Shown here piece after piece: positions 1 through 64,000 of a stretch of 64,000 nucleotides of DNA (within the stretch, counting starts at the first letter, position 1; every line of letters starts with the position of its first letter). The DNA comes from Methanosphaerula palustris E1-9c (GTDB lineage Archaea; Halobacteriota; Methanomicrobia; Methanomicrobiales; Methanospirillaceae): positions 868,001-932,000 of the forward strand of contig NC_011832.1 of assembly GCF_000021965.1 (NCBI RefSeq). The letters run 5' to 3'. The notes beneath the pieces are model-generated. The model ran no database searches. It was given only the letters and a program-made list of their open reading frames with translations, and was not told the origin of the DNA. The translations under genes and the position numbers were made by a program.

Positions 1-1
1 G

Positions 2-532
2 AGCAGAGAACTGTTTGGCGCACGGAACGAGGAGCCGATCTCAAGACCACGCGTTCATGTTGAGGTTGTTGACTACCTGACCTTCCCGAACCGGTGCCGG
101 CACTGCGACCCGGCCCCGTGTATGCAGGTCTGCCCGACCGAGGCCCTGTACCGGGACCTGTCGACCGGTTCGGTCGCGATCCACTACAATCGGTGCATCG
201 ACTGTGCCGTCTGTGCGATGGCCTGTCCGTTCGGGGTGATCCGGTTCCAGCGGGTGCGGCAGGTGGACCTTCCCCGCGACGTGAATGCAAAGTGTGACAA
301 CTGTATCGACCGGCAGCAGAACGGTGTGATTCCTGCCTGCGCCGAGGCCTGCAAGACCGGGGCGCTGGAGTTCGGAGAGGTCAACGACCTGATCGAAAAG
401 AGCAGCCATGACTTCTCGATGAAACTTCTTCTCTCCCGGGAACCGGCCAGGGAACCGGTTGGCGAGGTTCCCTCGATGCCCGAGAACATCCGGGCGTTCC
501 GGGAGATCATGGGAACACTGGCGGATTTATAA
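2..532 (+). CDS. CooF/HycB-like 4x[4Fe-4S] ferredoxin, 5' partial
   Basis: The reading frame is open from base 2 and ends at TAA 530-532, so the gene starts outside the window. Visible cysteine groups are CRHCDPAPCMQVCP, CIDCAVCAMACP and a CDNC group completed by CAEAC, the layout of polyferredoxins such as CooF, HycB and the DMSO-reductase electron-transfer subunits. It sits 18-27 bp before cooS, so the natural reading is a cytoplasmic electron carrier that takes electrons from CO dehydrogenase and passes them to the flavoprotein subunits encoded downstream. The tail after the last cysteines (about 50 residues) is plain. Family is clear; the exact partner is inferred from position. The first ATG inside (122) is an internal methionine, not the start. 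Confidence 0.88.
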   Translation, partial: SRELFGARNEEPISRPRVHVEVVDYLTFPNRCRHCDPAPCMQVCPTEALYRDLSTGSVAIHYNRCIDCAVCAMACPFGVIRFQRVRQVDLPRDVNAKCDNCIDRQQNGVIPACAEACKTGALEFGEVNDLIEKSSHDFSMKLLLSREPAREPVGEVPSMPENIRAFREIMGTLADL

Positions 533-559
533 TTCCGGAGAGCGTGGAGGGTGAACACA

Positions 560-2449
560 ATGTATGATCCAATTGCGATAAAGAAGGTGGCAGAGAAGCG
601 GGCGCTGGACAGGACCAGCCAGATGATGATCGAGAAGACGATCGAAGACGGTGTCGAGACCGCCTGGGACCGGCTGCAGGCGCAGCAGCCGCAGTGCGGG
701 TTCGGGCAGCTCGGGCTCTGCTGCAACAACTGCTCGATGGGACCCTGTCGGATCGATCCCTTCGGCGGAACGCCGACGCGGGGTGTCTGCGGGGCGACGG
801 CGGACACGATCGTGGCGAGGAACCTGCTCGACGACCTCGCCGTCGGTGCGGCCTCCCACTCGGATCACGGCCGGGAGGTCGTCGAGACGCTCCTCCATAC
901 CGCAGAGGGGAAGGCCCAGGGTTACCAGATCACGGATGCGGTGAAGTTGCACCTGATCGCCGAGGAGTACGGGATTCCGACCGAGGGCCGGGATGACGCA
1001 GCGATCGCCGGCGACCTCGCCCGGGGGATGCTCGAGGAGTTCGGATCGATCAAGAACCGGATCCAGCTGGTTGACCGGGCCCCGGAGAAGACCCGGAAGG
1101 TCTGGCAGGATCTGAACATCACTCCCCGGGGCGTGGACCGGGAGGTCGTGGAGGCGATGCACCGGGTGCATATGGGGGTCGACGCCGATTATCTGAACAT
1201 CCTGCTGCATGCGATGCGGACCTCGCTCTCTGACGGCTGGGGCGGGTCGATGATGGCGACCGACTGCTCCGATATCCTCTTCGGGACCCCGACGCCGGTC
1301 ACTTCCTTGGCGAACCTGGGCACGCTCAGCAGGGATAAAGTCAATATCGTCCTCCACGGACACAACCCGGTCCTCTCCGAGATGATCCTCAAGGCGGTGG
1401 AGGAGCCGGCGGCCAAGGAGGCGGCCCGGGCGAAGGGTGCGGCCGGCATCAACCTGGTGGGGATGTGCTGCACCGGGAACGAGGTGCTGATGAGGCACGG
1501 GATCCCGATCGCCGGCACGATCCTGGACCAGGAACTGGCCATCGCCACCGGAGCCGTGGAGGTGATGGTGATCGATTACCAGTGCATCTTCCCGTCCATC
1601 ACGGCGACGGCCAGCTGTTATCACACGAAGGTCGTGGCGACCAGTGAGAAATCCAAGGTGCCGGGTTCGATCTACAAGGAGTTCAGGCCCGAGACGGCGC
1701 TGGACACGGCCAGGGAGATCGTGGGGATGGCGATCGAGAACTTCGCCGCCAGGGACCCGAACCGGGTCAGGATCCCGGACCGGCCGGTCCAGATGATGGC
1801 CGGGTTCTCTGAGGAGGCGATCAGAAAGGCCCTCGGAGGTACCTATAAACCTTTGATCGATGCGATCGTCGCCGGCACGATCAAGGGGGTTGTCGGGGTT
1901 GTCGGCTGCAACAACCCGAAGATCAAACAGGACTCAGGACATATCGCCCTCGGCAGGGAACTGATCAGGCGGAACATTCTCGTCGTCGAGACCGGGTGTG
2001 CGGCCATCGCGAGCGGAAAGGCCGGCCTGCTCGTCCCCGAAGCGGCGGACCTGGCCGGGGACGGGCTCAAGGCGGTCTGCAAGGCCCTGGGGATCCCGCC
2101 GGTGCTGCACATGGGCTCATGTGTCGACTGCTCCCGGATCCTGGTGATGGCCTCGCATGTGGCGGACGAACTGGGCGTTGGGATCGGCGATCTGCCGCTC
2201 GGGGGGGCCGCCCCCGAATGGTACTCGCAGAAGGCGATCGCGATCGGGACGTACTTCGTCTCGTCGGGTGTCTACACGGTGCTCGGGATCCCCCCGAAGA
2301 TCTTCGGCAGCCAGAACGTCCTCTCCCTCCTCGCGAGTCAACTCACAGGCGTGGTGAACGCCTCCTTCGCAGTCGAACCGGACCCCGTCAAGGCGGCCGA
2401 CCTGCTCGAGGCGGAGATCGATCGGAAGCGACAGGCGCTCGGGATCTGA
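560..2449 (+). CDS. cooS: Anaerobic Ni-Fe CO dehydrogenase catalytic subunit CooS
   Basis: Catalyses CO + H2O to CO2 with two electrons on a Ni-Fe-S C-cluster. About 629 residues, the usual length for monofunctional CooS. N-terminal cysteines CGFGQLGLCCNNCSMGPC supply the D- and B-clusters; C-cluster and active-site signatures follow in order: HGHNPVLSE, GMCCTGNE, DYQCIFPS, GVVGCNNPK, ETGCAAIASGKAG and GSCVDCSR. A GTG at 551 is also in frame, but GGAGG at 546-550 touches it directly, whereas ATG 560 has proper spacing from the same site, so 560 is preferred. It is followed at 35 bp by the NuoE-like gene. It is the bacterial CooS type, not the large Cdh subunit of the methanogen acetyl-CoA synthase complex. 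Identification is firm. Confidence 0.97.
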   Translation: MYDPIAIKKVAEKRALDRTSQMMIEKTIEDGVETAWDRLQAQQPQCGFGQLGLCCNNCSMGPCRIDPFGGTPTRGVCGATADTIVARNLLDDLAVGAASHSDHGREVVETLLHTAEGKAQGYQITDAVKLHLIAEEYGIPTEGRDDAAIAGDLARGMLEEFGSIKNRIQLVDRAPEKTRKVWQDLNITPRGVDREVVEAMHRVHMGVDADYLNILLHAMRTSLSDGWGGSMMATDCSDILFGTPTPVTSLANLGTLSRDKVNIVLHGHNPVLSEMILKAVEEPAAKEAARAKGAAGINLVGMCCTGNEVLMRHGIPIAGTILDQELAIATGAVEVMVIDYQCIFPSITATASCYHTKVVATSEKSKVPGSIYKEFRPETALDTAREIVGMAIENFAARDPNRVRIPDRPVQMMAGFSEEAIRKALGGTYKPLIDAIVAGTIKGVVGVVGCNNPKIKQDSGHIALGRELIRRNILVVETGCAAIASGKAGLLVPEAADLAGDGLKAVCKALGIPPVLHMGSCVDCSRILVMASHVADELGVGIGDLPLGGAAPEWYSQKAIAIGTYFVSSGVYTVLGIPPKIFGSQNVLSLLASQLTGVVNASFAVEPDPVKAADLLEAEIDRKRQALGI

Positions 2450-2483
2450 CCGCCAGAACTATTCCTTTTTTTGCGAGGAGACG

Positions 2484-2972
2484 ATGGAAGAACAGGTACT
2501 CGATCAGATCATCGCCCGCTACGCCTCTCCCACCGGAAGGGTGCTCGGGATACTCAGCGAAGTCCAGCACCAGGAAGGGTATATCCCCCGGGACGTGCTG
2601 GAGACCCTCTCGCAGAAACTGGACCTCCCGCTCTCGGACCTCTACAGTCTGGTGACCTTCTATGCCCTCTTCAGCCTGAAACCAGTGGGCGAGCATGTGA
2701 TCACAGTCTGCATGGGGACGGCCTGTCATGTGAAGGGGGCGGTTTCCCTCCTCGAGACGCTGCAGGACCTGCTGCACCTGGAGGGCGAGGCCGCCGATGA
2801 GGACGGGAAGTTCTCCCTCACGACGGAGGACAACCGGTTCACGCTGGAGATCGCCCGGTGTTTCGGCGCCTGCAGCATCGCGCCGGTGCTGCGGGTCGAC
2901 GGGAATCTCTACGGGTATGTCACCCCGGAGAGCCTCCCCGGGATTCTTGAAGGATACGGGTGGCAGCGATGA
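2484..2972 (+). CDS. NuoE/HymA-like [2Fe-2S] thioredoxin-fold subunit
   Basis: 162 residues, the size of NADH dehydrogenase 24-kDa subunits (NuoE, HndA, HymA). Helical N-terminus of about 75 residues ending in LVTFYALFSLKPVG, then the thioredoxin-like [2Fe-2S] fold with ligands in VCMGTACHVKGA (C-x4-C) and CFGACSIAPV (C-x3-C). Such subunits sit next to NuoF and relay single electrons. The stop overlaps the ATG of the next gene (ATGA at 2969-2972), so the two are translationally coupled. A RBS-like GAGGAG lies at 2475-2480. Its partner here is CO dehydrogenase, as no hydrogenase gene is in view. Confidence 0.93.
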   Translation: MEEQVLDQIIARYASPTGRVLGILSEVQHQEGYIPRDVLETLSQKLDLPLSDLYSLVTFYALFSLKPVGEHVITVCMGTACHVKGAVSLLETLQDLLHLEGEAADEDGKFSLTTEDNRFTLEIARCFGACSIAPVLRVDGNLYGYVTPESLPGILEGYGWQR

Positions 2973-4657
2973 AGATCAAAACAGCAGACGATCTTGAGAA
3001 TGTCCGGCAGGCCGGCCTCCGAAGACTGATTCCGGACCGCCCCCGTATTGCCGTGGGGCTGGCCACCTGTGGAAAGGCAGTCGGTGGCGACCAGGTCTAC
3101 GACCGTCTGCGCCAGACGATCGAGTCAGAAGGGCTGGACATTGCCCTCACCCGGGTGGGATGTTTCGGCTACTGCCGGGAGGAGCCGCTGGTGAACGTCG
3201 CGATCCCTGGAAAGCCGCTCGTGATCCTGCACCGGGTCACCGTCGACGACGTCGAGGCGATCATCCGGGCGGTCCTGAACGGAGAGGTGCCTGTAGAACT
3301 AGCCCTATGCCGGATCCCGACATGGGACCCGATCATCGGACCCCCGCTGGTCTTCGGGGACGGGTTCCCCGACATTCCGCTCTATGCCGACGTCCCGTTC
3401 TTTCGATACCAGCAGAAGGTGATCCTGCGGGCCGCCGGGCTGATCGATCCCGGGGATATCGAGGAGTATATCGCCGTGGGCGGCTACTCGGCCGCCCTAT
3501 CGGCCCTGACGACGATGGAGCCGGAGGCCGTCATCGATGTGGTGGAAAAATCCGGGCTGCGGGGCCGTGGCGGCGCCGGCTTCCCGGCCGGGCTGAAGTG
3601 GCGGATCACGCGAAAGGAGACGGCTACGGAGAAGTACATCATCTGCAATGCCGACGAGGGCGACCCCGGGGCTTACATGAACCGGAACGAGATGGAGAGC
3701 GATCCCCACATGCTGATCGAGGGGATGATCCTCGGCGCCTACGCCATCGGCGGGGTGAAGACGGGGGTGATCTACATCCGGGCCGAGTATCCGCTGGCCA
3801 TCGAACGGCTGACGAAGGCGATCGAACAGGCACGGGAGTACGGGCTGCTCGGCGACGACATCCTCGGCACCGGGTTCAGTTTCGACCTGCACCTCGCCAT
3901 CGGTGCCGGGGCCTTCGTCTGCGGGGAGTCGACGGCGCTCGTCGCCTCCATCGAGGGGAGGACCGGCCGGCCCCATCCCCGGCCGCCCCGGCTGACCGAC
4001 AAGGGGCTCTGGGGGAAGCCGACCGACCTGAACAATGTCGAGACCTGGTGCAACGTCCCGGTGATCGTCAGCCGGGGCGCCGGCTGGTACGCGGCGATCG
4101 GGGCCCCGGGCAACACCGGCACCAAGGTCTTCTCCCTCGTCGGCAAGGTCGACCGGGTCGGGCTGGTGGAGGTGCCGCTCGGGACGACCCTCGAGCGGAT
4201 CGTCATCGATATCGGCAACGGCGGCGCTGGAGGGAAGGCGGTGAAGGCCGTGCAGACCGGCGGCCCCTCGGGGGGATGCATCCCGGTCCGGCTCTTCGAT
4301 ACGCCGATGGACTACGAGAGTCTGAACCGGGTCGGCTCGATCATGGGCTCCGGCGGGATCGTCGTGATGGACGAGGATACCGGCATGGTCGACATCGCCC
4401 GGTACTTCATCAACTTCGCCATCGGAGAGTCCTGCGGGAAGTGCGTCCCCTGCAGGGAGGGGTTGAAGCACACTCTATTATTGTTGAACCGGCTCCTGGC
4501 CGGCAAGGGGACCGGGCAGGATCTGGAGACGCTCGCCCTCCTCGCCGACACGGTCGCGAAGACCTCGCTCTGCGGCCTCGGGCAGTCTGCGCCGAACCCG
4601 GTGCTGACCACCCTCGAGTACTTCAGGGACGAATACGAGGGGTTGATCGAGCGATGA
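2969..4657 (+). CDS. NuoF/HymB-like FMN- and NAD(P)-binding flavoprotein subunit
   Basis: Diaphorase subunit that moves electrons between NAD(P)H, FMN and Fe-S clusters. About 562 residues from ATG 2969; GTG 2960 is in frame but the ATGA overlap with the upstream stop favours 2969. Residues ~1-110 form an extra thioredoxin-like [2Fe-2S] domain (CGKAVGGDQV, then CFGYCREEP), as in HndC/HymB. The core has the glycine-rich NAD site GRGGAGFPAGLKW, the FMN site CNADEGDPGAYMNR, and the C-terminal [4Fe-4S] ligands ESCGKCVPCREG followed by a distal SLCGLG. The 2x[4Fe-4S] C-terminal extension often found in bifurcating HydB/HndC is absent. Part of the cooS operon. Confidence 0.95.
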   Translation: MKIKTADDLENVRQAGLRRLIPDRPRIAVGLATCGKAVGGDQVYDRLRQTIESEGLDIALTRVGCFGYCREEPLVNVAIPGKPLVILHRVTVDDVEAIIRAVLNGEVPVELALCRIPTWDPIIGPPLVFGDGFPDIPLYADVPFFRYQQKVILRAAGLIDPGDIEEYIAVGGYSAALSALTTMEPEAVIDVVEKSGLRGRGGAGFPAGLKWRITRKETATEKYIICNADEGDPGAYMNRNEMESDPHMLIEGMILGAYAIGGVKTGVIYIRAEYPLAIERLTKAIEQAREYGLLGDDILGTGFSFDLHLAIGAGAFVCGESTALVASIEGRTGRPHPRPPRLTDKGLWGKPTDLNNVETWCNVPVIVSRGAGWYAAIGAPGNTGTKVFSLVGKVDRVGLVEVPLGTTLERIVIDIGNGGAGGKAVKAVQTGGPSGGCIPVRLFDTPMDYESLNRVGSIMGSGGIVVMDEDTGMVDIARYFINFAIGESCGKCVPCREGLKHTLLLLNRLLAGKGTGQDLETLALLADTVAKTSLCGLGQSAPNPVLTTLEYFRDEYEGLIER

Positions 4658-4676
4658 TGCACAGGGAGGTCTGCTG

Positions 4677-5495
4677 ATGGACGAATCGAAGCGGTTGGTG
4701 ACGGTGACGATCAACGGGGTGGATTGCCGGGCTGAGGAGGGCGAGATCCTCCTCTCGGTGGCGACCCGCGAGGGGATCGCGATCCCGCACCTCTGCTATG
4801 AGGAGGCCCTCGACCCCTACGGCGCCTGCCGGCTCTGCATGGTCGAGGTGGAGAAGCGGGGGAAGCGAGAGATGACCACGGCCTGCACGCTGCGGGCCCT
4901 CGACGGGCTGACGGTGGTGACCGATACCCCGGAGATCGAGCGGCACCGGCGGATCATCCTTGAGCTCTACCTCGCCCAGGCCCCGAAGGCGGATCGGATC
5001 AGGGAGATGGCGGCCCGGTACGGGGTGACAAAGACCCGGTTCATCCGGAAGGTCGACCCCACCGATCCCCTCGGAAACCGGTGCGTCCTCTGCGGGCTCT
5101 GCGTCCGGGCCTGTCACGAGCTGATGGGTGCCGGTGCGATCAATTTCATCAACCGGGGGGCCTACACGGTGGTGAACACCCCCTTCTTCGAGGCGAATCC
5201 GGTCTGTCTGGGCTGCGGGGCCTGTGCCCGGGTCTGTCCGACGGACGCGGTCAGGATCGAGGATATCGATGGCGAACGGGTGATGCAGTCCTGGGGTTCG
5301 ACGAGGGTGTCGCTGGCGCAGTGCCGGGTCTGCGGGGAGTACTTCGCGCCGGCCTCACTCGGCGAGCGGATAGCCGCACGCATCGATCCGCCCCTGCGTG
5401 ACGACCTGCACGGGGTCTGCCCTGCCTGCAGGGCGAAGGGGATAGCACGAAAGGAGATCCTGGCGCAGACCGGGGGAGTGATCAGGCATGTGTGA
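4677..5495 (+). CDS. NuoG/HoxU-like iron-sulfur subunit with C-terminal zinc-ribbon-like tail
   Basis: 272 residues. Residues ~7-85 are a plant-type [2Fe-2S] ferredoxin domain (HLCYEEALDPYGACRLCMVEV and a later TTACTL); residues ~135-200 hold two [4Fe-4S] motifs, CVLCGLCVRACHE and CLGCGACARVCP. The His-Cys cluster of true NuoG is not visible and there is no molybdopterin or H-cluster domain, so this is the short HoxU-like form. The C-terminus adds CRVCGEYF and CPACRAKG, a likely zinc-binding tail. AGGGAGGT at 4662-4669 precedes the ATG, and the stop overlaps cooC by 8 bp. It probably bridges the polyferredoxin and the NuoEF-like diaphorase. Confidence 0.9.
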   Translation: MDESKRLVTVTINGVDCRAEEGEILLSVATREGIAIPHLCYEEALDPYGACRLCMVEVEKRGKREMTTACTLRALDGLTVVTDTPEIERHRRIILELYLAQAPKADRIREMAARYGVTKTRFIRKVDPTDPLGNRCVLCGLCVRACHELMGAGAINFINRGAYTVVNTPFFEANPVCLGCGACARVCPTDAVRIEDIDGERVMQSWGSTRVSLAQCRVCGEYFAPASLGERIAARIDPPLRDDLHGVCPACRAKGIARKEILAQTGGVIRHV

Positions 5496-6390
5496 GGAGC
5501 ATCAGCATTCGAGCCGCGAAGACGGAACTGTTCAGAGCGATGATCATACAAAGACAGAGCAGGGATTCCGGGTCGTCATCACCGGCAAGGGGGGCGTGGG
5601 GAAGACCACGCTGACGGCCCTCCTCTCCCATCTCTTCACAGAGCGGGGGTTCACGACGCTGGCCGTCGACGAGGACCCGCAGATGAACCTGCCCTACGCG
5701 GTGGGGGTTCCGCCGGACGAGAGCGATCGGGTCGTCCCGCTGACGAAGAACCTCGACTATGTGGAGGAGAAGACCGGCGCCCGTCCCGGGGCGGGATGGG
5801 GGTTGATGCTCTCCTTAAACCCCGACGTCTCCGATGTCGTGGAACGGTTCGGTGTCGAGGGGCCGGGCGGGGTGAAGATCCTCGTGATGGGGACGGTCGT
5901 CGCAGCGGCCGCCGGCTGCCTCTGTCCGGAGAACGCCCTCCTCGAGTCGGTGATGCGCTACATCAACCTGCGGGAGCACGAGGTGATCCTGATGGACACC
6001 CAGGCCGGCGTCGAGCACTTCGGCCGGGCGATGGCCGAGGGGTTCGATCAGGCGGTGCTGGTCACCGATCCGACCTTCAACGCCGTGCAGGTGGTGAAGC
6101 ATGCCGCGACCCTGGCCCATGAACTGGGGATCCCCACCATCCACCTGGTCGTCAACCGGGTCAGGTCCGAGGGGGATATCCGGAAGGTGCAGACGATCCT
6201 CGGCGACTCGCTCGACCTCATTTCAGATCAGTTCTACCTGCCGTACGAGGAGGGGCTGCTGGCCTGCGAGCCGGATGTCCGTCCCCTGCTGACGAGCAGT
6301 CCGCCCTCGCCGTTCATCGAGCAGGTGGCCGGCCTGCAGCGGGCCCTTGAACGGGATGGGATGGTTGGTCATTCAGATCACCATTCCTGA
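5488..6390 (+). CDS. cooC: CooC-type nickel-insertion ATPase for CO dehydrogenase
   Basis: 300 residues. MinD/SIMIBI-class ATPase with deviant Walker A GKGGVGKTT at about residues 31-39 and the CooC metal-binding C-x-C in GCLCPENAL near residue 147. The family dimerises on ATP and loads Ni into the CooS C-cluster. The first ~27 residues are an acidic, His-containing lead-in (EEHQHSS, DDHTK) that could help hold nickel; this is inference. It overlaps the NuoG-like gene and ends the operon. A His cluster also sits at the very C-terminus (HSDHHS). Confidence 0.95.
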   Translation: MCEEHQHSSREDGTVQSDDHTKTEQGFRVVITGKGGVGKTTLTALLSHLFTERGFTTLAVDEDPQMNLPYAVGVPPDESDRVVPLTKNLDYVEEKTGARPGAGWGLMLSLNPDVSDVVERFGVEGPGGVKILVMGTVVAAAAGCLCPENALLESVMRYINLREHEVILMDTQAGVEHFGRAMAEGFDQAVLVTDPTFNAVQVVKHAATLAHELGIPTIHLVVNRVRSEGDIRKVQTILGDSLDLISDQFYLPYEEGLLACEPDVRPLLTSSPPSPFIEQVAGLQRALERDGMVGHSDHHS

Positions 6391-6601
6391 CTTGGGGGAA
6401 ATTTGCATTCCGGAATGGATTTGAGATTGGAGGTGGTGCAGGTGAATTATCCTTTTAATTGCGAAGGACATTTTTCTGTTAGATCGGTATTTGGAAAATT
6501 GTTTGATCTAGATTTTCGTAAATAATTAGACTCCTTCAGGGCGTTTCATGTGGCATGTTTCTCCTAAATTTTGCCAGATCTTATCCTGGAATCCCCAATG
6601 A

Positions 6602-6904
6602 ATTCATAAGACCTACCGATCCAGGTTTGCGATCGAGTCGTCGTACAGGATGCGTAACCAGGTCAAACCTAGGACATCAGCCCGAAATCCGGTGATCCGA
6701 TATCTCTTTGCTATCATCTCGTTTCTTCTCAAAAACATCTGGATAGCAGTGCTTTGGACACGATTCTCACCCGTGAAACAAGGTCCTGGAACCATTGAGA
6801 TGGGCGCGTTCAGATTTGATCAGTTCAAGTTGTTTGTCGGGGAGGCTGTACGAGTAACCTTAAAGGTCGTGGTAAAAATTTCTGCCCTCAGAAACCCAGT
6901 ATAA
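6602..6904 (+). pseudogene. Transposase C-terminal relic (IS4/DDE type)
   Basis: A frame open from 6602 reads RFAIESSYRMRNQVKPRTS followed by RNPVIRYLFAIISFLLKNIW, the C-terminal signature of DDE transposases common in methanogens (the catalytic Glu is expected in the FAIESSYR segment). A TGA at 6599-6601 closes the frame upstream and no N-terminal part is present, so this is a dead fragment. The rest of 6391-7041 is AT-rich and shows no gene. Confidence 0.75.
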
Positions 6905-7041
6905 CTGAAGGAGACTTGGAACACTGATGAATGAAAAAGACACGGAGAAAAATTAGTTAAGTACTGAGTTCAGACTCTCAATTTTGCCCATCTAATCCAT
7001 ATAATTTGATAAAATTTAAATGAGGTATCAAAATCTAAACA

Positions 7042-10020
7042 TTACTTGTATACCCCATTTATGACAAAACCAGCCCAAAAATATGGATTGACAAATGGTC
7101 CAGGAATTGGATTCCCTCTTTTTGATATACAAGATGAAGAGTTGGCTTGATCCTGGTTTTCATTTGGTTCTTGTATTATACACGAGTAGTCCCTATCAAT
7201 ATCAAGAGAGATATTTCCGTTACACATAAAGTTCACAACTTCCTGATTCGTTGCATTACGAATAAATATTTGCGCCTCTCTCAATGCACAAACAGGAGAT
7301 AAACCGTCTATTAAGTGTGAAGAATACAATTTCATCATCAACATACTGGTAGCTACATCATTCACTGCCCAGAGAGAACTAATAACACAGGAAGCACCAG
7401 CATGCAGAAAACCTGCAGATATACCAATATATTCATCAGGGATTTTTTGATACTGAGGAATGCCTGATTCACACACAGATAATGTTACCATTCTAGCAGC
7501 TGCAATATTGAGGTCAGATAAAATATCTGCAAGTGTCCACATCCCATCTTCAAGTACTAGACCAGATTGCATAACATTTTCCTTCACAAAATAACCATGG
7601 GTGGAAAAGTGCAGGTATTGTTTATTTTGAGCAAACTTTACCACCATATCCTTGACTGCGTTTTTATCTTCGAGTGATTTAACTTTGTCAGCACCAAAAA
7701 GACTGGTGATTGCTTTACATTCAACTGTTGAAAAATAGAGATTATTATGGTTAGGTTTTACCATTAGCAATCGATCCTTTTCAGATTTCTGGATCGGTTT
7801 CATTTTTTTTATAATACTAATTGTCGTTATACTTGGAGCATACGATATCGTGTAATCATCAAGAAAAGCACGTAATAACCCATTTTCTATCCGATAAGCT
7901 GCATGGAGCGGAAGAAGTTTTAAAAGTCCGGGTGGAGTTATCAGAATTGGAGTTCCCAATTGGACATCCAGAGATTTGAGATGGGTAAAGATGGGTCCGA
8001 TAAATTGATCCCATAATCTTTTTGAAATATCCCCTATTGTTGAGATCCAATCCTCAAGAGCCTTCCTTTTTATTTCTTCACAATTGGACTCAAGTGATTT
8101 GACCCTTCTGTTGTACGTTTGTAGCCACCCTGTATGATTCTCGTTGCCATGCATGAGTACATGAAGAGCTGTACTATCAAACTCATTTAACCTCAACACA
8201 TTATGAGGGGCGATTGTGATGGTTCCAGAGGGTACGATGAAAACTGCTCCTCCCTGGGATGTAATCAGCGGAACTACAATTGCTCCTTTTTCGGGGATTT
8301 CAGCGAGGATTGTCGTAAGATCTGGATTTGTCCAAAGAAAATCCGGATTATTCACCTTGATCTCTTTCACAAGTGCTTTCAGTTTATTTCGAGCCTTTTT
8401 TATCCTCTTCGATGACATGGGATCATATTTATAAAAGTTTCTTGTAAAATCCAAGGGCATTTCTGTCATACTCTCTTTTAATTCTTTTCGTATCTTAATG
8501 AAACGCAGTTGCTTATCAGAAGGTATATTGTTTAGGTCTTGCCCAATTATCGAGAGAGTCTCATTAAAAAGACGGGTCTTCCCTTTTTCACAAGTTACTA
8601 GAGCTTCAGGCAGATGTCCCATTGATATCTGGCAATACGCAAGATTTGAATAAATATTTGCAATTTTACCAACTTCATTTTGGCGTCCTCTCTCTGTGTA
8701 CGCTTCTATGATGAGGTTATCGCTGATCTCACATGCTTTGTAATATGCGATACAGGCATCATTCCAGTTTTGCAGTTGAAAATATGAATCTCCAATTTTT
8801 TTCCAGGTATCCCTATGTTCTGCTGGATGATCATCATATGTCCAGACTTTTTGTGCTAACTGAAAGTGCGATACTGCTTCCTGAATATTTTCTTTTTTAT
8901 TCCCGGCAATTCGATTGGAATATGCGATACCCAGATTATACTGTGTTCTGGCAAATTCATGAGGATAGGCCTTTAAAGTGTAAACTTCTCCAATTAATGA
9001 GTAAATATCGATAGATGTTTCAATATTATCAGAAGGATCACCAAAGTTAAGGTTTTCGAATGCAATTGCGAGATAATTTAGAGTTGATGCATATTTTTCA
9101 GGGTCAGTCTCTGTGGTAAATACTTTAAGGGCCCAATTTGCATGGATTATGGCCAATTTAAGATTTTCAGCCCTCTCTTCTCTCTCATCTGTAACAAGGA
9201 AGAGATAGGCCATGGCTAAATTGCTATGGATCACAGCCATTTTCTCCATAATCGCGTTTTTTGTGTACACACTGAGAGCATTATTGAGATGAGTGATAGC
9301 AGTCTTAAGGTTAGTATCAGAATTTTCTTTTTGTTTCTCGAGAAAAGCCAATCCAAGATTGTTATGTGTTATTGCCCAATCATTAGGAAACTCATCCTTG
9401 TTTAAATGGTCTAGAGCAAGATTTGCATGATAGATAGCTGTATCGATGTTATCTGTCTCTTCCCCACAAATCTTATTAAGATAGGCAGTTGAAAGAGTGT
9501 TCTGAATTCTGGCATAGTCCAAAGCATATCTATCAGGAATAAATACCTTAAGAGCATTCTTTGCATGTTTAATTGATCTCTCGATATTTTTGACCTTATT
9601 TCCTCGGATTCTCTCCTTATAGGCTATTCCCAAATTATGTTGTGTTCTTGCCCATTCTTTAGGGGATGCTTTTCGTTTCCTCACTTTTAATGCTGATATT
9701 AGTAGAGTAATTGCAATCTCAATATTATCTGCTTTTACACCATAACACCGATTTATATAAGCGATGGCTAGATTATTTTGTGTCATTGCCCAATCTTCAG
9801 GATATGCACTTTGGGTGAATACCTTTAGGGCAAGTTTGTAATGACAAATAGCCTTTTCAATATTATCTGCAGAGCTCTCATTGATACGTTCCGTGTAGGC
9901 ACCAGCTAGATTACTCTGTGTTGTTGCCCATTCTTCAGGAAACTTTTCTTGAGTGTAAACTTCAAGATTCTGCAAATAGTATTGAATCCTTTCTTCAATA
10001 TACTCTTTTTTATCATTCAT
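7042..10020 (-). CDS. TPR-repeat CHAT-domain protease (caspase-like)
   Basis: 992 residues. The N-terminal ~480 residues are repeated TPR units of about 50-55 residues (pattern WAxTQxNLGxAYxxR followed by NIExAI). A linker (~490-620) leads to a C-terminal CHAT domain, the caspase/separase-like fold. The expected catalytic pair is visible: His in LHFSTHGYF and Cys in TLSVCESG, followed by SAGFLHAGASCVISSLW and the WAVND segment typical of CHAT. TPR-CHAT proteins in prokaryotes are proteases often tied to defence or cell-death systems. Base composition is far more AT-rich than the cooS operon, a sign of transfer. A 131-residue gene lies 202 bp upstream on the same strand and may be its partner. 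Confidence 0.9.
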   Translation of the reverse strand: MNDKKEYIEERIQYYLQNLEVYTQEKFPEEWATTQSNLAGAYTERINESSADNIEKAICHYKLALKVFTQSAYPEDWAMTQNNLAIAYINRCYGVKADNIEIAITLLISALKVRKRKASPKEWARTQHNLGIAYKERIRGNKVKNIERSIKHAKNALKVFIPDRYALDYARIQNTLSTAYLNKICGEETDNIDTAIYHANLALDHLNKDEFPNDWAITHNNLGLAFLEKQKENSDTNLKTAITHLNNALSVYTKNAIMEKMAVIHSNLAMAYLFLVTDEREERAENLKLAIIHANWALKVFTTETDPEKYASTLNYLAIAFENLNFGDPSDNIETSIDIYSLIGEVYTLKAYPHEFARTQYNLGIAYSNRIAGNKKENIQEAVSHFQLAQKVWTYDDHPAEHRDTWKKIGDSYFQLQNWNDACIAYYKACEISDNLIIEAYTERGRQNEVGKIANIYSNLAYCQISMGHLPEALVTCEKGKTRLFNETLSIIGQDLNNIPSDKQLRFIKIRKELKESMTEMPLDFTRNFYKYDPMSSKRIKKARNKLKALVKEIKVNNPDFLWTNPDLTTILAEIPEKGAIVVPLITSQGGAVFIVPSGTITIAPHNVLRLNEFDSTALHVLMHGNENHTGWLQTYNRRVKSLESNCEEIKRKALEDWISTIGDISKRLWDQFIGPIFTHLKSLDVQLGTPILITPPGLLKLLPLHAAYRIENGLLRAFLDDYTISYAPSITTISIIKKMKPIQKSEKDRLLMVKPNHNNLYFSTVECKAITSLFGADKVKSLEDKNAVKDMVVKFAQNKQYLHFSTHGYFVKENVMQSGLVLEDGMWTLADILSDLNIAAARMVTLSVCESGIPQYQKIPDEYIGISAGFLHAGASCVISSLWAVNDVATSMLMMKLYSSHLIDGLSPVCALREAQIFIRNATNQEVVNFMCNGNISLDIDRDYSCIIQEPNENQDQANSSSCISKRGNPIPGPFVNPYFWAGFVINGVYK

Positions 10021-10222
10021 GATACTTACCCACTGTATCGATGTGCCTGTTGTTGATATTTCTCAAAGGCTTATTTGTAAAATAAAATTACAACATCTGA
10101 TTCAGGCATTATGAAAGAGATTTCAGTTTCAATAAATCCTAATTTAAAGAAACGATGACTCAAAGAAACTCATATATCCTTAATATTCAATCATAAAGTC
10201 ATTCAAAAAGGGTTGCTTGTTC

Positions 10223-10618
10223 TTATGGTCGGGCTTTAAAGATCTCATCGGTTATTTTTTTGGCTGCTCGTTCTCCACTCTCTTGAGAAAAACCGTACTC
10301 TGAAAATATTTTTTGTATAGTCTCTTTTATCTCTCCACTCTGGGTTTTAAAGCGAGACTTTACATACTCAACGTTTATTTGGTTACAAATAAATTTATCA
10401 GCAACGTGGAGAACAATAGCACATACCATTGCCTCAAACCACGGTTCTAAAGAACCAATATCAGGTACAGGACATCTCTCTTGTTGATAACTACGAACAA
10501 ATTCAGCGCTAACCTCTTCTCTTAGGCTTTGATCACAACTACCGAAGATCTCTATTGAAATCTTCTCTACTATAGAGGTAGATATTGTTAAAACCTCATT
10601 GGGAGAAAATTTTTCCAT
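10223..10618 (-). CDS. Hypothetical protein upstream of the TPR-CHAT gene
   Basis: 131 residues with no family I recognise. Mostly helical and acidic; three cysteines (FGSCD, QERCPV, FICNQ), no membrane segment or signal peptide. AT-rich like the CHAT gene and transcribed towards it, with 202 bp between. The shared composition and orientation suggest one acquired unit, in which this protein could be a regulator or substrate of the protease. That role is inference only. Confidence 0.6.
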   Translation of the reverse strand: MEKFSPNEVLTISTSIVEKISIEIFGSCDQSLREEVSAEFVRSYQQERCPVPDIGSLEPWFEAMVCAIVLHVADKFICNQINVEYVKSRFKTQSGEIKETIQKIFSEYGFSQESGERAAKKITDEIFKARP

Positions 10619-10740
10619 ACATAGAATTGAAACAGAATTTATTATAATTTATCATTTAAAAATCTGTTAAAAAAATAATCGATTTACTTAATTAAAAATT
10701 TAAGTCATAAATTAGCTAAGAACTGATTATCATCAATGCT

Positions 10741-11313
10741 ATGCTCATGAGGGTTGCGGGATCCGATGCCGTGGAAGTCTATACGGCAGGCGAGCGGCTC
10801 ATCATGTTCGCGATCATTCCACTCATCGGGATCGAGATGGCGGTCGTATCAGTCGCCGGTGCTGCTTATGGCGGGAGACACTACGACAAGCTCCGGGTCA
10901 TTCACCACTTCTCGATCCTTCTGGGACTTGTCATTGCTCTGTGCACAAGCATAATCACGTGGCTCTTCTCGTCGCAAATAGCCTCGATTTTCACCTATTC
11001 TGTCGAGACAGCATATCTTGCTCCGTCCATTGCAGCATTCCTGGTTGTCATGTGTTTCTTTTATCCGTTCCTTCCACCGGGTATGATGTCAAGCTCGATC
11101 TTTCAAGGTGTGGGCAAGGGTATGACTTCATTTGCGATCACGGTCTTGCGTGAACTTGTCTTTGTCATTATATTTGCTTGGATTTTCGGGTTCGTTCTCG
11201 GTTTTGGCGAGTTGGGGATATGGTGGGGGATAACCGCGGGGGACATTCTTGGATGTGTCGTGGCTTATGTCTGGGCCCGGACGTATTTCCAGAGGCTTCG
11301 GGCCAACACCTGA
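10741..11313 (+). pseudogene. MATE-family efflux transporter, C-terminal fragment
   Basis: 190 residues matching the C-terminal ~40% of a MATE multidrug/Na+ antiporter (usual ~450 residues): VYTAGERLIMFAIIPLIGIE, then about five membrane helices, the FPFLPPGMMSSSIFQGVGKG-like loop and a final WARTYFQRLR. A TAA lies in frame a few codons upstream, so the N-terminal half is missing. The break coincides with the switch from the AT-rich CHAT region back to GC-rich DNA, so insertion or deletion at about 10730 is the likely cause. Confidence 0.8.
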
Positions 11314-11467
11314 AGAATGCTGCAATCTGAGGAAATCATGCCGGATCTCTTCATTCAAATAATTTTTCGGCCAGATCGGGGTTTTATCTTTAGGTCATCT
11401 TCATGTTCGTTCCCAAGGATATCTGAACAGTTACGGACTTTCCAGTTATCCGCCTTGAGAGACATTC

Positions 11468-11782
11468 TTGTCTAGGTTCCTAATCACTAAACAAAGGAGG
11501 CTACTCTTTCAGTCCATCAGCAGTTTCGAGGCGTCACTGGCTACTGCAGAGATGCTGAACCGGTACTTTGGGGAGAAGGATCAAAAAGACAGCATCGAAC
11601 AGATCCTGGAAGGGGCAACCTATTGTTCTGATCTCTTCTATCGAAAGAGAGTGGATGAACTGGACCAGCAGATTCTGGATCTGGGTCCGGAGGCCCCTGC
11701 AGAGAAAGTGAAGGAACTCCAGGCAGTTTGGGACGCCTACGCGAAAAATATCGTGAACGACCTGATGAAGAAGAAAAAATGA
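11468..11782 (+). CDS. Hypothetical protein, possibly 5'-truncated
   Basis: 104 residues from a weak TTG, or about 76 from the first ATG inside. Helical, charged, ending in a lysine run (MKKKK). No recognised domain. The frame is closed by TGA at 11456, and there is no convincing ribosome site, so this may be a fragment of a longer gene. The 11314-11467 gap shows nothing else. Confidence 0.4.
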   Translation: MSRFLITKQRRLLFQSISSFEASLATAEMLNRYFGEKDQKDSIEQILEGATYCSDLFYRKRVDELDQQILDLGPEAPAEKVKELQAVWDAYAKNIVNDLMKKKK

Positions 11783-11940
11783 GATCACCAGGGTTGGAGT
11801 GCCTGAATGGGTGTCGTCTGGTTTGTGAGACCATATTAGCCGGCCTGTCAAGAAGAACAATCATCATTATACTCAATCATTTGGCGAGTCAAGCACGCCT
11901 GGATCCTTTTTCCCTATGAACGACGCAGGCTTATCAGTTC

Positions 11941-12420
11941 GACCGTTCTGTCTGTTTCCTTGACCTGCAGGTTCAGGGAATGGGCCGCCGATCAGAGATG
12001 TATGCCCATCTGTATCCTGGAAATATATATGGCTCCGCCGGCAACAGGTTGATGTGGTAACCTGCCCCGGAGACCTCTCACAGAGAAGGACCACCACCCT
12101 CCGGGCAGTTTATTATCACAGTACACCCGGTCACATCTGCAGGAAGAAGAGGGACAGATCAGCATTCTCTCACGAAGCGATGTCTTGCCGACCGATCGGG
12201 CATATGGATAGCCAACAGGAATCGACAGCAGAAGTACCAGAACCGGACAAGCATAACTATCAGGACCCTTCAGCAGGTTTTCGAGCGTACACCGAGGCTC
12301 TCAAACCAGAAGTGCTGAAGGGTCAACCAGTACATCTGGATACATAATAACCCTGAAAAATTCCCATTCCCACACCTTTTCCGATATGTACAGGTCCAAT
12401 TCAGGACCTGTATGTCTCAC
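11941..12420. repeat. Long interspersed repeat B, copy 1
   Basis: About 480 bp that recurs at 13305-13776 (near full length) and 14562-14690 (left part only). Shared blocks include GTTTCCTTGACCTGC, TGTATCCTGGAAATATATATGG, GGAGACCTCTCACAGAGAAGG and CTTCAGCAGGTTTTCGAGC. The right end is an inverted repeat, TACAGGTCC 12389-12397 with GGACCTGTA 12404-12412. No open frame is conserved between copies, so it looks non-coding. Confidence 0.8.
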
Positions 12421-12562
12421 ATTGTTCACCTGGAGTTCGTCCTGAAAACTTATCTTCACCGATCCCTCTGGGCCTCCGTCTGCCTCTCCTCGAATGGACG
12501 ATGATCTCTGGAATCATATGCTTCCAGCAGGCCGTCCTCGTGCCGATGAGGAGATCAGGGGC

Positions 12563-13036
12563 CTACTCTGGCAGTGCAGCCTTCGCCTTGTTCAGCCAGT
12601 CGACTGATGCAGCCAGGTCGGTATCAGATTCACGTTTCGGGGATGCGGCCTCCGCATTCTTGCCGGCCTGCGTGAGCGTGATACTTGTTGCCCACGCTTT
12701 CCAACCGGTCGAAGCGTTATTCAGGTGGCGAACATAATCGTCCCGAGCAGTGACATAGGACGAAGAGACCTGCATCCCGTGAAACACTGGACTCTCTTTT
12801 GTGGCGTAATCTGAAATGTTTGTTGCGAGATCTGCGGCTTTCACATGGTCACCGGCATTTTCAGCGGCAATGGCATCGTTTGCCATCTGTCCAATGGTTG
12901 CTTGAGATGTCTTCATCGAATCAGTAAACGCCTGATCCCCTGAACTGACACAGCCAGAGACGACGAGGCTGGCCATGAGAAGCAGGAAGAGTAACCCAGA
13001 GATGTAACGCATCGGCGAATATATCGCGTGCTTCAT
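12563..13036 (-). CDS. Small exported lipoprotein
   Basis: 157 residues, or 149 from the second methionine. N-terminal hydrophobic segment SGLLFLLLMASLVVSGC ends in a lipobox-like VSGC, so the mature protein is probably lipid-anchored outside the cell. The mature part is helical and Ala-rich (FTDSMKTSQATIGQMANDA, DLATNISDYATKES), like small archaeal surface lipoproteins of unknown function. It lies between two copies of repeat B. No partner gene is evident. Confidence 0.7.
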   Translation of the reverse strand: MKHAIYSPMRYISGLLFLLLMASLVVSGCVSSGDQAFTDSMKTSQATIGQMANDAIAAENAGDHVKAADLATNISDYATKESPVFHGMQVSSSYVTARDDYVRHLNNASTGWKAWATSITLTQAGKNAEAASPKRESDTDLAASVDWLNKAKAALPE

Positions 13037-13077
13037 GATAAGTATGTCGAAATGTAGCAGGGAGCATCGGAAGATGT

Positions 13078-13305
13078 TTGAAGAGATCTGGGAGATGAAT
13101 AATATACCTTTTGACCTGGTATGGTGATTGATGAACTGTAGGGTGGAATGTAAAACGTCCGGGTTACCGTGCTGGAGGATCTGATCGTCTCAGGTGGAGC
13201 GATCAGTAATCTCTCAGATGTGCCGGTATCTCATGATCCTTCCTCGAAGATCGCGGTTCTTCATAGTATCTCTCCTGAAGGGGAATGTCGAAATCACTGT
13301 ACGAT
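13078..13305 (+). pseudogene. Decayed copy of the GNAT acetyltransferase gene at 13980
   Basis: Bases ~13140-13300 match 14167-14325 of the intact acetyltransferase: ACCGTGCTGGAGG, GGAGCGATCAGTA, CTCTCAGATGTGCCGGTA and TCCTCGAAGATCGCG occur in the same order with small indels and no open frame. The copy stops where repeat B copy 2 begins. Confidence 0.8.
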
Positions 13306-13776
13306 CGACGGTCCGTTTCCTTGACCTGCTGGTTCAGGGGTTGGACCGTTGATCAGAGGAGTATACCCACTGGTATCCTGGAAATATATATGGCACCGCC
13401 GGCAACAGGTTGGTGTGGTAACCTGCCTCGGAGACCTCTCACAGAGAAGGACCACCACTCTCCGGCAGTTCATTATCACAATTCACCCGGTCATATCTGC
13501 AGGAAGAAGAGAGACAGCCACTATGGGATTACTCTCACGAAGAGATGTCTTGTCGACCGACCGGGGGATATGGATAGCATCAGGAATCGATAGCAGAAGT
13601 ACCAGAACCGGACAGCACATCATTCAGGACCCTTCAGCAGGTTTTCGAGCATACACCGCGGCTTTCAGACCAGAAGTGCTGAAGGGTCAACCAGTGCAAC
13701 TTGATAAAATAATACATGGAAAATTCCCATACCTTTTCTGAGATGTACTCGTCCGTTCAGGACCTGTACATCTCAA
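13305..13776. repeat. Long interspersed repeat B, copy 2
   Basis: Near full-length copy of the repeat at 11941-12420. It also ends in an inverted repeat (GATGTAC 13742-13748 with GTACATC 13766-13772, extended by GTCC/GGAC with a two-base mismatch). The terminal hairpin therefore persists while its bases differ. Confidence 0.8.
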
Positions 13777-13982
13777 TTTTCACCACGTTCTTCCTAAAAA
13801 ATTATCTCTCCTGATTCCTCGTGTCGACGAACGGGGTCCGGTCAATGGCATCCTATCCACGAGTCTCCACCAGGTGAGCCAGTGACATCCGGTCTCATCG
13901 TCGTTTTTGGACGAGTCGTCTGAATAAACGTTTTTACGCATTCCAACCGATATCCTCCTGAATTATTCAATCTCTCATAGTG

Positions 13983-14477
13983 ATGCACATGGTAAAAAAT
14001 CAGGAACCCTCTATCCGGCTTGTCACGCAGGACGATATTCCCAATCTGGCATATCACCATCGGGCGATGTTAGAAGAGATCTGGGTGAAGAAGAACAGAG
14101 CCTCAGACCCGGCACTCCTATCTGCCCTTGAAGAAGAATACACCAGAAAATTGGCTGATGAATTGAAGAGTGGAACGTGTATCGCCTGGGTCACCGTGCT
14201 GGAGGGTCGGATCGTCTCGAGTGGAGCGATCAGTATTCTCTCAGATGTGCCGGTACCTCATGATCTCTCCTCGAAGATCGCGTTTCTCCACAGTATCTAT
14301 ACCGAAAAATCGTATCGAAATCACCATTATGCTCAGGGGATAACCTGTGAAGCGACCCGGTACTGCAGACAGCAGGGAATCAAGCGACTCTATCTCTTTT
14401 CCAGCGATGACGGGCGGAGTATCTATGAAAAGAACGGGTTTATGCCGGTTGATAATGTCATGATGCTCTATCAGTGA
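13983..14477 (+). CDS. GNAT-family N-acetyltransferase
   Basis: About 164 residues. GNAT fold: N-terminal IRLVTQDDIPNLAYHHRAML, central AWVTVLEGRIVSSGAISIL, the acetyl-CoA segment SIYTEKSYRNHHYAQGI (a diverged Q/RxxGxG/A loop) and the C-terminal LYLFSSDDGRSIYEKNGFMP (Y-x-x-x-G-F). Substrate unknown. GTG 13980, ATG 13983 and ATG 13989 are all possible starts; no Shine-Dalgarno is visible, so the message may be leaderless. A decayed copy lies at 13078-13305, and repeat B copies flank it on both sides. Confidence 0.88.
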   Translation: MHMVKNQEPSIRLVTQDDIPNLAYHHRAMLEEIWVKKNRASDPALLSALEEEYTRKLADELKSGTCIAWVTVLEGRIVSSGAISILSDVPVPHDLSSKIAFLHSIYTEKSYRNHHYAQGITCEATRYCRQQGIKRLYLFSSDDGRSIYEKNGFMPVDNVMMLYQ

Positions 14478-14561
14478 AACCGGAGGGACTGGTGTGGTGC
14501 CCCTTCGTGGTATCTTTAGTTGAAGAGAACTCCCCTTCTCAGTTTTTACCCGTGCGATCGG

Positions 14562-14690
14562 GCGGTCCGTTTCCTTGACCCGCTGGTTCTGGAGTTGGAC
14601 TGCCGGTTAGAGGAGTATGCCCACTGATTGGAAATTTATATGGCACGGCCGGCAACAGATTGGTGTGGTAACCTGCCCCGGAGACCTCTA
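14562..14690. repeat. Long interspersed repeat B, copy 3 (truncated)
   Basis: Only the left ~130 bp of repeat B: GTCCGTTTCCTTGACC, GAGGAGTATGCCCACTG, GGCAACAGATTGGTGTGG and CCCCGGAGACCTCT. It stops at about 14690, where the ribonucleotide reductase relic begins. Confidence 0.75.
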
Positions 14691-14707
14691 TCGACCGGCT
14701 AAAGGAG

Positions 14708-15151
14708 CTCTCCGGCCGGACCTATCTCTGCCAGTCCGGATGTTGCTGGCTTTACGTCACCGTGAACCTGTTTGAAGGAATCCTATAGAGGTCTTTATCA
14801 GGACAGTCGGGAGCGGAGGCTGCGGCGCAAACAGCAGTGCCCTTGGCCATGCGATCAGTACGGGTCTCGATAATGGCGTACCATACGGGAAATTCGTAAA
14901 ACCGTTTGCGAAAGTGAATTGTATCACGTCCATCAAGAATCCCACCTCGGAAGGACATTCCTGCGTGGAGTTGTCGGAAAATGCATCGAACTCTCGGCAA
15001 AAAACCAGAGCATTCCGACCCTCAATGACTGGAGCATTAGAAAGACCTGAGTGAAACAGCTCTGCCCCAAGTGCCGCGAACCGCTGGATTTCGGCGAGGG
15101 TTGCAATCAGGGGATCTGTAAACACTGCGGTTGGTCTGGATGCAGTTGATA
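14708..15151 (+). pseudogene. nrdJ: 3' relic of B12-dependent ribonucleotide reductase (TSCPD domain plus zinc ribbon)
   Basis: Reading through two frame changes, the plus strand gives GRTYLCQSGCCWLYVTVNLF, then IEVFIRTVGSGGCGANSSAL and VNCITSIKNPTSEGHSCVEL, then after a stop CPKCREPLDFGEGCNQGICK and HCGWSGCS to TGA 15149-15151. This is the TSCPD domain and terminal zinc ribbon of NrdJ-type ribonucleotide reductases. One frameshift is at ~14786 (in-frame TAG) and a second near 15045. The catalytic part is absent; repeat B abuts the break on the left. Confidence 0.8.
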
Positions 15152-15579
15152 ATTCCTGTGTATCGCCAGTAATTCGTTGATAAATATTTAGTTGGGTTGC
15201 CAGGAAAAATGTCTGAGGTAAATATGACCCTGCTGGAAATTTCAAATCCGTATAGGCCACTCAATTATGCAGTTAGTTCCGGCAATGGACGACGGCCCCC
15301 TCCCTCGATCTGATCCCGGCCCCGCCCCACTGCATGCGACCGGCAAGCCGATACCAACACTCTTCAGCGCCCTGGTCCGGAGAAGCACGACGGCTCCCTC
15401 CCAATCCGGCCCTGGGTCCATCAACCAAAAGAGAGGACGGATCCGTACCACACGCATGCATCCCCAACCAGGACCATTCGTAATTTCTCAATTCGATACG
15501 CATATTTCATTATAACCCAGATGAATTATACATTTACACGAACGTCGAAAAAATACGATCTGTATGAAGGACTGACCGA
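15152..15579. other. Gene-free stretch
   Basis: Nothing coding is supported here on either strand. The right third (15480-15579) is AT-rich and probably carries the promoter of the TetR gene at 15580; an exact TATA box cannot be fixed by eye. Confidence 0.5.
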
Positions 15580-16251
15580 ATGACTGAAAAATATTCTGCA
15601 GGAAAAACCGGCAGACCAGCAAAAGTCCCGGGTGAGAAACATACCCGGGAGAAGATTTTCGACGCTGCTGTCGATCTGTTCGCAGAACGCGGATTCGACA
15701 GGACATCTGTTCGAGATATCGCAAAGGCCGTTGGGGTCACGGAAAGTGCGGTCTACCGGCATTATCCCGGTAAAGACGCAATTCTTGAGGCAATTTTTGT
15801 CTTCATGGAAAACCGGGTATATACTCCCCTGTCACCGGTCCACGAGGCTGGTGAACTGGATAATAGAACAATCTTCCGCGACATGCTGGAAGGTCTGCCC
15901 CGGTTCATCATGGCTGACCCTGTCCTCGTAAAGACCGCACATATTATGTTCACCGAAATGTACCATAATGAAAAAATACGAGATTACGTGAAGAAGGAAT
16001 ATGGTAAGAGAGCAGATGATTATACAGAAAAACTGTTCAGGAAACACGTGATGGATGGAACGATCCGGCCTTGTGACACCAGGGCACTGGCAATTCTTTT
16101 TAACTCGTTCCGCTTTGCCTGGATGTTCAAGACATTCATTCTTGATTATGGAGAGCCGATGGACATCGGCAAGATGGAAAAGAGCTTACAAGCCCCTATC
16201 AAATTATTCGAAGACCTTTTGAAATCTGAACATAGTCTCACTCGTGTCTGA
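15580..16251 (+). CDS. TetR-family transcriptional regulator
   Basis: 223 residues. N-terminal helix-turn-helix: HTREKIFDAAVDLFAERGFD, then TSVRDIAKAVGVTESAVYRH followed by YPGKDAILEAIF. The first ~18 residues are basic (GKTGRPAKVPGEKH). The C-terminal ~150 residues form a helical ligand-binding domain that cannot be assigned. It is co-directional with the flavoprotein gene at 16554, and two palindromic sites lie between them at 16412 and 16454, its most likely targets. TetR proteins usually repress an adjacent gene until a small ligand binds. Confidence 0.92.
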   Translation: MTEKYSAGKTGRPAKVPGEKHTREKIFDAAVDLFAERGFDRTSVRDIAKAVGVTESAVYRHYPGKDAILEAIFVFMENRVYTPLSPVHEAGELDNRTIFRDMLEGLPRFIMADPVLVKTAHIMFTEMYHNEKIRDYVKKEYGKRADDYTEKLFRKHVMDGTIRPCDTRALAILFNSFRFAWMFKTFILDYGEPMDIGKMEKSLQAPIKLFEDLLKSEHSLTRV

Positions 16252-16411
16252 ATTTTTTAATTGATTTCGGTTACGATCTCGTAGTGACCATGGTGACACA
16301 GCCATAACCGATAATCTTCAGGAACATTCTATAGGTACAGTCCCTATCAAACGATGCCTGCGAATTGGTCATCGGGAAAAAGAATTGAGCCGGGACTTCT
16401 CCGGCATCGTA

Positions 16412-16431
16412 AAGTAAGTGATCGTTAACTT
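16412..16431. promoter_or_regulatory. TetR-type operator, site 1
   Basis: AAGTAAGTGATCGTTAACTT is an imperfect palindrome (AAGTAA arm against TTAACTT) and nearly repeats the site 43 bp downstream. It lies between the TetR gene and the flavoprotein gene. Confidence 0.6.
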
Positions 16432-16453
16432 TTTTATACTACTTAGTCCCCAA

Positions 16454-16475
16454 TAAGTAAGTGAGCGTTTACTTA
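16454..16475. promoter_or_regulatory. TetR-type operator, site 2
   Basis: A 22-bp palindrome: left arm TAAGTAA, centre GTGAGCGT, right arm TTACTTA. It matches site 1 at 16 or more positions. Centre-to-centre distance is ~43 bp, about four helical turns, so two dimers would bind one DNA face. Confidence 0.65.
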
Positions 16476-16553
16476 TCGGATTTTTTCCGGGCCCTGACAT
16501 CCGGGACAAGGGATGAAAGACGAGATGAAACCGCGATCAACGGGAGAAATACT

Positions 16554-17342
16554 ATGAAGATACTTGTCATCATGGGAAGCCCACGGAAGGGTAATACGTT
16601 CCGGGCATGTGAAGAGTTCCGTGAGATCCTGCAGCAGGATTGCGCAGCAGAATTTGAATACCTCTGGCTTAAGGATAGGCACCTGCTACCCTGCAAGGGA
16701 TGTCTTTCCTGTTTTAGCCGTGGAGAAGAAAAATGTCCCAACCGCGACGAAGTACCTACGTTAGAACAAAAATTGCTAGAGGCTGACGCCGTAGTCTTCG
16801 CATCACCGGTCTATGGTTTCAATGTGACCGGACTGATGAAGACCTTCATTGACCGCTTCAGCTATGTCTTCCATAGGCCCCGGTTCTTTGACAAAAAGGC
16901 ATTTGTTCTGGTAACGGCTGGTGTACTCGGGCTCAACGATGCTATCAGTTACCTGGAAAAGGTTGCCGGGTTATGGGGATTTGAAGTTGTGGGAACAACC
17001 GGGCTGATCATGACAAATGATAATCCGCCCCGTTCCCTTGCGGAAAAAAATAAAAAAATTCTGACGAAGGCCGCAAAGGAATTTTTAACCGCTTTACAAC
17101 GCAACAAACGAAAAAGTCCGGGAATTATGGATGTGATCGTATTCCATTCCGGGCGGGCGGCGTTCTCACAACTGGAAAAGGTATCACCCTTTGATTACCA
17201 GTACTGGAAAAATAAAGGTTGGTTTTCACCTGGCAGACAATATTTCGTCGACATACCAGTCAACCCATTATTCCTGGCGGCCGGGAGAATTGCTGGATGG
17301 ATGACGATACGACAGATTCGAAAGGATACTGTACTGGATTGA
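16554..17342 (+). CDS. NADPH-dependent FMN reductase-like flavoprotein
   Basis: 262 residues from ATG 16554, which has GGGAG at 16541-16545; an upstream in-frame GTG at 16461 would put the operator inside the gene and is rejected. Flavodoxin-like fold: ILVIMGSPRKGNTFRACEEF binds the FMN phosphate, FASPVYGFNVTGLMKTFIDR is the second flavin loop. CKGCLSC and a following C (EEKCPNRDEV) resemble the iron-sulfur flavoproteins of methanogens, though the classic compact CX2CX2CX4-7C motif is not complete. Likely an oxidative-stress or quinone-type reductase controlled by the TetR protein upstream. Confidence 0.85.
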   Translation: MKILVIMGSPRKGNTFRACEEFREILQQDCAAEFEYLWLKDRHLLPCKGCLSCFSRGEEKCPNRDEVPTLEQKLLEADAVVFASPVYGFNVTGLMKTFIDRFSYVFHRPRFFDKKAFVLVTAGVLGLNDAISYLEKVAGLWGFEVVGTTGLIMTNDNPPRSLAEKNKKILTKAAKEFLTALQRNKRKSPGIMDVIVFHSGRAAFSQLEKVSPFDYQYWKNKGWFSPGRQYFVDIPVNPLFLAAGRIAGWMTIRQIRKDTVLD

Positions 17343-17609
17343 CAACGTGGATGGTTCAGGTGCATCTTCGTAAATTATTTAATATCGGTCCGCCTCACGT
17401 ATATGTCCCGACCCTTCCATACAGGCCATTCATCAGTGCCCTCAGTACCATGGATGAAACGACGGCCTCGGTACCAACCCGGTTCCGGGTCCGCTCAATC
17501 AGTGCAAACCCGACCCCACCCTCATCTGCATCCCAGGCACTGCCCTCTTTTTATATATCCCTGGATGAGGAAGAGAGTAAGTCCCCGCTGATCATTCTCC
17601 GATGGAGAA

Positions 17610-17647
17610 ATTTCAGGAGTGGATTCCGGAAAATCCACTCCTGAAAT
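17610..17647. repeat. Perfect 16-bp inverted repeat
   Basis: ATTTCAGGAGTGGATT at 17610-17625 pairs fully with AATCCACTCCTGAAAT at 17632-17647 around a 6-nt loop. It lies in a gene-free stretch (17343-17722), between the flavoprotein gene on the plus strand and a minus-strand relic, so a bidirectional transcription end or a protein site are both possible. Confidence 0.7.
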
Positions 17648-17722
17648 ATTCGGCAGTGGAAATGGTGTCAATACCCAAAGATATTCTTCGAACTTGGTCC
17701 CGGAATTTCAGGCAGAGGAGCC

Positions 17723-18001
17723 CTACGATCCCGATCGATGCGTCCCGATGCCCACCTCCTGCTGGAAGGGACTGCCGGTCGCCCACCCGATCGATTCAGC
17801 GACCCGGTCGGCGAAGAGCAGGTGGCCGATTCCGCCCCAGATCATGGAGAGGCCGAGGCCGCAGACGAGCTGCCACATCAGGACGATCTCCAGTCTTCGG
17901 TGCGCATCAGCAGTCTTCCGCTCTTTTGCCAGGTGCAGCAGGGCGACGACTGCCCCAATTAGTGGAAAGAGAAACGTCCAGATGATCTCAAAAAGATTCA
18001 A
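17723..18001 (-). pseudogene. Truncated small membrane protein (DUF6790-like)
   Basis: 92 residues with about three hydrophobic helices: IIWTFLFPLIGAVVALLHL, a second from WQLVCGLGLSMIWGGIGHLL, then FADRVAESIGWATGSPFQQE. The last segment is a recognisable signature of a family of four-helix membrane proteins of ~150 residues. Here the frame runs out straight after it (VGIGTHRSGS), so the C-terminal third is missing. Confidence 0.55.
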
Positions 18002-18090
18002 TGGTGGAACTGAAGATGGACGAAAACGTAACGCTGCTGTTCTGATCCTGCGTTAAGATCCCGCTTCCTTCAACAACGATCCGGGGTATG

Positions 18091-18154
18091 AGGGATCCCC
18101 TTCAGAACAGGGATCCCTGGTACCCCCCTGGAATCATCATTCTGGATTCCAGGG
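18091..18154 (-). terminator. Tandem stem-loops downstream of the Kelch/PKD gene
   Basis: Two hairpins lie just past the stop of the minus-strand gene: AGGGATCCC 18091-18099 with GGGATCCCT 18110-18118, and CCCTGGAATC 18126-18135 with GATTCCAGGG 18145-18154. Both stems are perfect. Position suggests transcript end formation or 3' protection. Confidence 0.55.
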
Positions 18155-18171
18155 AGGTTCCGGATAAATCC

Positions 18172-19638
18172 TTACAGTGCGTTGAACACTATCACGACAT
18201 CATCGAAATCGATCCGGCCGTTCCTGTTGAAGTCAAAGGCTCTGACCGGTTCATTGTCGGCTATCCAGTCCATCTGGTTGAAGAAGAGGACTACGTCGTT
18301 GAAATTCAGAACCCCATTGCCGTCGATATCCTCATAGAGCCCGTCGTTGTTGAGGTCCCGGGGGGCGGTTACCGACGGGGGTACCGGTTGCATCGGAGAG
18401 ACGATGGCCGAGACCTTTTGTGTACTGCTGAATCCTGCGGCATTGAACGCCTGCAATGTTGCCGAGTAGATTCCCACGGTGGTATAGGTGTGCGACGGAC
18501 TCTGTTGTGACGATCCAGCGGGTTGGAGCCGCCACGTGTCGTTCCGGATGGTGGAGTCGTCCAAACCGCCCATGAGTACGATACTTCCGTCCGGCATCGC
18601 TACGCTGGTGTGATGGAATCTTCCCGACCAACCGGCATTTTGTACCTGCGCCCATGTTTCGCCCTTGTCGGTCGACCGCCACAGATCGTTCAACAGGGCG
18701 GTGTCGTTCAAACCTCCCATGAGTACGATGCTCCCGTCCGGCATCACTACGCTGCTGTGACTGTACCGTGCCGACCACCCGGAACTCGCGTTCACGAGCG
18801 TCCACGTTCTGCCGTTATCAGTCGACCGCCATACGTCGTTCAGGGGGGTGGTGTCGTCCCAACCGCCCATGAGTACGATGCTTCCGTCCGGCATCGCGAC
18901 CGCTGTCTGGCAGTCCCGCTCAGACCATCCGGAGTTCGGGTTCATCAGCGTCCAGGTTTTGCCGTCATCAGTCGACCTCCACGTATCATTTGTGAGATTC
19001 CCGCTCTCATCCCTACCGCCCGCGAGTACGATGCTTCCGTCCGGCATCGCTACACTGCTGTGATAGAATCTTCCTGACCACCCGGAGTTCGCGTTCATCA
19101 GCGTCCATGTAGCGCCGTCATCGGTCGACCTCCATGTGTCGTTCATATAGGTGGATTCATTACCACCGCCCATGAGTACGATGCTTCCGTCCGGCATCGC
19201 TACGCTGCTCAGTCCGGCCCTTGCCGGCCACCCGGAACTCGCGTTCATCAGCGTCCACGTAGCGCCGTTATCGATCGACCTCCATGTATCATTCAAAATG
19301 GCTCTTGATTCATTACTATAGCCTCCCATGAGTACGATGCTCCCATCCGGCATTACCACGCTGCTGTGACTGAATCTTTCCGACCACCCGGAATGTGCAT
19401 TCTGCTGCGTCCACGGTTGGGTATACGTCTCATCACCGAAGAACCATGACCAGCCGGTTGGACTGCCGGTCGATGTATCGGTGAAGTTGACGGTCAGGGG
19501 TACAGTGCCGTTGATCGGCGTGCTGCTGAATGCTGCTGTCGGGGCACCAGCAGCGCTGACCGTGCCGACTAGCAGCAGAAGAACAGTGATTAACAGACAT
19601 GCCGTCATCAGAGGCATGTTCTTCGGATGATATATCAT
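18172..19638 (-). CDS. Secreted Kelch-type propeller nested in a PKD domain, with dockerin-like C-terminus
   Basis: 488 residues with an N-terminal signal segment (TACLLITVLLLLVGTVSA). Residues ~32-70 start a PKD domain (FSSTPINGTVPLTVNFTDTS, WSWFFGDE). Six units of ~53 residues follow, each with MPDGSIVLMGG and NDTWRSTD, a Kelch-like six-bladed propeller. After them SPSHTYTTVGIYSATLQAFN supplies the rest of the same PKD fold, so the propeller appears to sit in a PKD loop. Residues ~428-488 carry two EF-hand-like calcium loops (DIDGNGVLNFNDV, DFNRNGRIDFDDV), a dockerin-type module also found on the beta-helix protein at 51060. Likely a surface or extracellular adhesion protein. Confidence 0.88.
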   Translation of the reverse strand: MIYHPKNMPLMTACLLITVLLLLVGTVSAAGAPTAAFSSTPINGTVPLTVNFTDTSTGSPTGWSWFFGDETYTQPWTQQNAHSGWSERFSHSSVVMPDGSIVLMGGYSNESRAILNDTWRSIDNGATWTLMNASSGWPARAGLSSVAMPDGSIVLMGGGNESTYMNDTWRSTDDGATWTLMNANSGWSGRFYHSSVAMPDGSIVLAGGRDESGNLTNDTWRSTDDGKTWTLMNPNSGWSERDCQTAVAMPDGSIVLMGGWDDTTPLNDVWRSTDNGRTWTLVNASSGWSARYSHSSVVMPDGSIVLMGGLNDTALLNDLWRSTDKGETWAQVQNAGWSGRFHHTSVAMPDGSIVLMGGLDDSTIRNDTWRLQPAGSSQQSPSHTYTTVGIYSATLQAFNAAGFSSTQKVSAIVSPMQPVPPSVTAPRDLNNDGLYEDIDGNGVLNFNDVVLFFNQMDWIADNEPVRAFDFNRNGRIDFDDVVIVFNAL

Positions 19639-19902
19639 AGGGATTGAATGGAATCCAGGATAGATATATATTATTCCGGATTTCGTGATGGTGCGTAAAA
19701 CCCGAGTAGATCCTCATGTCGGAGAAATGGGTGTTCTCTACGAGATTTGCTTTTGAAGACGATGCCTGATTGAGAGACGGATCGTGAGGAATGGATGCGG
19801 AAAAGAGAAAGTCCGCGTTCCTCCTGGTGCGGTCAGGGGGGACCATCCCCCGATCACTTCCACTCCCTGCGAGGAGGGCCGGCGGTGTTCAGATCTCCTG
19901 TA

Positions 19903-21645
19903 TCAGGCGACTCGCTGTATCCTTCCGTCGACGGTTCTGTTCACCGGCTGGGGGAGCGATCCGATATAGTCTGTCAGGGCATCGATATCCTCCTGGCCGA
20001 ACGTGACGTTCTTCCCTTCGGTGAAGGTCGTGTAACCGTCACCGCCGGTGGCGAGGAAATCATCCGTCGCAACGGTGTAGGTCGCGTTCAGGTCGAGCGG
20101 AAGATCATGTACCGTCACATTCGTCACCCTGCTGCCGGCAGGTCTGGCTGCATCATAGGAATACACCAGCCCTGAGACCATGAGATTGTGCGGGGGAAGG
20201 GGCTCCTGCCACTGCTCTTCAAGGATCTGCCGGATCTGGTCGCCGGTCATGGTCATCGACACGACCGTGTCGGCGAAGGGCTGGACTGAATAGAGGTTGC
20301 CCCAGGTGATCGTTCCTCTTGTAAGATCGGCCCGAATCGACCCGGCGCTCACGAACCCCACATCCGCCTTCATCGAGTTCCGGAATTCATCTGCGATCAG
20401 GTCCCCGAGCGCTGATTCCCCTGCTGGGTTCTGATCCCGGGTGATATTTTCGGCTGCTTCACCGATTGTTCGGTTCACGATCGGTGCGATCGTCTTCTCA
20501 TCGTCGGCCAGGAACGCAGCGGTGGCGGGGTCCGGGCTGGTGCCCGGGGACTGATCCGCATAGACCGGGACGATCCGTGCGGATTTGTTCGTGATCTCCC
20601 TGCCTGTCCGGTCGATCGTGAGGTCGACATCGGCGAAGCCCGTGCTGTACATGTATGCCTGGGTGACGAGCACCTGGTTTCCGCCGGCGTTCTTCAGATA
20701 AGCGTTGGTGAACTCATGCGTATGACCGGAGAGGACCACGTCGACATCGCTGTCGAGCCGGGGGATGATCTCGGCCACCCGCCCGGTCACGGTTCCGTTC
20801 GCCTGGGTGGGACCGTCGTAGGGGGTCTGGTTGCCGCCCTCGTGCAGGAGGACGACGATCGCATGGACGCCCTGCTGCTGAATCTCCGGGATGTACCGAT
20901 TGATGGAGTCGGCTTCATCCAGGAAGGTCACATCCTTGATGGCGTCAGCTTTCTGAACGAGGGGGGTGTTCATCGTATCCGCACCGATGAACGCAATGGG
21001 GACCCCGCTGACGTTTTTGATCGTATAGGGCGGGAGGACGGTGGTGTTGTTGGCCTTCCAGACCACGTTCGCCGAGACATAGGTGGAGTTCGAGGCGGGA
21101 TACGGGTCGACGAGGTGGGTGATGTTGCTCGTTCCATCTCCGCCACCGATCATTCTCATCAGTTCCGATGTCCCTTTATCGAACTCGTGGTTGCCGAGTG
21201 TCGCTACGATCGTACTGTTGTGTATTGCAGAGAGCGGGGTGCCGGTGCTGTTCTGCCCTGCTAGGGAGTCGAAGAAGAGCATCGTCGGCTCGTCGAGGAG
21301 GAGCCCGGACTCGGGAGGCGAGGCTCCGATGATATCCCCGGGCAGGGCGATGATGGTGCCGTCGGCCTTCTCCGATGCCATCGTTGCATTCAGATAGGAG
21401 GCCAGGACCGGCGCACTGCCGGCCTGCCGTTTATTCAGTTTCTGTCCGGGGGGCAGCTGCCCGTGAAAATCGTTGACCGCGAGGATCTTCACGTGGACGG
21501 TTGCACTGGTCTGCGGTGTCGTCACCGGACCGGCCGGATGCCCGGCGAGAAGGATCGGTGTCAGGATGAGGAGCCCGAGGATGCAGAGTCCGATGAGGAA
21601 CTGCAGGCTGTTCGGGATCGTGTTCTGCCGGGGTTCAGGCGTCAT
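19903..21645 (-). CDS. Secreted 5'-nucleotidase / 2',3'-cyclic phosphodiesterase, copy 1
   Basis: 580 residues, UshA type. One N-terminal membrane segment (FLIGLCILGLLILTPILLAG, residues ~17-36) exports or anchors it. The metallophosphoesterase domain shows all motifs: NDFHG (D59, H61), PGDIIG (D104), GNHEFDKG (N152, catalytic H153), LLHEGG (H269) and GHTHEF (H308, H310). The C-terminal nucleotide-binding domain carries GDLIADEFRN, VSAGSIRADL and a final TGGDGYTTF. It would release phosphate from extracellular nucleotides. A paralogue of the same length lies at 32528-34270, and ~50 bp upstream of both genes are also alike, so the duplication took the promoter along. Confidence 0.95.
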   Translation of the reverse strand: MTPEPRQNTIPNSLQFLIGLCILGLLILTPILLAGHPAGPVTTPQTSATVHVKILAVNDFHGQLPPGQKLNKRQAGSAPVLASYLNATMASEKADGTIIALPGDIIGASPPESGLLLDEPTMLFFDSLAGQNSTGTPLSAIHNSTIVATLGNHEFDKGTSELMRMIGGGDGTSNITHLVDPYPASNSTYVSANVVWKANNTTVLPPYTIKNVSGVPIAFIGADTMNTPLVQKADAIKDVTFLDEADSINRYIPEIQQQGVHAIVVLLHEGGNQTPYDGPTQANGTVTGRVAEIIPRLDSDVDVVLSGHTHEFTNAYLKNAGGNQVLVTQAYMYSTGFADVDLTIDRTGREITNKSARIVPVYADQSPGTSPDPATAAFLADDEKTIAPIVNRTIGEAAENITRDQNPAGESALGDLIADEFRNSMKADVGFVSAGSIRADLTRGTITWGNLYSVQPFADTVVSMTMTGDQIRQILEEQWQEPLPPHNLMVSGLVYSYDAARPAGSRVTNVTVHDLPLDLNATYTVATDDFLATGGDGYTTFTEGKNVTFGQEDIDALTDYIGSLPQPVNRTVDGRIQRVA

Positions 21646-21787
21646 AATTATGAAACTTTGGCAGGTAATGGGATAATTGTTGTGTTCTCTGGTAAGAGGG
21701 AATAATCAGGATGGTACCGTGAAGATGCTCGTGGTGAAGTCATCCCTTATTTGTTCAAAATTTAATATACGGTTTTATCAAAAAAGC

Positions 21788-21807
21788 GTATATATTTAAA
21801 TATATTT
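21788..21807 (+). promoter_or_regulatory. Likely TATA-box region of the recombinase gene
   Basis: GTATATATTTAAATATATTT, 17-37 bp before the ATG at 21825, is an archaeal TATA-like run. It fits a short-leader or leaderless transcript. The exact box cannot be pinned by eye. Confidence 0.4.
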
Positions 21808-21824
21808 TGGGCTAACTGGTATTC

Positions 21825-22469
21825 ATGGCACATCAGTTACATGGAGTCAGGATACTGACCCCCCGGGAGTACGAAGCTCTGCTCAGTCAGATCCATAAAT
21901 CATCTCTGGTGAAGCTCGTTCGAGTCCTCATGCTAACCGGCATGCGGTATGAGGAGGTACTGAAACTGAAGGCGAACCCGGACCACTTCAGCGAGGCTGA
22001 ACGGTCTGTCTGGGTCAAGTCCGGGAAACTGAAGGCGAAGAGTCCTGAGCGATACGTGCCGCTGACTGAGGCAGGCACCCTGGCGGTGAAGGCATTTCTG
22101 GCCGATAAGCGAACCATCTATCCCGCAGCATCGGTGATGAGTAAAAATCTCACGTCGTGGGCTGTAAAGGCAGAACTGACACCGATCCTTGCGGGCCAGA
22201 TGAAGGACCTGTCCGGAGCAAACGTCGGCAAGGAGAGAAAGAATGTGTACGGCATGTCGGTGAAAATCTTCCGGCGCAGCTGGGAGAACTGGCTCCTGAT
22301 GATCTATCCTGACCGGACCATGGACATTATGAAAGCGCAGGGGCATGACGTGATGTCCTCCTCCAACCACTATGCCGGCGCTGTATTCTCTGCCAACGAT
22401 GTCGAACGGATCAGAGCGTATGTTGCCGATTGGCAGCCGTCTTTCAGACCGCGTGCAGTGAGTGACTGA
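21825..22469 (+). CDS. Small tyrosine recombinase-like integrase
   Basis: 214 residues, shorter than normal phage or XerCD integrases (~300), with only the catalytic domain. Visible elements: VLMLTGMRYEEVLKLK (first catalytic Arg), a lysine in GKLKAKSPERYVPLT, KIFRRSWENW where the usual HxxR reads KxxR, then QGHDVMSSSNHYAG, which gives the second His box and the Tyr nucleophile. The N-terminal core-binding domain is missing. No att-type repeats or other phage genes adjoin it, so it may be a solitary remnant or a domesticated recombinase. Confidence 0.75.
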   Translation: MAHQLHGVRILTPREYEALLSQIHKSSLVKLVRVLMLTGMRYEEVLKLKANPDHFSEAERSVWVKSGKLKAKSPERYVPLTEAGTLAVKAFLADKRTIYPAASVMSKNLTSWAVKAELTPILAGQMKDLSGANVGKERKNVYGMSVKIFRRSWENWLLMIYPDRTMDIMKAQGHDVMSSSNHYAGAVFSANDVERIRAYVADWQPSFRPRAVSD

Positions 22470-22529
22470 GCGATCCGGGGGGTTTGGGCCGGCTCCCTTT
22501 TTTCCCTGTACCGGCTCTTGCAGAATACT

Positions 22530-22672
22530 TCCCCCTGCAGGAGACCCTCGAAGGGTTCTGGATGGATGATACAAACCGGGAGGCCGCAACCTGGACTGAA
22601 CACCGGAATACCACTACTGTTATGCTTGCGGTCAGCCTCGCTCTGGACGGGTTTCTGGAGATCTGACCGCTT
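22530..22672. repeat. Repeat C, copy 1
   Basis: About 140 bp that also occurs at 38660-38807: shared blocks GATACAAACCGGGAGGCCGCA, then CTGGACTGAACACCGG, GTCAGCCTCGCTC/GCCAGCCTCGCTC and GGGTTTCTGGAGATCTG. Both copies lie directly downstream of a RibD/DHFR-type reductase gene or its relic on the minus strand, so repeat and gene were copied as a block. Confidence 0.8.
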
Positions 22673-22673
22673 T

Positions 22674-23005
22674 TTCTCTCCGGGTCTCCTGGATGTGTTT
22701 GGTGAGCGGACCGTGCCAGAATTCTGTCCGGTCTCCAGCCAGAGGCAGAGCTCTGCTGGTGAGAATGTAGTTCTTCAGGCCCCCGTGATGAGTCGTTCCG
22801 GGTGGGCGAATGACTGCTCATACGTTCGAGCTCCACTGCAGTTCAGATATTTTTGATAAATCCTGGTACCTGTAATCCCCGTCACCGGGGGTGAATGGAT
22901 CGAGCCAGGAGCTATCGTCATCCTTACGTGCGGCGAACTCGTCAAGACTTGTTGCGATGTAGACGATGACCATTCCCGTATACTGTCGAGTGAGTATGCC
23001 GGCCA
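22674..23005 (-). pseudogene. Decayed copy of the RibD/DHFR-type reductase at 38912
   Basis: Plus-strand bases match the gene at 38912-39454 in order: GAGCGGACCGTGCCAGA, GAGAATGTAGTTCTTCA, GATGAGTCGTTCCGGGTGGG, GGATCGAGCCAGGAG and CTTGTTGCGATGTAGACGATGACC. On the minus strand this reads VIVYIATSLDEFAARKDDDS and SWLDPF at the N-terminus, then a frameshift and a deletion that remove the central and C-terminal part. Confidence 0.85.
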
Positions 23006-23187
23006 ATAATATAATCCAGAATATAATCCTGAATCCGGCACGCGGGGTGTGGAGCCGGCTCGCTTATGAGAGGAGGCGGTGGCGGTGTTTTGGATGGAAA
23101 AATGATGGTACAATATGGCGCTGTATTGGTGAATTATTATTTCAGGTATAAGGAGTGGTTTTTAACATGGCGAGACTCGGAAAAAAA

Positions 23188-23222
23188 TGACCGATAACAA
23201 CTTGCGATCATCATACCTATCT
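23188..23222 (+). repeat. 35-bp leader repeat upstream of the degenerate TBP gene
   Basis: Bases 23188-23222 are identical to 23705-23739. Both end a few bases before a start codon (23230 and 23747). This is the promoter/leader half of a tandem gene duplication with a 517-bp period. The preceding 23006-23187 shows no gene. Confidence 0.85.
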
Positions 23223-23229
23223 GACTCTC

Positions 23230-23571
23230 ATGAATGAAGAAAAATCTCAGTCTCCTGAGGTTGAGAACATTGTTGATTCAGAATCTATCTCCGATACCAT
23301 CGATCTCGAGGTAATTTCCACGAAAATCTTTACGGGAGGGCTGACACTCAACACAGTGTCATCTCTTCTGGTATATCGACAGGATCTCAAACTTACATCT
23401 GAATCTATGGATTACGCTGCTCTGGTGATAACATCCATTGAAGAGAAAGAGGACGGATCGATTTCGGTTAATCCTCTCGCTCTTGCAGCTACATCGATGG
23501 ATCATGTCAGTCAATTTTCCGGGATTGTTGAGTGGATCCAACTCCGGTTCCTTCCTCTGCCAGGTACCTGA
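23230..23571 (+). pseudogene. Degenerate TATA-binding protein paralogue
   Basis: 113 residues. Residues 1-30 parallel the intact TBP at 23747 (NEEKSQSPEVENIVDSESIS against SEEKFQSPKIENIVASGSIA, both followed by IDLE), and the upstream 35 bp are identical. A weak LLVYRQDLKLTS segment parallels the TBP VYR-D-PK loop. After that similarity is lost, and the second TBP repeat is missing. Either a decaying duplicate or a short protein that could still compete; decay is more likely. Confidence 0.6.
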
Positions 23572-23704
23572 GCCGGTTCCTGATAGATTGTAACGAGTGA
23601 ATGGATATTTTCGTTTATCTTTATCACGGGGTATCGAATCCTGGAAGTACCTTTTTTTGGTTTTCGGTATGATTCTCGAGAGTAGTGCCCTTGACCTGAC
23701 CCTT

Positions 23705-23739
23705 TGACCGATAACAACTTGCGATCATCATACCTATCT
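23705..23739 (+). repeat. 35-bp leader repeat upstream of the intact TBP gene
   Basis: Identical to 23188-23222; see that entry. It ends 7 bp before the ATG at 23747. Confidence 0.85.
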
Positions 23740-23746
23740 AATCTTC

Positions 23747-24298
23747 ATGAGTGAAGAAAAATTTCAGTCTCCTAAGATCGAGAATATCGTTGCTTCGGGA
23801 TCTATCGCTGATTCTATCGATCTTGAGATGCTCTCTGCTAAACTGGAAAACTGCGACCTCAATACAAAACGATTTCCTGGAGCAGTATTCCGACTTCAAA
23901 AACCCAAAATCGCGGTACTCATATTTTCTTCCGGAAAGGTAGTAATAACTGGCGCCAGAAGCCACGAGGATTTACTCCAGGGTCAGGAGATTCTCATTCA
24001 GACAATGAAAGATGCTGGAGTCATCTGTCATGATACGCCGGATGTGGCTGTTACAAATATGGTCTGTTCGTATGACCTCGGAAAGTACATTAACCTGAAT
24101 AAGGTAGTTATTACGCTTAACCTGGAAAATATCGAGTACGAACCGGAACAGTTTCCCGGGTTAGTATATCGTATATCTGATCCAAAAATTGTTGCTCTTC
24201 TCTTTTCATCAGGAAAAATAATTCTGACGGGGGGGAAAACTATGGAAAATATTGAGAGAGGAGTTGCATTCCTTGAACAAATGTTAGGGAATATTTAA
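23747..24298 (+). CDS. tbp: TATA-box-binding protein (TBP)
   Basis: 183 residues, the archaeal TBP length. Two imperfect saddle repeats: IENIVASGSIADSIDLEML, RFPGAVFRLQKPKIAVLIFS and SGKVVITGARSHED in the first; VTNMVCSYDLGKYINLNKVV, QFPGLVYRISDPKIVALLFS and SGKIILTGGKTMEN in the second. It binds promoter TATA boxes with TFB to recruit RNA polymerase. Some first-repeat positions depart from the TBP consensus (AVFRLQKPK in place of LVYR-DPK) and the usual acidic C-terminal tail is absent. AT-rich neighbours and a decayed tandem copy suggest this is an accessory TBP, not the housekeeping one. Confidence 0.93.
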   Translation: MSEEKFQSPKIENIVASGSIADSIDLEMLSAKLENCDLNTKRFPGAVFRLQKPKIAVLIFSSGKVVITGARSHEDLLQGQEILIQTMKDAGVICHDTPDVAVTNMVCSYDLGKYINLNKVVITLNLENIEYEPEQFPGLVYRISDPKIVALLFSSGKIILTGGKTMENIERGVAFLEQMLGNI

Positions 24299-24685
24299 TT
24301 GTAGTATTTGGAATGAAATCTCGATACCATTCATTCTCTCACTCCATCAATATTCACGAGAGTACACAAATCCATCATCTATATTGATGTAGATGAGGGT
24401 ACCTGGATGTGTTATGAGAGGGTTTCAACAGAGCCGAAAAAAGGTGATTAATATCCAAGGTTCAAAAAAACGAAGAAATACCAATACCTGCCCTGGTCGT
24501 ACTAAGGTCGCAACGCGTTTTTTAGAATTCTTCGTAATTTAATGGTACAATAGTGATAATGAAATGAAAAGTGAGTGAATTGAACCAAAATTTCTTTTGA
24601 CAAGGGTTTATTCCTTATCACCGGCACAAACGATGCGAAGCGATAATACATTTTTTTATGAATCAGAACGAAATGGAACGATTCA
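24299..24685. other. AT-rich intergenic stretch with a possible IS end
   Basis: No gene. AGAGGGTTTCAACAGAGCCG at 24418-24437 nearly repeats AGAGGGTTTCAACAGAACCG at 29909-29928 near a transposase relic, so it may be a stranded terminal inverted repeat. Confidence 0.35.
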
Positions 24686-25189
24686 ATGGCACAAACAGAA
24701 CAATCAGAGATGGAAAAAAGATATCATACCGTATCCATATGGTTAGCCACAAAAAGCACGGATAAATTAATTATTTTCTTAAAAGCGGCTTTTAACGCCA
24801 AAGAGCTTGGCCGGGTATATACTCCAGATGGTTCGATAGGTCATGCTGAAGTACAGATCGGTGATTCAAAAATATTAATGTTTGATTTAAAACCTGGTTG
24901 GCCTGCCTTTCGTAGTCTGATTCATTTGTATGTAGATAATGCGGATGAGATGTACGAAAACGCACTTAACGCTGGCGCCAAATCTATGACCCGGTTAACG
25001 ACTCATTTTTGGGGAGACAGAGGTGGACGGGTAATAGATCCTTTTGGAAACATATGGTGGATAAATTCACATGTAGATGATGTGAGTGCAGAAGAAATGG
25101 GAAAGCGTGCAAAACAACCAGAGTTTATAGAGGCCATGGATTATGCACAAAAAAGCTTTACTCCGTTTTTACCGGCTGATTCTTTGTAA
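24686..25189 (+). CDS. VOC-superfamily (PhnB/glyoxalase-like) protein
   Basis: 167 residues. Paired beta-alpha-beta modules: HTVSIWLATKSTDKLIIFLK, GSIGHAEVQIGDSKILMFDL in the first; LIHLYVDNADEMYENALNAG, then GDRGGRVIDPFGNIWWINSH in the second. The RGGRVIDPFGNIW segment is typical of PhnB-like proteins. The first metal His position fits HAE and the last position is occupied in this loop, but function (isomerase, dioxygenase or resistance) cannot be told. AT-rich compared with the backbone, single gene without partners. Confidence 0.85.
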   Translation: MAQTEQSEMEKRYHTVSIWLATKSTDKLIIFLKAAFNAKELGRVYTPDGSIGHAEVQIGDSKILMFDLKPGWPAFRSLIHLYVDNADEMYENALNAGAKSMTRLTTHFWGDRGGRVIDPFGNIWWINSHVDDVSAEEMGKRAKQPEFIEAMDYAQKSFTPFLPADSL

Positions 25190-25512
25190 ATTCAAAATGA
25201 AATTACATGGGGATCAATCAGATGGAGAAGAGATAAAAGACTGCTTTTCAGTTTCATATGAAACGTGTAATGTGTAAGGGATAGACTGGATGGGGTGTAG
25301 GTACGGGCACTCGCTACCCCGTTAGACTCGCCCTGAGGAGGAGGGCCGCGATCATTATTACGAAAGTTTGTTTAAAATTTCTTCGAAAATGGGGGTCCGG
25401 GGGGGCTTACCCCCGCAAGCTGCCTCTCCCTCCGGAGGAGAGAGGGGTCACTCCCGCAATTTCTCCGATTGCTTGAAATTAGCGGACGATTCAGCAGAAC
25501 AAGGTTTATGAT

Positions 25513-25825
25513 TCACACCGGCTTGTAGTGCCCCCACTTGCCGAGGACTTCTTTGAGTTCCTTTGCCTTCTTCGCCTTCTCTTCGAGCGTAACGCCTTCC
25601 TGCCACACCTCGATCGCTGTATGGTCCCCTGGGCACCGGCCCGGGTGCCCTTCGGGGGGCCGTGGATGCCGCCTAATACCAGGAGCACCATCTCGGTGCC
25701 GTAGATATCCATCACGTCCGGCACCAGGCCGGGGTGGAGCCTTCCCGAAGAGACCTGGAACGCGGTCTTGATCTTTCCCCAGTTCTGCTCGAGATCCCTG
25801 AGGGCCGCAGTACCTGTAACGGTGC
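25513..25825 (-). pseudogene. rbcL: RuBisCO large-subunit 3' relic (archaeal type)
   Basis: The minus strand reads TGTAALRDLEQNWGKIKTAF, QVSSGRLHPGLVPDVMDIYG and TEMVLLVLGGIHGPPKGTRA, then after a frameshift at ~25625 AIEVWQEGVTLEEKAKKAKE and LGKWGHYKPV to a stop at 25513-25515. HPGLVP, GGIHG and the RAGA-x-AIE region are the C-terminal barrel signatures of RuBisCO, where the GGGIHG glycines bind substrate phosphate. The first glycine is replaced (LGGIHG) and the following HP is PP. Everything upstream of the last ~100 residues is lost. Confidence 0.8.
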
Positions 25826-26731
25826 GGTGGGAAAACCGCCTAGTATGTCGAGAAATTTACTGCAGAGCGAAAAGCCCGCCCAAAGGACCAGCAAAATGCA
25901 CGGCGGATTTACAAGGTCTGTTATCTCGAAGCGGCCCGTAAGTACCGGGGCGGGACCCCGCCCCTTCCCAGGATAATCTCCCTGGTATCGATGGGGCGGA
26001 TCTCCAGCAGTGTGGGCAGGTGTTCGGTCTGCGATCTGGCCCCGGCCGAGTATCCCGATAAGTGGGACCGGTGTCCGTCTCTGCGAAGCCTGCTATTTCA
26101 AGGGAGGCAATGCATCAGACGCAGAAGAGACGGGTGGGAGGAAAACCATGACGGTCCCGCCCGCACTGCTATCGCACGAGAGCCCCGAACACTACACTCC
26201 TCTGTACATCCTCTATGCGGTGATCGCATTCCTGGATAAAATCGATCTGGACTCGTGTAGCAACAGCCAGGTGATCCCGAACGTGCCGACAGCGAGGCAC
26301 TCCACTGTTTGGGACACGGCCTCGTGCAGCCATTGGTCGGGAAGCTCTTCATCAATCCGCCATTCAGTCACGACGTCGAGCAATGGTTCTCGTAACTTTA
26401 CCTGGAGCGGTTGGAGGGCCGGACCATGGAGGCGATTGTCCTCTGGAAGTCTGCGACCGAGACATCAGCATGGAAGACGCTTACCCAGCTCTCGTGCCGG
26501 GTGTGCTTCCCTTCGTCGCGGATCCAGTTTGTTGGCCCTTCCGGAAATGGCGGTCCCGGGCCGACGTTTTCGCCGGCGCTGTTCTATGTAGGGGATCGGC
26601 CCGGGCGAAGTGCAGGAAGTATTACCAGAACAGGACCGAGAAAGGGAAAAAGAAATGAAATTGAAATCCCGATTCCCGCCATTACTTGCCAGTTCAACCC
26701 TAAAAAAAAGGGTCCACTGGGAATTAGTATG
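25826..26731. other. Gene-poor stretch with unidentified coding relics
   Basis: No intact gene is supported. Minus-strand ~26230-26420 reads like protein (EWRIDEELPDQWLHEAVSQT, then VECLAVGTFGITWLLLHES) up to a stop, without start or context. Plus-strand ~26065-26150 reads CEACYFKGGN in one frame. I cannot assign either. Confidence 0.35.
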
Positions 26732-27955
26732 TCATGTGCGGTAGCCATCACCAAGGCAGTCGACGACCGCGTCGGCAAGGTTCTGCGCCCGTGGTTCACC
26801 AATCCAGTATGACCACAGATTCGTGACGTAGCCAAAGCCGACACCGGCATCGGGGTGACCGAACGACCCGGGCCCGACCCAGGGCATCGGGCGGCAGGCC
26901 CGCCAGAACCCGAGCGACATGTTGAAGGAGCGGTCGGCCGGAATATCCAGTCTCGGCGGTAGCCCGTGCATCCGCGTCCTGTTGGTCTGGACGACGGTCA
27001 TCCTCTTGATCGTCGCCGGATTAAGCAGCCTCACGCCGTCGACCTCGCTCACCGTGGCCGCATACATCCGTGCCAGCGATCGAGCGTCTGTGAACATGTT
27101 GCAGCAGGGGAACTCAGCCGCACGCCAGGCACGCGTGGTCGTATAGCCGCTAGTAGGATCCATAGCCCCGCCGAGCACGCCGGCGCGGGCTTGCACGGAG
27201 TCCGGGCCCCACACGGCGTTCATCCAGACGATGACCGTGTCCCTATCGAGACCGGTGGTCTCGATCATCCCGGCGGTCATCTCCTCCATAGTGAACGGAG
27301 CGGCGTACTCGATCCGTGCCACCCGTCCCTCTTCCTTCTCAGGCAGCCCGATCCAGGCGCTCATCCCGAGCGGGGCAGCAACCTCGTCGGCAAAGAAGCG
27401 ACCGAGCGACTTGCCGGTGATACGGCGCACGAGCTCCCCGACCAGGAATCCGAAGGTCACGCTGTGGTAGACATGCTCGGTGCCCGGTTGCCACTCCGGC
27501 TTCTGCGCCTCTAGTGCCCGGATGACCGGATCCCAGGCGCAGGCTTCCTCGAAGGTCAGCGGCCCATCGATGACCGGCAGACCGGCCTGGTGTGAGAGCA
27601 GCCAGCGCACCAGGATCTTCTCCTTCCCGGCAGCGCCAAACTCCGGCCAGTACTTGACCACTGGAGCGTCAAGATCCAGCAAGCCGCGCTGTACCAGCAG
27701 GTGGGCGCAGATCGCGGTAGCCCCTTTGGTCGTGGATGCGACGGCGACGATGGTGTCCTTGTCCCACGGCCGGTTCGTCTCGCGATCGGCGAGGCCGCCC
27801 CACAGATCGACGACGGGACGACCACCGACGTAGACGCAGCATGCAGCGCCGACCTCGCCGGGTGTCCCTTCGAAGTTCTCACGGAAGGCATCGGAGACTT
27901 TCTCCCAGCCTTCCTCGACATGTCCCTGTACTAGTGTTCCGCTTGTCGTTCCCAT
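26732..27955 (-). CDS. Class C beta-lactamase/EstB-type serine hydrolase
   Basis: 407 residues. The serine beta-lactamase-like fold shows the S-x-x-K nucleophile in VASTTKGATAICAHLL (about residue 73) and the Y-x-S second motif in VYHSVTFGFLVGELVRR (about residue 162); VGFGYVTNLW near the C-terminus is the place of the third motif. Close in layout to EstB-like esterases that act on esters or D-amino-acid peptides, and no signal peptide is seen, so it is probably cytoplasmic. GC-rich codon use and a bacterial (actinobacterial-style) look suggest transfer. No operon partner. Confidence 0.88.
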   Translation of the reverse strand: MGTTSGTLVQGHVEEGWEKVSDAFRENFEGTPGEVGAACCVYVGGRPVVDLWGGLADRETNRPWDKDTIVAVASTTKGATAICAHLLVQRGLLDLDAPVVKYWPEFGAAGKEKILVRWLLSHQAGLPVIDGPLTFEEACAWDPVIRALEAQKPEWQPGTEHVYHSVTFGFLVGELVRRITGKSLGRFFADEVAAPLGMSAWIGLPEKEEGRVARIEYAAPFTMEEMTAGMIETTGLDRDTVIVWMNAVWGPDSVQARAGVLGGAMDPTSGYTTTRAWRAAEFPCCNMFTDARSLARMYAATVSEVDGVRLLNPATIKRMTVVQTNRTRMHGLPPRLDIPADRSFNMSLGFWRACRPMPWVGPGSFGHPDAGVGFGYVTNLWSYWIGEPRAQNLADAVVDCLGDGYRT

Positions 27956-28006
27956 TATGCTGCACTGTCTTTCAGGTGGATTGTTTGGTTTTGCATATTC
28001 CCCTCT

Positions 28007-28879
28007 TTATATAACAGTAACCTTTGACAAATCGGCCCCCATGCCTTTGAGGGAGTTGTAGGTCAGTTTATCCATCATCGAGCCGTCAAACCTGATGGTC
28101 TTGATGGCATTGTAGTATTTCTTGGTCTTGGTCAGGGAAAACGGCGGTGTAAAGGACACATTTTTAAGTGTCGCACCCTTGAACGTAACTTCGTTCAGCA
28201 TCGCCTCGCCAAACTTGACCCCGATAAAGGTCTGCCCGTCCAAGGACAAGCCCCGCAGGTCGCAATATTTGAAGTCAACGCCGTTAAAAATACAGCTTTC
28301 AAAGATCGTTTTTCTCAGGTCGCTCATTGTTATGCTGACGTCAGTCAGCTTTACGTCGATGAATTTGGCTCCGGCCAGCTCCGACATGCTGAAATTGGTT
28401 CTCACAAGGATTGATTGATGGAAGCTCGCACCAGCCAGATCAAGAGTGGAAAAGGTGCAGTCTGTGAGATTTGCGCCGTCAAAATTCGCCTCGCCCACAT
28501 CGCTAGCCTTAAACAAGCTGCCGGTCAGGTCCGCGCCTGAAAAGTCGGAGCCGCGCAAAGCGCTCGCTTCAAATTTTCCTTTATGCGCTGTAACTCCGGC
28601 GAAGTCGCTCTTCAGCAAATTGCTCGCGCTGAAGTTGATCAACAGCTGCCGCTCCAGCGAGCGGGAAAGGCCGGCGGCCTCCCGCACCGTTTGCTCAATG
28701 TCGCCGATGCTGTCGATAGTCATCTGAAAAGCCGTTTTATCGTCCTTGCCCTCGGCTATGAGCTCACGGAACCGCTCCTGCAAATCAGAGAGCAGGTCGG
28801 CCTTTAGTTCATCGATGCTTTTTACCCCATCGTACGGCGCAAAAACGCCATTCAAATAATTTGTCAATTTCTCATTCAT
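28007..28879 (-). CDS. HAAS-pentapeptide-repeat protein
   Basis: 290 residues. Residues 1-70 are a HAAS/DUF1700-like helical domain (YDGVKSIDELKADLLSDLQE, then FQMTIDSIGDIEQTVREA), the usual partner of PadR repressors. Residues ~85-245 are pentapeptide repeats (ALRGSDFSGADLTGSLFKAS, ANFDGANLTDCTFSTLDLAG), which fold as a right-handed four-sided helix. It follows the PadR gene by 15 bp with GGGAGA before its ATG. The pair is typical of Clostridia and is unusual in a methanogen. Pentapeptide proteins may mimic DNA or act as scaffolds; the target here is unknown. Confidence 0.88.
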   Translation of the reverse strand: MNEKLTNYLNGVFAPYDGVKSIDELKADLLSDLQERFRELIAEGKDDKTAFQMTIDSIGDIEQTVREAAGLSRSLERQLLINFSASNLLKSDFAGVTAHKGKFEASALRGSDFSGADLTGSLFKASDVGEANFDGANLTDCTFSTLDLAGASFHQSILVRTNFSMSELAGAKFIDVKLTDVSITMSDLRKTIFESCIFNGVDFKYCDLRGLSLDGQTFIGVKFGEAMLNEVTFKGATLKNVSFTPPFSLTKTKKYYNAIKTIRFDGSMMDKLTYNSLKGMGADLSKVTVI

Positions 28880-28894
28880 AACATCAAATCTCCC

Positions 28895-29248
28895 TTACAA
28901 TAATTTATCGAGAACGCGCTTTGCATACTCCCAATTGCCTTTGTTGCTGGCGTACGTGGCCCTCCCTTTTTCGGTAATCCGAAAATACTTACGCCGTCCG
29001 CCCTGAGATTCATCGCCCCAATACCACTCGATGTCACCGTCCGCCTCAAGCCGCCGGACGCTGGAATACATCGTGGCTTCCTTCAATTCATACTCGCCGC
29101 CCGAGCGCTCGGCAATCAGCTTGACGATTTCGTAGCCATAACGATCCGCTTTGGATAAAAGACGTAAAACCATCGTGTCGGTATGTCCGCGTAGCAGGTC
29201 GGATGTGATCTTGTTCTCACTCATATCATCACTTTGGATTGATATCAT
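28895..29248 (-). CDS. PadR-family transcriptional regulator
   Basis: 117 residues, or 109 from the second methionine (29224). Winged helix: LLRGHTDTMVLRLLSKADRY, YEIVKLIAERSGGEYELKEA, TMYSSVRRLEADGDIEWYWG, then the wing GGRRKYFRITEKGRA. PadR proteins repress their own operon. Upstream, 29241-29357 holds a tandem direct repeat that is a likely operator/promoter. First gene of a two-gene unit with the HAAS-pentapeptide protein. Confidence 0.92.
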   Translation of the reverse strand: MISIQSDDMSENKITSDLLRGHTDTMVLRLLSKADRYGYEIVKLIAERSGGEYELKEATMYSSVRRLEADGDIEWYWGDESQGGRRKYFRITEKGRATYASNKGNWEYAKRVLDKLL

Positions 29249-29357
29249 ATGTCATATTACCATGACTGCCAATATACCTTTGCAGTCATATATTATTCTT
29301 CGCATTGATATTATATACATATTACCATGACTGTCAGCATAATTTTGCAATTATATC
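29241..29357 (-). promoter_or_regulatory. Tandem ~50-bp direct repeat upstream of padR
   Basis: Two copies, 29241-29291 and 29307-29357, share GATAT, CATATTACCATGACTG and a right end CA(G/A)T(C/T)ATAT-like block. The left ends contain palindromic ATAT/CATATG stretches typical of PadR sites (ATGT...ACAT). Copy 1 overlaps the PadR start, so autorepression is plausible. Confidence 0.5.
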
Positions 29358-29388
29358 TTATCTTGCAAAAATTGATTCTCCAAAAATC

Positions 29389-29422
29389 AAACAGGGCAAA
29401 TATTAGTACACTTGCCCTGTTT
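29389..29422. repeat. 11-bp stem inverted repeat
   Basis: AAACAGGGCAA 29389-29399 pairs with TTGCCCTGTTT 29412-29422 around 12 nt. It marks the right edge of the PadR unit, next to an IS relic, so it could be a terminator or a border of the inserted block. Confidence 0.5.
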
Positions 29423-29507
29423 GCAAATCTACCCCCAAACCCTTGCTATCTTCGGACCAAGGTGGAGGTGTTGACAAAACCTTATTTACCTTAAAATCAG
29501 CACGCAG

Positions 29508-29926
29508 TTATGTGGGTTTGCAGGTCCAATTTTTGCGAAAAGATCTCTGTTGAAATGCTTCACCTATGATGACGATCACGACTGATTGAATCACCTTTGT
29601 GAGGGTATGGAGGATCATTTTGATCCTGCCCGTCGGATTGATGAGTTCGACCACATCGCGATAGTCAGTACCAAGGGCTTCACGGAAGAGAAGGATCGCC
29701 ATGAACTGGTGTTGAGTATACGTTCTCCTGGAATATTTGCAGGAATAAAGAGGTAAGTGGGAGGATCGTAGTACTGAACAGATGTATCTGATACGTTTGA
29801 TATTCCGGTTCGTTGACATAATCTCTGCTCCTTGTTGTTGGTTTGAACATTAACTCAAGGAGCAGCGATTCTTATAGATCTTTGCCGTATCGTGGGATCA
29901 TAGTACCAGAGGGTTTCAACAGAACC
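29508..29926 (-). pseudogene. Transposase N-terminal relic (same broad type as 6602-6904)
   Basis: The minus strand reads KYSRRTYTQHQFMAILLFRE, then ALGTDYRDVVELI, an N-terminal motif of IS4/IS5-like transposases in methanogens; after that the frame is scrambled (HTLTKVIQSVV). The DDE residues are absent. AGAGGGTTTCAACAGAACCG at 29909-29928 upstream may be its terminal inverted repeat. The stretch 29927-30133 holds no recognised gene. Confidence 0.65.
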
Positions 29927-30133
29927 GTGTTTTGAATGATCTCTCTTGAAATTGAGGTTTCGTGAGAGTAAAATCCCCGTAGCGAGTTGTGAGGGATCGG
30001 GATCGAGAACCGTTTTGATAGAAGTCTCTCACAGCTGTTCGCTCGTAACGATTGGCCCCATCCTTCAATTTTATTGAGCCAGATTTTTATCAAATAAATC
30101 TTGAGATTTGTCTGATTGTCTATTTTGCATTGG

Positions 30134-30781
30134 TCATGCCCTGACAAGTGGCAGAAATATGTCGTCGACGATCTCATCGATCGTTGTATCGGCTATCGGT
30201 TCATGGGTGGTGAGGATTTCATATTGCAGCAGAACAGCGGGCAGGGAAATAACCCGAGGACTGATCGTATCCAGTTTGACCTCTCCTCGCGTATCAGCGT
30301 TTTTCAAAATCGTCATCATGGCTGTTGTCAACCTGCTTTCGGTTCCCGGATGCATTCTTTGTGGAAATGAAGAGATCATATCTTTATCCAGATATTCGAC
30401 CATGAGGCCGTGCATGGTTTCAGCACCGATTATTTGCAGGGGCTGTGCTATTCCGTGAAGCAGGATCAATACATCATTACGCAGATCGCCGGTGTCTGGA
30501 ACATCACCCGTAGGTCTCGGCACATGTTTGCTTATTGCTGCAGCGACCAGTTTGGCCTTATTGGCCCAGCGACGATACAAAACTGCTTTATTTGTTCGTG
30601 CCCGTGCAGCAACTCCCTCCATGGTCAGATGGGTATAGCCACCATCAAAGAGTTCATCCCACGCAGCTTGAAGTATTGCAGCTTCGAGAATTTCACCGCG
30701 GCGTCGATTACCGGTATGGCGACGCTCATCACCAGTGGACCTGTCTGGTCGGGAGATCTGATCGCTCTTCTGCTCTTCCAT
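30134..30781 (-). CDS. TetR-family repressor of the adjacent MFS pump
   Basis: 215 residues. HTH region: RGEILEAAILQAAWDELFDG, YTHLTMEGVAARARTNKAVL, YRRWANKAKLVAAAI. C-terminal domain HGIAQPLQIIGAETMHGLMV and on resembles the TetR_C_11 group. AAGGAG lies 7 bp before its ATG. It diverges from the MFS gene across 130 bp that contain a palindrome at 30852-30878, a standard drug-sensing repressor/pump layout. Confidence 0.93.
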   Translation of the reverse strand: MEEQKSDQISRPDRSTGDERRHTGNRRRGEILEAAILQAAWDELFDGGYTHLTMEGVAARARTNKAVLYRRWANKAKLVAAAISKHVPRPTGDVPDTGDLRNDVLILLHGIAQPLQIIGAETMHGLMVEYLDKDMISSFPQRMHPGTESRLTTAMMTILKNADTRGEVKLDTISPRVISLPAVLLQYEILTTHEPIADTTIDEIVDDIFLPLVRA

Positions 30782-30851
30782 AGTACTCTCCTTCTTTCAC
30801 CGTCGTTAAAATTAGCTATTGCATTTCTTGTTGGCTTACTCTATCATGTCC

Positions 30852-30878
30852 AAATAAGGAACTAACCGTTTCTTATTT
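30852..30878. promoter_or_regulatory. TetR-type operator in the TetR/MFS intergenic region
   Basis: A 27-bp palindrome: AAATAAGGAAC on the left and GTTTCTTATTT on the right around a short centre. It ends 33 bp before the preferred MFS start at 30912, so binding there would block the pump promoter. Confidence 0.65.
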
Positions 30879-30911
30879 ATGGTCTCCAATGGTACTATGA
30901 TAGGAGTTCAC

Positions 30912-32351
30912 ATGATAAAAAAATCCACAGATTTCGTAAGCCCTCAGAGGGAAAAACTCGACCCGAAGATACTCAGGGTATCCGTCATTATGGTGATCGG
31001 TGCTCTGGCGCCGTTATTGGATTCGACCATGGTCAATGTGGCCATAAATATCATTGCCGGCGACCTGAATAGCACGATTTCGATCATCCAGTGGGTTATC
31101 ACGGGATATATTCTGGCGATGGCTTTAGCAGTTCCAGTTTCAGGATGGGCTGTCAATCGTTTCGGCGGAAAGCGGGTGTATATGTTTTCACTCTTCGTAT
31201 TTTTCGCAGGCTCGGTCCTTTCATCCCTCTCATGGAATATTGACAGCCTGATCGGTTTCAGACTCCTCCAGGGGGTTGGTGCCGGTTTAATGATACCAAC
31301 GTTGCAAACAGTGCTTGTTCATATAGCCGGTAGCAGAAATTTGGGACGTGTGATGTCGATTGTCAGCATTCCTGCATTGTTGGGGCCGATTCTTGGCCCG
31401 GTGCTGGGAGGGGTTATTGTAAACAGTTTAAATTGGCGCTGGATCTTCTATGTCAATATTCCAATCACCATCATCGCTCTCCTGTTGACCTGGCGGGGTG
31501 TACCGACTGATGAACCTTCCACCAGTAAACAGTCCCTCGACATCATCGGCATTCTGCTGGTCTCTCCCGGGTTTGCTCTCCTCATCTACGGCATCTCCCA
31601 GATCAGTTCTCATGGCGGCTTCACGAGCAGTGCGGTGCTTATTCCGCTGGTGATCGGCCTGCTCCTGATGGTCGCGTTTATTGTCTATGCCCTGCGTACG
31701 AAAAATGCGCCGGTGATTGATGTGCGTCTGTTCAAATCGCGTAATTTTTCCGCTTCGACTGCTTTACTTTTCCTGTCCGGCATCATCACGAATGGCGCCA
31801 TGCTTCTTCTCCCTTTATACTACCAGCAGGTGCGTGGCGAAAGCGTCCTGTTTGCCGGCCTGTTGTTGATTCCACAGGGGGTTGGGATGTTATTGACCAG
31901 AAACTGGGTCGGGAGACTGGCCGACCGCATCGGTTCGCGCAGCATCGTCGCGATAAGCCTCGTGGTGACCATGATCGGGACGGTACCATTTGCATGTGCT
32001 GGTCCAGAGACAAATCAAATTCTTCTGGCAGTGGCATTGCTGATTCGAGGAGCGGGTCTGGGTGGATTGCTCATTCCGATCATGGCTTCTGCATATCAGG
32101 GATTGAGCAGAGATCAGGTCCCTCATGCCAGTAGTGCAACGAGGATATTTCTGACCATCGGGGGAGCATTCGGGTCGGCTGTTCTTGCAATACTCATCGA
32201 GCATCAACCTTCCGGTCTTTCGGTCCTCGATATCCACACCGTTGTAAGTGCATACAATGGTGCCTTCTGGTGGTTGATTGGCTTTACCGTAATTGCAATA
32301 ATTCCTGCACTCTTACTACCACTGCGTAAATTTGAATCCGTGATACAATAG
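30912..32351 (+). CDS. DHA2-family (14-TM) MFS drug efflux transporter
   Basis: 479 residues from ATG 30912, which has AGGAG at 30902-30906; ATG 30879 would add 11 residues, lacks a ribosome site and abuts the operator. EmrB/QacA type: first helix VIMVIGALAPLLDSTMVNVA with the conserved Asp, motif A around GWAVNRFGGKRVYM, motif C PALLGPILGPVLGGVIV in helix 5, and LNWRWIFYVNIP after it. Exports amphiphilic drugs by proton antiport. Controlled by the divergent TetR protein. Confidence 0.94.
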   Translation: MIKKSTDFVSPQREKLDPKILRVSVIMVIGALAPLLDSTMVNVAINIIAGDLNSTISIIQWVITGYILAMALAVPVSGWAVNRFGGKRVYMFSLFVFFAGSVLSSLSWNIDSLIGFRLLQGVGAGLMIPTLQTVLVHIAGSRNLGRVMSIVSIPALLGPILGPVLGGVIVNSLNWRWIFYVNIPITIIALLLTWRGVPTDEPSTSKQSLDIIGILLVSPGFALLIYGISQISSHGGFTSSAVLIPLVIGLLLMVAFIVYALRTKNAPVIDVRLFKSRNFSASTALLFLSGIITNGAMLLLPLYYQQVRGESVLFAGLLLIPQGVGMLLTRNWVGRLADRIGSRSIVAISLVVTMIGTVPFACAGPETNQILLAVALLIRGAGLGGLLIPIMASAYQGLSRDQVPHASSATRIFLTIGGAFGSAVLAILIEHQPSGLSVLDIHTVVSAYNGAFWWLIGFTVIAIIPALLLPLRKFESVIQ

Positions 32352-32527
32352 ACCTGTCTCCTGTGCACTTCTTGTAGGTGTTCAGTGAATGGCCGTGAGT
32401 CAGGTCAATTTCAAAACCCCGGAAATATCCCAAAGATCGGTGCCCTACCGGCACCGCCTCTTTTTTCCCATGCCTGGCAACGACCGTATCGTGCGCTGGA
32501 GGATGGGGGATGTTGCCGGCCCGGTCT

Positions 32528-34270
32528 TCAGTGGATCCGCTGTATCCTCCCATCGATGGTCACGTTCACCGGCTGTGGAGAAGATCCGATATAGGCGGTC
32601 AACGCATCGATATCTTTCAGAACGAAGGTGACGTCCTTCCCCTGGGTGAAGGTCGTGTACCCATCACCACCGCTGAGGAGGTAGTCGACCGTCGCAACGG
32701 TATAGGTCGCGTTCAGGTCGAGGGGACGATCGTGTACCTTCACCTCCGTCACCCTGTTGCCGGCGGGTCTTGTTGTATCATAGGTGTACACCAGCCCCGA
32801 AACCATCAGATTATGCGGAGGGAGTGGCTCCTGCCACTGCTGTTCAAGGACCTGCCGAATCTGGTCGCCGGTGAGGGTCATCGACAGGACTGTGCCGGAG
32901 GACGGCTGAACGGCATACAGATCGCCCCAGGAGATATTTCCCTGAGTGATATCAGCCCGTATCGACCCGGCGCTCTCGAATCCGATATCCGCCTCCATGG
33001 TGCCCCGGAGTTCATCGGCAATCAGGTCCCCGAGCGCCGATTCGCCGGCAGGGTTCTGGTCCCTGGTGATATTTTGGGCTGCTACACCGATCACCTGTTT
33101 CACCATCGGTGCAACGGCCTTCTCATCGGCGGCCAGGAGCGCAGCGGCGGCAGGGTCCGGGCTGGTACCGGGAGCCTGATCTGCATAGGTCGTGATGATC
33201 CGGGCGGACTTGTTGGTGATATCCCCGCCAGCCCGATCGATCGTGAGATCGACATCGGCGAAGCCCATGCCGAACATGTACGCCTGCGTGACGAGGACGG
33301 GTTTATTGCCCGAGTTGTTCAGGTAGGTGTTGGTGAACTGATGGGTGTGGGCTGAGAGGACCACGTCGACATCGCTGTCGAGCCGGGGAATGATCGTGGC
33401 CACCCGCCCGGTCACGGTTCCGTTCCCCCGGGTGGGACCGTCGTAGGGGGTCTGGTTCCCGCCCTCGTGGAGGAGGACGACGATCGCATGAACGCCCTGC
33501 TGCTGAATCTCCGGGATGTACCTGTTGATGGAGTCGGCTTCATCCAGGAAGGTCACATCCTTGACGTTGGCTGCTTCCTGAAGCCCGGGGGTGGTGATCG
33601 TATCGGCGCCGATGAATGCGATCGGAACCCCGCTGACGTTTCGGATCGTATAGGGCGGGAGGATCGTGGTGTTGTTGGCCTTCCAGACCACGTTCGCCGA
33701 GACATAGGTGGACCTCGAGCCCGGGTACGGGTCGACGAGGTGGGTGATGTTCGTCGTTCCGTTCCCGCCGTTGATCTCTCTCATCAGTTCCGGCACCCCT
33801 CGATCGAAATCCTGGTTGCCGAGCGTTGCAATCATATTCCCTGAGGAATTCGGGGAGGAGGACAGGGTGGTCGTATTCTGGTCTGCAAAGGAGTTGAAGA
33901 AGAGCATCGTCGGTTCGTCGAGGAGGAGCCCGGACTCGGGAGGCGAATTCCCGTAGACATCCCCGGGGATGGCAATGATGGTGCCGTCCGCTTTCTCTGA
34001 CGTGATCGCTGATTTCAGGTAGGAAGCCAGGACCGGTGCTCCCCCGACTGTGCGGTTATTCATCGTCTGTCCGGGGGGAAGGTGTCCGTGAAAATCGTTG
34101 ACTGCGAGGATCTTCACATGGACGGTTCCATTGGCCAGGGGTGCTGTCACCGGACCGGCCGGATGCCCGACGAGGAGGATCGGTGTCAGGATGAGGAGTC
34201 CGAGGATGCAGAGCCCGATGAGGAACTGCAGGCTGTTGGGGATCGTCTTCTGCCGGGGATCGAGTGTCAT
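32528..34270 (-). CDS. 5'-nucleotidase paralogue, copy 2, with altered catalytic motif
   Basis: 580 residues, aligned without gaps to copy 1 at 19903-21645 over most of its length. Same membrane segment, NDFHG, PGDVYG, LLHEGG and C-terminal nucleotide-binding motifs (GDLIADELRG, ESAGSIRADI, SGGDGYTTF). But the GNHEFD motif reads GNQDFD, so catalytic His153 (UshA H117) is Gln, and GHTHEF reads AHTHQF. Metal ligands are kept. It may bind without hydrolysing, be much slower, or have new specificity. Upstream bases 34271-34320 resemble those of copy 1. Downstream, 32460-32525 holds a weak version of repeat A. Confidence 0.92.
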   Translation of the reverse strand: MTLDPRQKTIPNSLQFLIGLCILGLLILTPILLVGHPAGPVTAPLANGTVHVKILAVNDFHGHLPPGQTMNNRTVGGAPVLASYLKSAITSEKADGTIIAIPGDVYGNSPPESGLLLDEPTMLFFNSFADQNTTTLSSSPNSSGNMIATLGNQDFDRGVPELMREINGGNGTTNITHLVDPYPGSRSTYVSANVVWKANNTTILPPYTIRNVSGVPIAFIGADTITTPGLQEAANVKDVTFLDEADSINRYIPEIQQQGVHAIVVLLHEGGNQTPYDGPTRGNGTVTGRVATIIPRLDSDVDVVLSAHTHQFTNTYLNNSGNKPVLVTQAYMFGMGFADVDLTIDRAGGDITNKSARIITTYADQAPGTSPDPAAAALLAADEKAVAPMVKQVIGVAAQNITRDQNPAGESALGDLIADELRGTMEADIGFESAGSIRADITQGNISWGDLYAVQPSSGTVLSMTLTGDQIRQVLEQQWQEPLPPHNLMVSGLVYTYDTTRPAGNRVTEVKVHDRPLDLNATYTVATVDYLLSGGDGYTTFTQGKDVTFVLKDIDALTAYIGSSPQPVNVTIDGRIQRIH

Positions 34271-34680
34271 AATTATGGGACTTTAGCAGGTGATGGGATA
34301 ATTGTTGTGTTCTCTTGGAAAATTGGCGAGGTGGAAGAATGGTGGGTCTGATTATATCTGGCGTCTTCAAAGCATCTGATCGGTTCGTGAAGTACCGGAC
34401 ATGAAGCGTTGTACCTCTTATCTGAGATGATCAGGTCAGAATGAGAGAGAACTGAGATGGAATCGTGTCAGAAGTGAAGCGACCAGGGTATTTCGAAACG
34501 ATGCCAGATATTATGCTCTCCTCATGTGAAGTTCGAGCTTCAACGCTTTCTTTTCCGATCTTTGAGGATACCTATCCCCGGCTCTCCCCCTTTTATGAAT
34601 AATTCTGGCGTTCTTTTGAATTTCTGACATTTTCACATCTTTCAGACATTAAAATCATTTCCGCAACCATCGCACCTGCT

Positions 34681-34878
34681 ATGACCGAGCATGATCTCAT
34701 TGAAAATCACGAACATCTGGCGTCAGTAAAAACGTACAGGACCTGTTGCTCTGACTATTGTGAGGAAGGTGACCTCTCAATCTTTGGTATTTGTAAGAGG
34801 TGTATTTACAAAATTCTGGCAGTACTGGTATGTACCATGGTCGTCATCTCGTATGTGATGTGGTACCGATTATTCTGA
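34681..34878 (+). CDS. Small Cys-rich single-TM protein
   Basis: 65 residues: a soluble N-terminus with cysteines TCCSDYCEE and GICKRC (two CxxC-like pairs that could bind a metal), then one membrane helix ILAVLVCTMVVISYVMWY. No family recognised and no partner gene. The start has no clear ribosome site. Plausible but unproven. Confidence 0.4.
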   Translation: MTEHDLIENHEHLASVKTYRTCCSDYCEEGDLSIFGICKRCIYKILAVLVCTMVVISYVMWYRLF

Positions 34879-35424
34879 TCGTTTTCCTGACACTTCCATG
34901 ATCTGTGGGGAACGATTATTGAGCCCCCTCCAGTCCAAAAGTTCAGATCCGAATGCGGAGTGAACTGAAAAATGATGTTCTCAGGAGGCACAAAGGGGCT
35001 GTCATTCTGCATCCTCGATCTCTTCAAGGGAGCACCCGGTCATTTCTACCGGTAGCGTGCAAAACGTGATGTAACAGTAAAAAAGCCCTGTTTCCAACCT
35101 AGGATTCCTTTTATCGTCCTTGTCGCCGGCCTCGTCTTCACGATCTGGTACCCGAAATCTGCACAGAAGAGACATCCCCCAACATCCCCTCTCACTTTCT
35201 GCTATCTCCTGTGGTGTCCCCCACTCCCTGCCAGTCCCCAGCTTGCGTTCCGCGAACTCGGTCTGTCGATCGGGCTTGGAGGGATAAGACCGATGTCGGT
35301 ATGAATTGGAGAGAATCCGGAAGAATCGTACTTATTGAATTCTGAAACCTCAGAAGAACGAGGGAAAAATGTTCGAAAACGATCTGTAGAGTGATGTATT
35401 ATATCTGATGAAGACAGGAGAACC
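34879..35424. other. Gene-free stretch upstream of the sensor kinase
   Basis: No supported gene. A short run near 35105-35170 translates as IPFIVLVAGLVFTIWYPKS, a possible membrane-protein relic, but without start or continuation. Confidence 0.4.
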
Positions 35425-38400
35425 TTGATAGGAGTCTTACCAACTGTGGACGAATCATATGCAGGTGCAGCGATGACAGGTGCAGAATCAGGACTGGCAG
35501 ATGATCTCGTCTTCCGACGGGCCACGATTCTCTTTGGTGCCCTTGCTGCTGGAGTCGGCGTTCTGGGGCTCGTGGGGCTTGTGTTCAATATCACATTGTT
35601 CAAAAGCGTCTTCCCGGGGTACAAGACGATAGCATTCTCCGCCGCCCTGCTCTGCACCCTGTTCGGGGTGATCCTTGCATTTCATCCGATACGCCGGTTC
35701 AGGGGGAAAGCTCGAGTCGTCGTACTGCTCGTCGTCGCAGCGGTCGCCGTCATTGAAGCACTCGAACTTCCTTTCAATATCGCCGGGAGTCATTTCTTCA
35801 TAGAGGCCGGAATGGTCCGTATCGGAGATCTCCTCACAGGCCAGCCCACATCCGCAGTATCTCCGATAGCTGTCTCCCTGTTCATCCTTTCAGCGATTGG
35901 GTTGTTTATTCTGTTCTGGAATCCGGATCCCGCAGAGGGGTGGGTCAGAGATCGCTCTGCCGTCAGCGTCATCGGTCTGATCGTCGGACTGGTGGGCTTC
36001 ACGTTCCTGCTCAGTTATGTCTACGGGGCCCCATACCTCTACGGGACACTGCTGCTCCCCATCGCAGCACCGGCGGCATTCGCGCTGGTCTGTATCGGGG
36101 CCGGCCTCATGGTCGGTGCCGGTCCGGAAGCGTTTCCCCTCCGGTTCTTCGTTGGTCCATCCACCGTTGCCCTCCTGCTTCGCACGTTTCTTCCACTGGC
36201 ACTGGCCGTCGTACTCTTTGAAAGTTTCCAGAATGTGACCCAGTCCTTCCTCAATAGAACCCATGACGCGCTCGAGGTATCGGCTACCCTCGTCGTGTTC
36301 TCCCTGATCACCGGGTATCTGGTCATTCGGGCTGCCAGAGGACTCGGGGGGACTCTGGAGGTCGAGGAGCGGAGACGGAAGGCGGTTGAAGAGGAACTTG
36401 CCCGGAATAACATGGATCTCTCCGCCACGAACGAGGAACTCACTGCCACGGAGGAAGAACTGAGGGCAAACCTCGATGAACTCGCCCGGGGAGAGCACGA
36501 GTTGCGGAAGAGCGAGGAGAAGTACCGTTCGCTCTTTGAAAACCTCCCGGACGGCTTCGCCTATTGTCGCATGATCTATGACAAGGATGGGCTCCCGGAA
36601 GATTTCGTCTATCTCGAAGTCAACCCTGCGTTCAACGAGATCACCGGGGTGGGGATTGTCATGGGAAAGCGGGCGACCGAGGTTTTTCCCGGGATAAAGG
36701 AAGCATTCCCTGAACTGTTTGAAACGTATGGCCGGGTCGCCCTGACCCGGAAGCCTGAGGTATTTGACCTGGATTTCAAACCGATTGGAAAATGGCTGCA
36801 AATCTCAGTCTATTCTCCATTGGACCTGCACTTTGTTGCGATTTTTGAGGATATCACATCGCGAAGGAAGGCTGAGGAAGCCCTGACGCTCTACAAGATC
36901 TTCACTGAAAACGCCAACGATATCATTCTCTTCATCCGCAGGAACGACGGTCGAATCCTTGAGGCGAACAAGGCCGCGATCGTGACCTATGGATATACAA
37001 GGGAAGAACTGCTCGGTTTGACTATATTTGAGATCAGGCCTTCTGACAGGGTCGATACCATCACCCGTCAGCTGGACAAGGCCGCACAGGACGGGATCGT
37101 ATTCACGACGCTCCATCGGAAGAAAGATGGCAGCGGCATCCCGGTCGAAGTCAGTTCGGTCTCGATGATCTTCGAAGGCGAGCAGGTGATCGTATCGATC
37201 ATCCGCGACATCTCCGAGCGCAGACATGCGGAGGAGGTCCAGGCTCTCCTCGCGTCGATCGTCACCCATTCGGAGGATGCCATCTTCAGCAAGACCCTCT
37301 CCGGGATCATCACCAGCTGGAACGCTGGTGCGGAGAAGATATACGGGTACACCTCGGAAGAGGCGATCGGAAAGCCCGTGTCGTTCCTTGCACCTGCGGA
37401 ATACGCGGACGAAATTGAATTTATCCTGGAGAAGGGCAGGGCCGGGGAACCGGTTGAAAATTATGAGACGACGCGAGTGAGAAAGAATGGTCAGCGATTC
37501 GCGGTATCGATAAGTGTTTCCCCGATTCGGAACACAAGTGGTGAACTCATCGGATCATCGACGATCGTCCGGGACATCACCCTGCAGAAACAGGCAGATG
37601 AGAAGATAAAATCATCCGAGATACGCTACCGCCGGCTCTTCGAATCGGCAAAGGACGGGATCATGATCCTGAACCGGGATACTGGCGAGATCATCGACGC
37701 CAACCCGTTTATTGGGTCCCTGACCGGTTACCCCCAGGAAGAGCTTGTCGGAAAGTATCTCTGGGATATTGGATTCTTTAAGGATCTGGTCTCATCAAAG
37801 ATTGCCTTTTTGGATCTGCAGACTAGGGAATATATCCGGTTCGAGGATCTCCCGCTTGAGACGAAGGACGGACGGAAGATCGATGTCGAATTCGTTAGCA
37901 CTGTCTATCCCGTCGACCATACCTCGGTCATCCAGTGCAACATCAGGGATATCACCGAACGAAAAAAGACACAGGACGCCCTCTCGATCGCGAACAAGAA
38001 ACTGAACATCCTGAACAACATCACCCGGCACGATATCCTCAACCAGCTCACCGCGATCGAGGGATACCTTGAACTCTATCATGATGAATGCCAGGGGGAT
38101 GCGAAGGCCCAGGGGCATTTCAACCAGCTGATCGGTCTTGCAAAGACCATCGAGAACCAGATCTCGTTCACCAAATATTATCAAGATCTGGGAGTGCAGG
38201 CTCCGATCTGGCAGCGGGTGCAGGATGTGGCCTGGAGCGCTGCGCGATCGGGAGGGTCTGGCGATATCCAATTTTTCATTGAAGATATGCCGCTCTGGAT
38301 ATTCGCCGACCCTCTGCTCGAAAAGGTGTTCTACAACCTGTACGACAATTCGCTCCGGCATGGCGAACGTGTTACGGAGATCCGTATCAGTGCACAGTTT

Positions 38401-38625
38401 TTGGGCGATGACTGCATCATCACCGTGGAGGACAATGGTGTCGGCATTCCGGCAGAGGATAAGGAGCAGATCTTTGACCGGGGTGTGGGAAAACATACCG
38501 GTCTTGGCATGTTTTTAGTGCGGGAGATCCTCGCGATCACCGGGGTGACGATCCATGAGACCGGCGAACCGGGCAGCGGTGCTCGATTCGAGATCGTGGT
38601 GCCGAAAGGTGCATACCGGTCCTGA
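35425..38625 (+). CDS. Membrane-bound multi-PAS sensor histidine kinase
   Basis: 1066 residues. Residues ~25-300 contain about eight membrane helices in a 7TM-type sensor region. A coiled-coil linker (~305-365, ELARNNMDLSATNEELTATE) leads to four PAS domains at about 365-485, 490-605, 610-730 and 735-855 (SEEKYRSLFENLPDG, FFENANDII-like, WNAGAEKIYGYTSEEAIGK, LFESAKDGIMILNRDTGEII). The kinase core has H-box NNITRHDILNQLTAIEGYL, N-box NLYDNSLRHG, G1 VEDNGVGIP and G2 GLGMFLVREIL. The RHD-type H-box is common in methanogen kinases. TTG 35425 has AGGAG 4 bp upstream; ATG 35473 is the alternative. No response regulator adjoins it. Confidence 0.93.
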   Translation: MIGVLPTVDESYAGAAMTGAESGLADDLVFRRATILFGALAAGVGVLGLVGLVFNITLFKSVFPGYKTIAFSAALLCTLFGVILAFHPIRRFRGKARVVVLLVVAAVAVIEALELPFNIAGSHFFIEAGMVRIGDLLTGQPTSAVSPIAVSLFILSAIGLFILFWNPDPAEGWVRDRSAVSVIGLIVGLVGFTFLLSYVYGAPYLYGTLLLPIAAPAAFALVCIGAGLMVGAGPEAFPLRFFVGPSTVALLLRTFLPLALAVVLFESFQNVTQSFLNRTHDALEVSATLVVFSLITGYLVIRAARGLGGTLEVEERRRKAVEEELARNNMDLSATNEELTATEEELRANLDELARGEHELRKSEEKYRSLFENLPDGFAYCRMIYDKDGLPEDFVYLEVNPAFNEITGVGIVMGKRATEVFPGIKEAFPELFETYGRVALTRKPEVFDLDFKPIGKWLQISVYSPLDLHFVAIFEDITSRRKAEEALTLYKIFTENANDIILFIRRNDGRILEANKAAIVTYGYTREELLGLTIFEIRPSDRVDTITRQLDKAAQDGIVFTTLHRKKDGSGIPVEVSSVSMIFEGEQVIVSIIRDISERRHAEEVQALLASIVTHSEDAIFSKTLSGIITSWNAGAEKIYGYTSEEAIGKPVSFLAPAEYADEIEFILEKGRAGEPVENYETTRVRKNGQRFAVSISVSPIRNTSGELIGSSTIVRDITLQKQADEKIKSSEIRYRRLFESAKDGIMILNRDTGEIIDANPFIGSLTGYPQEELVGKYLWDIGFFKDLVSSKIAFLDLQTREYIRFEDLPLETKDGRKIDVEFVSTVYPVDHTSVIQCNIRDITERKKTQDALSIANKKLNILNNITRHDILNQLTAIEGYLELYHDECQGDAKAQGHFNQLIGLAKTIENQISFTKYYQDLGVQAPIWQRVQDVAWSAARSGGSGDIQFFIEDMPLWIFADPLLEKVFYNLYDNSLRHGERVTEIRISAQFLGDDCIITVEDNGVGIPAEDKEQIFDRGVGKHTGLGMFLVREILAITGVTIHETGEPGSGARFEIVVPKGAYRS

Positions 38626-38659
38626 GGGGTATCTCCGGGCCGGCAGCGTCTCTTTTATG

Positions 38660-38807
38660 AAACAGTCCCTCCGGGAAACTATCGAAGAGTTCTGGCTGGA
38701 GGATACAAACCGGGAGGCCGCACCCTGGACTGAACACCGGTAGATCACTCCTGTCATGCCTGCGGCCAGCCTCGCTCAGGACCGGGTTTCTGGAGATCTG
38801 GCCGCTC
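38660..38807. repeat. Repeat C, copy 2
   Basis: Matches 22530-22672; see that entry. It follows the kinase stop and lies ~105 bp from the end of the minus-strand reductase gene, the same relation as in copy 1. Confidence 0.8.
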
Positions 38808-38911
38808 ATGATGTGAATGATGAAGGCAGACCTGATATACGGCAGGATTATGGTCCGTGGATAAAAAAACCCCGGCAGAATGGCATGGATACCTCAGTGT
38901 CTTCCTGATCC

Positions 38912-39454
38912 TCAGGTCTTCTGATCTTTCGAATTCGGGACGTAGAGCAGTTTCACGATTCCCGTACTATACGGCGAGGCTGTTATGAGATGTAAGGAGA
39001 CTTCGCTCTGGAGTCCCGTGAATAACGGGATTCCTTCCCCCAGGATCACCGGGACGATGAAGAGTTGAATCTCATCGATCAGTCCTTCGTTGAGAAACCG
39101 GGATATTATCTGACCTCCGCCAATAATATAGATGTCTCTCTTCGATTCTCTCCTGATCTTCTGGATGAGTTCGGAGAGCGGACCGTGCCAGAGTTCTGTC
39201 CTGTCTCCAACCAGAGGCAGGGTTCTGCTGGTGAGAATGTAGTTCTTCAAGCCGGTGATGAGTCGTTCCGGGTGGGCGAGCGATTGCTCGTACGTTCGGG
39301 CTCCCATGACTGCCGTTCCGCTCTTTTTGATAAAATCCTGGTACCCGTAATCCTCGCCACTGACGCTGAACGGATCGAGCCAGGAGACATCGTCATCCTT
39401 ACGTGCAATGAACCCATCGAGACTTGTTGCGATATAGACGATGACCTTTCCCAT
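38912..39454 (-). CDS. RibD C-terminal/DHFR-fold reductase
   Basis: 180 residues. N-terminus KVIVYIATSLDGFIARKDDD is the family hallmark; then VMGARTYEQSL, NYILTSRTLPL, and the NADPH loop IYIIGGGQIISRFLNEGLID, followed by ELQLFIVPVILGEGIPLF-type strand. Homologues are small NADPH-dependent reductases (dihydrofolate-reductase family protein, YwjB/YyaP-like) of uncertain substrate. It is intact here, whereas a frameshifted copy with the neighbouring repeat is at 22530-23005. Confidence 0.9.
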   Translation of the reverse strand: MGKVIVYIATSLDGFIARKDDDVSWLDPFSVSGEDYGYQDFIKKSGTAVMGARTYEQSLAHPERLITGLKNYILTSRTLPLVGDRTELWHGPLSELIQKIRRESKRDIYIIGGGQIISRFLNEGLIDEIQLFIVPVILGEGIPLFTGLQSEVSLHLITASPYSTGIVKLLYVPNSKDQKT

Positions 39455-39569
39455 ATTCTGTCGGATGAGCGGTGCCGGCTATTAATAGTATCTGAAGACC
39501 GGCACCTGAGCGCAGAACTGGCTGGTCATACATCTCCACCAGGTGTCTCACTCAGGCACTGTATGACCG

Positions 39570-39818
39570 ATGTTTGGGCCATGGGATCGGGAACCGAGGA
39601 GGAGCGTCGCATGGAACCAGAACCTCCCTGGACCACCGCCACCGACCGTCCTCGATGTCGGCTGTGGGACGGATGCCATGGGCCTTCTCTTTGCCGAGAT
39701 GGGGGTTCGGGTGACCGGGGTCTTCGCCGGACCCCTGGCGGTCATTATGAGAGAGATCCGAGCAGGCTTCCCTATGATCGGGGGTACCGATGGAAGCGCT
39801 GGTCATCATCAGGGATGA
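39570..39818 (+). pseudogene. SAM-dependent methyltransferase N-terminal relic
   Basis: 82 residues. PPTVLDVGCGTDAMGLLFAE is class I methyltransferase motif I (the normal LDVGCGTG reads LDVGCGTD), followed by MGVRVTGVFAGPLAV in the place of motif II. The frame ends after this, at about one third of the usual length, so the gene is truncated. Confidence 0.6.
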
Positions 39819-39896
39819 ATCATCGAATCCGACATTTCTTCTGTGCCGGAAAAAGTTTTTATTATTCTGCCACCTTAAGGAGTTTGTGATGGTCTG

Positions 39897-40265
39897 ATGT
39901 CAACGATTGTCCATTTTGATGTACCCACAGAGGATGTCGAGCGAGCGAAGACGTTCTATTCCGAACTGTTCGGATGGACGTTCGAATCATACCCGGAGAT
40001 GGGGTACAACCTCGTCACCACGATGAACCTGGATGGAACACCGGGGGTCGGTGGGGGTATGGGAAAGCGGATGGAGCCATCGCAGCGGATGCTCAATTAT
40101 TTCGGGGTGCCCTCCATCGACGCCGCGATGCACCAGGTCGCAACACTTGGGGGGAAGGTCCTTACCGAGAAGATGGCGGTCCCCGGGATGGGGTTCCTCG
40201 CCACCTGTATGGATACCGAGGGGAACACGTTCGGGCTCTGGGAGGAGAACGCCCAGGCCCGATAA
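39897..40265 (+). CDS. VOC-superfamily (glyoxalase/bleomycin-resistance fold) protein
   Basis: 122 residues, a complete two-module VOC protein: IVHFDVPTEDVERAKTFYSE and LFGWTFESYPEMGYNLVTT in module one; NYFGVPSIDAAMHQVATLGG then GMGFLATCMDTEGNTFGLWE in module two. The terminal GNTFGLWEEN is typical of the CFP-30/YdeI-like VOC group. Reaction unknown; cytoplasmic. Confidence 0.92.
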   Translation: MSTIVHFDVPTEDVERAKTFYSELFGWTFESYPEMGYNLVTTMNLDGTPGVGGGMGKRMEPSQRMLNYFGVPSIDAAMHQVATLGGKVLTEKMAVPGMGFLATCMDTEGNTFGLWEENAQAR

Positions 40266-40429
40266 GCGTGTGTATCCGTCTACGGCCGGACCCGCATGCG
40301 GGAGGGCGATGATCGACCGGCGAGAGCCTCCCCGATGGGGGATTTCGGTGTCGTTTCATGTATCTTCCGTTTCAGGAAACATGAAAAAGAGCGAGCGGTT
40401 CGGGAAAGACGCTCCGGACCTGATCGCTC

Positions 40430-42559
40430 TTAAAGAATAGAGGAATTATTCCCGGACACCCCGATCGCCGGCAGAGCCCCTATAGATGAACTGTTGTTTC
40501 CGGTCCATTGATCCAGCCAGTCAAGGACCGTATCGTGCCATTGGATACTGTTCTGCGGTTTCAATACCCAGTGGTTCTCATCAGGGAAGTAGAGGAGTTT
40601 GCTCGGGATGTTCCTCCGCTGAAGGGCCGTAAACACTGCGAATCCTTCTGTCTCCGGTACCCGGTAATCCTTCCCGCTCTGGATCACCAGGGTGGGTGTC
40701 TTCCAGGCATCGACATGCTCTGCCGGATTATACCGGGAATATGCCTCAGGTTTCTCCCATGGAGTAGCGTTCTGATTCCATTCCGGAAACCAGAGTTCAT
40801 CGGTATCGAAATATGAAGACCTGAGATCAAACGGACCGTCATGCGTCACCAGACACCTGAACCGGTCCGGCCAGGCCCCCGCTATCCAGTTGATCATGTA
40901 GCCCCCGTACGATGCACCGAGTGCAGCGACCCGATCCCCGTCCATCCAGGGGTAGTGTTCAAGCGTTGCATTCAGACCTTTCTGGAGATCCACCAGCGGT
41001 TTTCCACCCCAGTCCTCCTGTATCGAATCGGTGAACGTCTGCCCGTATCCGGTCGACCCGTGGAAATCGATCGCGACCACTGCGTAGCCTCTGCCGGCAT
41101 AGGTCTGGGGATTCCAGCGGTAACTGAAGTCGTCCGAAAATGAACTCTGGGGACCGCCATGGATCAGAAGGGCAACCGGGTATCGCTTTGTCGGATCGAA
41201 GTCCACCGGCTTCACCACGTAGCCATAGACGGTTTCGTTGTTCCAGCCCGAAAAGGAGAACTGCTCATAGTCCCCCATCCGAACCTGTGCCAGCCGGTCC
41301 CCGTTGATCTGCGTGATCCGTACCGGCTCTGTTCCATCGGGATCGATCGTATAGAGATCGGCCGGCGAGGTCTGGTTTGCCAGGCTGTAGACCAGGCGGT
41401 TTCCGATGGTGCCGACCGAGGAGACCGTCCCGTTCCCGACCAGTGTCCTGACCGCTCCTGTAACGGGATCGATCGCAAACAATGCGCTGTTCCCACGGTC
41501 CATGGCGGTCACATAGAGGGTCTTCCCGTCCTGCGACCAGATGATGGAGGAAGGAGAACGGTCCCAGGACGCAGCAACCTCCCGGTCATCCCCGTCGGGC
41601 CAGGATCGGAGCATGATATGGTACCGGTCGGCCTCATAGCCCGGATGGGTCATGGCAAGGTACGCGAGTGTGGTGCCGTCCGGTGAGAAGGCCGGCTGGG
41701 TAATCCAGGCCCGGTTTGCCGGCGTGAGATTGACCGGCTGACCTGTCCCGGCGACCGAGGCACGATAGAGATTGTGTTCGGTACTCCACATCGCTTCGCT
41801 TCCGGTATCTGCCGCCGAGAAGACAATCCCGGTATTGTCTGGCGTGAACGTATACTCCTCCGGCCCACCGAATGGCTCTGAGGGGCTGTCGGCGTTCATC
41901 GCCTTCATGAGATCGACCGGTTCTCCGGTGGCGAGGTCCAGAACAAAGAGATGGTTCCGCCGGCCGTCTTCATACGTATCCCAGTGGCGGACCGGGAGTG
42001 TCGTATAAATCTTTCCTGATGCATTTTGCTGTTCGATCGCTGTCAGGCGTGCGGTCGTCTCTTCCATACTGGTGTTGGGAAATACCCCCATGGAGAAGGC
42101 CAGGTCCTTCCCGTCAGACGAGATCTTCAGGTTCGAACAATCCAGCGAAAAGTTCGTGACCTGCACGGCATCTCCTCCGGAAGGGGAGACCTTCCACACC
42201 TGTGAACTGCCCGACCTCGTCGAGAGATAATACACGGTCGAACTGTCGGGAGACCAGCAGGGGTTCGCGTCATCTCCCGGTTGGAAGGTCAGCTGATGAA
42301 GACCGGTTCCGTCGGGCCTGACGATCCAGAGGTTGGTCAGTCCTTTGTTATCGGCCAGATCGGTGCTGCGCAGAGGAAAAACGATCCAGGTTCCGTCCGG
42401 TGACGGGGAGGGTGCGCCGATCCGCTGAAGCGTTACCAGGTCGTTTACGGTGAATGGGTGTGTTGCCTCAGCGGCGAGAACCGGGACGGTGGTCCCGAAG
42501 AGGACGCCGGCTGTCACAAGACAGAGCAGCGCAGCTCGTTCGATCCTTCTGATCTTCAT
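40430..42559 (-). CDS. Exported S9-family prolyl oligopeptidase (acylaminoacyl/dipeptidyl peptidase type)
   Basis: 709 residues with a signal peptide (LCLVTAGVLFGTTVPVLAAE). Residues ~40-420 form a TolB-like beta-propeller (repeats such as GDDANPCWSPDSSTVYYLS). The alpha/beta-hydrolase part has the nucleophile in GASYGGYMINWIAG, oxyanion segment LLIHGGPQSSFSD, the Asp in QSGKDYRVPETEG and the His in PDENHWVLKPQ. It would cleave short extracellular peptides. The serpin encoded nearby at 44344 would not be expected to inhibit this clan by its classical route. Confidence 0.94.
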   Translation of the reverse strand: MKIRRIERAALLCLVTAGVLFGTTVPVLAAEATHPFTVNDLVTLQRIGAPSPSPDGTWIVFPLRSTDLADNKGLTNLWIVRPDGTGLHQLTFQPGDDANPCWSPDSSTVYYLSTRSGSSQVWKVSPSGGDAVQVTNFSLDCSNLKISSDGKDLAFSMGVFPNTSMEETTARLTAIEQQNASGKIYTTLPVRHWDTYEDGRRNHLFVLDLATGEPVDLMKAMNADSPSEPFGGPEEYTFTPDNTGIVFSAADTGSEAMWSTEHNLYRASVAGTGQPVNLTPANRAWITQPAFSPDGTTLAYLAMTHPGYEADRYHIMLRSWPDGDDREVAASWDRSPSSIIWSQDGKTLYVTAMDRGNSALFAIDPVTGAVRTLVGNGTVSSVGTIGNRLVYSLANQTSPADLYTIDPDGTEPVRITQINGDRLAQVRMGDYEQFSFSGWNNETVYGYVVKPVDFDPTKRYPVALLIHGGPQSSFSDDFSYRWNPQTYAGRGYAVVAIDFHGSTGYGQTFTDSIQEDWGGKPLVDLQKGLNATLEHYPWMDGDRVAALGASYGGYMINWIAGAWPDRFRCLVTHDGPFDLRSSYFDTDELWFPEWNQNATPWEKPEAYSRYNPAEHVDAWKTPTLVIQSGKDYRVPETEGFAVFTALQRRNIPSKLLYFPDENHWVLKPQNSIQWHDTVLDWLDQWTGNNSSSIGALPAIGVSGNNSSIL

Positions 42560-42870
42560 TTATGATACTCACAAATAGGGAATTTATGTTTTGTGTGACG
42601 AGAGCGGTCGCGTGCTCCTCCTGTATGACGAGCGATTTCTCCCACAGGAGCATCCCGGTGCTGTCGAGTTCCACCATCCAAGGCCGCAGCCCCAACGAAT
42701 CTGTGGATTGTGGGCGATAGGGGGGCGGTCTCTGGGGAGAGAATGTGTTTGAAGATCGAGATCCTGTCCTCAAATCAGTTTTTAGTGATCTTCGAAGAGT
42801 GAGTGTGAGGAGAGCCGGTCTCCTGTGGTCGGGGGAGTCGACCCCCACAGGTCAGGAGATTCCGGTCCTT
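42560..42870. other. Intergenic stretch with a possible propeller relic
   Basis: No gene. The minus strand reads RPWMVELDSTGMLLWEKSLV in one frame, the phrase of archaeal surface beta-propeller proteins, but it is isolated and out of frame with the peptidase. Confidence 0.35.
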
Positions 42871-43944
42871 TCACCGGGCATGGAGGGTGAAGGTATCTCC
42901 AATATCCCATGAATGTGTCAGTGGATTGAACACTTTCTGCACTCCGTCGAATGTCCCGCTGTCTTCATGGACGGTTACGAGGAGGTAGCCGATCTTCTGA
43001 TCATTTATAGCGACTGCATTGAGGGGATATTCTATCGTCAGTCCCGACTCGACGAGCGCAGGATCGAAATTCACCATATGTGCCCCGCCATTCCCGCAGA
43101 CGATCTGCTGGACGCCCTGCGATACGCCTCTGGCATAGGTATGGATGTGCCCGCAGAAATACGCAGAACTGTTGTTGTTCACCAGGCTCTTCCAGAGCGC
43201 ATCGCGCTGTGCCGGATGGACCGAGAGGCTGAACGGGTTCTCGTCTGACTTCACGTCGGACTCGTTGTCCAGAAGGTAGGCAGGGGAATGACCGAAGACG
43301 AACATGAATGGCCGGGTGTCCTGCGTGAGCTGTCCGTCGACCCAGGTCTGGTTGACCGTCTCCTTGATGCCATCATGTGCATAATAATCGTCGGTGACGA
43401 TGAATTTTGCACCTTTATGCGTGAATGAATAGGTCAGTTTCTCCTCTCCCGGCGGTCCGTTTGTCGGCATATCAGATGCCACGGTGGAGAGATAGGTGTC
43501 GAGGAGGGGAGTAACGGTCTGGTTCGGACCGTCCTCGTGATTGCCCCGAAGGACATAGAGCGGGATTCCGGTGCCGGTCGTATAATTATAGATCGGAGAG
43601 ACTGCTTCCATCCAGTTCTCGAACTGACCAGAATAGTTGCCCATCATCGGGGATACATTGGTCAACTCCCAGCCGTTGATGAGATCGCCATTATACATGA
43701 CCAGGTCCGGCTTCTCTGCGGCAACTGCCCTGGCAATCGGGCTGAGGTTCGGGCTGACGCCGGTTGTCGTGTTTGCCGCGGGATCAGGGGAATCCCCAAA
43801 TACTGCAAATGTCCAGTTCCCGGAACCGGAGGAGGTCGTGGATGTCGTTGTATTCTGGACCGGGACCGAAGATGGACCCATGCATCCGCAGATGCCTACA
43901 GCAAGTATCAGAACCAGGAAGAGTGTCAATCGATAAAATCGCAT
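42871..43944 (-). CDS. Lipoprotein metallophosphoesterase
   Basis: 357 residues. Signal LTLFLVLILAVGICGC ends in a lipobox-type cysteine. Calcineurin-like motifs: FAVFGDSPD (D), MYNGDLINGW (GD), LRGNHEDG (GNHE), VFGHSPAYL (H) and FCGHIHTYARG (GHxH). It is a two-metal phosphoesterase, probably membrane-anchored on the outer face; substrate unknown. Similar in broad fold to the 5'-nucleotidases of this window but without their C-terminal domain. Confidence 0.92.
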   Translation of the reverse strand: MRFYRLTLFLVLILAVGICGCMGPSSVPVQNTTTSTTSSGSGNWTFAVFGDSPDPAANTTTGVSPNLSPIARAVAAEKPDLVMYNGDLINGWELTNVSPMMGNYSGQFENWMEAVSPIYNYTTGTGIPLYVLRGNHEDGPNQTVTPLLDTYLSTVASDMPTNGPPGEEKLTYSFTHKGAKFIVTDDYYAHDGIKETVNQTWVDGQLTQDTRPFMFVFGHSPAYLLDNESDVKSDENPFSLSVHPAQRDALWKSLVNNNSSAYFCGHIHTYARGVSQGVQQIVCGNGGAHMVNFDPALVESGLTIEYPLNAVAINDQKIGYLLVTVHEDSGTFDGVQKVFNPLTHSWDIGDTFTLHAR

Positions 43945-44154
43945 GGAGGTAGATTCAAATATGGATATAAAAATGCTGTGATATTTTTATAAAAAGATCA
44001 GGCTCTGGTATCCGCGGAGGGGGAGCAGTACATTCGATTCGACTTCGACAGAACAGTGATGTGAGCGATGAACGGTTTTTCAAAAACCTCCAGCAGGTGA
44101 GGCCGGCGCCGGCTCTTCATGATCCTTCTCCGTGGACCTCTCTCCTCTGACACG

Positions 44155-44249
44155 GTCGCCGGCAGAACCTCTTTGTTCACTGCATGGCAACTATCCGTCT
44201 GTGCTGAAGGACGGAGGTGATGCAGGTGAGTTGTACGAGGAGTCAGCCC
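44155..44249. repeat. Dispersed repeat A, copy 1
   Basis: Diverged copy: GCCGGCAGAACCTCTTTGTT, then GCATGGCAACTATCCG and ACGAGGAGTCAGCC. It lies 90 bp before the serpin gene. See 53601-53702 for the family. Confidence 0.65.
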
Positions 44250-44343
44250 CGGGCATGCAGGATCGTAATCGACATTCATTTCGTACCTTCAGAGATCTGC
44301 ATCCATCGCCAGGTATATTTCCCCCTTCGATACACTGGTGACT

Positions 44344-45690
44344 ATGAATCAAAAACTGGCCGGCATAGGGATTCTGGTCTCCCTTGTCATCGCCTCTCTC
44401 CTGATCTCGGGCTGTACCGACCCTGCACAAAAACCTGCCGTGAACGCTTCACCGACCAATTCCCCGCAGGAAACACGTGTCACAACGACGGTTCCCGTAA
44501 CAACAGAATCCGGGAATGCACAGCCGGTGGAGTCCGTGGCAGCGGCAAACAACCAGTTTGCGTCAGACCTGTACACAGCCCTTGCCAAAAACCCTGACAA
44601 CGCCGGGCATAACCTGTTCTACTCCCCGTTCTCCCTTTCTTCCGCTCTTGCCATCACTGGAGAAGGGGCGAAGGGAAGAACCCGGGACGAGATCTTCTCG
44701 GTGTTCCACCTCCCAAAGAATGATACGGTCCGTCAGTCGGGCTTTGCCAGAATTAACGAGGAGTTCAATGCCGCAGATGCCGGGTATACCTTCCGGACGG
44801 TCAATGCACTCTGGGCGGAGAAGAGTTATCCCTTCCTCCCGGCATTTATCGATATTGCCCGGAAGTATTATTCCGCTGAGGTGACAAACCTCGATTTCAA
44901 GACTACTCCGGAGGAATCCCGCGCAACGATCAATCAGTGGGTCGAAGAGAAGACCGAGAAGAAGATCCGCGATCTTCTACCTTCCGGCAGTATCGATGCT
45001 CTGACACGGCTGGTCATCACCAACGCCGTCTACTTCAAGGGGACGTGGGCCCGGCCGTTCGATGCAGCCCGGACGAAAGAGGCGGATTTCCGGACCGGAA
45101 CCGGAACATCCGTAAAGGTCCAGATGATGGAGAACACCGGTTCTCAAGCGAGATACCGGTATGCCGAGACCGCTGGCGTCCAGTATATCGAGCTGCCCTA
45201 CATCAATAATTCCTCAAAAGCCCTGTCGATGATCGTGATCCTCCCGAAGGGTGATGATCTGAACCCTGCTGAGGCCGTTCTGAATGACGATAACCTGTCG
45301 GCCCTCCAGGACTCTGCGAATTTCCAGCGTGTGGATCTCTATCTCCCGAAGTTCCGGATGGAGACCGAATACCGTCTGCCCCAGACCCTGAGTGCCATGG
45401 GGATGCCCACGGCATTTACCGAGGGGGCAGCGGATTTTTCCGGTATGGACGGGACGACGAACCTTTCCATCAGCGATGTCATCCACAAGGCGTTCATCGA
45501 TGTGAACGAGAACGGGACCGAGGCTGCTGCTGCGACTGCGGTTGTCGTTGATCTTGCAATGGCTTCTTCAGGTACGAGTCAGCCGGTACCGGAGTTCCGG
45601 GCCGATCATCCGTTTGTTTTCCTGATTCAGGATAAGGAAACCGGAACCATTCTCTTTATCGGTCGGGTTGTAAACCCGGCCGGCTCCTGA
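44344..45690 (+). CDS. Serpin (serine protease inhibitor) lipoprotein
   Basis: About 448 residues. Signal SLVIASLLISGC ends in a lipobox; a Thr/Pro-rich tether (~25-70) follows. Serpin core: NLFYSPFSLSSALAITGEGA (hB/shutter), VITNAVYFKGTWARPFD, QYIELPYINNSSKALSMIVI, and HKAFIDVNENGTEAAAATAV, the hinge that must insert into sheet A. The hinge is the inhibitory type (small residues at P12-P9). Counting from the hinge Gly, P1 falls at about Ala or Met in DLAMASS, suggesting elastase- or subtilisin-like targets. The end FRADHPFVFLIQDKETGTIL and FIGRVVNP is canonical. Cell-surface serpins are rare in archaea. Confidence 0.95.
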   Translation: MNQKLAGIGILVSLVIASLLISGCTDPAQKPAVNASPTNSPQETRVTTTVPVTTESGNAQPVESVAAANNQFASDLYTALAKNPDNAGHNLFYSPFSLSSALAITGEGAKGRTRDEIFSVFHLPKNDTVRQSGFARINEEFNAADAGYTFRTVNALWAEKSYPFLPAFIDIARKYYSAEVTNLDFKTTPEESRATINQWVEEKTEKKIRDLLPSGSIDALTRLVITNAVYFKGTWARPFDAARTKEADFRTGTGTSVKVQMMENTGSQARYRYAETAGVQYIELPYINNSSKALSMIVILPKGDDLNPAEAVLNDDNLSALQDSANFQRVDLYLPKFRMETEYRLPQTLSAMGMPTAFTEGAADFSGMDGTTNLSISDVIHKAFIDVNENGTEAAAATAVVVDLAMASSGTSQPVPEFRADHPFVFLIQDKETGTILFIGRVVNPAGS

Positions 45691-45881
45691 TTTTTTTACC
45701 AGGTTCCGATCACTCTTCAAAAAAGTCCGGGAACCGAACGTTCCGGGTTCTATTCAGGACCGGCTGGTGACAATCACCTTCCCGCCCATCGGCCCGTGGT
45801 TGCACCTCCTCACGAGACCTGGCCAGCTCCTGGCTTGCCCTCTGTTTCTTCCCCTGTGGCTCTCGTTCCTCTGCCACGGCC

Positions 45882-45980
45882 GGCCGGCAACGTCTCTTTT
45901 TTTATCGCATGGCAACGACTGGATCTGCAGTGGCGGACGGTAATCATGCCGGCGAGTCGTGCGAGGGGTCGGCCGGGTTA
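45882..45980. repeat. Dispersed repeat A, copy 2
   Basis: GGCCGGCAACGTCTC, ATCGCATGGCAACGACTGGA and CATGCCGGCGAGTCGTGCGA. It overlaps the downstream side of the archaellin-like gene by none. The rest of 45691-45993 shows nothing else. Confidence 0.8.
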
Positions 45981-45993
45981 GGGTGTGTCCCTG

Positions 45994-46563
45994 TCACGAG
46001 AGATCGATCTTTCTGTCTGTCGTGGCCGGGATCACCCGTGTTATGGTGAACCCTACAGCCCCGGTCGGGTTCACTTCAAGCGTGAACTTCTTGCCCGGGG
46101 TGAGCGGTGTTGATGGTCTGATCTCGATCGTGACCAGGTCGTTGACACCGAGATGACCGGTCTGCCCGTTAGTATCGCCGATCCGCTCGTGGATCGTCCA
46201 CTGGCCTGAAGCAGGATCTGATAGATCCGTTCCTTTATGAAGGGTCTCGATTGTCGAATCGGTTGAGATAATGAAGGTGGTCTTGTTCAGATCGACGGAT
46301 CCGTAGGGAACCCCGTTCTTCAGCATGATCGTCAGCATGGTCACCGGGCCGCCGGGGGAATCGGCGCTGCCATAGACATCTCCAGAGATCTGGAGGGTGC
46401 TCCCTGTCTGGTCGACCCCTGCATGCACGACCTCCTGCACCTTCTGCGTGGCGTAGAACCCTGCACTCAGTACCATATACGAGAACACCGCCGAGACGAC
46501 GACAAATGCTATAAGCACAATCGCTGCTTCAAGGCCGGTGAATGCATCATCCATCTCTGTCAT
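45994..46563 (-). CDS. Archaellin-like (FlaB) surface filament protein
   Basis: 189 residues. The N-terminus FTGLEAAIVLIAFVVVSAVF is the class III signal/assembly helix of archaellins. The rest is a beta-rich exposed domain with NGVPYGSVDLNKTTFIISTD and a C-terminal KKFTLEVNPTGAVGFTITRV, as in FlaB. The pre-peptide TEMDDA is acidic and lacks the Lys/Arg-Gly usually seen at the FlaK/PibD cleavage site. No other archaellum genes are nearby, so it may be an orphan archaellin or pilin. Confidence 0.85.
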   Translation of the reverse strand: MTEMDDAFTGLEAAIVLIAFVVVSAVFSYMVLSAGFYATQKVQEVVHAGVDQTGSTLQISGDVYGSADSPGGPVTMLTIMLKNGVPYGSVDLNKTTFIISTDSTIETLHKGTDLSDPASGQWTIHERIGDTNGQTGHLGVNDLVTIEIRPSTPLTPGKKFTLEVNPTGAVGFTITRVIPATTDRKIDLS

Positions 46564-46966
46564 CTCTGATCTTGAACCCTTCTCGCAAAGAGGGTTTTGT
46601 CGTTTTATTGAAAGAATTATTGTTTGAGTATAAGAGCACGTTGCGTTTCACACGTGCTTTCACTATGTCGCTGTTGTAATTACAATTCTGTAGTATTTAT
46701 GCCCGATTATAGGGGATGAAAATGTTCTGTTGTCGCAATCTCCTCTGTGAAGATATTTTAGCGCTAATCGCCCCTGCGACCACCCAACCCCCCTTACCCC
46801 CAGCGTCAAACCCGCTTTAGGGGTGCCTCTGAAAAAACCCCGGGTTAAACCCCTCGTCGCTCCTTGCCAGGAAACGTTGACGTACCTGCATTGGTGATGC
46901 ACCTGGTAAAAAAAGAACAATCGGCCGCCTTTCGTGTTCAGGCGGGAATGCCGGCTGGAGAGCCGG
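46564..46966. other. Gene-free stretch
   Basis: Bases 46564-46740 are AT-rich and likely include the promoter of the archaellin-like gene; the remainder has no coding signal that I trust on either strand. Confidence 0.5.
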
Positions 46967-48424
46967 TTAGAATTTCGGAGCATCGGCCGGGAGCTTCGAA
47001 GAGTCAATTCCTTCGCGCAGTGCATTGTCCACCGTCAGATTGCCCATGGTATCGATCTTCACTGTCCAGATCGTGTCATAGTCGTTGGACGGCCAGGTTA
47101 AATTCGGGGCCAGGGCAGTGCCGCCATAACTGTCGACAAGGTATTTTATCAGAGAAGGGAAGTGCTCATGCTCCCATGCCACCAGGATCGTCTGGTTGGA
47201 TAGGTTGATTCCGGTACTGTTCGTAAAGAAGAAGTTACTCGCGTTTTCCGCCGCTGTTTCTGATGTTGCATTTATGCCCAAAAGAAAACTCGCAGCAAGA
47301 TTGACGGACAGATTGTTGGCGATAGCATAGGGAAATACCGTTAATGAGGGCCTGGCATAGGAACAATTGAGAATTGGGAAGGATTGAGCGGGGTCGATGG
47401 AATAAACCATCGTGGGACTCCTCTGGCCACGCAGGGCATTGGGGAGAAAACTGGGAAGCGCCAGCGCCCGCCACTGTCCGGCGCCCACGTAGTTGCCGTC
47501 TTCAAAACTGCTCGACGGATGCGCTTCTGCATGCCTGATCAGGTAAACCGTCTCGTTGGTGTTGATCTTCGCCGGAATGGTGGCACCGTCAACCCCCGCC
47601 GTCCGGTTATAGCTGAAAGGGGTCTGGAGTGTAGATGAAGCACGTGCGACCGGCGAGGGGAGTTCTGGATACGTCGCAGACGGGTTCAGTCTGCTGTCGA
47701 GCGTGGCCAGGCTGGCTTTTCCGGCCGGTGTAACGGAGAGGACATAGACAAAATTCGATCCCTTGTATGACGTGGGAAGCGTCAGATTGTACCCCTTGGC
47801 TGTATTGATTCTCGTCAGCAGGTCGCTGATGGTCTCCCAGGGAGCCGAGAAGACATAGGACCCCGGCTTCTCTGCGTCTATGATACCGGTCAGCAGGGCA
47901 GCATTGTTTCCGTGGGTGTCGTTGAAAGCCAGTCCCTGGGCGGCGGGCACGAACGGACTCGGCTCGGCGACTCCAGTGGGCACATCCCCCGGTGCATACC
48001 CTGCATAGAGCGGGTAACTGTTGCCGGTCGTATTCTGTATCGTTACCTGATTGAGGAGGGCGAACTGCTGAATGAACCCGATCGCTGCCATATCAGGGGA
48101 ATTGTTCACGGTCTGGAGATGGGTCATCGGTTCAAGGGCGTAGATGGCGGTTACGTTACCTGTTCCCACACGTTGCTTCAGGTACGAACCCATGAGGAGC
48201 GAGCGCTGGAAACCCTGATTGTTCAGGTTTGCCGTATCCGGGTTTATGTCTCCCAGCGGGTCGTTGGCCAGGTCCGGGGTTATCACGAAGATCATGTTGA
48301 CGTTTTTTTCACTCATCTGGAGTGTAGAACCGGAAAAGAAACCGATTCCCCAGCCTGTGAGCACCATCAAGCCAAGAATCAGAACAATAATGCCAGCAAG
48401 GTAATTCTTCTTCATTTTAACCAT
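46967..48424 (-). CDS. Exported histidine-phosphatase-superfamily protein
   Basis: 485 residues with an N-terminal membrane segment (LAGIIVLILGLMVLTGWGIG). The C-terminal half holds the phosphatase signature TVYLIRHAEAHPSS (RHA in place of RHG) with NYVGAGQWRALALPSFLPNA, and a second catalytic His in VAWEHEHFPSLIKYL. The N-terminal half repeats the layout (ANLNNQGFQRSLLMGSYLKQ, then VTAIYALEPMTHLQTV) without the RHG motif, so this looks like a duplicated domain with one degenerate half. Substrate unknown; acts outside the cell. Confidence 0.75.
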   Translation of the reverse strand: MVKMKKNYLAGIIVLILGLMVLTGWGIGFFSGSTLQMSEKNVNMIFVITPDLANDPLGDINPDTANLNNQGFQRSLLMGSYLKQRVGTGNVTAIYALEPMTHLQTVNNSPDMAAIGFIQQFALLNQVTIQNTTGNSYPLYAGYAPGDVPTGVAEPSPFVPAAQGLAFNDTHGNNAALLTGIIDAEKPGSYVFSAPWETISDLLTRINTAKGYNLTLPTSYKGSNFVYVLSVTPAGKASLATLDSRLNPSATYPELPSPVARASSTLQTPFSYNRTAGVDGATIPAKINTNETVYLIRHAEAHPSSSFEDGNYVGAGQWRALALPSFLPNALRGQRSPTMVYSIDPAQSFPILNCSYARPSLTVFPYAIANNLSVNLAASFLLGINATSETAAENASNFFFTNSTGINLSNQTILVAWEHEHFPSLIKYLVDSYGGTALAPNLTWPSNDYDTIWTVKIDTMGNLTVDNALREGIDSSKLPADAPKF

Positions 48425-48518
48425 TCTCCTTCAGTATTGTTCTGATACCGCCTATTGACCCCGGGTATTTGAACATTTATATCCTGCGTGCTGAGGATGA
48501 TACATTTACTCTTATTTA

Positions 48519-48722
48519 TCATCTATTATCCTTCAGCATTTCAAGGAAATTATGAGAGAGATCTGACCCTATCAGGATGCACGTATCCGGCTCCTCGAAA
48601 AAATAAATTATGTGAAATCCGGACAGATGAAGAATAGCGGCGAACCATTTGGAAAAATTCTGGATGTCGTTGTTTATCAAACAGAAATCAAACTCTTCTC
48701 TCACAATCCAAAAAGTTCCCAT
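48519..48722 (-). pseudogene. Possible HigB/Gp49-type toxin relic
   Basis: 67 residues. FHIIYFFEEPDTCILIGSDL resembles the YRVxYFF..ILLHGF strand pair of HigB/Gp49 toxins, and SKWFAAILHLSG the preceding strand. The conserved lysines are missing and no antitoxin gene is present. Weak assignment. Confidence 0.3.
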
Positions 48723-48800
48723 TCGCGGATTTTATCGGCCCTCTCAATCCGATGCCGGCTCGCCCTGCTTCTTCTCCGGGGCGGTCTTCGTCGGAAGCCC

Positions 48801-48885
48801 GGCCGGCAACGCCTCTCTGTTCATCTCATGACACCGACCGGATCCTTGCGTTGGCTGACGGCGGCCATGCCGGCGAGTCGTGCGG
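48801..48885. repeat. Dispersed repeat A, copy 3
   Basis: GGCCGGCAACGCCTCT, ACCGACCGGATCCTTGCGTT, GCGGCCATGCCGGCGAGTCG. The GCATGGC arm reads TCATGAC here. Confidence 0.8.
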
Positions 48886-48940
48886 GGGGGCCGTCTCTTG
48901 ATTATATTTCTTCTCTGGATTACTCATCACTTTTTTGTCT

Positions 48941-48994
48941 GTAACTATGGTCGGCCATAGTTACACGCGATTCTTGTGGCTAACTATGGTTGAC
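48941..48994. promoter_or_regulatory. Palindrome plus extra half-site
   Basis: GTAACTATGG 48941-48950 and CCATAGTTAC 48955-48964 form a perfect 10-bp inverted repeat around TCGG. A third half-site, TAACTATGGTTGAC, follows at 48981-48994. The arrangement looks like a regulator-binding site; the only gene downstream on either side is the toxin-antitoxin locus. Rest of 48995-49157 shows nothing. Confidence 0.5.
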
Positions 48995-49157
48995 GGGAAA
49001 TGAGGTACTGATGCCGGCTCCCATGGGGTGATCATCAGTCAGATCACGGGTGGGTTCGTGATTACTGTGCGGAAAGCCCGATGAGAAAATTGTTCAGAAA
49101 AAATTACGAAAAGAAGCGATCACGGTTTCATGCCTCTGGCAGCAGGAAGACACAAAA

Positions 49158-49430
49158 TTATGGGAAAACACGGTAGATTTCTTCCTGGCTTTTTACCCGG
49201 TAGAATATGATCTCGCCGTCGGATGAAATCGTACAGCCGATCCGGTACTGTCCGGTACGGATGCGATAATACCTGTCATACCCTCTCATCTTCTGAATAT
49301 CAAAATCCTGAAAGATGTTTTCTGATGCCGGGATCTGGTCAAATACAAGTTGTTCAATCCGTAAACGATTGCGTCCGGGAAGTGCAGCGAGATCTTTTAA
49401 GAAGATCTTCTTGTATCCGCACGCCGGCAT
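49158..49430 (-). CDS. RelE/ParE-type toxin
   Basis: 90 residues. RelE fold: YKKIFLKDLAALPGRNRLRI, IQKMRGYDRYYRIRTGQYRI (the strand pair with the catalytic-region Arg and Tyr), then IIFYRVKSQEEIYRVFP, which matches the usual RxxIYRxFP end. It would be an mRNA interferase or gyrase poison. The antitoxin gene directly upstream is frameshifted: its original end (TGA 49432-49434) lies one base before this ATG, so the two were translationally coupled. Confidence 0.85.
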   Translation of the reverse strand: MPACGYKKIFLKDLAALPGRNRLRIEQLVFDQIPASENIFQDFDIQKMRGYDRYYRIRTGQYRIGCTISSDGEIIFYRVKSQEEIYRVFP

Positions 49431-49431
49431 T

Positions 49432-49630
49432 TCAATCCTTTTTCATCGACCGGTAGTGTTTCTTTGCTTCATCCATAGAGAGACTCATCCTCTTCTGCCT
49501 CTTCCATGAATTTTGCAAGTCCGTTGTCTTCGATGATGGATTCCATCCTGTTGAAGGTTTCCAGGTCGACAATAACTGCCTGCTTCCTGTTCCTGGCATC
49601 CGTGATATATTTCCGGGGTATTGCATTCAT
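49432..49630 (-). pseudogene. RelB/Phd-type antitoxin with frameshift
   Basis: From ATG 49630 the frame reads MNAIPRKYITDARNRKQAVI, VDLETFNRMESIIEDNGLAK and FMEEAEEDESLYG, stopping at 49469. In the next frame the expected antitoxin tail MDEAKKHYRSMKKD runs to TGA at 49432-49434. A one-base change near 49480 would join them. The truncated form keeps the DNA-binding part but loses the toxin-binding tail. Nothing else is seen in 49631-50130 besides repeat A copy 4. Confidence 0.75.
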
Positions 49631-49756
49631 GCCTGTATTATTCCTGTGTTTACCTGGGAGCGTATAAAGGAGCTTGTATGGATCCGACGGTTTGATCTGG
49701 AGGGTCAGCACCGGCTCACCGTGTATCTTCCCTGTTGGCTCTCTCTCCCCTCGGGG

Positions 49757-49848
49757 TCGGCAGTGTCCCTTTGTTCATCGCATGGCAACGACCTGATCGT
49801 GCGTCGACGGGCGGTGGCCATGCCGGCGAGTGATGCGAGGGGCCGAGC
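49757..49848. repeat. Dispersed repeat A, copy 4
   Basis: CCCTTTGTTCATCGCATGGC, AACGACCTGATCGTGCG and GGTGGCCATGCCGGCGAGTG. Both arms GCATGGC and GCCATGC are intact. Confidence 0.8.
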
Positions 49849-50130
49849 GTCGGTGGTAGTCGCTGGGGGGTACTGTCCAGATAGACCTGAACGAACAGAG
49901 CCAGAGGGAGGGGAGTTCTATCTCTCTTAAAGGGATTGCCAGAATCCAGTATTTCGATTTCTTTAGGGAATCAAATCTCATTGGTTGATACGATTATAGA
50001 CTATGGAAATCAATATCTTCTCGTACTCAGTAGCCCTATTCAGTAATACCCACTCATGTGTACTACCATAAGATCCAGGATGGGAAGACCTGCGATCCCG
50101 AGGACCACCAAGCAGGATCAGGAGAGAATT

Positions 50131-50352
50131 ATGACTGACACCAGGAAGACTGGATCTGAATTAACCTGCGTTCCCCTACAGGAATCAGACCGACGGCGGT
50201 TCACGGTCAGGATGTCTCCGGGTGGTAGAAAAATATCTGAGGAGATAAAATGGAATGAACGGGGATTCGTTCCCTCCTTTGCGGTTACTGATAAAATACT
50301 GATGGTAGCCGCCCGCCGGGTCTATACTATCCCCGGTGTATCTGATCGATGA
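50131..50352 (+). CDS. Small protein paired with a zeta-toxin-like gene (possible antitoxin)
   Basis: 73 residues from ATG 50131, which has AGGAG at 50120-50124; the frame is open further upstream but without a better start. Basic and beta-prone (FTVRMSPGGRKISEEIKWNE, RGFVPSFAVTDKILMVAAR). Its stop overlaps the ATG of the P-loop gene (ATGA at 50349-50352), the coupling seen in toxin-antitoxin pairs. No known family by eye. Confidence 0.55.
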   Translation: MTDTRKTGSELTCVPLQESDRRRFTVRMSPGGRKISEEIKWNERGFVPSFAVTDKILMVAARRVYTIPGVSDR

Positions 50353-50720
50353 GGGATTTTTACCTTTTTGCCGGACCTAACGGGTCAGGGAAGTCCACGA
50401 TCATCTCCTCCTATCTTGAAGATGAGAACCTCATTTATCTGAATGCAGATTACTGTGCCCGTGCAGATCCTGAAATTATTACTATGCCGGATGGTCTGGA
50501 TAAATCAATCCGGGCATAGAAGGAGACAGAAAGACAACTGCATACGATGATCTCAAATGGCCGGTCTTTTGCGTGGGAAACGGTTTTTTCCCATGAGAGC
50601 CGCCTGGAGATCATGGCGTCCGCGAAGAGACACGGGTACTTGATTCATCTCTTTTACATCACCACCAAGAACCCTGACGTCAATGTTGCCAGGGTCAGAA
50701 CCCGTGAGAACCTGATCGAT
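50349..50720 (+). pseudogene. Zeta-toxin-like P-loop kinase, broken
   Basis: Reads MRDFYLFAGPNGSGKSTIIS with Walker A GPNGSGKST, then YLNADYCARADPE, an in-frame TAG at 50518-50520, and on in the same frame through SFAWETVFSHESRLEIMASA, YLIHLFYITTKNPDVNVARV and RTR. That order (Asn-Ala-Asp substrate loop, FxxETxFSH, arginine-rich motif) is the zeta/AAA_33 toxin family that phosphorylates UDP-GlcNAc or similar. After VRTR homology ends, where an inverted ATPase fragment begins (~50690). One stop plus truncation means it is dead. Confidence 0.75.
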
Positions 50721-50850
50721 GCTGGCGAGCCCAATCTTCAGGCCGATGGCGCAGGCGGTGGCCGGATAGTTTCCAGTGATCATGGCCACCCGGATCCCCG
50801 CAGTCCTGTGCTCGCCGACCACAGCGGCCGCGTCGGGACGGACCGAGTAT
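50690..50850 (-). pseudogene. P-type cation ATPase internal fragment
   Basis: The minus strand reads VRPDAAAVVGEHRTAGIRVA, then MITGNYPATACAIGLKIGLA and a terminal DQVLTGSD. AGIRVxMITGDxxxTAxxIAxxxGI is the hinge/P-domain motif of P-type ATPases; here the key Asp after Gly is Asn. Only ~50 residues remain, joined in opposite orientation to the zeta-toxin relic. Nothing else in 50851-51059. Confidence 0.65.
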
Positions 50851-51059
50851 GAGAACCCGACCAGGGGGAAGGATCGGATCTGCAGTGTACACTGTGTTTT
50901 TGACAACTACCCCGGATGCCTGACAGAGATAACCATAAATATCCAGATGAGCATAATCGGATCAACCTCACAATGGACTTCGGACTTTTCCTCTCCATCA
51001 CTCTGATCCGTCTCAACGCTGGCAACCAGTCCCGTGCCCCTTGAGGAAGAGCGATCACT

Positions 51060-52361
51060 ATGTCCTCATATACATTCATAGTGCTTCTGGCGGCGCTGGT
51101 TCTCCTCCTCGCTTCCGGGGGTGTTCTGGCCGCTGACCCCACGACGGCCGCTGGCGAGCCGATTCCGATCACAGGTTGTACGGAGATCACGAATCCCGGC
51201 ACCTACTACCTCGCAAGCGACCTGATCGATCTGGGGTGCGAGACGGCGATATCGGTCCGCTGCTCCAATGTCGTGATCGACGGCCGGAACCACCATGTTG
51301 AGGGGAACGACTCGCCGGCCACGGTCGGAATCGATATCCGCTCCCAACAGGGTAACCCGGGTATCACGAATGTCCTGGTGGAGAACATCCAACTCTCTGG
51401 CTGGGATCAGGGGGTAGTAGTATCTCCCGCAGGGGGTGAAGCCTCACCGCCTCCTTATGTGCGGCTGAACAACGTCCATTCCCAGAACAATACCGAGGGA
51501 TTCGACCTCTGGGGGCCGGGCACCATAACGCTCGATGGCTGCACTGCCACGTCGAACCTCCAGAAAGGGATCCGTGCCGACGGCATCGAAGGCGATCTCG
51601 CGGTTGCCCTGACAGACGTCCAGATCCAGGCGAACGGGGATGATGGGGTCTACGCCCGCTTGACCGGTATGACGATAAACAACTGCCAGATCTCTTTCAA
51701 TGGCTGGCGCACTGCGGAGAGCAGTGGGTTCCGACTCAATAAGGGCTCTGCGATCATCAGGGACAGTCTCTTCGAGCAGAACCGCGGGGCCGGGATCTTC
51801 TTCGAGACCGCGACCAACGGCACGGTTACCGGTACCAAAATCCAGTACAACGGGGTTGGTATCCGGGACTCAAGCGGGGACGGGACCGTGAACATCTACA
51901 ATAATTACTTCCGAAACGACCGGAACGTCGCGCTCGAAGGCCAGGTCGACACCTGGTCCGTCCAGAAACGGGTCGGACCGAACATCGTCGGCGGCCCGTC
52001 GATCGGCGGTAATTACTGGGCCTCCCCGAACTGGACCGGTTTTTCGGAGATGCACCTCGACGTCGATGGAGACGGGTTCTGCGATGAGCAGTTCGTGATC
52101 GATGGCGGCAATGTCGACCACCTTCCCCTCGCGATGCCGCCGGCGATCGTGCCGGGTGGAACCGGAATCCCAACCTCGACGAAACAGGACGGCAGATTTG
52201 ATGATGTGAACGGGAACGGGGTGCTCGACTTCAACGACGTCATCCTCCTCTTCAACCAGATGGACTGGATCCGTGAGAACGAGCCGGTCGCCGGCTTCGA
52301 CTTCAATGGGGACGGTCAGATCACCTTCGCCGACGTTGTCTGGCTCTATGGCATGCTCTGA
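51060..52361 (+). CDS. Secreted right-handed beta-helix protein with dockerin-like domain
   Basis: 433 residues. Signal peptide [20 protein letters not shown]. Residues ~40-300 are parallel beta-helix (NosD/pectate-lyase-like) coils: [61 protein letters not shown]. Residues ~375-433 carry two calcium-loop EF-hand-like repeats, [20 protein letters not shown] and [13 protein letters not shown], a dockerin-type module very like that on the Kelch/PKD protein at 18172, including the shared FNQMDWI stretch. Such a module could dock the protein onto a cohesin-bearing surface scaffold; no cohesin is in the window. Confidence 0.9.
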
Positions 52362-52559
52362 TGGAGCGTATCTCTTTTTTCCTGATGAGACTGGAAAATT
52401 CCCCGATGCCCCTTCGCCCTCACTGCTCCGGCCACCGATGGTCGGCTGTTTGTGGTTTTTTAAGGTCGCTCTGGGGATGGCTTCGGATGCCGATATCCTC
52501 ATCGACCGGGATATGACCGCGAGGTGTGCCCCGCAAAAATGAGGGAGAATGATAGGGCC

Positions 52560-52810
52560 GGCAGCGTGAAGAAGAACGTGCTGCCCTCGCCGGGCGTCGA
52601 CTCGACGCGGACTCTCCCACCATGCCGTTCGACGATCTTCTTGACGATCGCGAGGCCGATCCCGGTCCTTGCATACTCGGCCTTGGGTGTGGAGCCGCTG
52701 GAACATCTGGAAGATCCGATCAAAGAATTCGGGGGCGATCCCAATCCCGTTATCCCCCACCGCAAAACGCCAGCATGTCCCTACCCGCTCGGCCGAGACC
52801 GATATAGCGG
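52560..52810 (-). pseudogene. Sensor histidine kinase C-terminal relic
   Basis: The minus strand reads [40 protein letters not shown], then after a frameshift at ~52682 [20 protein letters not shown] and [19 protein letters not shown]. These are the G1, F and G2 boxes of a HATPase_c domain. The upstream part of the gene is missing and the cut coincides with the start of repeat A copy 5 at 52821. Confidence 0.85.
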
Positions 52811-52820
52811 GGGGACCCCG

Positions 52821-52920
52821 GGCCGGCAACGCCTCTTCGTTCATCGCATGGCAACGACCGGATCCGTGTTGGCGGCCGGTGGCCGCGCCGGCGAGTCGGG
52901 TGAGGAGTCAGCCGGGTTGT
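52821..52920. repeat. Dispersed repeat A, copy 5
   Basis: GGCCGGCAACGCCTCTTCGT, TCATCGCATGGCAACGACCG, GCCGGCGAGTCGGGTGAGGA. It abuts the kinase relic. Confidence 0.85.
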
Positions 52921-53030
52921 GGAAGGAGAGGGGTGGCGGTCTTTGTGAGCAGGGACCGGGGGATTCGGGACCGGCGGTTTTGGGGATGTGTACCTGGTGT
53001 TTTTATTTTTATGTGCCGGGATGGTGATCA

Positions 53031-53600
53031 CTGCATATCAGCAGTTGGTCGCAGCATCTTTGCAGTTTTTGCTGCTGACTTTAGAAGGATAGTGCAGGCC
53101 TTAATTTTAAATCCCGTGGCGGATGCAAGTATTTATTTTTAGTCAGCAGTTTTTCCCGGAGCACACACACCCGCACACGCACTCCACTCATGTGAAGGTG
53201 CGGGGTGCGTGCTCTTCATTTCTGCTGCGTTTAACGATCCTTCTCTCTGTACGCATAATGATGTACCATCCGTTTCCGCAGACGGGGCAGGATTATCGGT
53301 TTTCATGGTCGCAGTTGAAACTGCGTTTATGCTGCGTTTATGCTGCTGATGCTGCTGACAAGTGGTCGACCGCAGATCGTGATCCGGTTCCCTATCTCCG
53401 GGTTCGGCCAATCGACCACCTGGCCGCCGGTTCGCCAGTGCTGATACACCCGGGTTTCACCTGTGTACGAAACAACACGCCGCCGGCCTGTACCCTCACC
53501 GGCCTCGTCCCTGGTGCCGATTGACTTCCCCAGCGTACTGACAGCCCAGCATCTGTCGAGAAGCACGGGTCGGCTGTCGCCCTCCGTCGCGGGAACGGCC
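53031..53600. other. Gene-free stretch
   Basis: No gene is supported. A short low-complexity run, GCTGCGTTTATGCTGCTGATGCTGCTGAC, sits near 53333-53361 (given in words here: GCTG/TTTATGCTG-type iterations). The region separates two copies of repeat A. Confidence 0.45.
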
Positions 53601-53702
53601 GGCCGGCAGCGCCTCTTTGTTCATCGCATGGCAACGACCGGATCCTTGCGTTTGCTGACGGCGGCCATGCCGGCGAGTCGTGCGAGGAGCCGACCGGGTT
53701 GT
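53601..53702. repeat. Dispersed repeat A, copy 6 (reference copy)
   Basis: Best-preserved copy of a ~100-bp element found six times between 44.1 and 53.7 kb, with a faint seventh near 32470. Order of blocks: GGCCGGCAGCGCCTCTTTGT, TCATCGCATGGCAACGACCG, GATCCTTGCG, GCGGCCATGCCGGCGAGTCG, TGCGAGGAGCCGACCGGGTT. GCATGGC (53626-53632) and GCCATGC (53664-53670) can pair as a stem. No reading frame is kept. Confidence 0.85.
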
Positions 53703-53813
53703 CGAGAGGAGGGGTGGCGTTCGTCGTCATCAAGATCTGTGTTTCGTAGGGGAATTTTTCGGTGATTGATTGGGTGTTGTTAACAACAATTTATAGAAAC
53801 AATCCAAAGAAAA

Positions 53814-54614
53814 TTAGTCTAATTGTCCACTGATATGAGCAGTGTACCTTCCGGATTCTGTGATTGAAACGTAAACGCGTGTACCTTCCTTTTTACGATT
53901 CACAAATCCCTGTTTCTCCAGTTTGGATAAAATTGTTTTATCCAATTTCATTAACTGATTGCTCTGCAGAGTCCGCATTCTACTTTTTTCAACTTCATCA
54001 AATAATTCCTCGAATCCCATTACATTTTCTGATTTTAGAAAATCTAAGATCTCCTTCATTTTTTTTCTCTTATTCTCATTACACAAAAAAAGTAAAATTC
54101 TCAAACCGATTGGATCTGGCATTACAATTTGGAAATTACTTAATTTTTCTGTTTTACCTTCTCGACAAATACTTAATCCATGTTTTTGACGAAGAATTTC
54201 TTTTGAGGGGTAATCATCTGAGTGGACATAATAGACATTAGTATCATGAGCCATACCAGCGAGTGTAGCAGCAACTGATGTAAGGCGACCAGCTGCCGAC
54301 ATATTGACAAAAATTCGATTGTTTTGTTTCTTTTCTTTGACTATTATTTTTGATACATTTTTCATTACATCCAGAAGATCAAATAAATCTACTTTAACCA
54401 TTGGTTGGACATCAATTCCTTTGGCGACTAAACTCTTTCTGACTTTTTCATAATAGTAATGTTGTTTTTTGCTCATCTCGTCATCAGAGTTAATATCATT
54501 CCAATTGGTGAGAAGATAAACACGGTCAGCTTTGATTTTTTCAAATGGTTTTATTGCCCGGTCGATTTCGTGACCTAATGGAATAATATGAACAGTTTCT
54601 TCGATGTTCGTCAT
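53814..54614 (-). CDS. CARF-like Rossmann sensor with winged-helix DNA-binding domain
   Basis: 266 residues. Residues ~1-150 are a Rossmann-like fold of the DUF6293/HFX_2341 and CARF type: VHIIPLGHEIDRAIKPFEKI, ADRVYLLTN, RIFVNMSAAGRLTSVAATLA (the ligand-loop region) and TNVYYVHSDDYPSK. Residues ~165-262 are a winged helix: IGLRILLFLCNENKRKKMKE, SRMRTLQSNQLMKLDKTILS, KLEKQGFVNRKKEGTRVYVS. CARF domains bind cyclic oligonucleotides in CRISPR type III signalling; this one diverges from a CBASS, not a CRISPR locus. AT-rich, same island as the CBASS. Four TGCTAA boxes lie just before its ATG. Role as the CBASS regulator is inference. Confidence 0.85.
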   Translation of the reverse strand: MTNIEETVHIIPLGHEIDRAIKPFEKIKADRVYLLTNWNDINSDDEMSKKQHYYYEKVRKSLVAKGIDVQPMVKVDLFDLLDVMKNVSKIIVKEKKQNNRIFVNMSAAGRLTSVAATLAGMAHDTNVYYVHSDDYPSKEILRQKHGLSICREGKTEKLSNFQIVMPDPIGLRILLFLCNENKRKKMKEILDFLKSENVMGFEELFDEVEKSRMRTLQSNQLMKLDKTILSKLEKQGFVNRKKEGTRVYVSITESGRYTAHISGQLD

Positions 54615-54615
54615 A

Positions 54616-54648
54616 TGCTAACAATGCTAAATGTGCTAATTATGCTAA
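54616..54648. promoter_or_regulatory. Array of four TGCTAA boxes at 9-bp spacing
   Basis: TGCTAA occurs at 54616, 54625, 54634 and 54643, exactly 9 bp apart, immediately upstream of the CARF-HTH start codon (54614) and within the 300-bp divergent region shared with the CBASS operon. Regular iterons of this kind usually bind an oligomeric regulator; the CARF-HTH protein is the obvious candidate. The rest of 54649-54914 is AT-rich promoter DNA. Confidence 0.7.
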
Positions 54649-54914
54649 AATAAAACTGTCCATATAAAATTGTGACAAAATATTCTAAGAGGTCATCCCA
54701 AAACTTCCTTTCATCTCCATATCAGCTGATTATAGGTCATTCCATCGGCGAGACAAAGGGTAGTGATTTGTTTTGGGATAAGATCTAAGAAAATTCAATT
54801 ACTCACAATTATCTGAAACGTGGAATCGCGTTTGAAACGAGAAAAGGCCAAGAGCATTGTGTTATCAAGTTGGTGTATTTGATTGACTTCGGTATCTATC
54901 ATAACTAAATTTTT

Positions 54915-55823
54915 ATGGTGAAGAATATGGGAATTTCAGAGAAACAGTTAGAAACTTGGTCTAATCAAGGTGCAATAATTACCTCACAAAAAACACACGA
55001 ATCGATTAGAAATGCATTGAATAATTCAGAACTCCTAAAAGAAAGGAATTATGATGTGTATCTTCAAGGATCTTATCGGAATTCAACAAATATATACGGT
55101 GAGAGTGATGTGGACGTAGTGGTTCAACTGAATTCTGTATATAATTATAACATTTCAGGATTGACACAATCAGCCCAATCAAAATTTCATGAAGAACATG
55201 ATTGTGTTACATATGGATACGAATCATTTCGATCCGATATTCTCAATGTATTAATTGAGTACTATGGGGCTTCGGAAATTGCTGATGGTAATAAGTCAAT
55301 AAAGATAGCAAGGGGGTCTAACAGATTAGCCGCAGATGTCGTTGTATGTACGCAATATCGGTATTATACAAAGTATAATGGAATTAATGATGAGAATTAT
55401 ATTGAGGGTATGGCATTTTATCCGCAAAACGGATGTCAAAAAATTGTAAATTATCCAAAATATCATTTTAACAACGGGGCAAAAAAAAATAATCCTCAAA
55501 ATACGAATGCTTGGTTTAAGCCAGTTGTTAGAATGTTTAAAAATGCTCGAATAAAATTGGTGAATGACGAGAAAATTTCCAAAGGGTTAGCTCCTTCGTA
55601 TTTTTTGGAATGTTTACTCTATAATGTACCGAATTCAAAATTTGGTAAAAACTATTCTGACTCATATCAGAACATTATCAATTGGTTATCTGATTGTAAT
55701 CTTGACGATTTTTTATGCCAACACGGGTTATATAAATTATTTGGATTCTCAACAGAGCAATGGTCAAAAGAGAATGCAGAGACGTTAATTAAAAATTATG
55801 TGGATCTTTGGAAAGATTGGTGA
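54915..55823 (+). CDS. CD-NTase (cGAS/DncV-like nucleotidyltransferase) of a CBASS
   Basis: 302 residues. Nucleotidyltransferase core: YLQGSYRNSTNIYGESDVDV gives the GS (G52, S53) and first two metal Asp residues (D65, D67); NRLAADVVVC gives the third (D141). C-terminal OAS-like helical domain (KPVVRMFKNARIKL, SKGLAPSYFLECLLYN). These enzymes make cyclic di- or trinucleotides on phage infection. ATG 54927 (MGISEKQ...) has GGTGA a few bases upstream and is an equally good start. It overlaps the effector gene by 26 bp. No Cap2/Cap3 or HORMA/TRIP13 genes follow, so this is a minimal type I CBASS. Confidence 0.92.
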   Translation: MVKNMGISEKQLETWSNQGAIITSQKTHESIRNALNNSELLKERNYDVYLQGSYRNSTNIYGESDVDVVVQLNSVYNYNISGLTQSAQSKFHEEHDCVTYGYESFRSDILNVLIEYYGASEIADGNKSIKIARGSNRLAADVVVCTQYRYYTKYNGINDENYIEGMAFYPQNGCQKIVNYPKYHFNNGAKKNNPQNTNAWFKPVVRMFKNARIKLVNDEKISKGLAPSYFLECLLYNVPNSKFGKNYSDSYQNIINWLSDCNLDDFLCQHGLYKLFGFSTEQWSKENAETLIKNYVDLWKDW

Positions 55824-56436
55824 GATTTTGCATTCTTATAGTATAGATACCGATGAAAGGAAAAAAATTCCAATTTATTTAGCAATTGTAAGTGTAGTTC
55901 TGATAGGAATTTTCTCCTATATGATGAGTATCATCAATATCTCACTTCCTTGGTTCCTTGAACCCTTATACCTGAGTGCACCATCTGCAATTACACTTTC
56001 TTTTTTCCTGTCCTTCCATTATGATAAATATCTCTGGAGATTACCAATATTTCAACTATTAGGTATATCTAAAACTCCAAATTTTAACGGAAATTGGTTT
56101 GGAATAATTAATACCTCGTATGATGGTCACAATGAATCACATGATGTAAAAATCAATATTACTCAACAATGGCAAACCATTAGTATTGTTCTCGAAACTC
56201 AATATTCAGCGTCTCATAGTTTTATTGCAGGAATATTGATTAACGAACATCGAGGAATTACCCTTCATTACGGGTATAAAAACGAACCATTTTCGAACGC
56301 TGTTCAAACGATGCATGCACATCGTGGAACAACTTGGTTGATTTTTAATGAAGAAACTGACTCATTAGAAGGAGAGTATTATTCGGGACGAGATAGGATT
56401 ACACATGGAATATTAAAGTTAAAACGTGAAAAATAA
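55798..56436 (+). CDS. Cap15-type two-TM beta-barrel CBASS effector
   Basis: 212 residues. Two membrane helices (IPIYLAIVSVVLIGIFSYMM, ~24-45, and LSAPSAITLSFFLSFHY, ~59-75) are followed by a beta-rich domain that opens with PNFNGNWFGIINTSYDG and continues with HDVKINITQQWQTISIVLET, GITLHYGYKN and LEGEYYSGRDRITHGILKLK. This is the SMODS-associated 2TM-beta layout of Cap15, which oligomerises on binding a cyclic nucleotide and disrupts the membrane. Overlap with the CD-NTase gene ensures coexpression. Confidence 0.85.
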   Translation: MWIFGKIGEILHSYSIDTDERKKIPIYLAIVSVVLIGIFSYMMSIINISLPWFLEPLYLSAPSAITLSFFLSFHYDKYLWRLPIFQLLGISKTPNFNGNWFGIINTSYDGHNESHDVKINITQQWQTISIVLETQYSASHSFIAGILINEHRGITLHYGYKNEPFSNAVQTMHAHRGTTWLIFNEETDSLEGEYYSGRDRITHGILKLKREK

Positions 56437-56635
56437 ACCTAGATATGAGTGAGGAAAAAACCAAATCTGTTTTTTCTTGTTCCTGTATTTGACATATTTT
56501 TTTAACAATCATCAGGTTTGATTTCATGTATATCCAATGAAATTCTCTGAACCGCGCTGTTCGATAGCGGGATATTGTACGACGTTGTTAACTGGATCTA
56601 ATCTCCCTTTCGAGGAGTTCCCCAGAAATGCCTTC

Positions 56636-56719
56636 GAAGAACTCTGATGAGTTCTTCTCAAGCCTTCTCCGTCATAACATCCCAGTCGAATGCACTCGAA
56701 GAACTCTGACGAGTTCTTC
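56636..56719. repeat. Two copies of a GAAGAACTC palindrome
   Basis: GAAGAACTCTGATGAGTTCTTC at 56636-56657 and the same with one base change at 56698-56719, both followed by TCAAGC. Each is a 9-bp inverted repeat around 4 bases. It lies just downstream of hsdS on its strand. The rest of 56437-56635 shows no gene. Confidence 0.6.
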
Positions 56720-56721
56720 TC

Positions 56722-56756
56722 AAGCATTTTCGGTCAGAGTCTGCCCGAAAATGCTT
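56722..56756 (-). terminator. Stem-loop at the end of the hsdRMS operon
   Basis: AAGCATTTTCGG 56722-56733 pairs with CCGAAAATGCTT 56745-56756 (12-bp stem). It spans the hsdS stop codon and could end the operon transcript. Confidence 0.5.
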
Positions 56757-58149
56757 TTATCATCACCGCCTGCGTCAACCGCTCACACCGCCGGCCGGCG
56801 GCCACCACCTCACGCTCGATCGCATCCGCACGCTCAAACAGCAAACCGACACGGCGGACAATCTCGTGCTGTTCGGAAATGGGTGGGAGGGGGATTGGCA
56901 ATTGAGCAATCTTTTTCGTGCTCAATGTGTAGAGCCCAGAAGTTGTGACCGCCGCTCCAGATGACAGCTCACTCCCCAGAGGTGAATTCCAATATAAATT
57001 GACATACTGCGGTAAAAATTTCCTAACCCGTACTCGGATTATATGATTTTGGTGAACACAATTCTCGATTTCTCCATTCCAGATTGCACTTCGACCAATT
57101 TCCGAAAAACTACCATTTCCTTCAACAATTAGAATATCATTTAGTTCTAGGTGGTACCTTTCTAATTCTCCCGCAAATAATTCCATATTTTTTATTTCAT
57201 GAAGATCTAACGATCCTCTTAAAACATTAGCAACTCTAAGGTATGGATAAAAGTTTCTTTGGGGAGCACGCATAGGTTGTTTTTGAATACCGCCACTAAT
57301 ATCGGCAATCTTCTCAATCGTTGACCAGATCCAAGTATTAGGGATCTCTATCGGATTCTCCGTGATATTTACTTTAGAGTCAATTTTAATTTTATTTATT
57401 CCATGTTGAAGTCGATAATTTTGAATATCTTGTAACAATAATTTAGGATCTTCAAAATTATCCTTATCCTCCCTCCACTCCTCCGTCAACCTTCCGGAAC
57501 ACGCAGCCGCCAGCACCGCCTGCCGGAACCGCTTCATGATCAACGGCACCCGGCTCAACCGATCGCCGGCGGCGTCGACGTGCGACAACAGGGCTTCGAT
57601 ACGGGCGACGATGCGCCTCTGTTCGGCGAGCGGGGGGAGGGGGATAACACTCTGTTTGATGAAATCCGTCGGGACTCTTTTTTGGCCGACCGATCCGGTA
57701 AAATGGGATTCCGCTTCATTCCGGAAGGATTTCTGTCTGATGTAATAAAAAAGGTACTCTGGCAGAATTTCACCTCGTGATCTCATCACGTGAAATTCCG
57801 TTGATCCAAAGCCGATCCCGTTCTTCATTCCACGAACGATCGCGGCCTTTCCATTCTCCATGCAGGGAGTGATCTTCGCCATAATCACGTCGCCATCGCG
57901 GAAAGATGTGAAGCCATTTCGTACTTCCAAATATGGTTTGATCTCTGGATTCGTGATCGCTCCCATATCAGCATCAACCGCCGGCATCGGGACGAACGTC
58001 ACCGGCGCATCAGCAGGAAGAAAATCTCTGGGCGGCTTCGGTGGATTTACTTCACATGCATTAAGAATGGTTACTAATTTCCATCCTTCCGGTACCTCGT
58101 CATCAGAAAAACAACGGGGCTCCACGGAAATTGCAACCGTTTTTTTCAT
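56734..58149 (-). CDS. hsdS: Type I restriction-modification specificity subunit HsdS
   Basis: 471 residues. Two target-recognition domains (about 20-160 and 235-385), each followed by a conserved coiled-coil with IPLPPLAEQRRIVARIEALL and IPLPPISEQHEIVRRVGLLF. Each TRD reads one half of the bipartite DNA site. The second TRD, encoded by about 56990-57460, is clearly AT-rich while the flanks are GC-rich, so it was probably swapped in by recombination. The start overlaps the hsdM stop (ATGA-type 4-bp overlap at 58146-58149). Confidence 0.95.
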   Translation of the reverse strand: MKKTVAISVEPRCFSDDEVPEGWKLVTILNACEVNPPKPPRDFLPADAPVTFVPMPAVDADMGAITNPEIKPYLEVRNGFTSFRDGDVIMAKITPCMENGKAAIVRGMKNGIGFGSTEFHVMRSRGEILPEYLFYYIRQKSFRNEAESHFTGSVGQKRVPTDFIKQSVIPLPPLAEQRRIVARIEALLSHVDAAGDRLSRVPLIMKRFRQAVLAAACSGRLTEEWREDKDNFEDPKLLLQDIQNYRLQHGINKIKIDSKVNITENPIEIPNTWIWSTIEKIADISGGIQKQPMRAPQRNFYPYLRVANVLRGSLDLHEIKNMELFAGELERYHLELNDILIVEGNGSFSEIGRSAIWNGEIENCVHQNHIIRVRVRKFLPQYVNLYWNSPLGSELSSGAAVTTSGLYTLSTKKIAQLPIPLPPISEQHEIVRRVGLLFERADAIEREVVAAGRRCERLTQAVMIKAFSGRL

Positions 58150-59582
58150 TGCTTCCCTTCGCTCGCTGCCGAATCCCCATTCTCCAGCAACACCAAAACC
58201 CGCTGAAGCTCGTCCACCGCCAGCCGCAGTTCCCCGATCGCCTCGACCGCTAACTCCTCCGGCTCCGGCAACGAATCCGCATCATCGAGCGAATCATCCT
58301 TCAGCCACTTCAGCGAATCGATCTTGTAGTTCCGCTCCTTCACCTCAGAGATGGGGAACGAGTGCCAGCGGTCCTCCTTCGAGTCCGCTTCACTTCGCTT
58401 CGAGCCGCCGTTCGGGTCGACGCCGTACGCCCGCTCGAACTCCTCGAAGTACGCCGGCGTCAACGGCCGGTCCTTCTTGGTGATCCCCGGCACGTTCGTC
58501 CGGTCGTCGTACACCCAGAGAGTCTCGGTCGGGAACCCCTTCGTAAAGAAGAGCACGTTCGTCTTCGTCCCCGGGGAGTAGGGCGTGAAGGTGCCGTTCG
58601 GGAGCCGGAGGATCGTGTGCAGGTTGCAGTCCTCCATCAGCACCTTGAAGACCTCGCCGGCCGCGTCCGCAAAGAGCACATTGTCCGGCACCACGACCGC
58701 AGCCCGTCCGCCGGGCTTGAGGATCGTCATCACGTGCTGCACGAAGTTCAGCTGCTTGTTGGAGGTCGAGATCGTGAAATCCTCGCGGTCCGGCGCCTGG
58801 TTCGCACCCTTCGTCCCGAACGGCGGGTTCGTCAGCACCACATCGAAGCGCCGGCCGTCCGGGTTCTCGTAGATCGAGTCCCCGAATTTGATCGAGGGTT
58901 CGACATTGTGCAGAAACAGGTTCATCAGCGCAAGCCGGCGGGGACGGGCGACCAGTTCCTGCCCGAAGTACGTCCCCTTCTTCACCCGGAGCGCCACCTC
59001 GCGGTCCAGCGCCCCGCCCTTCGTCTGCTCCAGCAGCCACTCGAACGAGCAGACCAGGAACCCCCCGGTCCCGCACGCAGGATCGCAGATCGTCAGGTCC
59101 GAGCGCTTCCGGGGATCGGGCTTCATGCACCGGACGATCGACTGGATCACGATACGCGGCGTGAAGTACTGCCCGGCCCCCTTCTTCCCCTCGCTCGCCG
59201 CCTTCTCCAGCAGCCCCTCGAACGCCTCCCCCTTCACATCAATATTCAGTTCGGTCCACTCGGTCTCATCGATCAGACCGATCAGACGCTTCAGGTTCAC
59301 CGGGTTCGTGAACTGCGAGAGGGCGCCGGCAAAGATATCGCCGAGCAGCCCGTGCTCTGTCCCGAGTGTCCTGAGCAGATCGACATAGTGATCCGTCAGG
59401 TCCGTCCCTGACCTGGAGACCAGCGCCTTCCAGTCGCAGCCCTCCGGAAGTGCAACACTCCGCTCATCCGCCATCTTGATGAAGAGGAGATAGGTGATCT
59501 GTTCGATGTAATCCCCGTAATCGATCCCGTCATGCCTGAGGGTGTGGCAGAATCCCCATAACTTCTGAACAATATCACTCAA
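58146..59582 (-). CDS. hsdM: Type I restriction-modification DNA N6-adenine methylase HsdM
   Basis: 478 residues. N-terminal HsdM_N helices (DYIEQITYLLFIKMADERSV), then the SAM-binding segment YFTPRIVIQSIVRCMKPDPR with ICDPACGTGGFLVCSFEWLL and the catalytic NPPF motif in DVVLTNPPFGTKG. Methylates host sites as an M2S complex with HsdS and is needed for restriction. Overlaps both neighbours by 4 bp. Confidence 0.97.
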   Translation of the reverse strand: MSDIVQKLWGFCHTLRHDGIDYGDYIEQITYLLFIKMADERSVALPEGCDWKALVSRSGTDLTDHYVDLLRTLGTEHGLLGDIFAGALSQFTNPVNLKRLIGLIDETEWTELNIDVKGEAFEGLLEKAASEGKKGAGQYFTPRIVIQSIVRCMKPDPRKRSDLTICDPACGTGGFLVCSFEWLLEQTKGGALDREVALRVKKGTYFGQELVARPRRLALMNLFLHNVEPSIKFGDSIYENPDGRRFDVVLTNPPFGTKGANQAPDREDFTISTSNKQLNFVQHVMTILKPGGRAAVVVPDNVLFADAAGEVFKVLMEDCNLHTILRLPNGTFTPYSPGTKTNVLFFTKGFPTETLWVYDDRTNVPGITKKDRPLTPAYFEEFERAYGVDPNGGSKRSEADSKEDRWHSFPISEVKERNYKIDSLKWLKDDSLDDADSLPEPEELAVEAIGELRLAVDELQRVLVLLENGDSAASEGKQ

Positions 59583-62173
59583 ACTGCAATCGCCTCATTC
59601 CACTGCTGGATCAGCACTGGCAACTCCCCGTTGAAGACCCGGTTCGCCTTCCCCCATCCGCCTTCGTTGGCGAAGATCGGAATGTCTTCGAAGTCTTCCT
59701 TATTGATTGAGAGGTTTGCGATTAAATGCTCGCGGATTCTGTCAATCCACTGCTGCTGCTCCGGGGTCAGCGGGGACGAGAGGGCCATCCGGTCCAGGAC
59801 CCGGTGGATCCGTTCCTCCGCAGTATAGAGCGGCTCCTCCTCGCGGGCGGCGTGCTTCACCATCGAGATGATATCGACGAGCGCCTTGTCGTACCGCACC
59901 TTATACGCATTCTGGAGGTTCTCGACCGTGAACCGGTACCGGGTGGCCGCCAGTTTCTGCTTCAGCTCGGAGAGGGCTTCCGTTCCCCAGTCCCTCGGCC
60001 GGTCCAGCAGGATCCGGATCGCCTCGATATGCTCGGGATTCTCCTTCACAAACTGTGAGAAGGCCGACAGGTAGTCCTCCGGCTTGTACTCGTGTCCTGC
60101 CGAATCGCGGATCAGATACTGGGAACTGACCTCATCGACCGTGTCATACGCGACCAGAATCGAGCGTGGGGGTCGGGGATAGTGGACCAGCAGGTGCTGG
60201 AACTCCGGGTTTCGGAGAAGCGTCATCGTCCCCGTGAAATCCTCCTTGAGGGCGTGCTGCAGCCCGGCGGCATAACGTTTCAGGTCGCCGGAGGGGACAT
60301 ACGCGGCGAACATGTCGCGTCCGTCGCCGCTCATCTCCTTATCGATCCGCTGTAACCGACGGACCAGCACCCGGGCGTTGTACTCCCGGTCCTGGTTATC
60401 CCAGATCTCTTTGATCACCTGCGCAATCGGCCGGGTCTCCTTCTCGGGCGGCTCTGCGGTGATCCCGGTCGCCTGCCGGAAGTATTCGAGCAGCGTCCCG
60501 CCGAAACCGTCGAAGACGACAAAGTGGGACTTGTCCGAACACCGCTCGCCCTTCCGGGTTCCCCGCCCGAGCATCTGCTCGAAGAGGATACGGGACTTCA
60601 CCGGCCGCAGAAAGACGATGAACTCCAGGTCAGGAATGTCGACGCCGGTCGAGAGCATGTCCACCGAGACCACGACGGCCGGCATCGGCCGGTTCCGGAA
60701 CTCGCGGATATGCTGGAGCGGCCGGTCCACCTTGCCGGTGATCTTCTGGACGAACGAATCCCCCTTCCCGAAGACATCCCGGGCGAGATCGACCAGCTGG
60801 TCCGCATGGGAGGTATGGGGGAGGTCGTTGACCGCGAAGATCAGGGTCTTGGGGAACCGCCCGAACCGCTCCTCGTGCACTTCTGCGTACTTCCTGATCT
60901 CCTCAAGGATCTTCCGGTTGGAGTCAGGCGAGGTGATCGTCCGCTCCACCTCCGTCGTATCGAACTGCCGTTCGTCCTCCAGGTTGTCGAACGACTGGGC
61001 ACCGGTCCGGGCATCGATCACCCCGACCTGCTCCCCTGCCTGCAGGAAGATCCCGTTCATCCGCACATTCGAGTCCAGCGCTACCGCATCGTAATCGACC
61101 AGGAACCCTTCCCGCACTGCCCGGGCATAGTCGTACCGGTACACGATCTCTCGGAAATAGGCCATCGTGTGAGCCGCCGGCGTGGCGGTCAGTCCGATTT
61201 TGATCGCATCGAAATGGTCCAGCGTCTTCCGCCAGACCGACTGTTCCGCTGCCGTATACCCCCGGTGGCATTCGTCGGCGACGATCAGGTCAAAGGCATG
61301 GATCGGGATCTCCATCTGTTCGGCATCCTCGTCGATCGGCTCGTCGCAGGATCCCAGACCTGCATTCCGCCCGAAGAGGTTGATCGTCATCCGCTGGATG
61401 GTGCAGATATAGACGAACGCATGGCCTGGCTTCGGCTCCAGCAGGTACGAGGAGGGAATCACCGATGGATCGAACTTCTCATCGGCCTCGAAATCCTCCC
61501 GGAAGAACCGCTGGCTGTAGACTTCGTAGGTCTTGTCGAACTTCAGCCCCGGCCGGCCTTCAAAGGACGCGAACGCCTTGACCGCCTGTGCGGCGAGGGC
61601 CCGGCGATCCACCAGAAAGAGGACCCGCCTGGCCACGCCGGCCTCCATCAGCCGGAAGATCTCGTTGACCATCGTGTAGGTCTTGCCGGTCCCGGTGGCC
61701 ATGGCGACGAGCATCTGACGCTTCCGTTCGCGGATACCCTGCTCGATCGCCGCGTTCGCTTCGGCCTGGTACGGACGAATCATCGGGTGATTATTCACCC
61801 GGTCGGCGAGACGCCGGCAGGAGTCATCGATATTCTCCCTGAGCCGTTCTGCGAGGGCTTCCGGGGTATGGAATGTGGCGACCGTCCGGGACCGGTTCAG
61901 CGGATTGCGGAGATCGTGATACCAGATGATCTCGCCATTGGTCGAATAGATGAACGGGACCCGGAACTCGGAATAGTTGAATGGACTATCGGAGATGCCG
62001 GCAGCGTACCGTTCTGCCTGGGTCAGGATGTTCTGCGGGCCGAGGGAGACCTTCTTGGCTTCGACGATCGCAACGATCACGCCGTCCACGCAGAGGGCAT
62101 AATCGGCGGGACCGTTCTCGGTGGGGAACTCTTCGAGAGCGACGTTGTTAAAACTGGAGAGATCCATCCCCAC
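59579..62173 (-). CDS. hsdR: Type I restriction endonuclease subunit HsdR
   Basis: 864 residues from GTG 62173 (ATG 62167 is the alternative). N-terminal nuclease region ends in YALCVDGVIVAIVEAKKVSL (PD...ExK). SF2 helicase motor: Walker A MVAMATGTGKTYTM, DEAD-like VADECHRGYT, motif III GLTATPA, motif VI region MLGRGTRKGE. EcoEI-type C-terminal domain follows. In-frame homology continues upstream of the start (LLKVAGWRITPF), so either a non-standard start is used or the 5' end was lost. First gene of hsdRMS. Confidence 0.95.
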   Translation of the reverse strand: MGMDLSSFNNVALEEFPTENGPADYALCVDGVIVAIVEAKKVSLGPQNILTQAERYAAGISDSPFNYSEFRVPFIYSTNGEIIWYHDLRNPLNRSRTVATFHTPEALAERLRENIDDSCRRLADRVNNHPMIRPYQAEANAAIEQGIRERKRQMLVAMATGTGKTYTMVNEIFRLMEAGVARRVLFLVDRRALAAQAVKAFASFEGRPGLKFDKTYEVYSQRFFREDFEADEKFDPSVIPSSYLLEPKPGHAFVYICTIQRMTINLFGRNAGLGSCDEPIDEDAEQMEIPIHAFDLIVADECHRGYTAAEQSVWRKTLDHFDAIKIGLTATPAAHTMAYFREIVYRYDYARAVREGFLVDYDAVALDSNVRMNGIFLQAGEQVGVIDARTGAQSFDNLEDERQFDTTEVERTITSPDSNRKILEEIRKYAEVHEERFGRFPKTLIFAVNDLPHTSHADQLVDLARDVFGKGDSFVQKITGKVDRPLQHIREFRNRPMPAVVVSVDMLSTGVDIPDLEFIVFLRPVKSRILFEQMLGRGTRKGERCSDKSHFVVFDGFGGTLLEYFRQATGITAEPPEKETRPIAQVIKEIWDNQDREYNARVLVRRLQRIDKEMSGDGRDMFAAYVPSGDLKRYAAGLQHALKEDFTGTMTLLRNPEFQHLLVHYPRPPRSILVAYDTVDEVSSQYLIRDSAGHEYKPEDYLSAFSQFVKENPEHIEAIRILLDRPRDWGTEALSELKQKLAATRYRFTVENLQNAYKVRYDKALVDIISMVKHAAREEEPLYTAEERIHRVLDRMALSSPLTPEQQQWIDRIREHLIANLSINKEDFEDIPIFANEGGWGKANRVFNGELPVLIQQWNEAIAV

Positions 62174-62494
62174 TTTGAAGGGAGTGATCCTCCACCCTGC
62201 AACCTTCAGTAAGGGATCGATCCGCTTCGTTCGCGTGACTCGCTCGCTCTCTTCAGTCCTGACGCAGTCGTGACGTCCCGTAATACTATCAGTAATATCT
62301 GATCAGTACAGAGGCTGAACCGTTATGTGTTGCGGTTTGGTTCCAGCGAGATCGTGGAGAAGAGCATCACCTGTTTGAGTGAATCTGGTGCAATCGACGT
62401 TTTCACGAAGTTCTTTCGTGTCTTTCCCTCCATCAAATGGAAAAAAAGGGAATCGTGATCTCACAAAAGCCGGCATCGTGGTATCCTGTACCCG
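62174..62494. other. Gap upstream of hsdR
   Basis: No separate gene. The first ~110 bp are open in the hsdR frame without an ATG, GTG or TTG start; 62300-62494 shows nothing else. Confidence 0.5.
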
Positions 62495-62965
62495 TCAAAT
62501 ATAGAGCGCTGTAACCAGCAGGAGCGTCGGAACGATCAGATACAGAGCCCCGGGAATGAAATGCGCCCAGAAATCGGGGCGAAGTTCGAAAGCCAGCTCC
62601 CTCAGTTCGTCCTCCGGGAAGAACATCTCGGGAGACCGGTGCAGAAACCCTTCGTAGATTCTGAAATAACCGAAGGTGAAGAATGAACTGATGCTGATGA
62701 GAATAATCCGGAACACCCCGTTGATCGTCGCATCGAACGGAACATCGAACGACCCGAGGAGCGTAAACAGGATCGCGAACTGCGTGACCGGTAAGATCAT
62801 CAGGACGATCCATGCCAGGACCAGACGATTGATGTTGTGGGATCGTCCCCGTATCGCCTGGTACGTGTCCCACGGCCTGTAGGTCTGGTGTGAGCGTTCG
62901 ACAATCATAAAAAAATAGATGGCAAAGAAGAAACTGAATATCTGCTGGGCATCATTGAGCGTCAT
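62495..62965 (-). CDS. Four-TM membrane protein of unknown function
   Basis: 156 residues with about four helices: IFSFFFAIYFFMIVERSH, LVLAWIVLMILPVTQFAILF, VFRIILISISSFFTFGYFRI and IPGALYLIVPTLLLVTALYI. A charged loop (EMFFPEDELRELAFELRPDF) sits between helices 3 and 4. No family recognised. Single gene between the R-M operon and the hydrolase; not obviously linked to either. Confidence 0.7.
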   Translation of the reverse strand: MTLNDAQQIFSFFFAIYFFMIVERSHQTYRPWDTYQAIRGRSHNINRLVLAWIVLMILPVTQFAILFTLLGSFDVPFDATINGVFRIILISISSFFTFGYFRIYEGFLHRSPEMFFPEDELRELAFELRPDFWAHFIPGALYLIVPTLLLVTALYI

Positions 62966-63033
62966 GATAATGGTCCGACACGGTTCGCACTCGGTAACGG
63001 TTCGGCCGGGGATCGTGCATGTCTATCTGTACC

Positions 63034-63708
63034 TCACTCCTTGGGTGGAAGCATCTCGTTGTTCGCGTAGGCACCGGAGGTATCGAGCAGGTTCCCCCAG
63101 CTCACCAGGTGTTCGCGGAAGATCATCGCATAGGGCCACCCCTGCGACTCGTCCCGACGCCAGTCTGCTTCGAGCTCGGCCCCGACAGACCACCAGTTCC
63201 GGATCTTCACCCCGGCCTGGGAGAGCGTGGCGATCGTGGCGTCGCGTTCGTGCGTGCTGACGGCTCCCGACGCGTCGATGACTGCATGGACGTCAAACCC
63301 TTCCTTCACGGCATCGAGTGATGGGAATTGCAGACAGGTCCCGTCGCTGATTCCTGCGATGATCAGCTTCTTCCGACCGGTCTCTTCGACGGCCCTGCGG
63401 AATGCCGGCCACCGCCAGGCGTTGATGACCCCTGTCCGTCGGATCACCGTAACATCCGGGAAGATCTGCTTCAATTCAGGAAGGATCGGAGCGTTGGGTC
63501 CATAATCCCTGCTCGTCGTCAAAATCACCGGCAATTTGAAATGTTTCGCAGTCTTTGCAAGCCCGAGGATGTTGTTCTTGAACTCTTCAGGAGTCATATC
63601 CCGGATCAGTTGCATGAGTCCGACCTGGTGATCGATCAGCAGAAGTGCGGCGTTCTCTGATGTGAGAACATCGGATGGTCCGATATTTTCCAGATATCTG
63701 TCTGTCAT
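63034..63708 (-). CDS. Isochorismatase-family (YcaC-like) cysteine hydrolase
   Basis: 224 residues. ENAALLLIDHQVGLMQLIRD holds the catalytic Asp, LPVILTTSRDYGPNAPILPE the strand with the cis-peptide region, and IIAGISDGTCLQFPSLDAVK the nucleophile Cys (normally GVxTExCV). ASGAVSTHERDATIATLSQA and the C-terminal ELEADWRRDE match YcaC-type members, whose substrate is unsettled. Cytoplasmic. Confidence 0.9.
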   Translation of the reverse strand: MTDRYLENIGPSDVLTSENAALLLIDHQVGLMQLIRDMTPEEFKNNILGLAKTAKHFKLPVILTTSRDYGPNAPILPELKQIFPDVTVIRRTGVINAWRWPAFRRAVEETGRKKLIIAGISDGTCLQFPSLDAVKEGFDVHAVIDASGAVSTHERDATIATLSQAGVKIRNWWSVGAELEADWRRDESQGWPYAMIFREHLVSWGNLLDTSGAYANNEMLPPKE

Positions 63709-63926
63709 TCCTGGTTCCTCCAGATGGTGACCCTTATACGAGTGTCAGGAGATAAGGATTTTGTAACATATGTCGGGGGAGATTGCGGATCAGAGAACAG
63801 TAATCATCTAATTTTTCTCTGTGTATTTTTCATTCATCCGCTGGATGGTGAAGACATAGACATATCTATCACCCATTTTTCTCAAACCTCTTTTGAATTA
63901 AAAAGGACTCTATCGTGAATCTATCG

Positions 63927-64000
63927 TTATGGTTCCGAAGATTTCAGCGCCAGAGCGATCCCCTTTGCCCAGTCATCGATGGCATGCCAGTCCCGGAAAT
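63927..64000 (-). CDS. Flavodoxin-like protein, only the C-terminal end visible
   Basis: The minus strand reads FRDWHAIDDWAKGIALALKS and SEP to a TAA at 63927-63929. A Trp-rich RDWxAIxxWA helix is the typical C-terminal end of flavodoxin-domain proteins. The gene continues beyond the window. Confidence 0.5.
   Translation of the reverse strand, partial: FRDWHAIDDWAKGIALALKSSEP

What the first reader, a model, noticed from the sequence alone, without database searches (positions are those of the whole stretch)
7042..10618. AT-rich TPR-CHAT protease island with an uncharacterised partner gene
A 992-residue TPR-CHAT protein with an intact His/Cys pair and an upstream 131-residue protein share composition and strand, and interrupt GC-rich DNA where a MATE gene is broken. 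TPR-CHAT proteases are known effectors (for example in Craspase), but no CRISPR type III-E genes are here. The small gene could be its activator or substrate.
Basis: partly seen in the sequence, partly recalled or inferred. Interest (0 to 1): 0.6.

Follow-up and report, generated by a model that had tools for sequence, protein, structure and literature searches.

The report
Acquired caspase-like protease in an archaeon
A methanogen-like archaeon carries a horizontally acquired gene for a caspase-like TPR-CHAT protease of a known, widespread kind, beside a small gene with no known relatives, so a dedicated partnership between the two cannot be shown from sequence.

Summary
The genes are real. 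Window 7042-10020(-) encodes 992 aa: 46-residue TPR-like repeats, then a full CHAT domain (PF12770, E 2e-47). His808 and Cys850 align with the Csx29 dyad and are kept in 22 of 22 CHAT relatives examined. It is the only CHAT match in this genome. It is not Csx29 (67 bits, cut-off 300), and the genome has no RAMP protein. The best full-length relative (35% identity) lies in another archaeon among TCAD7-CHAT and Trypco2-Pepco genes, so this is a stray member of the known caspase/trypsin conflict network. The 131-aa gene is an orphan: no relative in 392 phylum and 232 order genomes, plasmids, phages, viral contigs or PDB, or in 23 CHAT/TPR loci. Its helical model matches no fold securely. The left edge is the end of a multi-copy insertion sequence; the right edge is a MATE gene lacking its N-terminal 276 residues. 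An ordinary acquired, probably defence-related gene; the partnership is unproven.

The parts
7042..10020 (-). TPR-CHAT protein, 992 aa: TPR-like repeats of 46 residues (about residues 1-480), linker, CHAT protease domain 665-989 with H808 and C850
   Evidence: 138-nt repeat spacing
10223..10618 (-). 131-aa orphan protein, modelled as six helices (single-sequence model, mean pLDDT 76.7, pTM 0.75)
   Evidence: no relatives
10021..10222 (-). 202-bp gap between the two genes, with A/T-rich stretches that could hold a separate promoter for the CHAT gene
   Evidence: sequence printed; promoter reading is inference
6582..6967 (.). 386-bp end of a multi-copy insertion sequence (about 1.3 kb in longer copies; transposase weakly DDE_Tnp_1, below the curated cut-off), truncated here; contains the 84-aa ORF 6650-6904(+)
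10735..11313 (+). C-terminal part of a MATE transporter; N-terminal 276 residues missing

Best explanation
A stand-alone TPR-CHAT cysteine protease, acquired horizontally together with a short AT-rich stretch and left between an insertion-sequence remnant and a truncated MATE gene. Most likely mechanism: the N-terminal TPR-like solenoid binds a signal or partner protein and holds the C-terminal caspase-like CHAT domain inactive; on sensing infection or stress the dyad H808/C850 is freed to cut one or a few host or partner proteins, giving a defence or dormancy response. Shown here: domain make-up, intact conserved dyad, foreign composition, sporadic distribution, and a relative whose neighbours are known conflict-system genes. 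Inferred: protease activity, signal, substrate and outcome. The 131-aa neighbour is a co-acquired orphan whose link to the protease is open.
For: PF12770 over its cut-off (162 against 24 bits). H808/C850 align with the catalytic region of Csx29, whose H615 and C658 are shown to be catalytic in PMC10028731 (passages); both residues kept in 22 of 22 CHAT relatives given. CHAT-domain tree: the window protein falls with a second archaeon, a Bradyrhizobium plasmid protein and a third archaeon (four rows, support 96/92). The best full-length relative (G327; 35% identity, E 2e-170) sits with a TCAD7-CHAT gene, a 249-aa adaptor-like gene and a Trypco2-Pepco gene; PMC7159879 ties Trypco2 and caspase/alpha-beta-hydrolase pairs to conflict systems (passages), and the Hymenobacter relative has a trypsin-like and an alpha/beta-hydrolase neighbour. 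Sporadic: a match at E 1e-10 in 43 of 392 phylum genomes, most covering only the TPR part; by my reading the CHAT part is hit in 10 of the 43 (own included), and only G000 and G327 match over nearly the full length. In the family 10 of 108 genomes have any match at E 1e-5 and none but its own a full-length one. Codon usage resembles the AT-rich CBASS cyclase and CARF genes of the same window (0.80 and 0.77).
Against: No defence gene lies next to it in the window and no PADLOC model matches it at E 1. No activity, substrate or expression data. Similar codon usage may only reflect AT richness. Some CHAT proteins have other jobs (HetF, cell division in Anabaena: PMC8406250, seen in the search listing and start of abstract). 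The structure model of the 992-aa protein failed (mean pLDDT 36.8), so the autoinhibition step is unsupported by structure.
Confidence: 0.6

Rival explanations
1. One reading: a dedicated two-gene module in which the 131-aa helical protein is the activator, inhibitor or substrate of the CHAT protease.
For: Adjacent, same strand, both AT-rich with low GC at third positions; codon usage of the two genes correlates at 0.48 against about -0.1 with the genes of the GC-rich left flank; the small protein gives a fairly confident helical model even from a single sequence. The best archaeal relative also has a small gene directly upstream of its TPR-CHAT gene (249 aa).
Against: No homologue beside any of 23 CHAT or TPR loci or anywhere else searched. 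202-bp gap, and A/T-rich TATA-like sequence upstream of each gene allows separate transcripts (by eye). The 249-aa protein upstream in G327 is not similar and appears by eye to share a domain with its own CHAT protein, whereas the 131-aa protein has no match to its CHAT neighbour (blastp).
Confidence: 0.17
2. A cellular, non-defence role of the CHAT protein (cell division, signalling or protein quality control), as for HetF in cyanobacteria.
For: CHAT proteins with such roles exist (HetF, PMC8406250; listing and start of abstract only).
Against: Sporadic distribution even within its family (10 of 108 genomes with any match, none other full-length) and foreign composition.
Confidence: 0.13
3. 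A passive remnant of a mobile element, no longer used.
For: Flanked by a truncated insertion sequence and a truncated MATE gene.
Against: 992 codons open with an intact conserved dyad. Selection cannot be measured without an orthologue.
Confidence: 0.1

Closest known systems
Csx29 (TPR-CHAT of type III-E CRISPR, Craspase)
   Same: N-terminal TPR part and C-terminal CHAT domain; aligned His and Cys.
   Different: 67 bits against a cut-off of 300 for the Csx29 model; longer TPR part with 46-residue repeats; no RAMP protein in the genome, so no Cas7-11; no Csx30, Csx31 or sigma-factor gene recognised beside it.
TPR-CHAT genes of the caspase/trypsin conflict network (Trypco2, TCAD, EAD, alpha/beta-hydrolase neighbours; PMC7159879, PMC8195603)
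   Same: Closest full-length archaeal relative lies among such genes; Hymenobacter relative beside trypsin-like and alpha/beta-hydrolase genes.
   Different: The window copy has none of these neighbours; its only close neighbour is the orphan gene.
BovA of the Borvo system (CHAT protein; name and role recalled)
   Same: CHAT domain; two CHAT proteins of G327 and the one of Bradyrhizobium match BovA models weakly.
   Different: The window protein matches no PADLOC model at E 1.

Membership tests
CHAT domain family (PF12770) | Score over the curated cut-off over most of the profile | tested here: met
   162.3 bits against 24; profile positions 3-288 of 289
CHAT domain family (PF12770) | Catalytic His/Cys dyad | tested here: met
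   H808 and C850; same letters in 22 of 22 relatives; aligned with Csx29
Csx29 / type III-E Craspase | Reaches the curated cut-off of the Csx29 model NF041237 | tested here: not met
   67.1 bits against 300
Csx29 / type III-E Craspase | Cas7-11 (RAMP domains) in the genome | tested here: not met
   PF03787: 0 matches in the own genome; the control rings in 4 of 14 genomes
Caspase/trypsin conflict network (PMC7159879) | Neighbouring Trypco, EAD, alpha/beta-hydrolase or STAND/VMAP gene | tested here: not met
   Flanking genes are a CbiA/ArsA-like ATPase, an orphan and a MATE fragment; met by relatives
Borvo (BovA) | Match to a PADLOC BovA model | tested here: not met
   No PADLOC family at E 1 for the window protein
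CBASS 4TM effector (for the 131-aa protein) | Match over the 4TM model | tested here: not met
   19.5 bits over 51 of 305 positions; no similarity to a true member found in a relative (tblastn E 1.8); no such match in the own genome at E 0.001
ECF sigma factor (for the 131-aa protein) | Fold or sequence match | tested here: inconclusive
   Z 5-6.6 to several sigma factors among many unrelated helical bundles; no profile match to cyanobacterial sigma-like neighbours of CHAT genes; no Pfam sigma match
Active CHAT protease | Proteolysis in vitro | not testable with these tools
   needs an assay

The most novel reading that the evidence does not exclude
The orphan helical protein and the TPR-CHAT protease form a private archaeal two-gene protease module, the small protein being its sensor, inhibitor or substrate, unlike any described CHAT partner.
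Probability: 0.15. Interest if true: 0.5.

Novelty: new member of a known kind. Interest (0 to 1): 0.2.

Why it matters
It adds a full-length, dyad-bearing TPR-CHAT protease without CRISPR in an archaeon, and its nearest archaeal relative places this branch inside the trypsin/caspase conflict network. If the orphan neighbour proved to be a partner, it would be a new kind of CHAT regulator. As it stands, it is one more sporadic acquired protease gene.

Tried and rejected
Relatives of the 131-aa protein: peptide-pattern scans of genome contigs and viral contigs found none; these scans need exact short peptides and can miss distant relatives, and the same kind of scan also found nothing for the CHAT protein, although it does have distant relatives. 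tblastn against plasmids and phages found none; whole-genome searches of 392 phylum, 232 order and 232 class genomes found only the own copy at E 0.01 (the sets overlap, and the class search held as many genomes as the order search). At E up to 1 the order search listed matches in 29 of 232 genomes, own included, best other E 0.012: noise by my reading. No match in PDB sequences.

Fold of the 131-aa protein: Foldseek against PDB and viral models gave no match at E 0.001 (best 1.1 and 0.65). VIA-align gave one row at Z 8.5 (the terpene cyclase CotB2, one variant; other CotB2 entries score 5.1-5.3) and many at 5-6.7 (spidroin domains, sigma factors); for helical bundles that is the chance range stated by the tool. 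A sigma-factor idea was tempting, because Craspase and cyanobacterial CHAT loci have sigma factors, but the sequence comparison failed and a bacterial sigma factor would not be expected to serve an archaeal polymerase (general knowledge). The weak PADLOC 4TM match was followed and dropped.

Repeats at the island edges that would mark a target-site duplication: none convincing. No tRNA in the window. Prophage or virus origin: no CHAT match in phages or viral contigs. Structure of the CHAT protein from its single sequence: unusable.

Two scripts of mine first took the wrong ORF as the MATE paralogue and one failed on a file name after printing the composition figures used here; one search is the one relied on for MATE. 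In one search, three of 23 CHAT proteins (L060, L050b, L100) were left out of the tree as short or weak. In some searches ORFs that run off a contig end were ignored, so two of the 23 loci (L052, L069) show no CHAT ORF there; part of the output was cut.

Full report
What is there. Two ORFs lie on the minus strand in an AT-rich stretch: 992 aa at 7042-10020 and 131 aa at 10223-10618. GC is 0.37 in 6400-10740, against 0.65 to the left, 0.52 to the right and 0.53 for the window. So the contrast is real, but the GC-rich left flank is as unusual as the island.

The large protein. It has TPR-like repeats spaced 138 nt, i.e. 46 residues, and a full CHAT domain (PF12770, 162 bits against a cut-off of 24). 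H808 and C850 stand where Csx29 has its dyad (the catalytic role of H615 and C658 in Csx29 is from passages of PMC10028731). The same two letters are found in 22 of 22 CHAT relatives that I aligned. The genome has no other CHAT match. The protein is not Csx29 (67 bits, cut-off 300), and the genome has no RAMP match at all.

Distribution and kin. In 392 phylum genomes a match at E 1e-10 occurs in 43, but most rows cover only TPR; by my reading 10 of the 43 (own included) have the CHAT part. One genome, G327, matches over residues 13-990 at 35% identity. In the own family 10 of 108 genomes have some match at E 1e-5, none but the own over full length. In plasmids 78 records match, 8 over at least 80% of the query, among the listed ones Nostoc, Bradyrhizobium and Hymenobacter. 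In a CHAT-domain tree of 20 rows the window protein sits with G327, G110 and Bradyrhizobium (96/92); its pairing with G327 is weak (84/57). This is the pattern of a horizontally moving gene.

Neighbours of relatives. In G327 the gene order is TCAD7-CHAT, a 249-aa protein without Pfam match, TPR-CHAT, and on the other strand Trypco2-Pepco. The Hymenobacter plasmid gene lies beside a trypsin-like and an alpha/beta-hydrolase gene. Three cyanobacterial plasmid loci have DUF1822 and a sigma-like gene upstream of CHAT; neighbourhoods with an ECF sigma factor and DUF1822 beside caspase genes are already described in PMC8195603 (passages). Trypco2 and caspase/alpha-beta-hydrolase pairs are described as parts of conflict systems in PMC7159879, which also notes a few archaeal cases (passages). 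I therefore place the window gene with this network by kinship; it lacks the marker neighbours itself.

The small protein. No second member was found. As an ORF it is longer than chance in its own stretch (3 of 2000 shuffles) but not for the whole island (11 of 300). Its single-sequence model is helical with mean pLDDT 76.7, which favours a real protein, but no fold match is secure. It shows no similarity to the CHAT protein. Between the genes are 202 bp; sequence upstream of each contains TATA-like A/T stretches (by eye), so separate transcription is possible.

Edges. On the left, 6582-6967 is the end of an insertion sequence with at least five longer copies in the genome (about 1.3 kb shared between copies, 89-97% identical); the rest of it is missing here. 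On the right, the MATE reading frame begins at 10735, matching residues 277-464 of a 473-aa paralogue of the same genome at 55% identity; the first 276 residues are not in the window. A plain insertion into MATE would leave both halves; this looks like an insertion or recombination followed by loss.

Verdict. A new member of a known kind: a stand-alone TPR-CHAT protease, probably a defence or conflict effector, acquired by an archaeon. I found no paper naming it: a search for Methanosphaerula palustris with caspase gave none, and the four-term search CHAT domain, archaea, caspase, tetratricopeptide gave five papers, none by title about this gene. That the host is Methanosphaerula palustris rests only on my recall of its genome size (2,922,917 bases).

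Noticed in passing
window 53814-56436: A second AT-rich island (GC 0.32-0.41) holds a CBASS pair: CD-NTase-like cyclase 54915-55823(+) and Cap15 effector 55798-56436(+), beside a CARF protein 53814-54614(-) and a type I restriction specificity gene 56734-58149(-).
   Followed up: partly
window 23747-24298: A TATA-binding protein gene (PF00352, E 2e-54) in a third AT-rich patch, preceded at 23230-23571 by an ORF whose start resembles it but which has no Pfam match, perhaps a decayed copy.
   Followed up: partly
window 1-6390: Unusually GC-rich stretch (0.65 against 0.53 for the window) with NuoF-like (2960-4657), ferredoxin-like (4677-5495) and CbiA/ArsA-like ATPase (5488-6390) genes; possibly acquired.
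   Followed up: no
window 11950-12104 and 13311-13465 (also 12250-12364 and 13614-13728): A direct repeat of about 400 bp in two blocks, spaced about 1362 bp, 82-89% identical, with no clear gene.
   Followed up: no
L050 4136-10819: Archaeal gene cluster TCAD7-CHAT, 249-aa repeat protein, TPR-CHAT, Trypco2-Pepco: a fuller conflict system than the one in the window; the 249-aa protein seems by eye to carry three copies of a domain also found once at the N-terminus of its TPR-CHAT neighbour.
   Followed up: partly
L094 894-6988; L096 487-6865; L099 640-6988: Cyanobacterial plasmids carry a sigma-like gene, DUF1822 and CHAT in a row; only the first is annotated as a sigma factor and none matches a Pfam sigma model. 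A similar association is already in print.
   Followed up: partly

Follow-up and report, generated by a model that had tools for sequence, protein, structure and literature searches.

A 9-bp direct-repeat array at the start of a CARF-wHTH regulator gene of Methanosphaerula palustris, a putative autoregulatory operator

The gene for a CARF-wHTH regulator in Methanosphaerula palustris E1-9c starts within an array of 9-bp direct repeats that is probably an autoregulatory operator, on which the winged-helix domains of the regulator would assemble head-to-tail to repress their own gene, under tuning by the CARF domain. The array was analyzed in a window of 64,000 nt (the whole stretch of DNA under study; assembly GCF_000021965.1, contig NC_011832.1, positions 868,001-932,000, forward strand), in which the regulator, a protein of 266 aa, is encoded on the minus strand at 53814..54614. 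The plus-strand letters at 54613-54649 are ATATGCTAACAATGCTAAATGTGCTAATTATGCTAAA, with TGCTAA boxes starting at 54616, 54625, 54634 and 54643, that is, with an exact period of 9 bp, and a single base (54615) separates the boxes from the CAT (54614-54612) that is the ATG of the minus-strand gene. Read on the minus strand, the proposed operator (54613..54648) consists of four tandem units, TTAGCATAA TTAGCACAT TTAGCATTG TTAGCATAT, followed by G, the last unit overlapping the start codon; TRF reports a period of 9 and 4.1 copies. The coordinates and spacing of this array in a preceding sequence-only reading are thus confirmed.

The regularity of the array exceeds what chance would produce, as that reading had asserted: given the local composition, the probability that a hexamer is accompanied by three more exact copies in phase is ~4e-11 per position, and a pattern of four boxes, with 3 mismatches allowed, is matched once in the 64 kb compared to 0 in 100 shuffles. 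A search of the 2.92-Mb genome for three in-phase boxes (up to 3 mismatches) recovers the array and two sites with 3 mismatches, the reversed-pattern control yielding three sites, so that the array is single-copy in the genome. Across the same 2.92 Mb there is no further array and pairs of boxes are no more frequent than in the control, for which reasons a genome-wide regulon in M. palustris was rejected. A coding origin of the array was rejected as well. The minus strand in the frame of the gene reads TAG CAT ... TAG CAT ATG, and because TAG stops occur within the array, it is non-coding in this frame; in agreement with the earlier claim, the repeat is not a codon effect, even if the last 9-bp unit still overlaps the ATG. 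The label "iteron" originally attached to the array should not imply a replication element. Elsewhere in the window, a tandem array of ~150-bp units (5.6 copies, 18550-19393) is located possibly inside a repeat-protein gene, and a 15-bp tandem repeat, AGGATGAAGAGCCCG, occurs twice, at 21563-21593 and 34188-34218, 12.6 kb apart, which suggests a duplicated segment.

Orthologues of the regulator were drawn from the phylum (393 genomes) and from the order (232 genomes), with ~6 kb of flanking sequence where the contig allowed and with start codons taken from the ORF reading. The period test was run first as a plain autocorrelation and then as an all-pairs unit test, and both are reported here. 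Among 37 non-redundant upstream regions, the mean autocorrelation Z is 2.86 at lag 9, 1.66 at lag 18 and <0.6 at the other lags, with Z>3 at lag 9 in 19 of the 37 regions and in none of the control regions (220-330 bp upstream); no period other than 9 and its multiple 18 stands out in the DNA ahead of the orthologues. The all-pairs test (p <= 0.01) detects a significant 9-bp array in 24 of the 34 non-redundant non-haloarchaeal orthologues, leaving ~30% of them without one, compared to 8 of 250 starts of other genes in these loci (Fisher p 2e-20, odds ratio 73; the array p-values come from shuffles of single regions, and the orthologues share ancestry). The arrays sit at the same place, the start of the regulator gene. 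Short AT-rich repeats do arise by chance, as the 8 control gene starts that pass the test illustrate; nevertheless, the contrast between orthologues and controls and the prominence of lag 9 with its multiple leave practically no room for a functionless repeat produced by chance or slippage.

The unit consensus is (T/A)(T/G)A(A/G)CATnn and varies by clade, with TTAGCAT or TTAACAT in the closest relatives and TGAACAT, TGAATAT, ATAACAT and TTAATAT elsewhere. The search for the same box upstream of close orthologues, which had been put forward as a check on the operator claim, came out positive: arrays are present in L053 (68% identical; TTAACATAA TTAACATAT TTAGCATTG TTAGCTTAT), in L054 (64% identical; TTAGCATTC ATAGCATCC TTACTATGG TTAACATAT) and in L057/L058 (54-56% identical). 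Distant members also possess arrays, namely L103-L109 (27-35% identity), L101/L102 and some haloarchaeal proteins, including those with the VHIAPLGYE start (e.g., L121, L123, L125, L127 and L130) and the plasmid-borne L119. By contrast, no array was found in the haloarchaeal members with VHVVPLGYEFDR or a similar sequence (L132-L141), so that the haloarchaeal branch resembling HFX_2341 appears to lack the array; by its resemblance, the published HFX_2341 protein itself would belong to this branch. Given that repeats of this type precede most relatives across several archaeal lineages, the array is very probably the docking track of the regulator. A scan of viral contigs yielded one relative, L116, with no significant array. 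A scan of genome contigs with a single protein also yielded one, L002:2525-3367, on a 3.7-kb contig of an Oscillospiraceae MAG; this contig resembles L084, from the order to which M. palustris itself belongs, and may be mis-binned.

The regulator contains two Pfam domains, HFX_2341_N (PF19810; E 2.2e-40, 138 bits versus the Pfam cut-off of 30) and the winged helix DUF6293_C (PF22665; E 8.3e-23, 81 bits versus the cut-off of 27), the only other match being a sub-threshold one to Cas_APE2256. PADLOC assigns the protein to the CARF3 family with an E-value of 1.1e-118, compared to 1.1e-4 for Csa3, and an identification as Csa3 (type I-A associated) was therefore rejected; so was membership in the BldC family, since no MerR-like domain is among the Pfam matches. 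An AlphaFold2 model built with 47 family sequences (pLDDT 94) comprises a CARF domain (residues 5-162) and a winged helix (163-264) with a long recognition helix (210-234). Residues 5-162 of the model match the cyclic-oligoadenylate-binding CARF proteins Cam1, Can2 and Csm6 and ring nucleases, with Z up to 15.9, and this N-terminal domain resembles cA4-binding CARF proteins in fold; the C-terminal domain (matched over residues 163-266) resembles RosR and MepR-like winged helices. Two models for Cas10 find no such protein in the M. palustris genome, and a type III signal is thus unlikely for the regulator here.

The identity of the binding protein was addressed through covariation between the unit profiles and the protein sequences of 26 non-redundant orthologues, which share ancestry (cut-offs of 80% identity and PWM score >10, each chosen once; the PWM was trained on the same family, and the conservation result is independent of it). 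With CARF similarity removed, box similarity follows the similarity of the recognition-helix segment 206-226 (partial r 0.40, permutation p 0.0005). Helices 1-2 give a weak signal (0.14, p 0.02), and neither the wing nor any of three CARF segments correlates with box similarity in these 26 orthologues. A sliding 21-residue scan places the best window of the protein at 204-224. Single columns outside the recognition helix (e.g., 150) score too, so that the covariation amounts to regional support rather than to a residue code. In addition, one genome (G159) encodes three paralogues, each with its own array, and the boxes differ. The covariation and these paralogues point to the adjacent CARF-wHTH protein as the putative binder of the array. 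The earlier designation of the array as a candidate operator for this protein is accordingly upheld, by the arrays at orthologues together with the covariation of box and recognition helix.

Should a different protein, such as a general archaeal regulator or one belonging to a neighboring gene, bind the array in place of the CARF protein, the absence of the array from some orthologues would be easy to accommodate. However, the array accompanies the CARF-wHTH family across lineages and changing neighborhoods, and its sequence follows the recognition helix of this protein specifically, which makes such a binder very unlikely. A dyad within the unit was also considered: the reverse-complement correlation reaches 0.68 at one shift, with p 0.05-0.17, and this weak symmetry within the unit was set aside as not significant. 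The CARF-wHTH proteins studied so far (MM_0565, Csa3) are two-fold dimers, for which a palindrome would be the more natural site, a point that counts against the assembly on direct repeats proposed below.

The regulator gene has a TATA-like element, TTTTATAT (54662..54669, minus strand), which could serve both directions given its plus-strand sequence, ATATAAAA. Across the orthologues, an AT-rich, TATA-like peak is found 12-18 bp before the first unit, i.e., about 15 bp before the array. In archaeal promoters, transcription typically begins ~25 bp beyond the TATA box. From the position of the TATA-like element, the transcription start of the regulator gene is predicted near 54640, inside the array; with the element ~15 bp ahead of it, the array thus spans both this predicted start and the start codon. 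We infer the following mode of action. Each winged-helix domain would recognize one 9-bp unit, (T/A)(T/G)A(A/G)CATnn, with several protomers aligned head-to-tail on three to four units. Because the bound array would cover the predicted transcription start and the start codon, the protein would block RNA polymerase and repress the regulator gene, and the CARF domain would loosen or tighten the binding upon a nucleotide signal.

The location of the repeat past the predicted start of transcription and ahead of the start codon, and its extension into the coding sequence in L103-L109, would also suit an element acting in the mRNA leader or start region, for translation or RNA binding, rather than as DNA. 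Yet the pattern co-varies with a DNA-recognition helix, and in L065, L093 and some haloarchaea the array stops well before the start codon, so that we consider action at the RNA level highly improbable and retain the autoregulatory DNA operator as the preferred reading.

The genes identified beside the array are the regulator and the genes of a CBASS system. The divergent neighbor on the plus strand is a CBASS CD-NTase, an oligonucleotide cyclase (54915..55823, with a second in-frame ATG at 54927), followed by the effector Cap15 (55798..56436, plus strand), which contains two TM helices and a cyclic-nucleotide receptor domain; a type I restriction system on the minus strand comes after the CBASS genes. 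The array is 266 bp away from the CD-NTase ORF. Between them lies an imperfect inverted repeat (54679..54795) with 26-nt arms (54679-54704 and 54770-54795) that are 81% complementary; TCTAAGA-like sequences flank it, as might be the case for an inserted element. With an insertion-sequence origin in mind, the genome was scanned for further copies, and the repeat proved to be single-copy. Relatives of this CD-NTase and of Cap15 are absent from the 61 other orthologue loci, most of them covered with ~6 kb of flank. With the array at the regulator start, 266 bp from CBASS, and no such CBASS at the other loci, the array belongs with the regulator gene, and the initial description of the region as a CBASS/CARF divergent promoter was not borne out in its CBASS part beyond mere adjacency. 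CBASS-specific regulation of the CapW type was likewise dismissed as the main role, given that the neighborhoods of the orthologues do not repeat the association.

A related possibility is that the array serves chiefly the divergent gene, here CBASS, as an activator site or a shared repressor site, with autoregulation being secondary. By simple ORF calling, 46 of 60 orthologue loci have a divergently oriented ORF as the closest one upstream, in many cases 60-150 bp from where the regulator gene begins, and the plus-strand reading of the TATA-like element has the array just upstream. On the other hand, the array is always at the regulator start, whereas the divergent genes differ between loci (nuclease-like, OB-like, glycosylase-like, lipoprotein), and in the window the CBASS ORF lies at a distance, behind the inverted repeat. 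These observations render a primarily divergent role unlikely and are best compatible with an operator of the regulator gene itself, from which CBASS might conceivably be controlled as well, e.g., via the TATA-like element if it acts in both directions.

Several divergent neighbors recur among the orthologue loci; annotating them as defence genes was rejected because PADLOC gave no match and Pfam weak ones at most. A protein of 239-262 aa that resembles HhH/OGG glycosylases is encoded divergently from CARF-wHTH genes in L075, L072, L095 and L098; in L075 the gene lies about 95-884 bp upstream of the regulator, Pfam matches this copy only weakly, and PADLOC matches neither it nor the L095 copy. 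A small protein of ~113-165 aa with the start MRTxLQxLxGK recurs in the same orientation, adjacent to the array, in L062, L072, L084 and L090, with no Pfam match for those of L062 and L084. In L054 and L057, the divergent gene adjacent to the array encodes a protein of 96-111 aa with a GEVKCR motif, nuclease-like by eye and with no Pfam match. On a plasmid of Halorarius litoreus (L120:884-2756), a DUF6293 gene is divergent to genes of the E2/UBC and ThiF families, possibly a ubiquitin-like defence module.

Among the characterized systems, HFX_2341 (crr) of Haloferax mediterranei shares the DUF6293 domain family, by name, with the regulator in the window; deletion and over-expression show it to be a repressor, it is encoded on the main chromosome and described as global, and the authors report no binding site and call for identification of the binding regions (PMC11434293). 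The haloarchaeal members that resemble it appear to lack the 9-bp array, unlike the regulator in the window. Csa3a and Csa3b of Sulfolobales (PDB 2WTE, 6W11, 6WXQ) combine CARF with a C-terminal wHTH, a fold that the model matches. The reported Csa3a sites are palindromes of 18-24 bp (the CAPP motif), as opposed to the 9-bp direct repeats here; in vitro, the purified protein bound these palindromes without specificity (PMC8699464). MM_0565 from Methanosarcina mazei, an archaeal CARF-wHTH protein like the regulator, is a dimer with a leaderless transcript, is described as close to Csa3a, and yielded no distinct binding motif (PMC7465815). A parallel to the array with a solved arrangement comes from BldC of Streptomyces, the wHTH protomers of which bind head-to-tail, one per 9-bp direct repeat, on sites of as many as four repeats (36 bp; PMC5859096). 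Three or more 9-bp direct repeats in register are common to both systems, and by this analogy we propose one wHTH per unit on the array; the BldC family is unrelated to the regulator, however, being MerR-like, 68 residues long and devoid of a ligand-binding domain. CapW and BrxR are local regulators of defence genes (CBASS and BREX, respectively) and, like the regulator, have a ligand-sensing domain, but this domain is WYL rather than CARF, and they bind palindromes or inverted repeats.

In the open-licence full text that was searched, no CARF protein is reported to use the head-to-tail mode on 9-bp direct repeats. A more far-reaching proposal, on the speculative side and rather doubtful as a whole, is that DUF6293 CARF-wHTH proteins form ligand-controlled head-to-tail assemblies on such repeats and that the ligand in the window is the nucleotide made by the CBASS cyclase; if this is true, CBASS signaling would feed back on transcription via a CARF protein. 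The presence of a CARF sensor next to CBASS, in a genome where no Cas10 was detected, raises the question of which signal it reads. More generally, CARF-wHTH regulators are widespread in archaea and their DNA targets are unsettled (PMC8699464 for Csa3a, PMC7465815 for MM_0565, PMC11434293 for HFX_2341). A 9-bp operator predicts an assembly of multiple protomers, not a simple dimer on a palindrome, and its conserved, clade-specific repeats constitute a 36-bp probe with built-in controls that renders the DNA specificity and the ligand of the DUF6293 family directly testable.
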